Assembly: GCA_027485485.1 (NCBI GenBank)
Contig: JAIXQY010000041.1
Span: 1-39,610, forward strand
DNA from: Sphingomonadales bacterium
GTDB taxonomy: Bacteria > Pseudomonadota > Alphaproteobacteria > Sphingomonadales > Sphingomonadaceae
Direction: 5' to 3'
DNA: 39,610 bases
In this document: one piece after another, positions 1 to 39,610 of the stretch
How the letters are laid out: each line of letters starts with the position of its first letter
Position numbering within the stretch: the first letter of the stretch is position 1
Notes under the pieces: generated by a model
Database searches by the model: none
What the model saw: only the letters and a program-made list of their open reading frames with translations
Told to the model about the DNA's origin: nothing
Translations under genes and position numbers: made by a program

Positions 1-1130
1 CCAGATGCCAGGTTGAAATTCTGGGACAATTTGAAGTTGGCAGCAAAGTCCGCCTGGTCCACCACCTGGAACTGTGAGCCGACAAAGTTGTTGGCCTGGA
101 TGTTGCGGCTGCCCTTTGCAGTCAGGCTGAGCCGCGAACTGAGGCGGAAAATCAGGGCGGCATCATAACCGGCGCCGCTGAAGCTGCTGCGGTCAATCGT
201 TTGCGGCAGACCGTCGACGAATACGACGTTGGACGCCTCCTTGGGACTGGAGTCCAGAAACGACCCACCCAGGGTGAGCGAAATGCGGGATCCGAAATCC
301 CGCTGCAAGCCAAGGCGGAGGCTGCGTTGCAGCAGGCCATCGTTCACCAGACCGGTTGGCGTCAGCACCTGCCGACCGATCAGATCAATATCGGAAATCG
401 ATCCATCAATCGACAGGCGACCAAAAGCCGGACGGCTGAACGCGGCGCCGGCCGTGTAGGTCCAGCGGTTGGAGTCAATCGCAGTGCCCGCGCCGCGCAA
501 CACGCCGATTTCGGCACGGGTGACGCTGCCATTGAAGGAAATCGCCGAACCGATCGAACAATTGGCACTGGCGCCATATTGCCTGGTTTCCTGCTCAAGA
601 CTGCCAAACAGGATGATGTCACTCATGAAGACCAGGCTGCGACGATAGCTGGCGCCGGCATCGAACGTGCAGCGCGACAGATTGGCAGAGACGCCGCTGC
701 CCAGATACACGCGGTCGGCACCCTTCAGCCGCTGGTTGCCCCAAATTTCATCGCGGCCATAACTGCCCACGGCATAAAGCCCGAAGCGGCCCGCACCGAT
801 ACCATAGCTGCCTCCGGCCGTGGCGCGCGCGCGCAGCCCGTCATCAGCAACCGGCAGCCGCGACAAATTGTCCTCATAAAGCGTGAACATCGATCCGCGC
901 AGCGACAGCCCGCGGCCAGGATAGCCCGGCAACCCCGCAATGCCGCTGCTGTTTTCGGCAATATCGTCGTTGTCAGCCATGATAGGCGCCGCCGGAACCT
1001 GGCTGGCAACGCCCGTCTTCGGCAACACCTGGCCCTGCACTGGCACAGCGATGCAGATCAGGGGCACGACCACGACAGCATGGGCTGCTCGCACGAACTG
1101 GGCAGGCAAGAAAGCAAGCCGTGCATCCAT
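1..1130 (-). CDS. Outer-membrane beta-barrel protein of the exopolysaccharide locus (partial, C-terminus beyond the left edge)
   Basis: The minus-strand frame is open from the ATG at 1130 to the window edge, about 376 codons. An N-terminal signal peptide is visible: a hydrophobic run AVVVVPLICIAVPVQG, then a charged mature start. The rest alternates polar and hydrophobic residues in short amphipathic strands rich in G, S, Y and R, with many aromatic strand ends such as FGLYAVGSYGRDE. This is typical of an outer-membrane beta-barrel, possibly the putative beta-barrel porin 2 type found beside polysaccharide export genes. It is divergent from the AAA+ ATPase gene and next to glycosyltransferases, so a role in polysaccharide export or assembly is inferred. 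A second in-frame ATG lies 30 nt upstream at 1160, but the 1130 start gives the more compact signal peptide. The specific family is uncertain. Confidence 0.65.
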   Translation of the reverse strand, partial: MDARLAFLPAQFVRAAHAVVVVPLICIAVPVQGQVLPKTGVASQVPAAPIMADNDDIAENSSGIAGLPGYPGRGLSLRGSMFTLYEDNLSRLPVADDGLRARATAGGSYGIGAGRFGLYAVGSYGRDEIWGNQRLKGADRVYLGSGVSANLSRCTFDAGASYRRSLVFMSDIILFGSLEQETRQYGASANCSIGSAISFNGSVTRAEIGVLRGAGTAIDSNRWTYTAGAAFSRPAFGRLSIDGSISDIDLIGRQVLTPTGLVNDGLLQRSLRLGLQRDFGSRISLTLGGSFLDSSPKEASNVVFVDGLPQTIDRSSFSGAGYDAALIFRLSSRLSLTAKGSRNIQANNFVGSQFQVVDQADFAANFKLSQNFNLAS

Positions 1131-1456
1131 AGTCTGATCTAACCCCACCTTTTGCCCCATGTGCACACCGGGCGGTACCAGCCTGTCTCTGCCAGACCAT
1201 GACCCCGCAGCCGTGGCTGCCAGTCACGACCCGGTTTCGCCGCCCTGCTACACGCAGCGCCTCTTGCGGGCAACCTTTTCGAACGCCGGCTGTCTCGCAT
1301 ATTGCGCCACATCTGGTGAAATGCTGCAAATTCCCCCTCGCATCTGCAACATTCTCATGGCAGAGGCGGGGTGCAATTGCAGCGCACGAAATGCCGTAAC
1401 TGGCAGGGCCCGTCCCGGGCGTTACCGCATCTTGGCGGCAGTGATATGGTGATGGA
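1131..1456. promoter_or_regulatory. Divergent intergenic region between the beta-barrel gene and the AAA+ ATPase gene
   Basis: This 326-bp gap separates two divergent genes and should hold promoters for both; no convincing coding frame was found. The only clear symmetric site is a perfect 10-bp palindrome TGCAATTGCA at 1372-1381, about 75 nt before the ATPase start. Two further TGCAA or TGCAAA half-sites lie just upstream, at about 1324 and 1345. I could not assign -35/-10 boxes with confidence, and no properly spaced sigma-54 element is present. Confidence 0.4.
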
Positions 1457-2863
1457 ATGATCTGGAAGCGCAAACTGCAGACCGATGGTGGCAACAGCGT
1501 CGTGCCTGCTCTCGATACATTGAACGAAGCGTCTGAAAGCAGCATCGTGCTGGTGGAACAATTTCCCACCCTGGCGCGCGGATATGACATGCCGGCCGGC
1601 AGCGACAGCCTGTGGCAACAAGGGCCGGTGATCGAACCCGGCCCGATGCTGCCGCGTTTCATGGCCAGCGCCGCGGATGACGTCGAATCGGAATCGGCCG
1701 ATCGGCTTTCCCGCCGCCGCCTGGCCCTGCGTGACGCGCTGGCCGCGTCGCAGCCGGTTGTGTCCCGCGAGGCCTTCGCCGGCCGCCACGACCAGATGCT
1801 GCGCCTGATCAATGCGATCGAGGAACAGCGCGTTCACGTCGTGATTTATGGCGAGCGCGGGATCGGCAAGACCAGCCTGGCCCACGTGTTCGCCGAAACC
1901 GCCCGCGAAGCCCGCTATCACGTGATCTATGCCAGCTGCGGCACGGCGGCCAATTTCCCCGACATGTTCCGGTCGATCCTGACCAATATTCCGCGGCTGT
2001 ACCACAGCTCGGTGATGCCGAACTCGGCCGAGGCCGAGGCTGGTGACAATTTCGATGTCATGCTGCCGGAAGGACCGTTTGGCGCCCGCGAACTGGCCGA
2101 CGTGCTGGCCGGCGTGCTCGGCACCCGCGTGCTGATCGTGCTCGACGAGTATGACCGCGTTGTGGATGTGAACTTCCGCCGCGACGTCGCCGAACTGATC
2201 AAGAACCTGTCTGACCGCGCGGCCCGCGTGCAGCTGATCATCACCGGTGTGGCGCTCAACCTCGACGAGCTGATCGGTTATGCACCGTCGATCCGGCGCA
2301 ACATCACCGGCCTGCCGATGATTCCGATGTCCAACGCCGAAATGCATGATCTTTTGCGCATGGGTGAGCGGGCGGCGGATATCGTTTACGGCGATGATGG
2401 GGTGGAAACCATCTGCCAGATGGCAGGCGGCTCGCCCTATCTGGTCCGGCTGCTGGGCCACCAGGCCGGTCTGCTGGCCATGGATGACGGGCGAGACAAG
2501 GTGACGCAGGCTGATGCCCGGCGGGCGGTCGATCTGGTCATCCGCGAATGGCAGGCCAGCTTGCCGCGCCGGGTGCAATCCAATCTGGCCCGCGAAGAGG
2601 CCAAGGCGCACTGGGAACTGCTGGTGTCCGCCGCCAAGGCCGGCAGCTCGGCCGATGGCTGGTTCACGGTTGATGATGTCTATGCCGAAACCGGCGGTTC
2701 GATGTCGCAATTGACCATCGAGCGTGACCTCAAGCTGTTTGTGAACACCGTTGACCTGCTTGAACGCCGCGAAGGGCCGGGCGATCCGCACTTCCGTTTC
2801 GGCTATCCGGGCGTCGCATCGCTGCTGATGATGTCGGCCGCCATGGCACGCCAGGTCGCCTGA
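1457..2863 (+). CDS. AAA+ (ORC/STAND-like) ATPase of the exopolysaccharide locus
   Basis: 468 residues. Residues 1-100 are a low-complexity, acidic, probably flexible N-terminus. An AAA_16-like NTPase domain follows, with Walker A GERGIGKTS at 132-140 and Walker B VLIVLDEYDR at 225-234. A sensor-type segment IITGVALNLDEL lies at about 261-272. Residues 290-350 look like an AAA lid and residues 390-460 like a winged-helix domain, the layout of Cdc6/ORC or STAND-type ATPases. It is the first gene of the plus-strand polysaccharide run, 44 nt before the acyltransferase gene. ATPases of this general type occur in sphingomonad polysaccharide loci, where their role is not established; regulation or assembly of the export machine is inference. 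ATG 1457 is chosen because nearby upstream ATG/GTG codons run into stops. Confidence 0.7.
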   Translation: MIWKRKLQTDGGNSVVPALDTLNEASESSIVLVEQFPTLARGYDMPAGSDSLWQQGPVIEPGPMLPRFMASAADDVESESADRLSRRRLALRDALAASQPVVSREAFAGRHDQMLRLINAIEEQRVHVVIYGERGIGKTSLAHVFAETAREARYHVIYASCGTAANFPDMFRSILTNIPRLYHSSVMPNSAEAEAGDNFDVMLPEGPFGARELADVLAGVLGTRVLIVLDEYDRVVDVNFRRDVAELIKNLSDRAARVQLIITGVALNLDELIGYAPSIRRNITGLPMIPMSNAEMHDLLRMGERAADIVYGDDGVETICQMAGGSPYLVRLLGHQAGLLAMDDGRDKVTQADARRAVDLVIREWQASLPRRVQSNLAREEAKAHWELLVSAAKAGSSADGWFTVDDVYAETGGSMSQLTIERDLKLFVNTVDLLERREGPGDPHFRFGYPGVASLLMMSAAMARQVA

Positions 2864-2907
2864 CAGCCGGATCATTTCCGCCGAATTGGCAAGGCATAGG
2901 TGAGCGA

Positions 2908-3516
2908 ATGGCATCAGGCTTGATCGAAAAACTCAAGCTGCTGTGGTTGCGCCGCGACGAGTATGAAAGCCAGCCGCTGCGTGATTGGTTCCAGTCGCGT
3001 TGGAAGATCCAGGTCGGGCTCTACAGTTATGGCTGTTTCGACCCGTGGCGGATTTCGGCCCACACCCGCATAGGGCGTTATTGTTCCTTTGCGCGTTCGG
3101 CGCGGGTGATTGATCAGAATCACCCGCTCGAGGCGCTGACCACGCATCCCTTCCTCTATGAACGCCGCTTTGGCGTGGTGGCGGAAAATCTGCCGGAGCC
3201 GCCCTGGCTCACGGTGGAAGATGATGTGTGGGTGGGTCACAACGCCACCATCCTGCCAGGCTGCAAGTTCATAGGGCGCGGCGCCGTGATCGCGGCCGGG
3301 GCCATCATCAACCAGGATGTGCCGCGCTATGCCGTGGCCGTTGGCATGCCGGGCCGCATCCTGCGCAACCGGTTCGATGATGAGACGATTGCCGCCATCG
3401 AAGCCAGCCAATGGTGGCTGCTGGACAAGGCCGGGCTGAAGGCCCTGATCGATCAGCAGCCCGACGCCGTGTTTCGGCCCAATCCGGCCAATCTTGCCGG
3501 CATCGCGGCGCGATGA
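2908..3516 (+). CDS. CatB-related hexapeptide-repeat O-acetyltransferase
   Basis: 202 residues with left-handed beta-helix (hexapeptide repeat) character. Imperfect [LIV]-G-x4 turns run through ISAHTRIGRYCSFA (about 50-63) and VWVGHNATILPGCKFIGRG (about 110-128). The family end IINQDVPRYAVAVGMPGRIL follows at about 132-151. This matches the xenobiotic/CatB/VatD branch of acyltransferases, which move an acetyl group from acetyl-CoA to a hydroxyl. Given its place between the ATPase and two glycosyltransferases, it probably acetylates a sugar of the exopolysaccharide in the cytoplasm; chloramphenicol resistance is unlikely. Its stop overlaps the next start by 4 nt (ATGA), suggesting translational coupling. 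Confidence 0.8.
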   Translation: MASGLIEKLKLLWLRRDEYESQPLRDWFQSRWKIQVGLYSYGCFDPWRISAHTRIGRYCSFARSARVIDQNHPLEALTTHPFLYERRFGVVAENLPEPPWLTVEDDVWVGHNATILPGCKFIGRGAVIAAGAIINQDVPRYAVAVGMPGRILRNRFDDETIAAIEASQWWLLDKAGLKALIDQQPDAVFRPNPANLAGIAAR

Positions 3517-4454
3517 CGCCCGGCGATTCCCTGCTGTTGTCTGATCCGGCGCCGGCCACCACGGCGGCGCCGGTGATTTCGGTGGTGATCCCGCACCTGA
3601 ACACGCCCGATCTGCTGGCGCGTTGCCTTGAATCGCTGATGGTGCAGCAGCTTGATGCCGGGCCGTTCGAAGTGATCGTGGTGGACAATGGCTCACGCAC
3701 GCCGCTCGATGCCGTGCAGCAGCGCTTTGCCGGCGTGCGCTTTCTGCTGCAACCGGCCGCCGGCCCTGGCCTGGCCCGCAACATGGGCGCCGCGGCCGCC
3801 CGGGCCCCGTTGCTGGCCTTCATCGATGCCGATTGCATTGCCCTGCCCGGCTGGGTGCAGGCGGCCCATGCGGCCGCAGCCAGCGGCGCGGTGGTGGGGG
3901 GCGACATTGGCGTGGAGGTGGTGGACGCCGCCTGCATGACCGGCTGCGAAGCCTTTGAAAGCGAATTCGGCTTCCGTCAGAGATTCTATATCGAAACCCG
4001 CAAATTCTCGGTCACCGCCAACATGGCGATGCCGGCCAGCGCGCTGGCCAGGGTCGGGCCGTTTGCGGGCATCGAAATTGCCGAGGATCTGGATTGGGGC
4101 CAGCGCGCCCATGCCCAGGGCCAGAGCATCAGCTTTCTGCCGGCGATGCGGGTGCTGCACCCGGCGCGGCCGGATTTCGCCGCCCTGGCGCGCAAATGGG
4201 ATCGGCTGTTGCAGCATGAATGGAACGGCCACCGGGCATCGGGGCGCAGCATCATGCACTGGTGGCTGCGCACGGCGATGGTGGCCCTGTCACCCTTTCT
4301 CGATGCCCGGCGCATGATCCTGTCTGACCGGGTTTCGGGCCTGGGCAATCGCTGGCGCGGGCTGGTCACCCTGGTCCGCATCCGCTGGTATCGGGTGGCC
4401 AAGATGCTGGTGGCCGGCCGCGCCCTCACCGGCCCGCAACGGTGGAATCGCTGA
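3513..4454 (+). CDS. Family 2 glycosyltransferase
   Basis: 313 residues. A GT-A (GT2) domain starts at VISVVIPHLNTPDLL (about 21-35), with FEVIVVDNGS and the metal/nucleotide-binding FIDADC that stands in for DXD. EIAEDLDWGQRAHAQG (about 190-205) carries the ED catalytic-base motif. The C-terminus is basic and amphipathic, consistent with membrane association but without clear transmembrane helices. The frame extends upstream to 3411, but the ATG at 3513 overlaps the acyltransferase stop as ATGA and places the GT2 fold correctly. It should transfer a sugar from a nucleotide donor to the growing polysaccharide repeat unit; donor and acceptor cannot be read from sequence. Confidence 0.82.
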   Translation: MTPGDSLLLSDPAPATTAAPVISVVIPHLNTPDLLARCLESLMVQQLDAGPFEVIVVDNGSRTPLDAVQQRFAGVRFLLQPAAGPGLARNMGAAAARAPLLAFIDADCIALPGWVQAAHAAAASGAVVGGDIGVEVVDAACMTGCEAFESEFGFRQRFYIETRKFSVTANMAMPASALARVGPFAGIEIAEDLDWGQRAHAQGQSISFLPAMRVLHPARPDFAALARKWDRLLQHEWNGHRASGRSIMHWWLRTAMVALSPFLDARRMILSDRVSGLGNRWRGLVTLVRIRWYRVAKMLVAGRALTGPQRWNR

Positions 4455-4456
4455 TC

Positions 4457-5539
4457 ATGGGCATGGCAACCACCTCCCGCACGGGCGGCCGCAGCGGCCC
4501 CCGCCCCGGCAAGGCTCCTGCCGGGCCGGCGCTGGGCGTCGTGATCGTGAACTATGGCGGCGCCGCCGATACGATCGAGTGTCTTGAAAGCCTGCTCCGG
4601 TCATCCCTGCCGTTGAAGGTGGTGGTGGTGGACAATGGCTCTGGCGACGGATCGGCCCAGATGCTGCTGGATTGGGCAGCCGGGCGGCAGGCGGCCGAGC
4701 CGGCATCTGATCTGCTGCGCCAGCTTTCAACCCCGCCGATCCGCAAGCCACTGGGCATCGCCCATATCGGCCCGGATCAGATCGGCATCGGGCCGATCGC
4801 ATCCCTCACCCTGATCGAATCGCCCGACAATCTGGGTTTTGCCGGCGGGAACAATCTGGGCCTGCGCCATCTGATGGCCGATCGCGGCTTGCGGCATTTC
4901 TGGCTGCTCAACAATGATGCGGTGGTGATGCCGGAAGCCGCCGCGGCCTTGCTGGCCCGTATGGACGCCACGCCCGGCATCGGCCTGTGCGGCACCATCG
5001 TGCGGCAATATTGGCAGCCCGAACAATTGCAGGCCCTGAACGGTTACATGTTCAACAAATGGACCGGCGCTGGTGTGGCACTGGGCGGCAATGAACCGGC
5101 TGGGGTGCAGTTTGATCCACAGCTGATCGCTGATGCCACCGATTTCGTGCTGGGCGCCAGCCTGGCCGCCAGCCGCGTCTTTCTGGACGATATCGGCCTG
5201 ATGGAGGAAGCCTATTTCCTCTATTTCGAGGAAATGGATTGGGCCGCCCGCAACCGCAAGCGCAATGGCCCACCCTTTGTCACGGCCTTTGCCCATGGCG
5301 CCACCGTGTTTCACAAGGCTGGCGCCGCCATCGGATCGCCCAACGCCAAGGCCGGCCGCAGCCCGTTCAGTGATTATTGGCTGACACGGTCGCGCCTGGG
5401 ATTCATCTGGCGGCATTATCGCTGGCTGTGGGCATGGCATTGGCTGTTCAGCTGGATCATCGTGGCCCGGCGGCTGATCCGCCGGCAATGGCGCAATGCG
5501 CGGCAGGTGGCACGCGCCGCGCTGGGCCTTGCACCATGA
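4457..5539 (+). CDS. Family 2 glycosyltransferase, rhamnosyltransferase-like
   Basis: 360 residues from the ATG at 4457, 2 nt after the previous stop; a GTG at 4442 is an alternative start. The GT2 domain shows GVVIVNYGGAADTIECLESL, VVVVDNGSGDGSAQ and NLGFAGGNNLGLR. LLNNDAVVMPE takes the place of the DXD, and the acidic YFEEMDWAARNRK follows. These are hallmarks of the WbbL/RfbF-like rhamnosyltransferase group. The rhamnose donor genes lie in the same run, so dTDP-L-rhamnose is a reasonable donor, but this is inference. Between VDNGSGDGS and NLGFAGG there is an insertion of roughly 60 residues not usual in short GT2 enzymes. The C-terminus is Trp/Arg rich and may sit on the inner membrane. 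Confidence 0.8.
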   Translation: MGMATTSRTGGRSGPRPGKAPAGPALGVVIVNYGGAADTIECLESLLRSSLPLKVVVVDNGSGDGSAQMLLDWAAGRQAAEPASDLLRQLSTPPIRKPLGIAHIGPDQIGIGPIASLTLIESPDNLGFAGGNNLGLRHLMADRGLRHFWLLNNDAVVMPEAAAALLARMDATPGIGLCGTIVRQYWQPEQLQALNGYMFNKWTGAGVALGGNEPAGVQFDPQLIADATDFVLGASLAASRVFLDDIGLMEEAYFLYFEEMDWAARNRKRNGPPFVTAFAHGATVFHKAGAAIGSPNAKAGRSPFSDYWLTRSRLGFIWRHYRWLWAWHWLFSWIIVARRLIRRQWRNARQVARAALGLAP

Positions 5540-5634
5540 CCCGGATGTTCCACCATTGACCGTGGCAGACCGTCACGGCAAGAGGGGGCAATCAGCGCCG
5601 AGCACGGCCAAAATCAATCGAGATGGAGACCAAT

Positions 5635-6606
5635 ATGTCTAATCTTTCCAAGCGGTTGCTGTTGATTACTGCCGCCTGTGTGGCGCTGGCGGCCTGCGGC
5701 GACAAGCAATCCAAGCCCGAAGGCCAGGTGGTCGCGACGGTTGATGGCCAGGAAGTGACCATCAATGAAGTCACGATGGAAGCCAATGGCCTTGGCATTC
5801 AGGCCGGCACGATTTCGCCAAAGCTGATCGAATCCGTTGGCCTGGCCCGGGTGATCGAACGCAAGATGCTGGCCGCAGAAGCCAAGAACCGCAAGCTCGA
5901 TCAATCGCCGCAGTTCGTGCTGGCCAAGGCCCGCAACGATGAAAACCTGCTGGTGCAGGCGCTGCAGGCCGAAGTGTCGGGCAAGGTTTCCGAAACGCCG
6001 CGCGAACAGGCGCAGAAATATATCTCGGAAAATCCCATCATCTTCGGGGATCGCCGCATCCTGACGCTGGATCAGATCCAGTTCCTGCAGCCGGCCAATC
6101 TGGGGTCGCTGCCGTTGGCTTCAGCCAAGACCATGCCGCAGGTGGAGCGGATCCTGCTCGATGCCAACATCGAGTATCGCCGCGCGCCGCAGCAGCTTGA
6201 TACGCTGCTGCTCGATCCGCGCCTGAGCAAGGAAGTGGTGCGTCTGGCCCAGGGTCCCAATGGCGAGCCGTTCATGTTCACCGATCAGCCGCAGGGTGCC
6301 CCGGCCCCGATCGTCTATGTCAACGTGGTGGCCGAACAGAAGACCGAGCCGTTCATCGGCGAACGCGCCATTGCCTATGCCCAGCAGCTGATCCAGCGCC
6401 AGGAAATCTCCAAGCGCCTGCAGGCCGAGCTCACCCGCCTGCGCGAAGCCAGCAAGGGCAAGATTGTCTATGGCGCCGGTTATGACACGCCGGAAAACAC
6501 CGCCAAGGAACTGGACAAGAAGGCCACGGCCGCGGCCAAGGACAAGGCAGAGCAGGAAAAACGCGCCAAGGCCGGCGCCGCCAAGGCACCGGCTGCCGCC
6601 AAATAA
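5635..6606 (+). CDS. EpsD-family peptidyl-prolyl cis-trans isomerase, predicted lipoprotein
   Basis: 323 residues. The signal peptide ends in a lipobox LAAC (about residues 19-22), so the mature protein should be lipid-anchored. An N-terminal SurA-like helical region follows (VATVDGQEVTINEV to ARNDENLLVQALQ). The middle parvulin-like part is degenerate (about 110-240) and the tail is Lys/Ala-rich (KKATAAAKDKAEQEKRAK). EpsD-like isomerases occur in exopolysaccharide loci and probably help fold outer-membrane or periplasmic export parts, such as the barrel encoded at the left edge. The ATG at 5635 is preferred over 5623 because GGAG lies 6 nt before it. Confidence 0.75.
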   Translation: MSNLSKRLLLITAACVALAACGDKQSKPEGQVVATVDGQEVTINEVTMEANGLGIQAGTISPKLIESVGLARVIERKMLAAEAKNRKLDQSPQFVLAKARNDENLLVQALQAEVSGKVSETPREQAQKYISENPIIFGDRRILTLDQIQFLQPANLGSLPLASAKTMPQVERILLDANIEYRRAPQQLDTLLLDPRLSKEVVRLAQGPNGEPFMFTDQPQGAPAPIVYVNVVAEQKTEPFIGERAIAYAQQLIQRQEISKRLQAELTRLREASKGKIVYGAGYDTPENTAKELDKKATAAAKDKAEQEKRAKAGAAKAPAAAK

Positions 6607-6620
6607 GCCAACGCGCGCCG

Positions 6621-6649
6621 CGCCCGGCTGGCCAGCACGGCGCCGGGCG
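6621..6649. other. GC-rich hairpin between the EpsD-like and FrhB-like genes
   Basis: Perfect 8-bp arms CGCCCGGC (6621-6628) and GCCGGGCG (6642-6649) enclose a 13-nt loop, starting 15 nt after the EpsD-like stop. There is no T-run after it. A strong intrinsic terminator is therefore unlikely; transcript processing or partial attenuation within the operon is possible. Confidence 0.4.
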
Positions 6650-6693
6650 GGCGGGCGAGACATGTGTGACGTTTGGGCAGGACAGGCACGGCA

Positions 6694-7901
6694 ATGGCGG
6701 CGGATTTTCTGGAACGGGTGAAGCGGGCAGACAGCTGCACCGGCTGCGGCTTGTGTGCGGCGGTTTCCCCCGGCATCCGCATGGCCGCGGCCGGCCCCGG
6801 CTGGGCCCGGCCGGAGCAGGTTGGCGCGGTTTCCGCGACAGAAGATGCCGCCATCGCCGCCGCCTGCCCCGGCCTGGTGGTGGACCAGCGTGACAATCCC
6901 CATGATGCGGCCGAGCCCTTGTGGGGGCCGCAGCGCTTCACCGGGGTGGGCCATGCCACCGATCCGGTGCTGCGCCACACCGCGTCATCGGGCGGGGTGA
7001 TCTCGGCATTGCTCACCCACGCGCTGGCCAGCGGCTTGGTTGATTTTGTCGTGCAGGTGCGCGCCGATCCCGATCAGCCCACCGGCAACATCACCAGCAT
7101 TTCCACCGGCGCCGACGCGATTCTCACCGCCGCCGGTTCGCGCTACGCGCGTTCGTCGCCGCTGGCCGGCCTCAATGATTGGCTGGCCCGGCCCGGCCGC
7201 TTTGCCTTTGTGGGCAAGCCCTGCGATGTCGCTGCCTTGCGCGCCCGGGCCAAGGCCGATCCGGCGCTGGCCGCGCGCGTGCCGCTGATGTTGGCGTTTT
7301 TCTGCGCCGGCATCCCGTCTGACCGGGCGGTGGGGCGCATCCTCGATCATCTGAAGGTTGCGCCCGGCGATGTGGCCGCCTTCCGCTTTCGCGGCGATGG
7401 CTGGCCCGGCTTTGCCAAGGCCACCCTGCGCGACGGCAGCACCCGCCAGATGACCTATAACGACAGCTGGGGCCATATCCTGTCGAAAGAGGTGCAGTTC
7501 CGCTGCAAGATCTGCGCTGATGCCGTGGGCGCGGCTGCTGATGTCGCTTGCGCCGATGCCTGGTATGGCGATGATCGCGGCTATCCCAGCTTCGAGGAAA
7601 CCGATGGCCGGAGCCTGGTGATGGCGCGCACCGCTGCCGGCGTGGCTGTGCTCGATTCGGCGCGCGCGGCCGGCACCCTGGTCACCGAAACAGTGCCGGT
7701 GTCCGATATCATCCGCATGCAACCACACCAGGCCCGGCGCAAACGGCAGGTGCTGTCGCGACTGTGGGCGATGCGCGTGGTTGGCCGGCCGGTGCCGCGC
7801 TATCTCGGCCTTGGCGTGGCCGAAGCCGCCCGGCGTGAGCCGGTGATGGCGCAAGTGAAAAGCTTTGCCGGCCTGGTGCGCCGGTTCATCAAGGGAACGG
7901 C

Positions 7902-7905
<4 letters not shown>
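6694..7905 (+). CDS. FrhB-like (coenzyme F420 hydrogenase/dehydrogenase beta-subunit family) Fe-S flavoprotein
   Basis: 403 residues. A ferredoxin-like start [14 protein letters not shown] (about 14-27) is followed by the FrhB N- and C-terminal domains. Family signatures are visible: [33 protein letters not shown] and [11 protein letters not shown] with VACADAW. Family members use FAD and Fe-S clusters to reduce or oxidise a substrate. In polysaccharide loci of bacteria without F420 their substrate is unknown. The ferredoxin motif has three Cys, but the usual fourth (Cys before Pro) is Ser here. The end overlaps rmlA by 4 nt, tying it to the rhamnose genes. ATG 6694 is preferred over an in-frame TTG at 6673. 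Confidence 0.75.
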
Positions 7906-8782
<877 letters not shown>

Positions 8783-8786
<4 letters not shown>

Positions 8787-9328
8787 ACATCATTGAAACC
8801 CCCTTGCCCGGCGTCAAGCTGATCGAGCCCCGCGTGTTTGGCGATGCGCGTGGCTTTTTCCTCGAAAGCTGGAACGCCAGGAGCTTTGCTGATGCCGGGC
8901 TTGATCTGGCCTTCGTGCAAGACAATCACAGCCGTTCGGCCAAAGGCGTGCTGCGCGGCCTGCATTATCAACTGAACAACCCACAGGGCAAACTGGTGCG
9001 CGTCACCCAGGGTGCGGTGTTTGACGTGGCGGTGGACATCCGCCGCTCCTCCCCGCACTTCGGCCAATGGGTGGGCTATGAGCTTTCGGCGGAGAATCAC
9101 CGCATGCTGTGGGTGCCCCCCGGCTTTGCCCATGGCTTTCTGGTGCTGTCTGAAACCGCCGATTTTCTCTACAAATGCACCAGCCTCTATGACCAGCCCA
9201 GCGATCGCGGCATCAGCTGGAACGATCCGGCCATCGGCATTGCCTGGCCCGATGTGGGCGTGCCGCCGTTGCTGTCGGCCAAGGATGGGGTGGCTCCGCT
9301 GCTGGCGGATGCGGAGGTGTTCGCATGA
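8783..9328 (+). CDS. rmlC: dTDP-4-dehydrorhamnose 3,5-epimerase
   Basis: 181 residues, a standard RmlC cupin. It epimerises C3 and C5 of dTDP-4-keto-6-deoxyglucose, the third step of the pathway. Visible signatures are [32 protein letters not shown] (containing the catalytic His region) and [33 protein letters not shown] and [20 protein letters not shown] follow. It overlaps rmlA and rmlD by 4 nt each. Confidence 0.96.
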
Positions 9329-10176
9329 GGGTGTTGGTCGCCGGCAGTGGTGGGCAATTGGGCCGGGCGCTGGCCGCCACGGCGCCGGCGGGTGTGACGC
9401 TGATCGCCCCGCCCGAAGCCCAATTCGATATCGCCAATCCTGATGTGGTGGCCGCCGTGGTGGCCGACGCCAAGGCCGATCTTCTGGTAAACGCCGCAGC
9501 CTGGACCGCGGTTGACAAGGCGGAGGCCGAAGAGGACGCGGCCTTGCGCATAAACGCCACCGCCGTGGGCTATCTGGCCACCGAAGCCGCCAGAACGGGC
9601 GCGCGCTTCGTGCAGATTTCCACCGACTATGTGTTTGATGGCTGCGGCCACAGCCCCTATGCGCCCGCCACCGCGCCGGCCCCGGCCAGCGCCTATGGCC
9701 GCACCAAATTGGCTGGCGAACAGGCGGCAATGGCCCATCACCCGGCCGCGCTGATCATCCGCACCGCCTGGGTTTATGCCGCACAGGGCAATAACTTCGT
9801 GCGCACCATGCTGCGTCTCATGGCCGAGCGCGATGAAGTGCGCGTGGTTGCCGATCAGATCGGCACGCCCACCCACGCCGCCAGCCTGGCCCGCGCCATC
9901 TGGGCGCTGGATGGCCACAGCGGCCTGTTCCACTGGACCGATGCCGGTGTGGCCAGCTGGTATGATTTTGCCGTGGCCATTCAGGAAGAAGCGCTGAACC
10001 TGGGCCTGCTCACCCGCCAGGTGCCGGTGCTGCCGATTGCCACCAGCGATTATCCCACTCCGGCCCGGCGCCCGGCCTATAGCGTGCTCGACAAGACGTC
10101 GAGCGTTGCCATCACTGGCCCCGCCCGCCATTGGCGCCGTGAACTTGTTGAATGCCTGAGGGAAATGATCCCATGA
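9325..10176 (+). CDS. rmlD: dTDP-4-dehydrorhamnose reductase
   Basis: 283 residues, an extended SDR enzyme. It reduces dTDP-4-keto-L-rhamnose with NAD(P)H to dTDP-L-rhamnose, the last step. The N-terminal nucleotide-binding turn is VAGSGGQLGRAL (about 4-15). NAAAWTAVDKAE, STDYVFDG and the catalytic YGRTKLAGE (Tyr-x3-Lys) follow. The stop overlaps the rmlB start by 4 nt (ATGA). Confidence 0.95.
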   Translation: MRVLVAGSGGQLGRALAATAPAGVTLIAPPEAQFDIANPDVVAAVVADAKADLLVNAAAWTAVDKAEAEEDAALRINATAVGYLATEAARTGARFVQISTDYVFDGCGHSPYAPATAPAPASAYGRTKLAGEQAAMAHHPAALIIRTAWVYAAQGNNFVRTMLRLMAERDEVRVVADQIGTPTHAASLARAIWALDGHSGLFHWTDAGVASWYDFAVAIQEEALNLGLLTRQVPVLPIATSDYPTPARRPAYSVLDKTSSVAITGPARHWRRELVECLREMIP

Positions 10177-11261
10177 CCCATCTGCTCGTCACCGGCGGCG
10201 CCGGCTTCATCGGCGCCAATTTCGTGCATTATTGGCGGCGGCATCATGGCGGAGACGCCATCACCGTGCTCGATGCCCTCACCTATGCCGGCAACCGCGC
10301 CAATCTGGAAGGCGCCAACAGCGTCTCATTTGTCCACGGCGACATCCGCGACACCGCGCTGGTGGAACAGCTGCTGCGCGACGGTGGTATCGATACGATC
10401 GTGCACTTCGCCGCCGAAAGCCATGTTGACCGTTCCATCCACGCGCCGGCGGCCTTTGTTGACACCAATGTGATCGGCACATTGTCGCTGCTCACCGCCG
10501 CGCGCGCCGTGTGGCTGGCGGATGGCGGCAAGCCGCACCGCTTCCACCATGTGTCCACCGATGAAGTCTATGGCACGCTGGGCCCCAATGATCCGGCGTT
10601 CAGCGAAACCACCGCCTATGCCCCCAACAGCCCCTATTCAGCCAGCAAGGCGGCGAGCGACCATCTGGTGCGCGCCTGGCACCACACTTATGGCCTGAAT
10701 GTCACCACCAGCAATTGTTCAAACAATTACGGGCCTTACCAGTTTCCGGAGAAGCTGATCCCGCTGTTCCTGATCAACGCGCTGCACGGCCGGCCGCTGC
10801 CGATCTATGGCGATGGCATGCAGATCCGCGACTGGCTGCACGTGGAGGATCATTGCCGCGGGATCGAAGCCTGTCTGATCAAGGGCCGGGTGGGTGAAAC
10901 CTACAACATCGGCGGCGGGGCGGAACTTCCCAACCTGATCGTCATCGAAACCCTGTGTGCTGCCGTGGACGCCGCCTTTGCTGCCGATCCCGGCCTGGCT
11001 GCCCGCTTCCCCGATGCGCCGGCCGCCAGGGGTCTGCCGACGGCCAGCCTGAAGACCTTCGTCACCGATCGTCCCGGCCATGATCGCCGCTATGCCATTG
11101 ATGAAACCAAGGCGCGCGGGGAACTGGGCTATGCCCCGGCCCGCACCTTCGAACAGGGCTTTGCCGAAACGCTGCACTGGTATCTGGCCAACGAAGGCTG
11201 GTGGCGCGCGGTGATGGACGGCAGCTATCGCGATTGGGTGGCGACCAACTACAGCCGCTGA
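10173..11261 (+). CDS. rmlB: dTDP-glucose 4,6-dehydratase
   Basis: 362 residues, an extended SDR. It converts dTDP-glucose to dTDP-4-keto-6-deoxyglucose, the second pathway step. Features are TGGAGFIGANFVHYW near the N-terminus, AAESHVDRSI, STDEVYGTLG with the catalytic Asp-Glu, and the Tyr-x3-Lys in YSASKAASDHLVRAW. NNYGPYQFPEKLIPL and VTDRPGHDRRYAID follow. An upstream in-frame start at 10152 exists, but ATG 10173 overlaps the rmlD stop as ATGA and starts right before the Rossmann fold. It is the last gene of the polysaccharide run in this window. Confidence 0.96.
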   Translation: MTHLLVTGGAGFIGANFVHYWRRHHGGDAITVLDALTYAGNRANLEGANSVSFVHGDIRDTALVEQLLRDGGIDTIVHFAAESHVDRSIHAPAAFVDTNVIGTLSLLTAARAVWLADGGKPHRFHHVSTDEVYGTLGPNDPAFSETTAYAPNSPYSASKAASDHLVRAWHHTYGLNVTTSNCSNNYGPYQFPEKLIPLFLINALHGRPLPIYGDGMQIRDWLHVEDHCRGIEACLIKGRVGETYNIGGGAELPNLIVIETLCAAVDAAFAADPGLAARFPDAPAARGLPTASLKTFVTDRPGHDRRYAIDETKARGELGYAPARTFEQGFAETLHWYLANEGWWRAVMDGSYRDWVATNYSR

Positions 11262-11283
11262 CCGGTTTTGCTTTGCCGTCGGA

Positions 11284-11305
11284 GCCTTGGCCGTTAGACC
11301 AAGGC
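11284..11305 (+). promoter_or_regulatory. Hairpin covering the nhaA ribosome-binding site
   Basis: Perfect 7-bp arms GCCTTGG (11284-11290) and CCAAGGC (11299-11305) enclose an 8-nt loop. The right arm contains the only Shine-Dalgarno-like AAGG of nhaA and ends 2 nt from the ATG at 11307. Folding would hide the ribosome-binding site. It may also act as a weak end structure for the rml transcript, but it lacks a T-run. Confidence 0.5.
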
Positions 11306-11306
11306 C

Positions 11307-12467
11307 ATGCGGCCATCCCTGCCCCGTTTGCGCTTCACGGCGATCCGTGAACTGCTGGCCAGCCAGGCCAGCGGTGGCCAGGTGTTGACGATGGCCGCCG
11401 CCGCCGCGCTGTTTGCGGCCAACAGCGTGTTGTCGGACCAATATTTTCACCTGCTTCATGTGCAGATCGGCCCGATGAGCCTGCTGCACTGGATCAACGA
11501 TGGCCTGATGGCGGTGTTTTTCCTGCTGGTCGGCTGCGAGATCAAGCGCGAATTCGTGGATGGCGAAATGGCCAGTTGGCCGCGCCGCATCCTGCCCGGT
11601 GTGGCGGCAGCGGCGGGCATGGCGGTGCCGGCGCTGATCTATCTGGCGATCAACCGGGACGTGCCCGCCAATGCCGCCGGCTGGGCCATTCCCACTGCCA
11701 CCGATATCGCCTTTGCGCTGGGCGTGATGGCTCTGTTGGGCAACCGCGTGCCGACCAGCCTGAAACTGCTGCTCACCGCCATTGCGGTGATTGATGATCT
11801 GGGCGCCATCGTGGTGATAGCCGCAGTCTACACCAAGGGGTTGAACCTGGCAGCGCTTGGCGCCGCCGCCGGCATCACCGCCATGCTGGCGCTATTGTCG
11901 TGGCGGCGCGTGCAGGCGCTGTGGCCTTATCTGCTACTGGGGGTGGGCCTGTGGGTTGCCATCCACGCCAGCGGCATCCACGCCACGCTGGCCGGCGTGA
12001 TCACCGCGCTGGCCCTGCCGATCCGCGCCACGCCCGGCACGCCCGAAGATCGCGAGAGCCCGTTGCTACGGGTGGAACATGGGCTGGTATCGCTGGTGGG
12101 CTTTGTCATCGTGCCGGTGTTCGGCTTTGCCAACGCCGGGGTGGATCTGCGTGACCTGTCACTGGAGGCCGCGCTTGATCCCCTGGTGCTCGGTATTGCC
12201 GCCGGGCTGGTGCTGGGCAAGCAATTGGGCATTTTCGGCGCGATCATGGCGCTGGTGCGCCTGCGCATCGTCGACATGCCGGCCCACGCCTCCGCCCGCG
12301 AGCTGTGGGGCATGAGCCTGTTGTGCGGCATCGGCTTCACCATGAGCCTGTTCATCGCCGCCCTGGCCTTTGGCGGCGGCAGCGATCAGGAAGCCGCGGC
12401 CAAGCTGGGCATCATCGCCGGCAGCCTGATCGCGGCCCTGGCCGGCATGGCCATCCTGCGCCGTTAA
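11307..12467 (+). CDS. nhaA: Na+/H+ antiporter NhaA
   Basis: 386 residues, the usual NhaA length, with about 12 predicted membrane helices. It exports Na+ in exchange for H+ across the inner membrane. Signatures include [40 protein letters not shown] and the ion-binding Asp pair in [13 protein letters not shown] (equivalent to Asp163/164 of E. coli NhaA). [18 protein letters not shown] is near the C-terminus. It is separated from rmlB by 45 nt holding a hairpin, and its 3' end overlaps the convergent dps gene by 4 nt. It is probably unrelated to polysaccharide synthesis. Confidence 0.95.
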
Positions 12468-12955
12468 CCCAGGTTGGCGCGCAGCATCCACGCCGTCTTT
12501 TCGTGGACCTGCATGCGCTGGGTGAGCAGATCGGCGGTCGGCTCATCGCGGGCCTCATCGGCCAATGGGAACACCGCCCGCGCCGTGCGCACCACGGCCA
12601 GCTGGTCTTCGGCCAGGATGCGCACCATCTCGTCCGCCTTGGGCACGCCATCGGCTTCCCTGATGGACGACAATTTGGCAAAGGCGGAATAGCTGCCCGG
12701 CGCCGGTTCGCCCAGGGCCCGGATGCGTTCGGCAATCAGGTCAACCGCCAGCGCCAGTTCGGTATACTGGGTTTCGAACATCAGGTGCAGCGAATTAAAT
12801 TGTGGCCCCGTCACGTTCCAGTGAAAATTGTGGGTTTTCAGATAGAGCGTGTAGGTATCGGCGAGCAACCGCGCCAGCCCTTCGGCAATGGCCTTGCGCT
12901 GGCCATCGGCCATGCCCAGATCAATCGCGTCATCCTTGCTTTTCTTCTTGGCCAT
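12464..12955 (-). CDS. dps: Dps-family DNA-protection ferritin
   Basis: 163 residues. Dps dodecamers oxidise and store iron and protect DNA under starvation and peroxide stress. The inter-subunit ferroxidase ligands appear with the same spacing as in E. coli Dps: His45 (in HNFHWNVTG), His57 (in SLHLMFE), Asp72 and Glu76 (in AVDLIAER). The N-terminus MAKKKSKDD is Lys-rich, as in DNA-binding Dps proteins. AGGAG lies 7 nt before the ATG at 12955. The gene converges on nhaA with a 4-nt overlap. An OxyR- or RpoH-type site could not be recognised. Confidence 0.93.
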
Positions 12956-12993
12956 CTTCTGTCTCCTTGTTGTGATCAGAATATGACCAGTGC

Positions 12994-13035
12994 AGCGATG
13001 GCGTCCAACCGGATTTTCCGATGAACGCCATCGCT
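12994..13035. terminator. Strong hairpin after the glycine-zipper gene
   Basis: Perfect 11-bp arms AGCGATGGCGT (12994-13004) and ACGCCATCGCT (13025-13035) surround an inner CGGATTTTCCG that can fold again. On the minus strand it starts 8 nt after the stop of the glycine-zipper gene and sits before dps, a place expected of a terminator. The U-rich tract (CATTTTCTT), however, follows it on the plus strand. It may act in both directions. Confidence 0.55.
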
Positions 13036-13042
13036 CATTTTC

Positions 13043-13669
13043 TTACCGGCAGATCACCCGGCCGCGATCGATGCTGTTGCCGATCACCGCGCCGGCCGCG
13101 CCGCCGATGATGCTGCCCAGGGTGCGCGATCCGCCTGGTGCCAGCACATTGCCCAACACACCGCCGGCAATGCCGCCCACGATCAGCCCGGTGGTGCCAT
13201 CGCTGCGCCGGCAATAATAACGGTTGTCATATCCGCGCCACACCGGATCATTCCAGCCCACGGCATAGGGGCGATAATTGCCCTGCCGGTAGAAATGCTC
13301 GGCGTGCCAGCCCTGGCGGTTCCAGCCATCCTGCCGCCAGCCCCAATCATTGCCGGGGCGGCCGCCGCGGCCCCAGCCATTGCCATTTCCCGGCCCGCCG
13401 CTGGCGCGATAGAGATCGCGGCGGTCTTCGATAAACTCGCGCTCGGCCCGGCGCAGCTCGCGGCGTTCTTCGCGCACATCATCCCGGTCGCCGCGCCATT
13501 GGGCGCGGGCCAGATCGCGGCGCTCGTCCTGCACCCGGTCCCAGCTGCGTGCTACTTCGCGCGGGCTGGCGGTGCGGCGATCCCGCCAGTCATCATCGCC
13601 GGCCAGCGCCGGAGAGGCCAGGGCCAGGCCGGCAAAGCTGGCCAGCATCAGTTTCGTCCGCATCGTCAT
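13043..13669 (-). CDS. Secreted glycine-zipper (17-kDa surface antigen-like) protein
   Basis: 208 residues from the ATG at 13669, which has GGAG 8 nt upstream; ATGs at 13675 and 13663 are possible. The signal peptide is LMLASFAGLALASPALA. A charged coiled region follows, with DRVQDERRDLARAQ and REERRELRRAEREF, then a Gly/Trp/Asn-rich linker with GNGWGRGGRPGNDWG. The C-terminus is a glycine-zipper 2TM domain (LIVGGIAGGVLGNV and GSIIGGAAGAVIGNS) closed by RGRVICR. It is likely an envelope protein. The next minus-strand gene upstream is a paralogue sharing the CRRSDG and RGRVxCR ends. Exact function is unknown. Confidence 0.8.
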   Translation of the reverse strand: MTMRTKLMLASFAGLALASPALAGDDDWRDRRTASPREVARSWDRVQDERRDLARAQWRGDRDDVREERRELRRAEREFIEDRRDLYRASGGPGNGNGWGRGGRPGNDWGWRQDGWNRQGWHAEHFYRQGNYRPYAVGWNDPVWRGYDNRYYCRRSDGTTGLIVGGIAGGVLGNVLAPGGSRTLGSIIGGAAGAVIGNSIDRGRVICR

Positions 13670-13701
13670 CGCCATCACTCCTTCACAGATGAAATCCAAC
13701 T

Positions 13702-14139
13702 TCAGCGGCACACCACGCGGCCGCGATCGACACTGCGGCCCAACAGGCCACCCACCACCGCGCCAAGAATGGCGCCTTGAGTGCGGTTGCCGCGGCGCGA
13801 CATTTCCGAACCGACCACACCGCCCACGGCCGCGCCAACCAATGTGCCGGTGCTGCCATCGCTGCGCCGGCAGAACTGGCCGCCGCGCCCATCATCCCAG
13901 CCGCCCTGCTGGCCACGACCATTGTTCCAGCCACGCCCGTCGTTCCAACCACGGTTGTCGTTCCAGCCGCGCCCGCCGTTGCGGCCACGATCATCATTCC
14001 AGCCGGCATCCTGCCAATTGCCCTGCGGCTGCTGCCAATCGGCCGGCGGCGGCGCGTCGCGCCACTGGGCGGCGGCGGGGGCTGCCAGGGTCAGGCTGGC
14101 CAGCATCAGGCCGGTCATCATGGTGATCGTGGTGCGCAT
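13702..14139 (-). CDS. Secreted glycine-zipper protein, paralogue of its neighbour
   Basis: 145 residues from the ATG at 14139 (GAAGGA about 9 nt upstream); the frame extends to 14190, but the added residues do not suit a signal peptide. The signal peptide MTGLMLASLTLAAPAAAQ is followed by a linker with imperfect repeats of G-W-N-D/N-x-R-G (GWNDDRG, GWNDNRG, GWNDGRG, GWNNGRG). Then come CRRSDGSTG and a glycine-zipper domain (GAAVGGVVGSEM and GAVVGGLLGRSVD), ending RGRVVCR. The shared ends with the neighbouring gene show a tandem duplication with divergence of the middle. A single conserved C-terminal Cys pair could form a disulfide. It is probably an envelope-associated protein of unknown role. 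Confidence 0.78.
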   Translation of the reverse strand: MRTTITMMTGLMLASLTLAAPAAAQWRDAPPPADWQQPQGNWQDAGWNDDRGRNGGRGWNDNRGWNDGRGWNNGRGQQGGWDDGRGGQFCRRSDGSTGTLVGAAVGGVVGSEMSRRGNRTQGAILGAVVGGLLGRSVDRGRVVCR

Positions 14140-14336
14140 CGTGGGTTCCTTCGCTCCGGTTGATGGAGCCTTGATTCGCACACTGCGCATGTGAACCGCC
14201 TGAACGATGTTGTTATGACCTGTTCAGCTTCGGCGGCGCGCGGCTGCGTCTCTTCGCCTGTTGGATGAATTGGACAAGAATGCCGAAGGCGTGACAGGCT
14301 TGTGCAACCCGGCAACAGCAATCAGGGAGAGCATCC

Positions 14337-15443
14337 GTGGCCGAACAGTTCGGATTCACGCCGTCGCATGACGAAGCGGCACGGCAGGCCTTTGTGGGCA
14401 GCCTGAAGAAGTTCGTGAACTTCGATGTGGAAAGCCAGGTTGGCCGCGTGTTCGATATGCTGGTGGCGGACAGCGAGCAGCCGCCGGCGGACCGCAAGGC
14501 CGCCGCCCAGCTGCTGGAACCGCACCCGCTCTATCGCCTGTGGGGCAGCCTGACCTTTCACAGCCAGAACATGATGTGGGATGCCGTGCAGGCCACCACC
14601 GATCGCACCATCACCGCGGCCGTGGCCCGGTATGAAGCCGCTGCCGCCGCCCCCAGCGCCGGCGGCAGCGTCAGCCTGAGCGAGCAATTGCTGGTCAAAG
14701 CGCCGGTGGCCACCACCGAAATCCACCGCCAGCCCGGCGGTTACTGGCGCGAGCGCCGGCCCAATGATCTGGAAGCCGCGCTGAACTATGCCGGCACCAT
14801 CGAACTGTATCGCAAGGCCAAGGGCATGAGCGCGGGCGGGCCGCCGGCATCCGATGCCATGGGCCGCTTTGTCGCCGCCGTCGCCCGCAAGCACGCGCCC
14901 GATCTGGAACCCCAGGCCATCCTCGACATGGGCTGCGGCACCGGCGAGGAGACGCTGGCCTATAAGCGCACTTGGCCGGCCGCCAGCGTGCATGGCATCG
15001 ATGTGGCGCGGCCGTTCATCCGCTTTGCCCATGCCCATGCCGAAGATCAGGGCGTGGCGGTGCATTTTGCCGAGCGCGATGCCGCCCAAACCGGCTTTGC
15101 CGATGCCAGCTTTGATCTGATCGTTTCGATCATCATGTTCCACGAAACCAGCGCGGCGCAGGTGCAGGATATATTGAAGGAATGCTGGCGCCTGCTGCGG
15201 CCGGGCGGCCTGGTGCTGCACCTGGATGTACCCTATCAGCCGCACCGCATGCCGCTGGTGAAACAGGTGACCAACCATTGGCAGGTGCGCCACAATGGCG
15301 AACCCTTCTGGACCGGCTTTGCCGAACTGGACATGGCGGCCGAGCTTGACCGCGCCGGCTTCGATCCCGCCAGCCGCTTTGCCACCTATGAACAGACCGG
15401 GCCGGCAAGCTATTTCTTCTTCGGCGGCAGGAAGCCCAAATGA
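14337..15443 (+). CDS. SAM-dependent methyltransferase with an unrecognised N-terminal domain (copy A)
   Basis: 368 residues, GTG start with GGGAGAG upstream. Residues 1-150 form a helical domain I do not recognise (DEAARQAFVGSLKKFV, HSQNMMWDAV), followed by the linker motif EIHRQPGGYWRE (about 129-140). From about 190 there is a class I methyltransferase fold: motif I ILDMGCGTGEE (195-205), HGIDVARPFI, FDLIVSIIMFHETS and LLRPGGLVLHLD. It is homologous along its whole length to the gene at 24022 (ARQxF-xSLK-xFV, IHxxPGGY, HETS). It leads a run with a small protein (ATGA overlap) and a PAP/fibrillin-like protein. The methylated substrate is unknown; the accessory cluster suggests a small organic molecule. 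Confidence 0.72.
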   Translation: MAEQFGFTPSHDEAARQAFVGSLKKFVNFDVESQVGRVFDMLVADSEQPPADRKAAAQLLEPHPLYRLWGSLTFHSQNMMWDAVQATTDRTITAAVARYEAAAAAPSAGGSVSLSEQLLVKAPVATTEIHRQPGGYWRERRPNDLEAALNYAGTIELYRKAKGMSAGGPPASDAMGRFVAAVARKHAPDLEPQAILDMGCGTGEETLAYKRTWPAASVHGIDVARPFIRFAHAHAEDQGVAVHFAERDAAQTGFADASFDLIVSIIMFHETSAAQVQDILKECWRLLRPGGLVLHLDVPYQPHRMPLVKQVTNHWQVRHNGEPFWTGFAELDMAAELDRAGFDPASRFATYEQTGPASYFFFGGRKPK

Positions 15444-15745
15444 GCGACACGCAAGACCTGCCCGCCGGCCCGCGCCCCGGCGACCGGCACACCAGCTTCT
15501 TCGCCGATCCGGTCACCGATCATCTGCTGCGCGCGGTGGTGACGCTGGCGGGCGAGCTTTCGGTCACCCGCGACCGGCTGGCCACGGTGGAGGCGCTGCT
15601 GGCGCAGGCCGGCGTGCTGGACCGCAGCGCCGTCGATCACAGCCTGCCCAGCGGCGATGAAGCCCTGGCGCGTGAGGCCGCCCGCCAGAAACTGCTCAGC
15701 GATCTGCTCGCCCCGCTGGTGGCCAGCCTGTCGCGGCCCGCCTGA
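15440..15745 (+). CDS. Small helical protein paired with methyltransferase A (unrecognised family)
   Basis: 101 residues. I do not recognise a family. The conserved core is SFFADPVTDHLLRAVVTLA, then GELSVTRDRLATVEALLAQA, an amphipathic helix likely to self-associate or bind a partner. The protein encoded at 25221 has the same core (FYADP-x2-D, LA-x-E-F-S, RDRL-x-TVE, AG) and the same position, overlapping the stop of a methyltransferase gene by ATGA. The constant pairing suggests a subunit or accessory protein of the methyltransferase. No signal peptide, metal site or catalytic motif is visible. Confidence 0.65.
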   Translation: MSDTQDLPAGPRPGDRHTSFFADPVTDHLLRAVVTLAGELSVTRDRLATVEALLAQAGVLDRSAVDHSLPSGDEALAREAARQKLLSDLLAPLVASLSRPA

Positions 15746-15770
15746 CCCGGATTTTCCAAGGACCCCTGCC

Positions 15771-16442
15771 ATGACCGATCTTGCCAGCCTGAAACAGGCG
15801 CTGCGTGCCGCCATCGATGATTGCCGCCCGGATGGCACCTATGATGATGCCGGGATCGACCGCGTGCATGGCCTGATCGAACAATTGCTACCGCTGAACC
15901 CCACGCCGCGCCCGCTCGATCATCAGGACGTGGTGGAATCGCCGTGGATCTCGCACTTCGCCCAGTTTGGCCCCAAGCACACGGCCGGAAAGCCGATCCA
16001 GCACGTCACCAGCCTGCGCCTGCAAAGCTTCAACGCCTTTCCCGACCTGCCGGTCAAGACGCTGGAAATCAGCCAGGAAATCCGCATCGACGGCGCGCAT
16101 TACAACAATGTGGTGGAGGTGGAGACACCGGACGGTGCCCACCATGCCCGCATCATCACCTGGGGCCGTTATGCCATCAGCCCCGACACACCGCAGCGTT
16201 ATGCGGTGGAATTCTATGCCGTTGAGCTGGTGCCACCCGACGGCGTGAGCGCCGATGCCCTGCGCGCCCAGTTCGGGCTGGAGGCCGATGCCCCGCTGCG
16301 CCGGGAACTCAAGCCGCCGCGCGTGCACAGCGATGTCGTCTATTGCGATGCCGATATGCGCATCAACTATGGCAGCCTGGGCGGGGTCTATGTGCTGAAC
16401 CGACTGCACCGGCCGGGCAAATCGGTGCAGTTTCCAGGCTGA
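15771..16442 (+). CDS. PAP/fibrillin-like (plastid lipid-associated) domain protein
   Basis: 223 residues. The protein resembles the PAP/fibrillin family: an N-terminal helical part, then LNPTPRPLDHQ (about 44-54). An aromatic beta-rich middle follows, with SQEIRIDGAHYNNVVEVE, TWGRYAIS and RYAVEFYAVELVPP. The family-like end VYCDADMRINYGSLGG then VYVLNRL corresponds to the typical D-D-L-R-I-x-R-G-x-x-G-x-x-F-V-L. Members have a lipocalin-like barrel and are thought to bind lipids or hydrophobic small molecules. ATG 15771 has AAGGA upstream; the frame reaches further up inside the previous gene. Assignment is by eye and uncertain. A role in binding a hydrophobic substrate is inference. Confidence 0.5.
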   Translation: MTDLASLKQALRAAIDDCRPDGTYDDAGIDRVHGLIEQLLPLNPTPRPLDHQDVVESPWISHFAQFGPKHTAGKPIQHVTSLRLQSFNAFPDLPVKTLEISQEIRIDGAHYNNVVEVETPDGAHHARIITWGRYAISPDTPQRYAVEFYAVELVPPDGVSADALRAQFGLEADAPLRRELKPPRVHSDVVYCDADMRINYGSLGGVYVLNRLHRPGKSVQFPG

Positions 16443-16553
16443 AGCAGCCGGCACCTCTTCGCACTGCGGTTAAAGTCTGGTGCCGCCATGCGGTGGCGGG
16501 ATGGCCCGGCCTAGGTTGCAATCAAGCCAACACGGATTGGCCGGAGGATGGTT

Positions 16554-17759
16554 ATGGATCAAATCCGCACGCAAGTGGCGATTGCTGGCGCTGGGCCGGT
16601 GGGCACGGTGGCGGCCTATCTGCTGGCGTCACAGGGCATTGATGTCGTGCTGCTGGAGGCCGGGCGCGATTGCGCGCTCGATCTGCGCGCGTCCACCTTT
16701 CACCCGCCCACGCTGGAAATGCTGGATCAACTGGATGTGACGTCCAGGCTGATCGAAATGGGGCTGAAGGCGCCGATCTATCATTTCCGCGAACGCCAGA
16801 CCGGCGACGTGATCGAATTCGACATGAGCGAATTGTCGGACGTGACGCGCTATCCCTTCCGCGTTCAGTGCGAACAATATCATCTGGCGCGCATGTTATC
16901 AGAAGCGGTGCGCGGCCAGCCCGGCGCGCAGGTGTTGTTCAACCACCGCGTGCTGGGCTTTGAACAGTCGGCCAGCGACATCACCATCCACGCCGAAACC
17001 CCGCTCAGCATCATTTCGATCAAGGCGGATTTCCTGATCGCCGCCGATGGCGCCAACAGCGTGGTGCGCAAATGGCTGGGCACCCAGTTTGATGGCTTCA
17101 CCTATCCGGAAAAATTCCTCTGCTACACCACGCGCGAACCGCTGGAGCAGCATTTCAGCAACCTCGCCCATGTGAACTATGTCTCTGATCCGCATGAGTG
17201 GATGGTGCTGCTCAGGGTGCCGTCGCTGTGGCGGGTGCTGGTGCCGGCCTCACCCGAACAGGATGATGGCCTGTTGCTGGCCGATGCCAACAAGGATGAG
17301 GTGTTCACCCGGCTGCTGGGCGATGGCCGCGCCGTGCAGACCGAACATCGCACCATCTATCGCGTGCACCAGCGGGTGGCGCAAAGCTTCCGCAGCAACC
17401 GCGTGCTGCTGATCGGCGATGCCGCGCATCTCAACAACCCCATCGGCGGCTTTGGCATGAACAGCGGCATCCACGATGCCTTCAATCTGGGGGAGCGGCT
17501 GCTCTCGATCTATCGCCATGGCGCCGATGCCGATCATGCCCTCAACGCCTTTGACGTGCAGCGCCGGCGCACCGCTTGCGAGTTCACCCAGGCCCAGACC
17601 ATCCGCAACCTGCAATATCTTGACGCCGGCAAGGGCGGCGAGCACGCCTTGCGCAAGCGCGAGATGGAACAGGTGAGCGCCGATCCGGTGAAGCGCCGCG
17701 AATTCCTGTTGCGCCAATCGATGATCGACTGCCTGGAACGCGAAAAGGAATATGCCTGA
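16554..17759 (+). CDS. FAD-dependent aromatic-ring monooxygenase (PHBH/UbiH type)
   Basis: 401 residues. Group A flavoprotein monooxygenase: dinucleotide fold VAIAGAGPVGTVAAYLLAS (about 8-26), the mid-sequence DG motif LIAADGANSVVRKWLG and the FAD-ribityl motif RVLLIGDAAHLNNPIGGFGM with NSG. Such enzymes use NAD(P)H and O2 to hydroxylate, or sometimes oxidatively decarboxylate, aromatic or other activated rings. GGAGG sits 6 nt before the ATG at 16554, so this start is preferred over 16548. The stop overlaps the next ATG by one base, so it is coupled to the racemase-like gene. It is the first gene of a four-gene run to 20883. Substrate unknown. Confidence 0.8.
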   Translation: MDQIRTQVAIAGAGPVGTVAAYLLASQGIDVVLLEAGRDCALDLRASTFHPPTLEMLDQLDVTSRLIEMGLKAPIYHFRERQTGDVIEFDMSELSDVTRYPFRVQCEQYHLARMLSEAVRGQPGAQVLFNHRVLGFEQSASDITIHAETPLSIISIKADFLIAADGANSVVRKWLGTQFDGFTYPEKFLCYTTREPLEQHFSNLAHVNYVSDPHEWMVLLRVPSLWRVLVPASPEQDDGLLLADANKDEVFTRLLGDGRAVQTEHRTIYRVHQRVAQSFRSNRVLLIGDAAHLNNPIGGFGMNSGIHDAFNLGERLLSIYRHGADADHALNAFDVQRRRTACEFTQAQTIRNLQYLDAGKGGEHALRKREMEQVSADPVKRREFLLRQSMIDCLEREKEYA

Positions 17760-18526
17760 TGCCGGCCGCGCCGCGCCCCAATCCTGATGTGCGCGGCAAC
17801 CGCCGCCTGTTCGGCGTGCTCGGCCCCAGCACCAACACCGTGGTGCAGCCCGATTTTGACGATATGCGGGTGCGCGGCGTCACCAATCATTATTCGCGCA
17901 TCGTGGTGCAGGATGCGCAGGCCATTTCCGATGAGACGTTCATGGCCGGCACGCTGGAAATCTCGCGCAACACCATCGATGCGGTGCGCGGCGTGCTCAC
18001 CTGCAATCCGGATTATCTGGTGATGGGCATGTCGGCCGTCACCTTCTATGGCGGGGCGGCCGGCGCGCAGACATGGCGCGAGAATATCGAGCGGGAGGCC
18101 GGCCTCAAGCTCTGCACCGGATCGCAATCGCTGATCGAGGCGTTCAACGCCTATGGCGGCATCAAGCGCATCGCGCTGATTTCGCCTTATTATCCGTCTG
18201 CCAACGCCCAGGTGGCCAATTTCATGGCCGATCATGGCATCAGCGTGGTGCGCGACACCTGCCTGCGCTGCCCCAGCTGGACAGCGATTGCCCAGGTGCC
18301 CACTGCCAACCTGCGCCAGGAGCTGAAGCTGCTGGACGGCGATGATGTGGATGCCATCGTGCAGGTTGGCACCAATCTTTCGATGGTGAAACTGGCGGCG
18401 GCGGCCGAGCTGTATCTGGGCAAGCCGGTGATTGCCATCAACACCGCCACCTATTGGAACGCCCTGCGCCAGAACGGCATCACCGATCAGCTGGACGGTT
18501 TCGGCCGCCTGCTCGCAGATTTCTGA
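17759..18526 (+). CDS. Asp/Glu racemase superfamily protein (arylmalonate decarboxylase/maleate isomerase-like)
   Basis: 255 residues. The N-terminus RLFGVLGPSTNTVVQPDF is the hallmark of the maleate cis-trans isomerase/AMDase branch. Later motifs are YLVMGMSAVTFYGG (87-100), RIALISPYYPSANAQV (137-152), DAIVQVGTNLSMVKL (198-212) and GKPVIAINTATYWNAL. In this superfamily two Cys act as acid and base. Here the first site reads G90-M-S, as in AMDase where it is Gly, and the second reads V-G204-T-N-L where maleate isomerase has S-C-T-N-L. Both Cys therefore seem absent, so racemase or isomerase chemistry by the usual route is doubtful. Its neighbours are a ring monooxygenase and an amidohydrolase-like deacetylase. 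Confidence 0.7.
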   Translation: MPAAPRPNPDVRGNRRLFGVLGPSTNTVVQPDFDDMRVRGVTNHYSRIVVQDAQAISDETFMAGTLEISRNTIDAVRGVLTCNPDYLVMGMSAVTFYGGAAGAQTWRENIEREAGLKLCTGSQSLIEAFNAYGGIKRIALISPYYPSANAQVANFMADHGISVVRDTCLRCPSWTAIAQVPTANLRQELKLLDGDDVDAIVQVGTNLSMVKLAAAAELYLGKPVIAINTATYWNALRQNGITDQLDGFGRLLADF

Positions 18527-18538
18527 AGGCCAAAGCCC

Positions 18539-19459
18539 ATGTTCGAATATGATTATGTTCCCCTGCCCCAGCGCAACCCGCTGTGCTGGCCCGGCGGGGC
18601 GCGCGTGGCGCTGCTGTTCACCTTCAACCTGGAAACCTGGGATCTGGTGAAGGATACCGACAAGCCTTATTACGCCGGCGGGCCACCCCTGCTGCCCAAC
18701 GAACTGGCCGGGCGCATCCCGGATTATCCCAACTACAGCTGGCGCGAGTATGGCCAGCGGGTGGGCATCTGGCGCATGTTCGACCTGTTCGACGAACTGG
18801 GCGCCAAGGCCGGTTGCACCACCAACGCCGTCACCTTCGAACGGCGCAAGGCGATGGTGGATGCCTGCTTGGATCGTGGCTGGGAGTTGATTGCCCATAA
18901 TTATGAGCAGGGCGAACTGCTCACCGATTTTCACGACAATCCGGCGGCCGAGCGCGACATCATCCGCCGCTCCATCGCCATGTATGAACAGCATGTGGGG
19001 CGGCGGCCCAAGGTGTGGCTGTCGTCCTCATTGCGCGGCACGCTCAACACGCCGTCGATCCTGGTGGAGGAAGGCTTCAAGGCCTATTGCGACATCATGA
19101 ATGATGATCAGCCCTATATGATCCGCACCGATGCCGGGCCGATCGTGGCGACGCCTTATTCCAACGTGATCAATGATTTCACCATCCTCACCCGCAACGC
19201 CCGCACCACCGATGAATATCGCGATATCCTCATCGAGGAACTGCGCGTGCTGCACCAGGAGGGCGCGAAAACCGGCCGCATCATGAACATCGGCCTGCAC
19301 CCCCATGTGTCGGGCCGGGCCTATACGATCCGGGCGCTGCGCGAATTCATCCAATATGCGCAAAGCCTGGATGGCATCTGGTGGGCCACCCGTGGAGAAA
19401 TCGCTGATTGGTATGTTGCCAACCACGAAGCGCATTTCCCCGGCCAGCTGGGCGGCTGA
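18539..19459 (+). CDS. Polysaccharide-deacetylase-family hydrolase (PuuE allantoinase-like)
   Basis: 306 residues with a NodB-like barrel. Signatures are RVALLFTFNLETWD (about 23-36), YSWREYGQRVGIWRMFDL, WELIAHNYEQGELL, RPKVWLSSSLRGTLNTP and LHPHVSGRAYTIRALREFI. The YSWREYG and HPHVSGRA patterns belong to the PuuE/cyclic-imide-type subgroup that hydrolyses C-N bonds in rings such as allantoin, rather than to chitin or peptidoglycan deacetylases. There is no signal peptide, so it acts in the cytoplasm. GAAGG lies before the ATG. With the racemase-like and isochorismatase-like genes nearby, cleavage of a cyclic amide or imide is a plausible but unproven role. Confidence 0.75.
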   Translation: MFEYDYVPLPQRNPLCWPGGARVALLFTFNLETWDLVKDTDKPYYAGGPPLLPNELAGRIPDYPNYSWREYGQRVGIWRMFDLFDELGAKAGCTTNAVTFERRKAMVDACLDRGWELIAHNYEQGELLTDFHDNPAAERDIIRRSIAMYEQHVGRRPKVWLSSSLRGTLNTPSILVEEGFKAYCDIMNDDQPYMIRTDAGPIVATPYSNVINDFTILTRNARTTDEYRDILIEELRVLHQEGAKTGRIMNIGLHPHVSGRAYTIRALREFIQYAQSLDGIWWATRGEIADWYVANHEAHFPGQLGG

Positions 19460-19461
19460 TC

Positions 19462-20883
19462 ATGGTGCCGGCGGCGCGCGTGGTGCGCGGCAATCAGGTG
19501 GATGCGGCCATCACCGTGCCGGTGGTGATCGTCGGCGGCGGCGCCACCGGCCTGTGTGCGGCGCTGGCCGTGCGCGATGCCGGGGTGGATGTGCTGGTGA
19601 TCGAACGCGATCGCCAGCCGATGGGCACCACCGCCATGTCCACTGGGCTGATCCCGGCCGCCGGCAGCACGCTGCAACACGCCGCCGGCGTTGCAGACAG
19701 CGCCGACCTGTTCGCACGCGACATTGCCACCAAGGCCAAGCACAAGGTGGATCAGGCGCTGGTCCAGCGTTTGGCAGAAGAATCCGCGGCCACCATCGAT
19801 TGGCTGGTGGAGCGGCACGGCGTGGCGCTCAGCCTGGTGGACGGCTTCATCTATCCCGGCCACTCGGTGTTGCGCATGCACGGCATGCCGGGCCGTTCAG
19901 GCGGGGAATTCATGGGCGCACTGGCCAATGCCTGCGCCGCGGCCGGGGTGGATATGCTGACGGACTCCGTGGTGGATACGCTTCATGTCTCCCACGAAAA
20001 CCGGGTGATCGCTGTTGGCATCGTCCACCCCGATGGCGCGCGCGAGGTGATCGGCTGCGGCGCGCTGATCCTCGCCTGCTGCGGCTTTGCCGGCAATCAG
20101 GCGATGGTGCGCGATCTCATCCCCGAACTGGAACATGCCACCTTTCACGGCCACCCCGGCAACAAGGGCGATGCCATTGCCTGGGGCCAGGCGCTGGGCG
20201 CGGCCATGGCCGATCTGGCCGCCTATCAGGGCCATGCCGGCCTGGCCGCCGGGCATGGCATCCCGATCTTGTGGCCGTTGATCACCGAAGGCGGTATCCA
20301 GGTGAACCGCGCCGGGCAGCGTTTCGCCAACGAAGCCGCCGGCTATTCCGAACAGGCGGTTGAGGTGCTGCGGCAGGAGGGCCACGTCGCGTGGAGCGTC
20401 TATGACGCCGCCCGCCACCGCATCATGCTGCAATTCGATGATTACCAACAGGCGCTATCGGCCGGCTGCATCCTCACCGCCGACAGCCCCGAAGCGCTGG
20501 CGGCGCTGGCCGGCATTGATGCCGCCGGGCTGGCCGCCACCATTGCCGAAACCCACGCCCTGGTGGCCAGCGGCGCGCCCGATCGCTTCGGCCGCAGCTT
20601 TGCCGGCAAGGCCCCGCTCACCGCGCCCTTCCACGCCGTGAAGGTGACGGGCGCGCTGTTCCACACCCAGGGCGGGCTTGAGGTGGATGGCGATGCCCGC
20701 GTGCTCGATGGCCAGCGCCGGCCCTTCCCCAATCTTTATGCCGGCGGCGGCGCGGCGCGCGGCATCTCCGGCCCCGGTGCCGATGGCTATATGGCCGGCA
20801 ATGGCCTGCTCACCGCGACCACGCTGGGCCGGCTGGCCGGGCGCCACGCCGCCCTCAGCGCAGCCCACCCAGATGAGCGATAA
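19462..20883 (+). CDS. FAD-binding-2 family flavoprotein dehydrogenase (copy 1)
   Basis: 473 residues, related to 3-ketosteroid delta-1-dehydrogenases and fumarate-reductase flavoproteins. The FAD fold is VPVVIVGGGATGLCAALAV (about 19-37), then ERDRQPMGTTAMSTGLIPA. The C-terminal FAD segment is HTQGGLEVDGDARVLDG, LYAGGGAARGISGPGADG and YMAGNGLLTATTLGRLAG. These enzymes oxidise or reduce C-C bonds next to carbonyls. It is paralogous to the minus-strand gene at 22515. The ATG 19462 follows the deacetylase stop by 2 nt; upstream frame extension lies inside that gene. Its 3' end overlaps the convergent isochorismatase gene by 29 nt. Confidence 0.78.
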   Translation: MVPAARVVRGNQVDAAITVPVVIVGGGATGLCAALAVRDAGVDVLVIERDRQPMGTTAMSTGLIPAAGSTLQHAAGVADSADLFARDIATKAKHKVDQALVQRLAEESAATIDWLVERHGVALSLVDGFIYPGHSVLRMHGMPGRSGGEFMGALANACAAAGVDMLTDSVVDTLHVSHENRVIAVGIVHPDGAREVIGCGALILACCGFAGNQAMVRDLIPELEHATFHGHPGNKGDAIAWGQALGAAMADLAAYQGHAGLAAGHGIPILWPLITEGGIQVNRAGQRFANEAAGYSEQAVEVLRQEGHVAWSVYDAARHRIMLQFDDYQQALSAGCILTADSPEALAALAGIDAAGLAATIAETHALVASGAPDRFGRSFAGKAPLTAPFHAVKVTGALFHTQGGLEVDGDARVLDGQRRPFPNLYAGGGAARGISGPGADGYMAGNGLLTATTLGRLAGRHAALSAAHPDER

Positions 20884-21484
20884 TCTCGGCCTCTGACACG
20901 ACATCGGCATATTTGGCCTGCATGTCGAACAGATTGGCCTCGTGCGGGCCGGGATGGCGATCGCCGCAGGCATCGCGCACCACGGTGGTGATGAAACCAT
21001 GACTCATCGCATCCACACAGGTGGCGCGCACACAGCCGCTGGTGGTCAGCCCGGTGAGGATCACATTGTCCACCCCCATCGCCGTCAGGGTGGAGGCCAG
21101 CGAAGTGCCGAAAAAGGCGCTGGGATATTGCTTGGAAATCACCAGCTCGTCGGCTTCCGGCGCCAGCCCGGCCGGCCAGGCGCCCATCGGGCTGCCCTTG
21201 AGGAAATAGCGCAAGGGCCGCGCCTTCTGAAAGAAGCGCCCGCCATCCAGCGCCTGGGGATGATGATAGACAACATTGGTGAGGATCACCGGCACGCCAG
21301 CCGCCCGCGCCGCCGCCCGCACCCGCAAGGCCGATGCCAGCGCATCATCCACCCCGGCATAGAGATCACAAGCCGGATCGAAATAGCCTTCGACGAAATC
21401 GATCATCAGCAATGCCGGCTTGGCGCCAAAGCCGGCCTGCCCGCCATAGGCGCGGGCATAATTGGCATCCAGTTCCTGGCTCAT
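20855..21484 (-). CDS. Isochorismatase-fold cysteine hydrolase (N-carbamoylsarcosine amidase-like)
   Basis: 209 residues. The catalytic triad is visible: Asp29 in LLMIDFVEGYFDP, Lys118 in VISKQYPSAFFGT and Cys151 in TGLTTSGCVRATCVDA. The wider pattern NVVYHHPQ, RDACGDRHPGPHEANLFDM and KYADVV fits the N-carbamoylsarcosine amidase/ureidoacrylate/maleamate amidase branch. It should hydrolyse an amide or carbamoyl group, releasing ammonia. GGAGG lies about 9 nt before the ATG at 21484. The frame stays open upstream, but that part is a shadow of the lyase gene. It is divergent from the ICL/PEP-mutase gene across a 132-bp promoter region. Confidence 0.85.
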   Translation of the reverse strand: MSQELDANYARAYGGQAGFGAKPALLMIDFVEGYFDPACDLYAGVDDALASALRVRAAARAAGVPVILTNVVYHHPQALDGGRFFQKARPLRYFLKGSPMGAWPAGLAPEADELVISKQYPSAFFGTSLASTLTAMGVDNVILTGLTTSGCVRATCVDAMSHGFITTVVRDACGDRHPGPHEANLFDMQAKYADVVSEAEIIAHLGGLR

Positions 21485-21616
21485 ATCCGTCCCTCCATCA
21501 CCAACACGGCATAGCGTGGCCATTGGCCGCCGCAAGCGCCAGGTCGCGCCCATGGCCGCGCACCGGACAAAACGGCGGCAGCCGCTGCCGTTGCAGGGGC
21601 AATTGGTTAGCCAGAC
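21485..21616. promoter_or_regulatory. Divergent promoter region, isochorismatase-like and lyase-like genes
   Basis: 132 bp separating two divergent starts; it must carry both promoters. I see no copy of the TATCC-N7-GGATA repeat found elsewhere in the cluster. A loose variant, TGGCC-GCGCACC-GGACA at about 21552-21568, is too weak to call. No -35/-10 pair stands out. Confidence 0.35.
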
Positions 21617-22528
21617 ATGATGACCACCCAGGATAATGCCGCCATGACCAGCGCCCCCGCCCGCCTGCGCCACGCCCTTTCGAACGGCGAATTCTTCCTC
21701 GCCCCCGGCCTGTTTGACATGATCACCGCCAGACTGGCGCAGGCCCAGGGCTTCGCCTTCGGCTATGCCAGCGGCTATTGGCTCACCGCATCGGCCTATG
21801 GCCTGCCCGATGCCGGCATCGCCACATACAGCCAGATGCTGGAACGCATCGAGACCCTGGTGCGGACCGTGCCGGGCATGGCGATCATTGCGGACGCTGA
21901 TACCGGTTATGGCGGGCTGATCAACGTGCGCCACACCATGTTGGGCTATGCCCGCGCCGGGGTGGCCGCGTTGCAGCTGGAGGATCAGGAGTTTCCCAAG
22001 CGCTGCGGCCATAGCCAAGGCAAGCGCGTGGTGCCCACCGGCGACATGGTGGCGCGCATCAGGGTGGCGGTGGAGGCCCGCGACGGCAAGGATGGCCCGC
22101 TGATCATCGCCCGGTCTGACGCCCGCGCCATGGAGGGGATGGACGCAATGCTGCGCCGGCTGGAAGCCTATGCCGCCGCCGGGGCCGACATTCTTTTCCC
22201 TGAAGCGCTGACCACCGAAGCCGAAATGGCGCATGTTGCCGCCCGCCTGCCCGGCCCGGCGATGATGAACATGGCCGATGGCGGCCACACGCCGATCCTG
22301 CCGGCCGCCACCCTGCAGGCCATGGGCTTTGCCGGCGCCATCTTCCCGGCGATGACGGCGCTGGCCGCCGCCGCCGCCAACGAACGCGCGCTGAAAGGCC
22401 TGTTTGAAACCGGCACCAGCCTGAACGAGGGGGTGGAGCTCTACAGCTTTGCCCGCATGTGCAGCCTGCTGGGGTTTGACGAAGTCTATGCCCAGGATGC
22501 GCGCTGGGCGGCCTTCAACCAGCCGTGA
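21617..22528 (+). CDS. Isocitrate lyase/PEP mutase superfamily lyase
   Basis: 303 residues in a TIM-barrel lyase family that cleaves or rearranges 2-hydroxy- or oxo-acids. The metal-binding signature is IIADADTGYGG (90-100). The active-site loop LEDQEFPKRCGH (121-132) corresponds to KKCGH of isocitrate lyases. IIARSDARAMEGMDAML and the GADILFPEAL strand follow. The pattern fits oxaloacetate decarboxylase/2,3-dimethylmalate lyase/2-methylisocitrate lyase-like members rather than true isocitrate lyase, which is longer. An ATG at 21644 with AGGA upstream is an alternative start. The 3' end overlaps the convergent flavoprotein gene by 14 nt. It may handle a C4-C6 acid made by the pathway; inference. 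Confidence 0.8.
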   Translation: MMTTQDNAAMTSAPARLRHALSNGEFFLAPGLFDMITARLAQAQGFAFGYASGYWLTASAYGLPDAGIATYSQMLERIETLVRTVPGMAIIADADTGYGGLINVRHTMLGYARAGVAALQLEDQEFPKRCGHSQGKRVVPTGDMVARIRVAVEARDGKDGPLIIARSDARAMEGMDAMLRRLEAYAAAGADILFPEALTTEAEMAHVAARLPGPAMMNMADGGHTPILPAATLQAMGFAGAIFPAMTALAAAAANERALKGLFETGTSLNEGVELYSFARMCSLLGFDEVYAQDARWAAFNQP

Positions 22529-23888
22529 TCGCCGCCGCCGAAAGGCCGGCAATCCGGCCCATGCTGATCGCCGATCCCAGCCCCATTGCCGGCAGATAAC
22601 CCCACCAAGACGGGCCGGACACGCCGCGCGCCGCGCCGCCGCAGGCCAGCAGATTGGCAAAACGCCCGCCATCGCGCCGCAGCACCCGCGCGCTGCCATC
22701 AATCTGCAAGCCGCCTTGCGTGTGATAAATCGCGCCGCACACGCGGATGGCCAGCACCGGCCAGGCCGGCGGCTGCGCCGCGGCCCAGTCGCGGCCCTGC
22801 GCATCGGCGCGGCCAGCGCCGGCCGCCGCATGGGCATCGGCCAGCGTGGCCGCCAGCACCGCCGCATCGGCCCCGATCATCGCCGCCAGCGCCGCCGCAT
22901 CGCCCGCGCTGCGCACCGCACCCGAAGCCTGCAGGGCGCGGGTTTCGGGGATATAGTCGTTCAACTGCGCAATCCGCCCATCCAGCAGCACCCAGGCCAC
23001 GCCATCGGGCTGCGCCAGCACCGGGTGCACCATGCCGGCAATATCCGTCACTTCGTTGGTGAAGCGCTGGCCCAGCCGGTTGACGATGATGCCACCTTCC
23101 ACCAGCACGCCGGGCGGCACGGTGATGCCGTGGGGATCGGCCAGCATGGCATAGCCCTGATAACTGCCCATATCACCCAGCGCCGCGCCGGCCTGCGCGC
23201 CCAGCCAGATGCCGTCGCCCATATTGCCTTCGTGGCCATTGTGGCGGGCCGCCGCCGCCTCCGGCATGTGCGCCGCCACCTGTTCATGATTGGCGGCAAA
23301 ACCGCCGCTGGCGAGGATCAGCGCGCCGCAGCCAATGGCTTCGCGGCTGCCATCGGGCCGCTCCACCACGATGCCGTCAATCCGGTCACCGTCGCCCACG
23401 AGCTCCACCAGCCGCGCCGGCATCAGCACATCAACACCGGTTTCGGCCAGCTTGGCGTGCAGAAACTGTACCATGTCGGCACCGCCATGGTGCAGCCAGC
23501 CGTGCAGCCGCTGCCGGCTGTGGCCATAAGCCGCCCGCGCGCCGGTATCGAGCACCAAGGGATAGCCCAGCACATCGCACAGCCAGTCCGCCGCCGGGCC
23601 AGACGCATCGGCCACCGCCCGGGCAATCACCGGATCGGCTGCCCCGCGCGTCTTGGCCATGATATCGGCAAACAGCGTGTCGGCATCATCGTCGATGCCG
23701 GCCGTCGCTTGCGCCCGCGTGCCGGCGGCGCACATCAGCCCCTGCGACATGGCGGTGGTGCCGCGCGCACTGGCATCGCGCTCCACCAGCAGCACCTCGG
23801 CCCCGGCCAGCCGCGCCGACAGCGCCGCCACCGCACCAGCGGCACCGCCCCCCACCACGATCACCGGCACCGAAAATTCAAAGTCCAT
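22515..23888 (-). CDS. FAD-binding-2 family flavoprotein dehydrogenase (copy 2)
   Basis: 457 residues from the ATG at 23888; the open frame beyond it is not coding-like for this family. The FAD fold is VPVIVVGGGAAGAVAALSA (about 7-25), then ERDASARGTTAMSQGLMCA. The C-terminal segment is HTQGGLQIDGSARVLRRD, then LACGGAARGVSGPSWWGY and MGLGSAISMGRIAG. These parts align closely with the gene at 19462, so the two are paralogues of the ketosteroid-dehydrogenase/fumarate-reductase-flavoprotein family. The middle, substrate-binding parts differ, suggesting different or successive substrates. It is divergent from the methyltransferase B operon and shares the promoter region with the operator-like repeat at 23939. 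Confidence 0.78.
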   Translation of the reverse strand: MDFEFSVPVIVVGGGAAGAVAALSARLAGAEVLLVERDASARGTTAMSQGLMCAAGTRAQATAGIDDDADTLFADIMAKTRGAADPVIARAVADASGPAADWLCDVLGYPLVLDTGARAAYGHSRQRLHGWLHHGGADMVQFLHAKLAETGVDVLMPARLVELVGDGDRIDGIVVERPDGSREAIGCGALILASGGFAANHEQVAAHMPEAAAARHNGHEGNMGDGIWLGAQAGAALGDMGSYQGYAMLADPHGITVPPGVLVEGGIIVNRLGQRFTNEVTDIAGMVHPVLAQPDGVAWVLLDGRIAQLNDYIPETRALQASGAVRSAGDAAALAAMIGADAAVLAATLADAHAAAGAGRADAQGRDWAAAQPPAWPVLAIRVCGAIYHTQGGLQIDGSARVLRRDGGRFANLLACGGAARGVSGPSWWGYLPAMGLGSAISMGRIAGLSAAAITAG

Positions 23889-23938
23889 GCACCCGCCCCT
23901 ATGCCCCGCAGCCACCGCCAATCGTCCGCTTGCCGCAT

Positions 23939-23957
23939 CTGTCCACCCAGTGGATAG
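23939..23957. promoter_or_regulatory. Putative IclR-family operator, site 1 (CTGTCC-N7-GGATAG)
   Basis: The inverted repeat CTGTCCACCCAGTGGATAG has one mismatch in its 6-bp arms. It matches the spacing and sequence of the repeats before iclR (30808) and the TonB-receptor gene (31678). It lies in the divergent promoter region of the flavoprotein (minus) and methyltransferase B (plus), 64 nt before the latter start. An imperfect 8-bp hairpin (23968-23987) follows it. Confidence 0.6.
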
Positions 23958-24021
23958 TGATGGCGCGCTGCTGCCCAGCGGCGGCAGGGCGGGCCAGTCT
24001 GCATCCAAAGGAGTGGCGATC

Positions 24022-25224
24022 ATGAACGCGATGCTCAACACATTCCAGCAGGGTGACCATGATGTGCTGCCCAAGGCCGATCATGACGAACGCGCCCGGC
24101 AGGAATTCACCAAAAGCCTGAAAGGGTTCGTGCAATCCGGCCTGCTGCCCGGCCTGGGCCCGGTCTATGCCGCCCGCGCCGCCAAGCGCTTTGAACGCGA
24201 AGCCGGCCGCGCGCCCGCCGACCGCCACGATATCCGCAAGGCGATGGTGGCCGATCCCTATTTCCAGACCTATGCCGCCACCAACCGCATCGCCCAGGAA
24301 CGCATCTGGGACACTGTGATCGACACGATCGAACGGCAACTGCCCGAGATCGAGGCCCGCGCCGCCGCGCTCTCCGCCGCCAGTCGTGCCCCGCTGGAGG
24401 TGCATGATGATTTCCCCACACCGCGTTATGTGACGGCCATCGATATCCATTGCATGCCCGGCGGCTATGCCGAACCCGGCGGCGTGGCAGCCGGCGCGCT
24501 CTATGATCGCGGCGTCTATCTTTACGCCATGGGCTATATGGGCCCCACCAACGACGACATGGGCCGTTCGGTCGCCAATTATATCCGCCGCACCATGCCG
24601 GATTTCAAACCCACAAACATCCTCGACATGGGCTGCACCGTTGGCCATTCCACCCTGCCGTTCAAGGAAGCCTTTCCGGATGCGCACGTGACCGGCATCG
24701 ATGTCGCCGGACCGCAGCTGCGCTATGCCCATGCCCGCGCCGCCGGGCTGGGGCTTGAGGTGGGCTTCCTGCAGCGCAATGCCGAAGCCACGGGGTTTCC
24801 GGATGCCAGCTTCGATCTGATCGTCAGCCATATCCTGCTGCACGAAACCAGCGGCAAAGCGATGCCGGCGATCATGCGCGAATGCCACCGCCTGCTGAAA
24901 CCCGGCGGGGTGATGATCCACGCCGATCTGCCGCCGTTCAACCTGATGGACCCATTCACCCAGTTCATTCTGGACAATGAAACCTGGTACAACAACGAAC
25001 CTTTCTGGGGCGCCATGCGCGAGGTGGACCAGATTGCCCTGGCCCAATCGGTGGGCTTTGCCGAACCGCGCTTCGATACCGCGCCGATGGCGATCATGGA
25101 ATTTGCCGCAGCCGCCGAAAGCTACAGCAGCGATGCCGCCGAGGCCCTGGCGGAGCGCGAGTTCACTGCCGGCGAATATGCCCCCGGCGGCGGCTGGGAA
25201 GTGTTGATTGGAGTCAAATCATGA
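24022..25224 (+). CDS. SAM-dependent methyltransferase with an unrecognised N-terminal domain (copy B)
   Basis: 400 residues; AGGAG lies 8 nt before the ATG. Domain order matches the gene at 14337: a helical N-terminal domain (HDERARQEFTKSLKGFV, ATNRIAQERIWDTVI), the linker DIHCMPGGYAEPGG (about 141-154), then a class I methyltransferase fold. Motif I is ILDMGCTVGHST (200-211), where the usual G-x-G is broken by T-V. VTGIDVAGPQLRYA, FDLIVSHILLHETS and LLKPGGVMIHADLP follow. It leads a five-gene run: methyltransferase, small protein, VAO oxidoreductase, MFS carrier and monooxygenase. The changed motif I could alter SAM binding. Substrate unknown. Confidence 0.72.
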   Translation: MNAMLNTFQQGDHDVLPKADHDERARQEFTKSLKGFVQSGLLPGLGPVYAARAAKRFEREAGRAPADRHDIRKAMVADPYFQTYAATNRIAQERIWDTVIDTIERQLPEIEARAAALSAASRAPLEVHDDFPTPRYVTAIDIHCMPGGYAEPGGVAAGALYDRGVYLYAMGYMGPTNDDMGRSVANYIRRTMPDFKPTNILDMGCTVGHSTLPFKEAFPDAHVTGIDVAGPQLRYAHARAAGLGLEVGFLQRNAEATGFPDASFDLIVSHILLHETSGKAMPAIMRECHRLLKPGGVMIHADLPPFNLMDPFTQFILDNETWYNNEPFWGAMREVDQIALAQSVGFAEPRFDTAPMAIMEFAAAAESYSSDAAEALAEREFTAGEYAPGGGWEVLIGVKS

Positions 25225-25556
25225 GCCTGCGCCGCGATGCGCGCGGCAAGCGGCCGCAATTCTATGCCGATCCCGCCATGGATCAGGCGATGGCGATGAT
25301 CCTGGTGCTGGCCGAGGAATTTAGCGCGCTGCGCGACCGGCTCGACACGGTGGAGCGGGTGGCCAGCGCGGCGGGGCTGGCCGAGGCGGTGGAAGCCTAT
25401 GTGCCGACCCAGGATGTGCTGGAACTGCGCGAACAGCGGCGGCAGGCGTTTCTGGCCCGGCTCTATTATCTGGCCCGCAAGGATGCCAGCGATGCCGCCG
25501 AACACAGCACGCCGGCCAGCTTTGTTGCCACCATCAACGAAATTGCCGAGGGCTGA
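25221..25556 (+). CDS. Small helical protein paired with methyltransferase B (unrecognised family)
   Basis: 111 residues, paralogous to the protein encoded at 15440. The shared core is PQFYADPAMDQAMAMILVLA with EEFSALRDRLDTVERV and AAG. After it comes a charged helix, LELREQRRQAFLARLYYLAR. It overlaps the stop of methyltransferase B by ATGA, exactly as its paralogue does, so the pairing has been kept through duplication or transfer. It has no signal peptide and no catalytic motif. A methyltransferase partner or substrate-carrier role is a guess based on pairing alone. Confidence 0.68.
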   Translation: MSLRRDARGKRPQFYADPAMDQAMAMILVLAEEFSALRDRLDTVERVASAAGLAEAVEAYVPTQDVLELREQRRQAFLARLYYLARKDASDAAEHSTPASFVATINEIAEG

Positions 25557-25560
25557 TCGA

Positions 25561-27132
25561 ATGGCAAGCATGGCGGTGGCCGGCACGCGCCTGATCGACA
25601 GGCTGGCCGATATTGTCGGGGCCAGCCATCTGCTCACCGACGAGGCGGAGCGGCGCTTTCAGGCCACCGATGTGTACAATGCCGGCGAACTGCCGCTGGC
25701 GGTGGTGCGGCCGGGCAGTGTGGCGGAACTGCAGGCGGTGGTTGCGGCCTGTGCGCAAACCGCCACGCCGATCAGCGTGCGCGGCGGCGGCGCCAGCTAC
25801 ACCGATGGCTATCTGCACCGCAGCGCCGGCGGCATCACCATCGACACCAGCCGGCTGAAGGCGATCAGCATTGATGCGCACAACGGCGTCGTCACGGTGG
25901 AGGCCGGGGTGACCTGGGCCGAACTGCACGAAGCGCTGCGGCCGCACGGGCTGCGCACGCCGTTCTGGGGGCCGTTTTCCGGGCTGGCGGCGACCATCGG
26001 CGGCTCCATGTCGCAAAACAGCATCAGCCACGGCAACGGCGTGTCGGCGGAATCGCTGCTCAACATCGAGGTCATCACCGGCACTGGCGAACTGCTGGCC
26101 ACCGGCAGCGCCGGCAGCGCCAGTGGCGCGGCCTTCTTCCGGCACTTCGGCCCCGATCTGGCCGGGCTGTTCACCGGCGATTGCGGCGCGCTGGGCGTGA
26201 AAGCGCGCATCAGCCTGAAATTGCAGCGCCGGCGCGACGCCTTTGCGGCGGCCAGCTTCAGCTTTGACAGTTTCGATGCCATGCACGAAGCCATCCGCAG
26301 AATCGCCATCGAGGGCGTGGATGATGAGAATTTCGGGCTGGATGCCGCGCTGCAACAGGGCCAGATCGGCCGGAATGATGGCGTGGACGCCAAGGTGGAC
26401 ATCGCCCGCAGCGTGATGAAATCGGCGACGTCGTTCGGCAGCGGGGTGAAAAGCCTGGCCCGCATGGCCATCGCTGGCGACCGGGCGCTGAAGGCCGCCA
26501 ATTATGCCGTGCATTATCTCACCGATGGCGTCGATCAGGCCGATGCCGATGGCAAGATGGCGCTGATCCGGCGGATCGCGGCGGCGCATGGCAGCGAGAT
26601 CGCCAACACCGTGCCGATCGTGGTGCGCGGCATGCCGTTTGCGCCGCTGGCCAATGCGCTGGGCCCCAAGGGCGAACGCTGGGTGCCGATGCACACGCTG
26701 TTGCCGCATGATCGGGTGCCGGCCTTCCATCGTGCGCTGACGGCATACTGGGATGAGCACAGCGCGGAGATGGCCGAGCATGGCATCTTCACCGGCGGGA
26801 TGTTCATGGCGGTGGGGGCTTCGGCCTTTGTTTATGAACCCGCCATATACTGGCCGGATGCGCGCAGCCTGTTTCATGATCGCATGATCCCGGCCGATCA
26901 TCTCGCCAGCCTGCCGGTGCATGCCGCAGCGCCCGCCGCCCGCGCGGTCGTGGCGCGGTTGAAGCAGGGGGTGATCGATCTGATGCACGCCCACGGCGGC
27001 GCGCATCTGCAGATCGGCAAGGTCTATCCGCTGCTCGAAGGCCGCAACCCGGCCAGCGTGGCGCTGCTGCGGGCGATCAAGGCGGCGCTCGATCCCCATG
27101 GCATATTGAACCCCGGCGCGCTGGGCCTGTGA
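25561..27132 (+). CDS. FAD-linked oxidoreductase of the VAO/PCMH family
   Basis: 523 residues. The FAD-binding domain is PLAVVRPGSVAELQAVVAAC (about 44-63), then PISVRGGGASYTDGYLH, GVVTVEAGVTWAELHEAL and GPFSGLAATIGGSMSQNS. The C-terminal half ends in NPASVALLRAIKAALDPHG and ILNPGAL, the usual end of D-lactate/glycolate-oxidase and vanillyl-alcohol-oxidase-like proteins. No His or Cys for covalent FAD can be assigned with certainty. It could oxidise an alcohol, hydroxy-acid or phenol. The ATG at 25561, 5 nt after the small-protein stop with GAGGG upstream, is chosen. Its TGA overlaps the next start by one base. Confidence 0.8.
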   Translation: MASMAVAGTRLIDRLADIVGASHLLTDEAERRFQATDVYNAGELPLAVVRPGSVAELQAVVAACAQTATPISVRGGGASYTDGYLHRSAGGITIDTSRLKAISIDAHNGVVTVEAGVTWAELHEALRPHGLRTPFWGPFSGLAATIGGSMSQNSISHGNGVSAESLLNIEVITGTGELLATGSAGSASGAAFFRHFGPDLAGLFTGDCGALGVKARISLKLQRRRDAFAAASFSFDSFDAMHEAIRRIAIEGVDDENFGLDAALQQGQIGRNDGVDAKVDIARSVMKSATSFGSGVKSLARMAIAGDRALKAANYAVHYLTDGVDQADADGKMALIRRIAAAHGSEIANTVPIVVRGMPFAPLANALGPKGERWVPMHTLLPHDRVPAFHRALTAYWDEHSAEMAEHGIFTGGMFMAVGASAFVYEPAIYWPDARSLFHDRMIPADHLASLPVHAAAPAARAVVARLKQGVIDLMHAHGGAHLQIGKVYPLLEGRNPASVALLRAIKAALDPHGILNPGALGL

Positions 27133-28355
27133 TGCTCAGCACACGCGCGGAATTCGGCCGGGGCTGGCGCGTGGTGGTGGGCGGAGCCATTGGCGCGGCC
27201 TTTTCCATCTCGGCACTGCCCTTCTACACGCTGGGCGTGTTCGTCAAACCCATTGCGGCTGCCACCGGCTGGAGCCGGGAGGCCATCCAGCTGGGCTTCA
27301 CCGTACAGATGTTCACCCTGCTGGGGATCAGCTGGGCCTGGGGCTGGCTGGTGGATCGCCATGGCGCCCGCCGCGTGGCGCTGCTGTCCCAGATTGGCCT
27401 GGCGGTGGCGCTGGCCGTGCTGCCGCTGCTCGCCGGCTGGCTGGGGCCATCGCTCGCCGGCTGGTATATCGGCTGGGCGCTGGTGGCGCTGCTGGGCGGC
27501 GGCACCGGCCAGGCCACCTGGACGCGCGGCGTGAGCGGCTGGTTCGATACTGCGCGCGGCACCGCGCTGGGCCTCACCCTGTTTGGCACCGGCATTGCCG
27601 CCGTGTTCGCGCCGCCCATCGTCACCGGCATCATCGCCGCATCGGGCTGGCCGATGGGCTATCATCTGCTCGGCGCATCGGTGCTGATCTTCTCGCTGCC
27701 GCTGGTCGCGGCCTGGTTCCGCGATGCGCCGCTGCCGGCCGGCGACATCCAAGCCCTGCCCGGCCTCAGCCGCGGCGAGGCCCTGAAAGATCGCCGCTTC
27801 TGGACGATGCTGCTGGCCTTTTCCACCATCACCTTCGGCGTGGCCGGCATCATCCCCAATCTGGTGCCGCTGCTCACCGATCGCGGCCTCGATGCCGCCA
27901 CCGCTGCCAGCTATGCAGGCATTGCCGGCCTGGCGGTGATGGGCGGGCGCATTGCGGCAGGCATCCTGATCGATCGCATCTGGGCGCCGCTGGTGGCCAT
28001 CGGCTTTCTGGCCATGCCGGCCGCCGCCTGCTTCCTGCTGGTGGGCGACACGCTGGCATCGGGCCCGATCATCGCCCTGGCCGCCGTGTTGGTGGGTCTG
28101 GCGGCCGGGGCGGAGTTTGATCTGGTCGCCTTCATGGCCGGGCGCTATTTCGGCATGCGCAACTATGGCTTCATCTATGGCGTGCAGATCGGCGCCATCC
28201 TGGCCGCCACCGGCATCGCCCCGGCGCTGTTCAGCCGGGTGCAATCGGCCACCGGCAGCTATGACGCGGCGCTGATCACCGCCGGCACCTTGTTCCTCAC
28301 CGCGCCGCTGCTGCTGCTGACACTCGGCCGCTATCCCAAGTTCGCCAATGACTGA
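27132..28355 (+). CDS. MFS transporter, monocarboxylate/oxalate-formate carrier-like
   Basis: 407 residues with about 12 hydrophobic segments. The N-terminal pattern LPFYTLGVFVKPIAAATGWS plus WGWLVDRHGARRVAL (the MFS loop 2-3 motif) fits the monocarboxylate transporter/OFA group. Such proteins move organic acids across the inner membrane. It lies in the methyltransferase B run and overlaps both neighbours (one base upstream, 8 nt downstream). It therefore probably carries the pathway substrate or a product. A GTG at 27129 is an alternative start. Confidence 0.82.
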   Translation: MLSTRAEFGRGWRVVVGGAIGAAFSISALPFYTLGVFVKPIAAATGWSREAIQLGFTVQMFTLLGISWAWGWLVDRHGARRVALLSQIGLAVALAVLPLLAGWLGPSLAGWYIGWALVALLGGGTGQATWTRGVSGWFDTARGTALGLTLFGTGIAAVFAPPIVTGIIAASGWPMGYHLLGASVLIFSLPLVAAWFRDAPLPAGDIQALPGLSRGEALKDRRFWTMLLAFSTITFGVAGIIPNLVPLLTDRGLDAATAASYAGIAGLAVMGGRIAAGILIDRIWAPLVAIGFLAMPAAACFLLVGDTLASGPIIALAAVLVGLAAGAEFDLVAFMAGRYFGMRNYGFIYGVQIGAILAATGIAPALFSRVQSATGSYDAALITAGTLFLTAPLLLLTLGRYPKFAND

Positions 28356-29493
28356 GATTGCCATCATCGGGGCCGGCATGGGCGGGCTGGTGCTGGGCGC
28401 GGCACTCACGCAGGCCGGCCAAAGGGTCAGCATCTTTGAACGCACCGCCGAACTGGGCGAGTTGGGCGCCGGCATCACGCTCAGCCCCAATGCCATGCGG
28501 GTGATCAACTGGCTGGGCCTGGGGCCGCAGCTGCAGGCGATGAGCGTCACGCCCGACCGGCAGCTCACCCAGCATTGGCAGACCGGCGCCATCATCCGCG
28601 AATCGTCGCGCGGCGCCGATTTCGCCGCCCGCCACGGCGGCGCCGGTTACCACCATGTCCACCGCGCCGATCTGCACAGCCTGCTGGTTTCCGCCCTGCC
28701 CGCCGGCACGTTGCGATTGGGCAAGCAGCTGGTGAGCGTGACGCCGGATGGCGCGATGCGTTTTGCCGATGGCAGCAGCGCGCAGGCCGATGTGGTGGTG
28801 GGCGCCGATGGCCTGAAATCCGCCGTGCGCGCCGCCTGCTTTGGCGCCGACGCACCGGTCTTCACCGGCCAGGTGGCCTGGCGCGGCATTGTGCCGGTGG
28901 CCGATCTGCCCGCCGATGTGCAGGCGATGCCGCCGGGCATCCACATCGGGCCGCAACGCCTCTTCATGCGCTATCCGGTGCGCGGCGGCAGCCTGATCAA
29001 CTATGCCGCCTTCGTGGAGCTGAACGGCTGGACCGACGAAAGCTGGACCATCCCGTCCACCATCCCCGAACTGCTCGGCCATTTCGCCGGGTGGGATCCG
29101 CTGGTGCAGGCGATCATCGCCGCCACGCCGGGCGGCAATCTGTTCAAATGGGCCCTGCACGCGCGGGAGCCGCTGCCCGGCTGGATCGCCGGCCGCGTGA
29201 CCCTGCTGGGCGATGCCGCGCACGCCATGCTGCCGTTCATGGGCCAGGGTGCTGCCACCGCGATCGAAGATGCCGCCGTGCTCGCCCGCTGCCTCACCAA
29301 CCTGCCCGCTGATGCGGCGCTGGCCCGTTACGAGGCGCTGCGCCGCGAACGCACGCAGATGGTGCAAACCCAATCGCGCCTGCTCGGCCTGCAACTGCAG
29401 GGCAAGGACCCGGCCAGCCTGGGCCGGGGTCCGCTCATGAACGAGGAAGCGCTGGGCCTGTTCGATTATGATGCGGTGAATATCGCGATTTAG
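28348..29493 (+). CDS. FAD-dependent monooxygenase, salicylate/6-hydroxynicotinate hydroxylase-like
   Basis: 381 residues, group A flavin monooxygenase. It begins with the dinucleotide fold IAIIGAGMGGLVLGAAL (about 4-20). ELGAGITLSPNAMRVINWLG, DVVVGADGLKSAVRAACFG and GRVTLLGDAAHAMLPFMGQG (about 285-305) follow. The SPNAMRxLxxLG and AAHAMLPFMGQGA patterns are those of salicylate hydroxylase/NicC-type enzymes acting on aromatic acids. It overlaps the MFS gene by 8 nt and ends the run. The TAG stop lies in the first bases of the inverted-repeat element at 29491, so the C-terminus (VNIAI) may have been set by that insertion. Confidence 0.82.
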   Translation: MTEIAIIGAGMGGLVLGAALTQAGQRVSIFERTAELGELGAGITLSPNAMRVINWLGLGPQLQAMSVTPDRQLTQHWQTGAIIRESSRGADFAARHGGAGYHHVHRADLHSLLVSALPAGTLRLGKQLVSVTPDGAMRFADGSSAQADVVVGADGLKSAVRAACFGADAPVFTGQVAWRGIVPVADLPADVQAMPPGIHIGPQRLFMRYPVRGGSLINYAAFVELNGWTDESWTIPSTIPELLGHFAGWDPLVQAIIAATPGGNLFKWALHAREPLPGWIAGRVTLLGDAAHAMLPFMGQGAATAIEDAAVLARCLTNLPADAALARYEALRRERTQMVQTQSRLLGLQLQGKDPASLGRGPLMNEEALGLFDYDAVNIAI

Positions 29494-29694
29494 AGCGTTT
29501 TCCGACCAATCTGGATCGGCGGCACGCCAGAGTCTTTTGGGGTGATTTCGGTTCAGGGCAAGGAGCGAGGAGGGCGCGATGCAATTTGCATCGTAACCGA
29601 CGAGCGACGCAGCCCTGGGCCAAAAGCGCCCCGCCCCGTAGGGGTCGCCGGAACGGCGATGACGCTGATTCAGATTGGTCGGGAAATGCTCTAA
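29491..29694. repeat. MITE-like element with 26-bp terminal inverted repeats and nested internal palindromes
   Basis: The left end AGAGCGTTTTCCGACCAATC (from 29492) and the inverted right end AGAGCATTTCCCGACCAATC (reading back from 29692) match over 26 bp at 23 positions. All three differences leave G-U pairs in plus-strand RNA. Inside are nested pairs CTTTTGG/CCAAAAG (29534-29540/29620-29626) and CAGGGC/GCCCTG (29554-29559/29612-29617), plus GATGCAATTTGCATC (29578-29592) at the centre. There is no coding frame or transposase. It fills the whole gap between two convergent genes, and its outer TAG at each end is the stop codon of the adjoining gene. It could also act as a two-way terminator. 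Confidence 0.8.
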
Positions 29695-30737
29695 CCCGGC
29701 GGCCGGCCCGCCTGCATTGCCTTGAACCAGGCCGGCAGTTCCGGATCGGGCGCGCGCGGCACGGGCTGGCCGGGGGCAACCGGGGCCGGCGTCTGGGTGC
29801 GGGCATAAAGCTCCAGGCTCGACAGGCTGGGGTCCACCCATTTTTCCGGCGCGGTGAGATACAGCGGGAATTTCTTCTCGATATAATCCAGCGTCTTGCG
29901 GTCCACCCGGTTGATATCGTCATAGGCGCCCATGAAGGTCGCATATTGGCAATGGCCCGGCGTTGGCCCCATCAGCATCCATGGCAGCCACGGCGTCGTG
30001 CGGCTCCAGGTGCCACCATATTCCACGCTGGTCTTCTTCGGGTTCTGCATGTCAGCCCAGGGGATCTGATACAGGAAGGTTTCGGTCACCTGGTTGAAGA
30101 TATTGCCGTTTTCCCGCGGCCATTTCGCCGGCGGCAAGGAGGACGGGTAAAACAGGTTGATATGGCTGAACAGGTTCAGCGTGTCGCCGCGCCGCGTCCA
30201 GTTCAGTTGCAGCGGCTGCGGCGGCGGCGGCGCAGCGCGGTTGATCCCGCCATAGCTGGGCGGTGTCGACGCGAACGGCGTGATGGTGTGGTTGAACGGA
30301 TCATTGGTGATCGGCACGATCTTCACGGTTTCGTTGAGATAGGGGTTCACCATCTCCTCGATGATCTCGCCGCTGGCCAGATCGGTATAGAGGCCGATCT
30401 CGCGCAATATCTTGCGATAGCCCACGCCGCTTTCATGCGGCAGCAGCCGCGCGCAGGAGAGCATGGTGAAGCCGCAGATGTCGCGCACCGCCTCGCCCGG
30501 CCGCACGCCCTGGATCAGCCCCTGTGCCCAGCCATATTTGGTGGATTTCATGTCGATATTGCCCAGCAGGCGGGCCCAGGCGTTCATGTTGCCGGTGGGC
30601 GTCATCAGATCGACGGCCGGGCCTTTCAGGCTGGCGGCATCGGTGCTGCGGATCTTTGCCCCAGCGCCCGTTGCCATGCCCGTTGCAGCCAATCCGGCGG
30701 CGAGCCCGGTGAGGGCGAAGAAATCCCGGCGGTCCAT
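29691..30737 (-). CDS. Tat-exported DUF1838 protein (copy 1)
   Basis: 348 residues. A Tat signal starts MDRRDFFALTGLAAGLAA and ends near ATGAGA. The mature part matches DUF1838: NMNAWARLLGNIDMKSTKYG, YRKILREIGLYTDLASGEII, NPYLNETVKIVPITNDP and WLPWMLMGPTPGHCQYATFM. The family end KKFPLYLTAPEKW follows. It is homologous to the gene at 35958. The export signal with RR suggests periplasmic action and folding before transport, often with a bound cofactor; the function of DUF1838 is unknown. AGGAG lies 6 nt before the ATG at 30737. The gene is divergent from iclR, with a perfect 14-bp palindrome 15 nt upstream. Its TAG stop is in the repeat element. Confidence 0.82.
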   Translation of the reverse strand: MDRRDFFALTGLAAGLAATGMATGAGAKIRSTDAASLKGPAVDLMTPTGNMNAWARLLGNIDMKSTKYGWAQGLIQGVRPGEAVRDICGFTMLSCARLLPHESGVGYRKILREIGLYTDLASGEIIEEMVNPYLNETVKIVPITNDPFNHTITPFASTPPSYGGINRAAPPPPQPLQLNWTRRGDTLNLFSHINLFYPSSLPPAKWPRENGNIFNQVTETFLYQIPWADMQNPKKTSVEYGGTWSRTTPWLPWMLMGPTPGHCQYATFMGAYDDINRVDRKTLDYIEKKFPLYLTAPEKWVDPSLSSLELYARTQTPAPVAPGQPVPRAPDPELPAWFKAMQAGRPPG

Positions 30738-30751
30738 CTGCATCTCCTGTG

Positions 30752-30765
30752 CTTGTCCGGACAAG
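30752..30765. promoter_or_regulatory. Perfect 14-bp palindrome CTTGTCCGGACAAG
   Basis: A perfect palindrome 15 nt before the DUF1838 copy 1 start and 78 nt before iclR, in their 105-bp divergent promoter. It is a good size for a dimeric repressor. It is distinct in sequence from the CTATCC-N7-GGATA repeat 42 nt away, so it may bind a different protein or be a second-class site. Confidence 0.5.
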
Positions 30766-30807
30766 TCATCATCAACAGGCTTTGACATCAAGCCCGCCAA
30801 CGCTACT

Positions 30808-30826
30808 CTATCCACCAGTCGGATAC
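30808..30826. promoter_or_regulatory. Putative IclR-family operator, site 2 (CTATCC-N7-GGATAC)
   Basis: CTATCCACCAGTCGGATAC lies 16 nt before the iclR start, where a bound regulator would block its own transcription or translation. The arms TATCC/GGATA are perfect with a 7-nt spacer. The same pattern recurs before the TonB-receptor gene (31678) and at 23939. Confidence 0.65.
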
Positions 30827-30842
30827 TGGGGGCCACAGGCGC

Positions 30843-31667
30843 ATGGCGACGAAATCGCGAGCTGCAGACACAGTGGAGCCAATCGAACGCGACGGCAACG
30901 TGCGTGCCATCAGCCGCGGGCTGGCGGTGCTGCAGGCGATCAACCGCGGCGGTTCGATCACCATGATGGAAATCTGCCGCAGCGCCCAGATCCCCTATCC
31001 CACCGCCTGCCGCATCGTGCAGACCCTGATGGACGAAGGCATGATCGAGCGGGAACCGGCGCGCAAACGCTATCGCCCCACTGCCCTGGTGCGCACCCTC
31101 AGCTTTGGCTTTCAGCATGAGGATGATCTGGTTGCCGTTGCCCGCCCGCACATCGTCGCGCTCACCAACGCGCTGGCCTGGCCGGTGAGTGTCACCACGC
31201 GGGTGGGGCCGGTGATGATGGTGCGCGATTCCACCCACAAGCTCACCAGCCTGACGCTGCACAATTATGCCCCCGGCTTCACCCTGCCGATCATCGAATG
31301 TTCCACCGGCAAGGCCTATCTGGCCTATTGCGACGAGGATGAACGCCACGGCGTGTTGCAGGGCCTGCGCCAACTGGCCGGCCCGGCCGAGCGCATGGCC
31401 GTGCTGCTCACCAGCAACGAGCGCATGCTGGCCGAAATCCGTGAACGCGGCTTTGCCACCCAGGCCCGCAATGCCTATACCGCCACGCCGGGCAAGACCT
31501 CGTCCATCGCCGTGCCATTGTTCGAAGGGGAGCGGGTGGTGGGCGCGCTGGCGCTGATCTTCTTTGCCTCCGCCGTGAGCATGGGCGAAGCGCAGGATCG
31601 CTTTGTGAAGGCCCTGCAGGACACGGCACGCGCCATCGCCCGCGACCTCGAGGCCCGTCGCGCCTGA
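30843..31667 (+). CDS. IclR-family transcriptional regulator
   Basis: 274 residues. The N-terminal winged helix-turn-helix spans about 20-85 (AISRGLAVLQAINRGGSITM, PYPTACRIVQTLMDEGMIER). The C-terminal IclR effector domain spans about 95-270 (SLTLHNYAPGFTLPIIECST, GKAYLAYCDEDER, then SSIAVPLFEGERVVGALALI). The closest named pattern is the MhpR-like group controlling aromatic catabolism. IclR proteins bind short inverted repeats and respond to a pathway metabolite. It sits between the divergent DUF1838 gene and the TonB-receptor gene. Repeats of one type precede iclR, the receptor gene and the methyltransferase B operon, so it is the natural candidate regulator. Confidence 0.88.
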   Translation: MATKSRAADTVEPIERDGNVRAISRGLAVLQAINRGGSITMMEICRSAQIPYPTACRIVQTLMDEGMIEREPARKRYRPTALVRTLSFGFQHEDDLVAVARPHIVALTNALAWPVSVTTRVGPVMMVRDSTHKLTSLTLHNYAPGFTLPIIECSTGKAYLAYCDEDERHGVLQGLRQLAGPAERMAVLLTSNERMLAEIRERGFATQARNAYTATPGKTSSIAVPLFEGERVVGALALIFFASAVSMGEAQDRFVKALQDTARAIARDLEARRA

Positions 31668-31677
31668 TTGGCCAATT

Positions 31678-31696
31678 CTATCCGCGCTTCGGATAG
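31678..31696. promoter_or_regulatory. Putative IclR-family operator, site 3 (CTATCC-N7-GGATAG)
   Basis: CTATCCGCGCTTCGGATAG is a perfect inverted repeat (7-bp arms CTATCCG/CGGATAG, 5-nt centre). It begins 11 nt after the iclR stop and 160 nt before the TonB-receptor start. It is the best copy of the three and probably controls the receptor operon. Confidence 0.68.
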
Positions 31697-31820
31697 ACGC
31701 AGCGACAGTGTGCGTCTTGCACCGGTGATGTGACACCCCGGTTGCAGCCCGCTGTGGGAGAGACAGCGGTCGTCAGTTTCGGGGCTGGCATACTGGGGAA
31801 TCGCGGCCTTTGCAGGCCGC
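31695..31820 (+). promoter_or_regulatory. Structured leader of the TonB-receptor gene with three perfect hairpins
   Basis: Hairpin 1: AGACGCA/TGCGTCT, 31695-31717, 9-nt loop, overlapping the operator end. Hairpin 2: CCGCTGT/ACAGCGG, 31749-31769, 7-nt loop. Hairpin 3: GCGGCC/GGCCGC, 31803-31820, 6-nt loop, ending a few bases before the GGAGGG ribosome-binding site. No known riboswitch class was recognised. Confidence 0.45.
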
Positions 31821-31837
31821 CAACGGAGGGATTTCAC

Positions 31838-34294
31838 ATGATTGATCGGAGCAAGTTCCGCATCGGTGCAAGCGTGCTGGCCGTGATGATGTCGGGCCTC
31901 GCCATCAGCGCCCAGGCCCAGACGGCCGCTGTCGCCGCCGCCGAAGCCGAGGATGAAGGCATTGTCGTCACCGCCCGCCGCGTGTCGGAACGGCTGCAGG
32001 ATATCCCGCTCAACGTTTCGGTGGTGACCGGCACCGAGCTGCGCGCCCGCGGCATCGACAATCTGATGGAACTCGCCAAGAACACCGTGGGTTTCGCCTT
32101 TGAAGCCATCACGCCGATCGTGGTGCAGCCGGCCATTCGCGGCCAGACCAACCTGCGCACCACGTCGCCGGTGCAGAACGTGCCGTTCAACGTCGATGGC
32201 ATCTATCTGCAGCGCGGCTACATGATCGATCAGGCGCTGCTGGCGGTTGACCGGGTGGAAGTGATCAAGGGGCCGCAATCGGCACTTTATGGCCGCAACG
32301 CCTTTGCCGGCGCCATCAACGTGCAGACCCGCGCTCCCAATCTGGACGAGGTCGAGGCCGAATTGTCAGGCACCGTGGGCAATGGCGAGCGTTTCGATGC
32401 CCGCGCGCTGGTCAGCCTGCCGCTGATCAAGGGCAAGCTGGCCGTGCTGGCCGCCGTCGCCCATTCGCAGTTCGATGGCATCTGGCGCAACGAACACCCG
32501 CTGGCCAATGATCCGGCCGCCATCACCAAGGGCAATCTGGGTGGCTGGAACAAGGAAAGCTATCAGTTCCGGGTCATCGCCAAGCCGACCGACAATCTCA
32601 CCTTTGATGCGATGTATATCCGCACCGAGCGCACGATCGATCAGGTGCCGGCCTATGCCGCCGGCACGGCTGGCTTGGCCACGGCCACCAACACACTGAA
32701 CGCCTCGCCGGTCAACGGCCAGAACCGCCTGCTCACCGGCCTGCTGCCGGCCGCGCCGGTGATCGGCCCCGGCGAAGTCCGCCGCCCCGGCCTGATCGTC
32801 GATCCGCGCGCCTTTGGTTTGCGCGGGCCCACCGATGTGGTGTCGGCCAAGCTGGAATATGCGCCGGGTGAAGATTGGTCGGCCATCTATCAGTTCGGCT
32901 TCACCCGCGCCGCCGTGAATGCCCGCGGCAGCCCGCTGCGCGATCCCACCGTGGCGATCCCGCCCAACTTCGGGGTGAACCAGACGCTGTTCGACAGCTC
33001 GGGCAATGAATCGGATTTCCGCGGCTGGAGCCATGAAGTCCGCATCAGCTACGACAATGGCGGCCCGTTCCGCCTGATGTTCGGCGGCAATTATTCCCGC
33101 ACGTCGGACATTGAATCCAACGGTTCGGAACTGGCCACCGCCAACTCGCTGGTGGAACCCGGCTCGCAATTCTTCTTCCCGCTCGGCCCCGGCCTGCCGT
33201 TCGGCACCAACGTGTTCCAGCGCAACACCAATCTGGTGCGCAACGAACAGATCTACAGCGGCTATGCCTTCCTGGGCTACAAGCCGACCGAAAGCCTGGA
33301 GATCACGCTGGAAGGCCGCTACACCAGCGAGAAGCAGGTCAACATCGATCGCCTGACCCGCGAGCCGACCAACACCGCCCTGCAGGCGCTGGTGCCGCCG
33401 GAACAGCGGCAGACGCAGAATTTCTTCACGCCGCGCGCCTCCATCACCTATCGCGTCAGCCCTGACAGCATCATTTATGCTTCGGCTGCACGCGGGGTGA
33501 AATCGGGCGGGTTCAATGGCTTCGTGCCGTTCGTGCCGCAGCGCAGCTATGATCCGGAAACCAACTGGACCTATGAACTGGGCAGCAAGAACCAGTTCTT
33601 CGATCGCAAGCTCACGGTGAACGCTGCGCTGTATCACACCGCCTGGCGCAACCTGCAAACCAACGGTGTGCGCCTCACCGCCACCGGCACCGCACCGTCG
33701 TTCAACTTCATCGTGCCATCGCTGATCGAAAATATCGGCGGCGTGAACGTCTGGGGCGCCGAACTGGAGCTGGTGTACAAGGCCACCGACTGGCTGACCC
33801 TGGATGCCGGCGGCAACTACAACCGGGTGCGTTACGCGCAAGGCAGCGTGTCGCAGCGGTTCGGGGCGTCAGGCAACTGCGATGGCATCGTCTGCGCCTA
33901 TATCCCCGATGCGCTGATCGGCCGGGTGCTGCCGCTGGGCGGCAACCAGGTGGAGCGTGTGCCGGCCTTTGACGCGGCCTTTGGCGCCAGCTTCAACGGC
34001 AAGTTCGGTGACAAGAACGACTGGTTCGGCCGCATCGGTGCCACCTATGAGTCCAAGCAGTTCGTCGATGAAGCCAATCTGGCCTTTGTCCCGGCGCGTC
34101 TGGTGGTCAACGGCAATTTTGGCGTGAACCTGGGCCGTTTCAACATCAACCTGTGGGTCAAGAACCTGTTGGACAAGAAATATATCTCGTCCTCGCTGTT
34201 CCTGATCGGCACCGGCGGCGCGCTGTCGGCCTCCTATGTGCCCACGCTGGGTGATCGCCGCACCATCGGCCTCACCGGCACGGTGCGCTTCTGA
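31838..34294 (+). CDS. TonB-dependent outer-membrane receptor
   Basis: 818 residues; GGAGGG lies 7 nt before the ATG at 31838. The signal peptide is IGASVLAVMMSGLAISAQAQ. The TonB-box-like start EGIVVTARRVSERLQDIPLN leads into the plug domain (about 45-165), including VEVIKGPQSALYGRNAFAGA. A 22-strand barrel follows, with ASAARGVKSGGFNGFVP and YDPETNWTYELGSKNQFFDR, and the C-terminus ends LTGTVRF. It should import a compound across the outer membrane using TonB-ExbBD energy. Sphingomonad receptors of this type are often paired with catabolic genes for aromatics, terpenoids or glycosides, and the ligand here is presumably the cluster substrate. A putative IclR operator and a structured leader precede it. 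Confidence 0.93.
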   Translation: MIDRSKFRIGASVLAVMMSGLAISAQAQTAAVAAAEAEDEGIVVTARRVSERLQDIPLNVSVVTGTELRARGIDNLMELAKNTVGFAFEAITPIVVQPAIRGQTNLRTTSPVQNVPFNVDGIYLQRGYMIDQALLAVDRVEVIKGPQSALYGRNAFAGAINVQTRAPNLDEVEAELSGTVGNGERFDARALVSLPLIKGKLAVLAAVAHSQFDGIWRNEHPLANDPAAITKGNLGGWNKESYQFRVIAKPTDNLTFDAMYIRTERTIDQVPAYAAGTAGLATATNTLNASPVNGQNRLLTGLLPAAPVIGPGEVRRPGLIVDPRAFGLRGPTDVVSAKLEYAPGEDWSAIYQFGFTRAAVNARGSPLRDPTVAIPPNFGVNQTLFDSSGNESDFRGWSHEVRISYDNGGPFRLMFGGNYSRTSDIESNGSELATANSLVEPGSQFFFPLGPGLPFGTNVFQRNTNLVRNEQIYSGYAFLGYKPTESLEITLEGRYTSEKQVNIDRLTREPTNTALQALVPPEQRQTQNFFTPRASITYRVSPDSIIYASAARGVKSGGFNGFVPFVPQRSYDPETNWTYELGSKNQFFDRKLTVNAALYHTAWRNLQTNGVRLTATGTAPSFNFIVPSLIENIGGVNVWGAELELVYKATDWLTLDAGGNYNRVRYAQGSVSQRFGASGNCDGIVCAYIPDALIGRVLPLGGNQVERVPAFDAAFGASFNGKFGDKNDWFGRIGATYESKQFVDEANLAFVPARLVVNGNFGVNLGRFNINLWVKNLLDKKYISSSLFLIGTGGALSASYVPTLGDRRTIGLTGTVRF

Positions 34295-34300
34295 TGCACA

Positions 34301-34329
34301 CCGGCCCCGGACCAGTGCGCCGGGGCCGG
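34301..34329 (+). other. Perfect 10-bp GC hairpin between the receptor and hydrolase genes
   Basis: Arms CCGGCCCCGG (34301-34310) and CCGGGGCCGG (34320-34329) with a 9-nt loop, 6 nt after the receptor stop. No U-tract follows, so it may protect the receptor mRNA or reduce read-through into the hydrolase genes. Confidence 0.5.
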
Positions 34330-34346
34330 CCATTCGGAGACGCAGT

Positions 34347-35174
34347 GTGATTGATCGGCGCGAAGCCATGGCACTGGCCGCGGCATCTCTGGCCTTTCCA
34401 GCCGCAGCGGCCCCGGCCGGGCGCGACACCAGCCTCACGTTGGCCGATGGTCGGGTGGTGCCGCTGAGGGTGTGGGAACCGGCGGAGAAGCCGCAGGCGC
34501 TGCTGGCCTTCTCCCACGGCGCCAACAGCCGGCCCGACAAATATGACCGGCTGTGCGAACGGCTGGCCGCGGCCGGTTATCGCGTGATCGCACCCACCCA
34601 TGCCGACAGCCCGGATCATCCCGGCGGCGGCAACATCCCGCGCGAAGCCGGCATCCCGATGCGCCTGGCCGACATGCGCGCCATCCTGGCCCAGGCCGGC
34701 AGCCTGCCGGCGATTGCCGCCGGCCACAGTTATGGCGCGCTGATCGCCCAGATGCTGGGCGGGGCCGGCCCGATGCCGCCAGCGGCGGTGCAGGCGGTGG
34801 TGGCCTGGTCCCCGCCCGGCCCGTTCCCGCCAGCCATCACCGCGCAGACATGGGCCAGCCTGGCCCGCCCGCAACTGGTGGTGACCGGCACGGCCGACAC
34901 CCTGCCGATGATGGCCCCCACCTGGGATGTGCACCGCGTCAGCCATGACGTGGCGCCCGGCCCGGCGGTGCTGTTTGTCGGCGCCGGCGTCGATCATTAT
35001 TTCGGCAACATCATTTGCCGCCCGGAACGCATGGAAGCCCCACAGAGCGTGCAATTCGACCACGCGGTGGACACGACCCTGGCGTTTCTGGCCACCATAT
35101 TGGCAGGAAAATCGGTTTCCGCGCTGGCCCTCGCCCCCCGCCCCGGCCAGAGCTGGATAGAGGTGAAGGCCTGA
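34347..35174 (+). CDS. Exported alpha/beta hydrolase
   Basis: 275 residues from a GTG start with GGAG 7 nt upstream; ATG 34368 is an alternative. The N-terminus MIDRREAMALAAASLAFPAA resembles a short Tat or Sec signal. The alpha/beta hydrolase core shows the oxyanion region LLAFSHGANSRPD, the nucleophile elbow AGHSYGALIAQ (Ser nucleophile), an acid in VVTGTADTLPM and the His in GVDHYFGN. It probably hydrolyses an ester or related bond in the periplasm after uptake through the receptor encoded just upstream. The downstream hydrolase start overlaps its stop. Confidence 0.75.
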   Translation: MIDRREAMALAAASLAFPAAAAPAGRDTSLTLADGRVVPLRVWEPAEKPQALLAFSHGANSRPDKYDRLCERLAAAGYRVIAPTHADSPDHPGGGNIPREAGIPMRLADMRAILAQAGSLPAIAAGHSYGALIAQMLGGAGPMPPAAVQAVVAWSPPGPFPPAITAQTWASLARPQLVVTGTADTLPMMAPTWDVHRVSHDVAPGPAVLFVGAGVDHYFGNIICRPERMEAPQSVQFDHAVDTTLAFLATILAGKSVSALALAPRPGQSWIEVKA

Positions 35175-35965
35175 TCCGCCGCCGCTATGTCGATGGCCGC
35201 TGGGGCCAGGTCCATGTGACAGAGGCCGTGCCGGCCAGCGGTTCCGGCCTGCCGCTGGTGCTGCTGCACCAGTCCCCGCTGTCGGGCGCGATGTTCCTGC
35301 CGGCAATGCCGCATCTGGCCGCTGCGGGCTTCCATGTGCTGGCGCTGGACACGCCCGGCTATGGCGCATCCGATCCGCCGCCGGCCCCGCCATCGGTGGC
35401 GGATCATGCCGACGCCCTGTGCAAGCTTCTCGATTCATTGGGCTTTGATCGCATCCATCTGCTCGGCCACCACACCGGCGCTTCGATCGCCGCGGCCTTT
35501 GCCGCCCGCCATGGCCAGCGGCTGGACCGAATGATCCTCAACGGCGTGGCGCTGCTCAGCCCTGAGGAACGGGCCTTCTTCGCCACGTTCCGCTTCGCCC
35601 CGCTGGCCCCGCGCGCCGATGGCGGCCATTTGCTGGAGGCCTGGAACCAGCGGCTTCAGGCCACGCCGGGTTGGACCGATCTTGCCGCCATGCACCGCCA
35701 TGTCGCGACCATGCTGGCCAATCCGGATCGCTATTATTGGGCCTTTGATGCCGTGTTTGCCCATGATCTGGCGGCCGATCTGGCAATGATCACCACGCCC
35801 ACACTGGTGCTCACCAACAGTGGTGAAGATCTGTTCGATGCCAGCCGCCGTGCAGCGCAGTCACGGCCAGACTGGCACTTTGCTGCACTGGACGGCGGCA
35901 CGCATGATATTGTCGATGAACAGCCTCAGGCCTGGGCTACTGCTGTCACCAACTTCCTCACTTGA
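35171..35965 (+). CDS. Alpha/beta hydrolase with a non-standard nucleophile elbow
   Basis: 264 residues if translation begins at CTG 35171, which overlaps the previous TGA as CTGA with GAGG 7 nt before it. No ATG, GTG or TTG lies near the conserved N-terminus RRRYVDGRWGQVHVTE. An in-frame TTG at 35015 lies deep inside the previous gene, and a GTG at 35215 would cut the first strand. The fold is clear: LVLLHQSPLSGAMF, LDTPGYGASDPP, IHLLGHHTGASIAAAFA, MILNGVALLSPEERAFF and DGGTHDIVDEQP. The elbow is G-H-H-T-G instead of G-x-S-x-G, as far as I recall a feature of this subfamily. Cytoplasmic; substrate unknown. Confidence 0.72.
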   Translation: MIRRRYVDGRWGQVHVTEAVPASGSGLPLVLLHQSPLSGAMFLPAMPHLAAAGFHVLALDTPGYGASDPPPAPPSVADHADALCKLLDSLGFDRIHLLGHHTGASIAAAFAARHGQRLDRMILNGVALLSPEERAFFATFRFAPLAPRADGGHLLEAWNQRLQATPGWTDLAAMHRHVATMLANPDRYYWAFDAVFAHDLAADLAMITTPTLVLTNSGEDLFDASRRAAQSRPDWHFAALDGGTHDIVDEQPQAWATAVTNFLT

Positions 35966-36899
35966 TCGGCTTGGGCTTGTTTTCCGCCTTGTACACCTCG
36001 AAACTGGTCACGTTCGGCGTCGTCCATTTTTCCGGCGCTTCCAGATATTTGGGATAGTTTTTCTCGGTATAGGCGCGGATATCGCGTGGCAATTCATCCA
36101 CTGAATCCAGTGCCTTGGTGTGGCTGCGATAGAAAAGATGCCCCGGCTTGCTGCCCATCAGCATCCACGGCAGCCAGGTGCCCAGCCGCTGCCAGGCGCC
36201 ATGATTGGGAATGCGCTCCAGATTGCGCCAATTGTCGAGATCGGCGCGCTTCACCACGAATTGAAGATATTCGGAAACCCGGACATATTCGCCGCCCGAG
36301 CTCTCGCGCGGCCATTCCTTGGGATCGAGCACATTCTTCCAGCGGGTGTTCACATCAAAGCTGGTCATCGCCAGATCGCCGATCATCGTCCACGGCAGCC
36401 GCAGCGGAAATTCCGTTACCTGGCCTTCGCCCAGCTTGGCCTCGATCGTCGGGCCAATCACCGCGTTCACCGGATCATTGTGGATGGGGGAGACCGCAAC
36501 CTCCTCCCCGATCAACGGATTCTGCCAGCGCTCCATGATCGCGCCAGTGCGCAAGTCCTTGTAATAGCCCACTTCGCGGTGGAGGCTCTGATATTTGCCA
36601 TTGCCCAGCGGCACCATGCGGTTGGCGCCAAAACCCTCCAGATCAAACAGCGGCTGGATCACTTGATCATCACCGATCACCGCAAAGACCCGGCCCTTGA
36701 ACCAGCCCAGATTGGTGTTTGGGCCAATGCCCAGGTTCATCCGCGCCAGCACCTCGGCATTCTGCATCGGATCGGCCGGGTTGAAGCCGCCACTGCTGGC
36801 CGCACCCGCCATCATTGGCTGGGCCTGCGCCAGCGCCGGCAACAGCGCGCTCATGCCCACAAGTCCGGCGCTGCCCGCCAACAATTGCCGTCTGTGCAT
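35958..36899 (-). CDS. Tat-exported DUF1838 protein (copy 2)
   Basis: 313 residues from the ATG at 36899 (AGGAG 6 nt upstream); the longer frame to 37031 is rejected. The Tat signal MHRRQLLAGSAGLVGMSALL ends near LAQA. The DUF1838 body shares with copy 1 the segments REVGYYKDLRTGAIMERWQN, NPLIGEEVAVSPIHNDPVN, WLPWMLMGSKPGHLFYRSH and KNYPKYLEAPEKW. Both are presumably periplasmic. It is divergent from an MFS gene, with an imperfect 27-bp palindrome in between, and its 3' end overlaps the upstream hydrolase gene by 8 nt. The function of the family is not known to me. Confidence 0.82.
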   Translation of the reverse strand: MHRRQLLAGSAGLVGMSALLPALAQAQPMMAGAASSGGFNPADPMQNAEVLARMNLGIGPNTNLGWFKGRVFAVIGDDQVIQPLFDLEGFGANRMVPLGNGKYQSLHREVGYYKDLRTGAIMERWQNPLIGEEVAVSPIHNDPVNAVIGPTIEAKLGEGQVTEFPLRLPWTMIGDLAMTSFDVNTRWKNVLDPKEWPRESSGGEYVRVSEYLQFVVKRADLDNWRNLERIPNHGAWQRLGTWLPWMLMGSKPGHLFYRSHTKALDSVDELPRDIRAYTEKNYPKYLEAPEKWTTPNVTSFEVYKAENKPKPIK

Positions 36900-36927
36900 G
36901 GCCCACTCCTTCAAAAGCGACGCGGCA

Positions 36928-36954
36928 GACTGGCATGCAATCTGCAAGCCAATC
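36928..36954. promoter_or_regulatory. Imperfect 27-bp palindrome in the DUF1838/MFS divergent promoter
   Basis: Left arm GACTGGCATGCA (36928-36939) and right arm TGCAAGCCAATC (36943-36954) pair at 10 of 12 positions around an ATC centre. It lies 29 nt before the DUF1838 start and 80 nt before the MFS start. It is a plausible operator; sequence differs from the CTATCC-type repeat. Confidence 0.5.
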
Positions 36955-37034
36955 ACAACATCACCGCAATTGACCGATGGGCGGACACTTGCACCGGCCG
37001 GGCATCGACGGTGCCGGATCAGGCATAGCATCGC

Positions 37035-38354
37035 ATGATGGACAACCGCTTCGCCTTCCGCAGCACCGCCTATGCCTGGGGCGTGGTGGCGATGCTGTGC
37101 GTGGGCGCGATGATCTCCATGCTGGACCGGCAGGTGCTGATCCTGCTGGTGGAACCGATCAAGGCCAGCCTGGCCATTTCCGATACGGATATCAGCCTGT
37201 TGCAGGGCTTTGCCGTGGTGATCTTCTATGCCCTGCTGGCGGTGCCGCTGGGCCGCATGGCCGATACCGGCAACCGCCGTACCATCATTGCCGCCGGGGC
37301 CTTGCTGTTTGCGTTGGCGACGATTTCGGGCGGTTTTGCCCTCAGCTTCGGTGCCATGTTCGCCACCCGCCTGTGCGTCGGCATTGGTGAGGCGACGCTC
37401 ACCCCGGCCGGATCATCCTTGATCGGCGACTATCTGCCACCGCAGCAGGTGGGCCTGGCGATGGGGCTGTTTGTCGGGTCGGGCTTTGCCGGATCGGGCC
37501 TGTCGCTGGTGCTGCTCGGCGGCCTGATCGATTGGCTGGCGGCGCATCCCGGCATCGCATTTCCGCTGATCGGCCGGCCGCTGGATTGGCAGATCGTGTT
37601 CATCGCCGCCGGCCTGCCGGGCGTGGTGTTTGGATTGGCCATGCTCGCGGTGCGCGAGCCGCCGCGCAGCGATGGGCTGGCCCTGCAAACCGCCAGCAGC
37701 GCCAGCCTGGCCGAGATCACCGCCTTCGTGCGCGCCAATGCCCGCTTGCTGGTGCCGGTGTTCCTGGGCCTGCCGCTGCTCGCCGCCGGGCAGTTCGGCC
37801 TGAACGTCTGGACGCCCAGCTTCTTCATCCGCACCTATGGCTGGACACCGGGGGAAATCGGCCCGGTGTTTGGCCTGATGGTCAGCATCCTCAGCACATC
37901 AGGCGTGGTGGTGGGCGGCGTGCTGGCCGATCGGCTGATCGCGCGTGGGCGCAGCGATGCCAATCTTCATGTCTCCATGGTCGCCTCGATGCTGGCAGCG
38001 CCCTTCATCCTGGCCTTTCCCTTGGCCGGCAGCGCCGATCTGTCCCTCTGGCTGTTGGCGCCTGTGCTGTTCTTTGGCGCGATCCCGTTTGGCGCCGGGC
38101 CGGCGGCCATCCCGGTGCTGGCGCCCAACCGCATGCGCGCCCAGTTGATGGCGGTGTATCTGTTGTTCGGCAATCTGTTTGGCGCAGGGCTGGGGCCCTG
38201 GATGATCGCGCGCTTCACCGATGCCGTGCTCGGGGATCCGGCGGCCATCCGCTATTCGATCGCGCTGGTGGGCACGGTCGTCATTCTGGCCGGGGCCAGC
38301 ATCGTTGGCCTGGGTGCCCGCGCTATGCGCCAGCAGGCGCTGCGGTCGGCCTAA
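37035..38354 (+). CDS. MFS transporter, spinster/hexuronate-type
   Basis: 439 residues with about 12 membrane segments; ATGATG start at 37035/37038. The motifs MISMLDRQVLILLVEPIKAS (about 27-46), then ISLLQGFAVVIFYALLAVPL and GRMADTGNRRTII, match the spinster-like MFS group common in sphingomonads. RLCVGIGEATLTPAGSSLIG matches it as well. It should move an organic solute across the inner membrane. It is divergent from DUF1838 copy 2 and its end overlaps the convergent GMC oxidoreductase gene by 4 nt. The cluster has a second, unrelated MFS carrier at 27132, so import of substrate and export of product may be separated. Confidence 0.85.
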   Translation: MMDNRFAFRSTAYAWGVVAMLCVGAMISMLDRQVLILLVEPIKASLAISDTDISLLQGFAVVIFYALLAVPLGRMADTGNRRTIIAAGALLFALATISGGFALSFGAMFATRLCVGIGEATLTPAGSSLIGDYLPPQQVGLAMGLFVGSGFAGSGLSLVLLGGLIDWLAAHPGIAFPLIGRPLDWQIVFIAAGLPGVVFGLAMLAVREPPRSDGLALQTASSASLAEITAFVRANARLLVPVFLGLPLLAAGQFGLNVWTPSFFIRTYGWTPGEIGPVFGLMVSILSTSGVVVGGVLADRLIARGRSDANLHVSMVASMLAAPFILAFPLAGSADLSLWLLAPVLFFGAIPFGAGPAAIPVLAPNRMRAQLMAVYLLFGNLFGAGLGPWMIARFTDAVLGDPAAIRYSIALVGTVVILAGASIVGLGARAMRQQALRSA

Positions 38355-39610
38355 CCCGCAACAATCAGATCGGCCGCCTTTTCGCCGATCATCATCGCAG
38401 CGGCATTGGTGTTGCCCGAAATCGGTGTGGGGATGATCGAGGCATCGGCCACCCGCAGCCCATCAATCCCGCGCACCCTGAGCTTGTGATCCACCACGCC
38501 CTCCGGCCCCATCGCGCAGCTGCCCACCGGGTGATAGCCCAGGAAGGTGGTGGCACGCAGATGCGCTTCCCAATCGGCATCGCTCTGGCAGCCTGGGCCG
38601 GGCAGCCGCTCGGTGCGCAGGGCATCGCGGATCGGGGCTTGCGCCATGATGCTGCGCACAAAGCGGCAGGCCCGCACAAGCCGCTCCACATCATGGGGAT
38701 CGCCCAACAACTGGTGATCGATCAGCGGCGGATCGGCGGGATTGGCCGATCGCAGCGTGAGCCGCCCACGCCCGCGCGGATAGTTGAGCGCCGCCACCAC
38801 CGTAACGGCCGGCTTGCGATAAGGCACCACGCCTTCGGGCGAGAAGGCAAAGGCAAAGGGCCCGAACATCAACTGGATATCGGGATGGGCCAGCTCCGGC
38901 GACGATCGGAAAAACGCCACGCCGTGCGGATAGGGGCTGGTGGCCGGCCCGCGCCGGGTCAACAGCCAGCGCGCCAGTGCGAGTGCCATGCGCGGGCCGG
39001 TGGCATCCATGTTGTAGGTGTGCTGGCCCACATCCCAGCTCATGTTGGCGTTGGGATGTTCGGCCAGATTGCGGCCCACACTGTCCGCGGCCACTTCAAC
39101 CGTGATGCCATGCCGCTGCAGTTCGTCGCCCGGCCCGATGCCAGACAGCATCAGCAGCTTGGGGCTGGCCAGCGCGCCGGCGCTGAGCACGATCTCGCCG
39201 GCCATGGCCTGTTCGTCGAGCCCGCCGCGCCGGAAGGCAACGCCAGTGGCGCGGCCGTCCCCGATGATCACCCGCTGCACCTCGGCCCCGGTGATGATTT
39301 CCAGATTGGCTCTGCCGGCGGCCATGCCCAGATAGGCGCGCGCCGCACTCCAGCGCGCGCCCTTGTGCTGGGTCACCTGCGGCAGGGCGGCGCCGTCTTG
39401 TGTGGCCCCATTATAATCTTCGTTGTCATCCAGCCCGGCCGCCACGGCAGCGGCGACAAAGGCCTGGCCCAGCGGGTGCAGGCTGCGCAGTGGGCCAACA
39501 TGCATCGGCCCCAGGCTGCCGCGCCATTGCCCGCCGATCGGGCTGGTTTCCATGCGCCGGAAATAGGGCAGCACATCACCATAGCCCCAGCCATGATTGC
39601 CGGCCGCGGC
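38351..39610 (-). CDS. GMC-family FAD oxidoreductase (partial, N-terminus beyond the right edge)
   Basis: About 420 codons are present, open to the window edge; the frame continues past the ATG at 39574 with NHGWGYGDVLPYFRRME, a conserved GMC region, so the true start lies outside. Visible parts are GAEVQRVIIGDGRATGVAFR, VLSAGALASPKLLMLSGIGP and GDELQRHGITVEV. The C-terminal domain has the catalytic pair His in LGYHPVGSCAMGP and Asn in SGNTNAAAMMIGEKA. GMC enzymes oxidise alcohols or sugars, often as choline/alcohol dehydrogenases. It converges on the MFS gene with a 4-nt overlap. It may perform an alcohol-oxidation step of the cluster. Confidence 0.9.
   Translation of the reverse strand, partial: AAAGNHGWGYGDVLPYFRRMETSPIGGQWRGSLGPMHVGPLRSLHPLGQAFVAAAVAAGLDDNEDYNGATQDGAALPQVTQHKGARWSAARAYLGMAAGRANLEIITGAEVQRVIIGDGRATGVAFRRGGLDEQAMAGEIVLSAGALASPKLLMLSGIGPGDELQRHGITVEVAADSVGRNLAEHPNANMSWDVGQHTYNMDATGPRMALALARWLLTRRGPATSPYPHGVAFFRSSPELAHPDIQLMFGPFAFAFSPEGVVPYRKPAVTVVAALNYPRGRGRLTLRSANPADPPLIDHQLLGDPHDVERLVRACRFVRSIMAQAPIRDALRTERLPGPGCQSDADWEAHLRATTFLGYHPVGSCAMGPEGVVDHKLRVRGIDGLRVADASIIPTPISGNTNAAAMMIGEKAADLIVAG

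Follow-up and report, generated by a model that had tools for sequence, protein, structure and literature searches.

Recurrent pairing of an unnamed methyltransferase subfamily with a small, predicted helical protein in breakdown-type gene clusters

The window analyzed here, a whole stretch of 39,610 nucleotides from a Sphingomonadales genome, encodes two copies of a gene pair in which a protein with a methyltransferase fold (MT1 and MT2; family MT) adjoins a small protein (SP1 and SP2; family SP). Pairs of this kind recur in many environmental bacteria, at times as many copies, beside genes apparently for the breakdown of organic compounds. We consider it about as probable as all other readings together that each pair is a two-part small-molecule methyltransferase of uptake-and-breakdown clusters, a proposal in which we infer the complex, the methyl transfer, the metal, and the substrate. 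If it is true, this methyltransferase subfamily, with its domain and partner, would be an unrecognized component of organic-matter processing, one for which a single genome of some uncultured bacteria holds up to dozens of copies, and the pairing poses a simple question, namely, whether SP binds and activates MT.

Among the matches listed in literature searches on the MT-SP pair, its clusters, DUF1838, heteromeric methyltransferases, and plasmid pJE1, none described the pair. The main text of PMC10653915 is without the word methyltransferase; that source names strain TomTYG65. Our searches found no Pfam model for SP or for the MT N-terminal domain and no NCBIfam model for SP, so that annotation (e.g., of plasmid pJE1) reads "methyltransferase" or "hypothetical protein."

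Two MT-SP pairs of separate origin

A sequence-only reading of this DNA had described two methyltransferases with a common N-terminal domain, each overlapping by ATGA a gene for a small protein of one shared family, and our comparisons bear out each part of that description. The alignment of MT1 with MT2 spans 337 positions, the N-terminal part included, and shows 36% identity (E value, 1e-60; 36 to 39% across comparisons), while SP1 and SP2 share 38% identity over 81 aligned positions (E value, 2e-13). The four-base ATGA overlap is present at both pairs, the motifs listed in that reading were found in the MT and SP translations, and the downstream genes do differ (Table 1).

TABLE 1 Genes of the two pairs and their neighbors in the window
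Feature	Position	Strand	Start and length	Assignment and evidence
MT1	14337-15443	+	GTG start, 368 aa	Class I SAM-dependent methyltransferase fold plus unnamed helical N-terminal domain
SP1	15440-15745	+	101 aa	Small protein, predicted helical hairpin; no family over cutoff
PAP_fibrillin-like protein	15771-16442	+		PF04755, 34.2 bits (cutoff, 22), scanned from second codon; downstream of SP1
FAD_binding_3 monooxygenase	16548-17759	+		Closest solved relatives PnpA and HspB
Arylmalonate-decarboxylase/maleate-isomerase-like protein	17759-18526	+		PF17645, 63.3 bits (cutoff, 25.9)
PuuE-allantoinase-like protein	18539-19459	+		TIGR03212, 131.7 bits, below cutoff of 424.6; solved PuuE, 5.1e-29
FAD_binding_2 flavoprotein, flavocytochrome c-like	19465-20883	+		Pfam/NCBIfam profiles
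Isochorismatase-family amidohydrolase	20855-21484	-		Closest solved relative N-carbamoylsarcosine amidohydrolase
PEP-mutase/methylisocitrate-lyase-family protein	21617-22528	+		PF13714, 122.7 bits (cutoff, 31.5)
Second FAD_binding_2 flavoprotein	22515-23888	-		Profile scan
MT2	24022-25224	+	400 aa	Second methyltransferase, family of MT1
SP2	25221-25556	+	111 aa	Small protein, SP family
FAD_binding_4 oxidase	25561-27132	+		Directly 3' of SP2; recurrent neighbor of MT family
MFS transporter	27129-28355	+		Overlaps FAD_binding_4 oxidase gene

The further claim that the module was duplicated did not survive. In the tree, MT1 clusters mostly with sequences from gammaproteobacterial MAGs, with 52% identity to one of them (L036), and MT2 clusters with another sequence (L075) at 86%, compared with the 36 to 39% that separates MT1 from MT2. 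Because each has nearer relatives in other bacteria, local duplication is not the case; judged by sequence, MT1 and MT2 are long-separated lineages within the family. The presence in one window of two similar pairs, with about 10 kb between them, could suggest recent local duplication of a single methyltransferase module, but the tree makes this extremely improbable.

Pairing across genomes

The genome that contains the window encodes six MTs and six SPs, which form six pairs, all with a four-base overlap (ATGA in five, GTGA in one) and with the SP preceding the MT in one; since six of six overlap by four bases, a chance origin of the arrangement is excluded. That the pairing is kept, as had been claimed, is supported by a neighborhood survey and by co-diversification. 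In 98 genomes (this one included), 82 of 89 SP matches have an MT match no more than 500 nt away and 79 of 88 full-length MTs adjoin an SP, and in 80 named loci, an MT is near 72 of 81 SPs. Tree distances of the two proteins correlate with an r of 0.83 (77 pairs), the best of 2,000 permutations reaching 0.21. Agreement between the trees could stem partly from the common ancestry of linked genes.

When the own SP of an MT was compared with a sibling SP encoded at that locus, the own SP fit better in 26 of 28 cases, with one exception each at L057 and L107. SP divergence tracks the MT C terminus (partial r, 0.41), the N-terminal helices (0.29), and the lid (0.18) but not the core (-0.12) (99 pairs). 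A single open frame holding both matches was found in 0 of the 39 loci examined. As a candidate MT-SP fusion, L040 is alone among the named loci in having deeply overlapping calls, and it looks like a frameshift, as its MT and SP matches do not share a reading frame and the match to MT breaks off before the end of the protein.

The pairing is not obligate, contrary to what the sequence-only reading had suggested. Three alphaproteobacterial genomes encode 42 to 64 MTs but few SPs, the largest set being at least 64 copies in a genome of 4.0 Mb; in another of the three (G257), at least 7 of 42 MTs have an SP within 500 nt, and for the other 35 none was seen in an SP search that scored 11 of 41 candidates there. 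By a full scan of 12 regions picked as MT rich, only 3 of 27 MTs have an SP, leaving 24 without one, and 37 of 108 MTs in the 80 named loci likewise have none (6 of the 37 at locus ends). Some SPs likewise stand without an MT close by: 11 of 33 SP loci outside this genome have none in ∼1.5 kb on each side, no MT lies inside 9 kb of an SP carried by a plasmid of Novosphingobium ES2-1, and 4 of 30 SP-positive genomes gave no MT at an E value of 1e-30. Because many MTs lack an SP nearby, SP is not a strictly one-to-one subunit, unless it acts in trans.

Alternatively, SP might be a general accessory of such clusters, a regulator or chaperone that serves FAD enzymes too and does not bind MT. By-eye reading of translations places SPs without an MT in ∼1.5 kb on each side next to a FAD_binding_4-like oxidase (L143), a TRAP binding protein (L131), or, at L118, L119, and L122, an acyl-CoA dehydrogenase together with a GMC oxidoreductase. 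We regard this as unlikely given that SP co-diversifies with the adjoining MT and fits it better than does a sibling SP, that the overlap with MT holds in all six pairs of the genome, and that L143, one of the 11 loci above, has an MT in the same direction 1.7 kb away.

The methyltransferase part

Both MTs have a core of the Methyltransf_25/Methyltransf_11 type, with Methyltransf_25 scores of 83.5 bits for MT1 and 81.0 bits for MT2 (cutoff, 27). Methyltransf_2 (PF00891; cutoff, 22.3) is exceeded by MT1 (24.0 bits) and not by MT2 (11.8 bits), and the N-terminal dimerization domain of that family was not found, as residues 1 to 185 of MT1 and three other N termini gave no Pfam family at an E value of 0.1. 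That result in four of four N termini, together with the lack of a credible match among PDB sequences (best E value, 1), agrees with the earlier view of the N-terminal domain as unrecognized. The top NCBIfam match of both proteins is CpaM (NF043040, corrinoid protein-associated methyltransferase) at 68.4 bits for MT1 and 57.8 bits for MT2, far short of the cutoff of 180 and confined to the core (MT1 residues 191 to 297 and MT2 residues 160 to 302). From these profiles, MT1 and MT2 are assigned to a subfamily without a name among the class I methyltransferases, for which methyl transfer is the predicted activity.

In an AF2 model of MT1 (pLDDT, 94.9), helices at residues 11 to 45 and 64 to 104 precede the core, and the top fold matches are methyltransferases, with Rv2258c, NovO, and CouO leading. 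The small-molecule C-methyltransferases NovO and CouO (PDB 5mgz and 5m58) are among the best matches by both fold and sequence and have a core domain like that of MT, but their solved chains of ∼230 residues are without the N-terminal helical domain. Rv2258c (5f8e) and SibL (4qvg) are methyltransferases that do have an N-terminal part, and they align through both halves (E values, 3.3e-12 and 1.1e-10); their halves cannot be superposed on MT1 as one, since TM-scores by query are at most 0.47 among the 50 matches listed and rmsd is near 15 to 17 for Rv2258c and SibL. We know of no small partner for NovO and CouO or for Rv2258c and SibL.

Residues of the SAM site are largely kept among 100 sequences (G203 in 100, G199 in 98, and D or E at position 222 in 100), with G201, the central glycine in motif I, being variable (T in 36, S in 31, G in 22, and A in 8). 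Residues H130, H269, E270, and E322 are invariant in all 100 and likely mark the active site, judging from this conservation. A histidine of three solved methyltransferases aligns with H269, so this residue is not special to the MT family.

Methyltransferase folds can do other chemistry, as in SpnF, a [4+2] cyclase, and RdmB, and the large protein might similarly use SAM as a bound cofactor or hold a metal on H130, H269, E270, and E322. This reading would fit the invariance of those four residues while only 22 of 100 sequences keep glycine at G201, the presence of SpnF among the fold matches of MT1, and the expansion of the family in genomes where MTs sit in breakdown-type clusters. The remaining SAM-site residues are kept, however, and H269 has its counterpart in three solved methyltransferases, and we give this alternative only a small share of our confidence.

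The small protein

SP1 is modeled as a helical hairpin (pLDDT, 84.6). Conservation in SP is highest at residues 13 to 58 (2.4 to 2.5 bits) and lowest in the A/R/E-rich tail at residues 72 to 101 (1.77 bits). Searches of Pfam, NCBIfam, and PDB sequences returned no credible match to SP, the fold search with the SP1 model gave one match at a meaningless E value of 6.1, and a search of viral_contigs with SP1 gave no viral copies. Weak matches to PspB (2 of 72 members in Pfam and 6 of 72 in NCBIfam; best E value, 0.00025) were read as a common coiled-coil pattern, and a match of SP2 to NF045973 (18.5 bits against a cutoff of 250) was read as chance.

A methyltransferase with a dedicated small activating partner has a parallel in Bud23-Trm112 (PDB 4qtu), the Bud23 core being a fold match. 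That complex, however, acts on rRNA, and Trm112 binds zinc via a cysteine zinc site, whereas SP1 models as all helical and 63 of 72 SPs are free of cysteine; a Trm112-type site was not found in SPs, only 9 of 72 having any cysteine.

SP could instead be the substrate of MT, a peptide or protein to be modified. The strict gene neighborhood and overlap would suit such a role, and LahSB, a peptide methyltransferase, is among the MT sequence matches. Compared with a RiPP precursor, which has a conserved leader and a variable core that is modified, SP has conserved helices and a variable tail but no C/S/T-rich core. Against a substrate role, SP is modeled as a folded hairpin, conservation is highest at residues 13 to 58 and lowest in the A/R/E-rich tail, cysteine is scarce, and some genomes encode many more MTs than SPs. 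We therefore think this role improbable.

Proposed function in breakdown-type clusters

Breakdown-type neighbors surround MT-SP pairs both in the window and in relatives, the cluster types including FAD enzymes, maleate-isomerase-like, allantoinase-like, and amidohydrolase proteins, and transporters. In the two-part methyltransferase that we propose, the large part would be a class I SAM-dependent enzyme that has, as an N-terminal addition, a domain of long helices and a lid loop bearing IHxxPGGY, and the small part a helical hairpin co-produced with it through the stop-start overlap. SP would most likely pack on the N-terminal helices and the C-terminal segment of MT, where it may stabilize the enzyme or shape the substrate pocket. 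The catalytic site would consist of H130 from the lid and of H269, E270, and E322 from the core, which together perhaps hold a metal. Each paralogue may handle its own small molecule within an uptake-and-breakdown cluster, and for the window, the neighbors suggest a nitrogen-containing ring or a cyclic amide. A SAM-consuming step is unusual for breakdown pathways, which counts against the two-part methyltransferase. We also entertain, as a more speculative and rather doubtful view, that the MT family is a repeatedly expanded toolkit of metal-assisted enzymes with the methyltransferase fold, each adapted to a different organic compound, and that SP is a shared docking subunit able to serve several of them.

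Enrichment of HyuB near MTs was not shown in G257, where 3 of 8 HyuB genes lie within 10 kb of an MT, compared with 18% of the genome, and both HyuB genes of the genome studied here are on contigs without an MT. By count, HyuB is a recurrent neighbor of the MT family.

A conserved pair of overlapping genes

The window encodes two class I SAM-dependent methyltransferase-like proteins with an unnamed N-terminal domain (MT1 and MT2; MT for the family), and the gene of each overlaps that of a small protein (SP1 and SP2; SP for the family). The positions and ATGA overlaps that the sequence-only reading had proposed for both pairs were confirmed. MT1 and MT2 share 36% identity across 337 aligned positions, and SP1 and SP2 share 38% across 81. 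Both MTs contain an ordinary methyltransferase core (Methyltransf_25; 83.5 bits for MT1 and 81.0 bits for MT2), and the N-terminal domain is indeed unrecognized, with no Pfam family at an E value of 0.1 for the N termini of MT1, MT2, and two relatives and no credible match to that of MT1 among PDB sequences (best E value, 1). No credible family emerged for SP among 72 members scanned against Pfam and NCBIfam: the first member matched nothing in either at an E value of 0.01, the weak and scattered matches amounted at most to PspB (2 of 72 members in Pfam, 6 of 72 in NCBIfam), and the best PDB match had an E value of 0.15.

Features of the window, with positions where assigned
Feature	Position	Description
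MT1	14337-15443	methyltransferase; ATGA common to SP1 gene
SP1	15440-15745	small protein; ATGA common to MT1 gene
MT2	24022-25224	methyltransferase; ATGA common to SP2 gene
SP2	25221-25556	small protein; ATGA common to MT2 gene
FAD_binding_3 monooxygenase		near the pairs; nearest solved proteins PnpA (4.7e-54) and HspB (1e-46)
Arylmalonate-decarboxylase- or maleate-isomerase-like protein		near the pairs
PuuE-allantoinase-like protein		near the pairs
Flavoproteins		near the pairs
Isochorismatase-family amidohydrolase		near the pairs
Methylisocitrate-lyase-like protein		near the pairs
FAD_binding_4 oxidase and MFS transporter		near the pairs
DUF1838-type protein	29691-31736	minus strand; assigned by clustering
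DUF1838-type protein	35958-37031	minus strand; over the cut-off
Sugar-nucleotide cluster	6673-11261	dTDP-rhamnose-type genes beside an FrhB/FdhB-like protein; unrelated to the MT-SP pairs

A protein search with MT1 found six close MT genes in the genome that contains the window, and searches with SP1 and SP2 placed an SP gene beside each (weakest E value, 0.0015 with SP1). All six junctions are four-base overlaps (ATGA in five, GTGA in one), with MT preceding SP in five pairs and SP first in the other, on contig C186. In a set of 98 genomes from this organism's genus, family, and order, its own included, SP was matched in 26 and full-length MT in 25, the single SP-only genome having a borderline match (E value, 5e-4). 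Within this set, 82 of 89 SP matches lie no more than 500 nt from an MT match, 81 on the same strand, and 79 of the 88 MT matches longer than 830 nt, a count that excludes the 17 weakest, have an SP within 500 nt.

The 80 named loci, the best of at least 419 confirmed, derive from Sphingomonadaceae, Novosphingobium, Niveispirillum, Nitrospirillum, gammaproteobacterial MAGs, Acidimicrobiia, and the cyanobacterium Oculatella, among others. Here a same-strand SP lies within 300 nt of 70 of 108 MTs (56 downstream, 14 upstream), and with starts chosen by rule, a four-base overlap is the commonest spacing (27), followed by one base (11). Rescanned with a deeper SP profile, these loci have an SP no more than 500 nt away for 71 of 108 MTs and an MT for 72 of 81 SPs. 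With the genome of the window counted, SP occurs in at least 26 of 385 genomes at class level and at least 4 of 398 at phylum level, each genome having been scored on no more than 11 candidates. MT-SP is a real, widespread, and unnamed two-gene module.

Departures from the pairing

Pairing is favored without being the obligate arrangement that had been suggested from the sequence: some MTs have no SP nearby, and some SPs no MT. For 33 SP loci from the class and phylum searches (own genome aside), inspected for about 1.5 kb on each side of SP, an MT was seen in 22 and none in 11; an MT at an E value of 1e-30 was present in 26 of 30 SP-positive genomes. Neighbors of SPs with no MT in the stretch include, by eye, a FAD_binding_4-like oxidase (L143) and a TRAP binding protein (L131). 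The L143 SP gene (1489-1986, minus strand) is directly upstream of the oxidase gene, and 1.7 kb away, on the far side of another gene, is an MT (SP at G235:C9:360784, MT at 362794). No MT match was found across 18 kb around the SP of Novosphingobium sp. ES2-1 plasmid p1 (L156; 8977-9318), an intact-looking gene that follows a TonB receptor gene. At three loci (L118, L119, and L122), SP is lengthened at its N terminus by a stretch rich in lysine and alanine; it is adjoined there by an apparent acyl-CoA dehydrogenase and GMC oxidoreductase (by eye), with no MT within 1.5 kb on either side.

Four genomes of one alphaproteobacterial family hold 64 (G432), 42 (G126), 42 (G257), and 16 (G354) MT copies, with at least 8, 6, 7, and 5 SP matches, respectively. 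In G257, an SP lies within 500 nt of 7 of the 42 MTs, and an MT is near six of the seven SPs found. A full SP scan of 12 MT-rich regions from three of these genomes gave 27 MTs and two SPs, both beside MTs; by proximity in the same scan, 3 of the 27 MTs lie no more than 500 nt from an SP. High copy numbers in genomes with named loci include 64 (L052, VGES01), 58 (L055, CANJEJ01), 42 (L089, JAQBYN01), 33 (L113, JAGREB01), 26 (L043, JAEUKL01), and 21 (L057, CAJACZ01); from identical coordinates, the L052 genome is G432 and the L089 genome is G126. The alphaproteobacterial genomes in which 42 to 64 copies were found (G432, G126, and G257; L052, L055, and L089) are 3 to 4 Mb in size, and most of their MTs have no adjoining SP gene in the parts checked.

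Inheritance and co-variation

In a tree of 140 MT sequences, the neighbors of MT1 come mainly from gammaproteobacterial MAGs (top identity, 52%, to L036), and MT2 lies beside L075 (86%) and sphingomonad loci. SP presence changes 13 times on this tree versus a shuffled mean of 42, indicating that it is inherited by clade. MT and SP distances correlate over 77 pairs (r = 0.83; best of 2,000 permutations, 0.21), and in 26 of 28 within-locus comparisons an MT is fitted better by its own SP than by another. Over 99 pairs, SP distance tracks three MT regions when the others are accounted for, with a partial r of 0.41 for the C terminus, 0.29 for the N-terminal helices, and 0.18 for the lid (the IHxxPGGY loop between those helices and the core), and does not track the core (-0.12). 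Drawn from related sequences, these correlations do not amount to contacts.

Predicted structure

The MT1 model (pLDDT, 94.9; pTM, 0.93) has helices at residues 11 to 45 and 64 to 104, then the lid and the core, and its best fold matches are methyltransferases, with a TM-score by query of at most 0.47 among the 50 matches listed. SP1 is modeled as a two-helix hairpin with a loose N terminus (pLDDT, 84.6; pTM, 0.58). The likeliest reading of the module is a methyltransferase partnered by a helical subunit. Invariant in 100 aligned MTs are H130, G134, G203, D260, H269, E270, E322, and G341. H269 aligns with a histidine of three solved methyltransferases (best stretch of each), E270 is absent from those three, and H130 and E322 lie outside the alignments. 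The two histidines and two glutamates (H130, H269, E270, and E322) could form a metal site.

Genomic surroundings and possible substrate

The relatives of HspB, maleate isomerase, and amidohydrolases in the window are reminiscent of pyridine breakdown, as in that of nicotine, and by this analogy we guess that the substrate there may be a nitrogen ring or cyclic amide. Across 84 loci elsewhere, the families most often found around MTs include FAD_binding_4 oxidases (23 loci), MFS_2 (20), FAD_binding_3 (13), TonB receptors (11, by eye), HyuA (11), a second MFS group (11), aldehyde dehydrogenase (10), DUF1838 (10), HyuB (9), and Amdase (8), with usually one member scanned per family and many loci close kin, so that the counts are not independent. 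PuuE-like neighbors occur at 10 of the 84, named from the window member, the scanned member having no Pfam match. HyuB gave no clear enrichment near MTs in G257. Five MT2-type loci (L072, L075, L080, L097, and L103) have the FAD_binding_4, FAD_binding_3, and PuuE-like groups in common, three of them with Amdase too.

The sphingomonad plasmid pJE1 (L153) carries MT, SP, two FAD enzymes, HyuA, HyuB, a TonB receptor, and MFS together, and pTomTYG65b (L154) has the corresponding left part, MT and SP included, as far as its record extends. The same breakdown-type cluster is on two sphingomonad plasmids, typed mobilizable and conjugative. In the window, the two DUF1838-type genes flank a TonB-receptor-like gene, and the DUF1838 group recurs near MTs of relatives.
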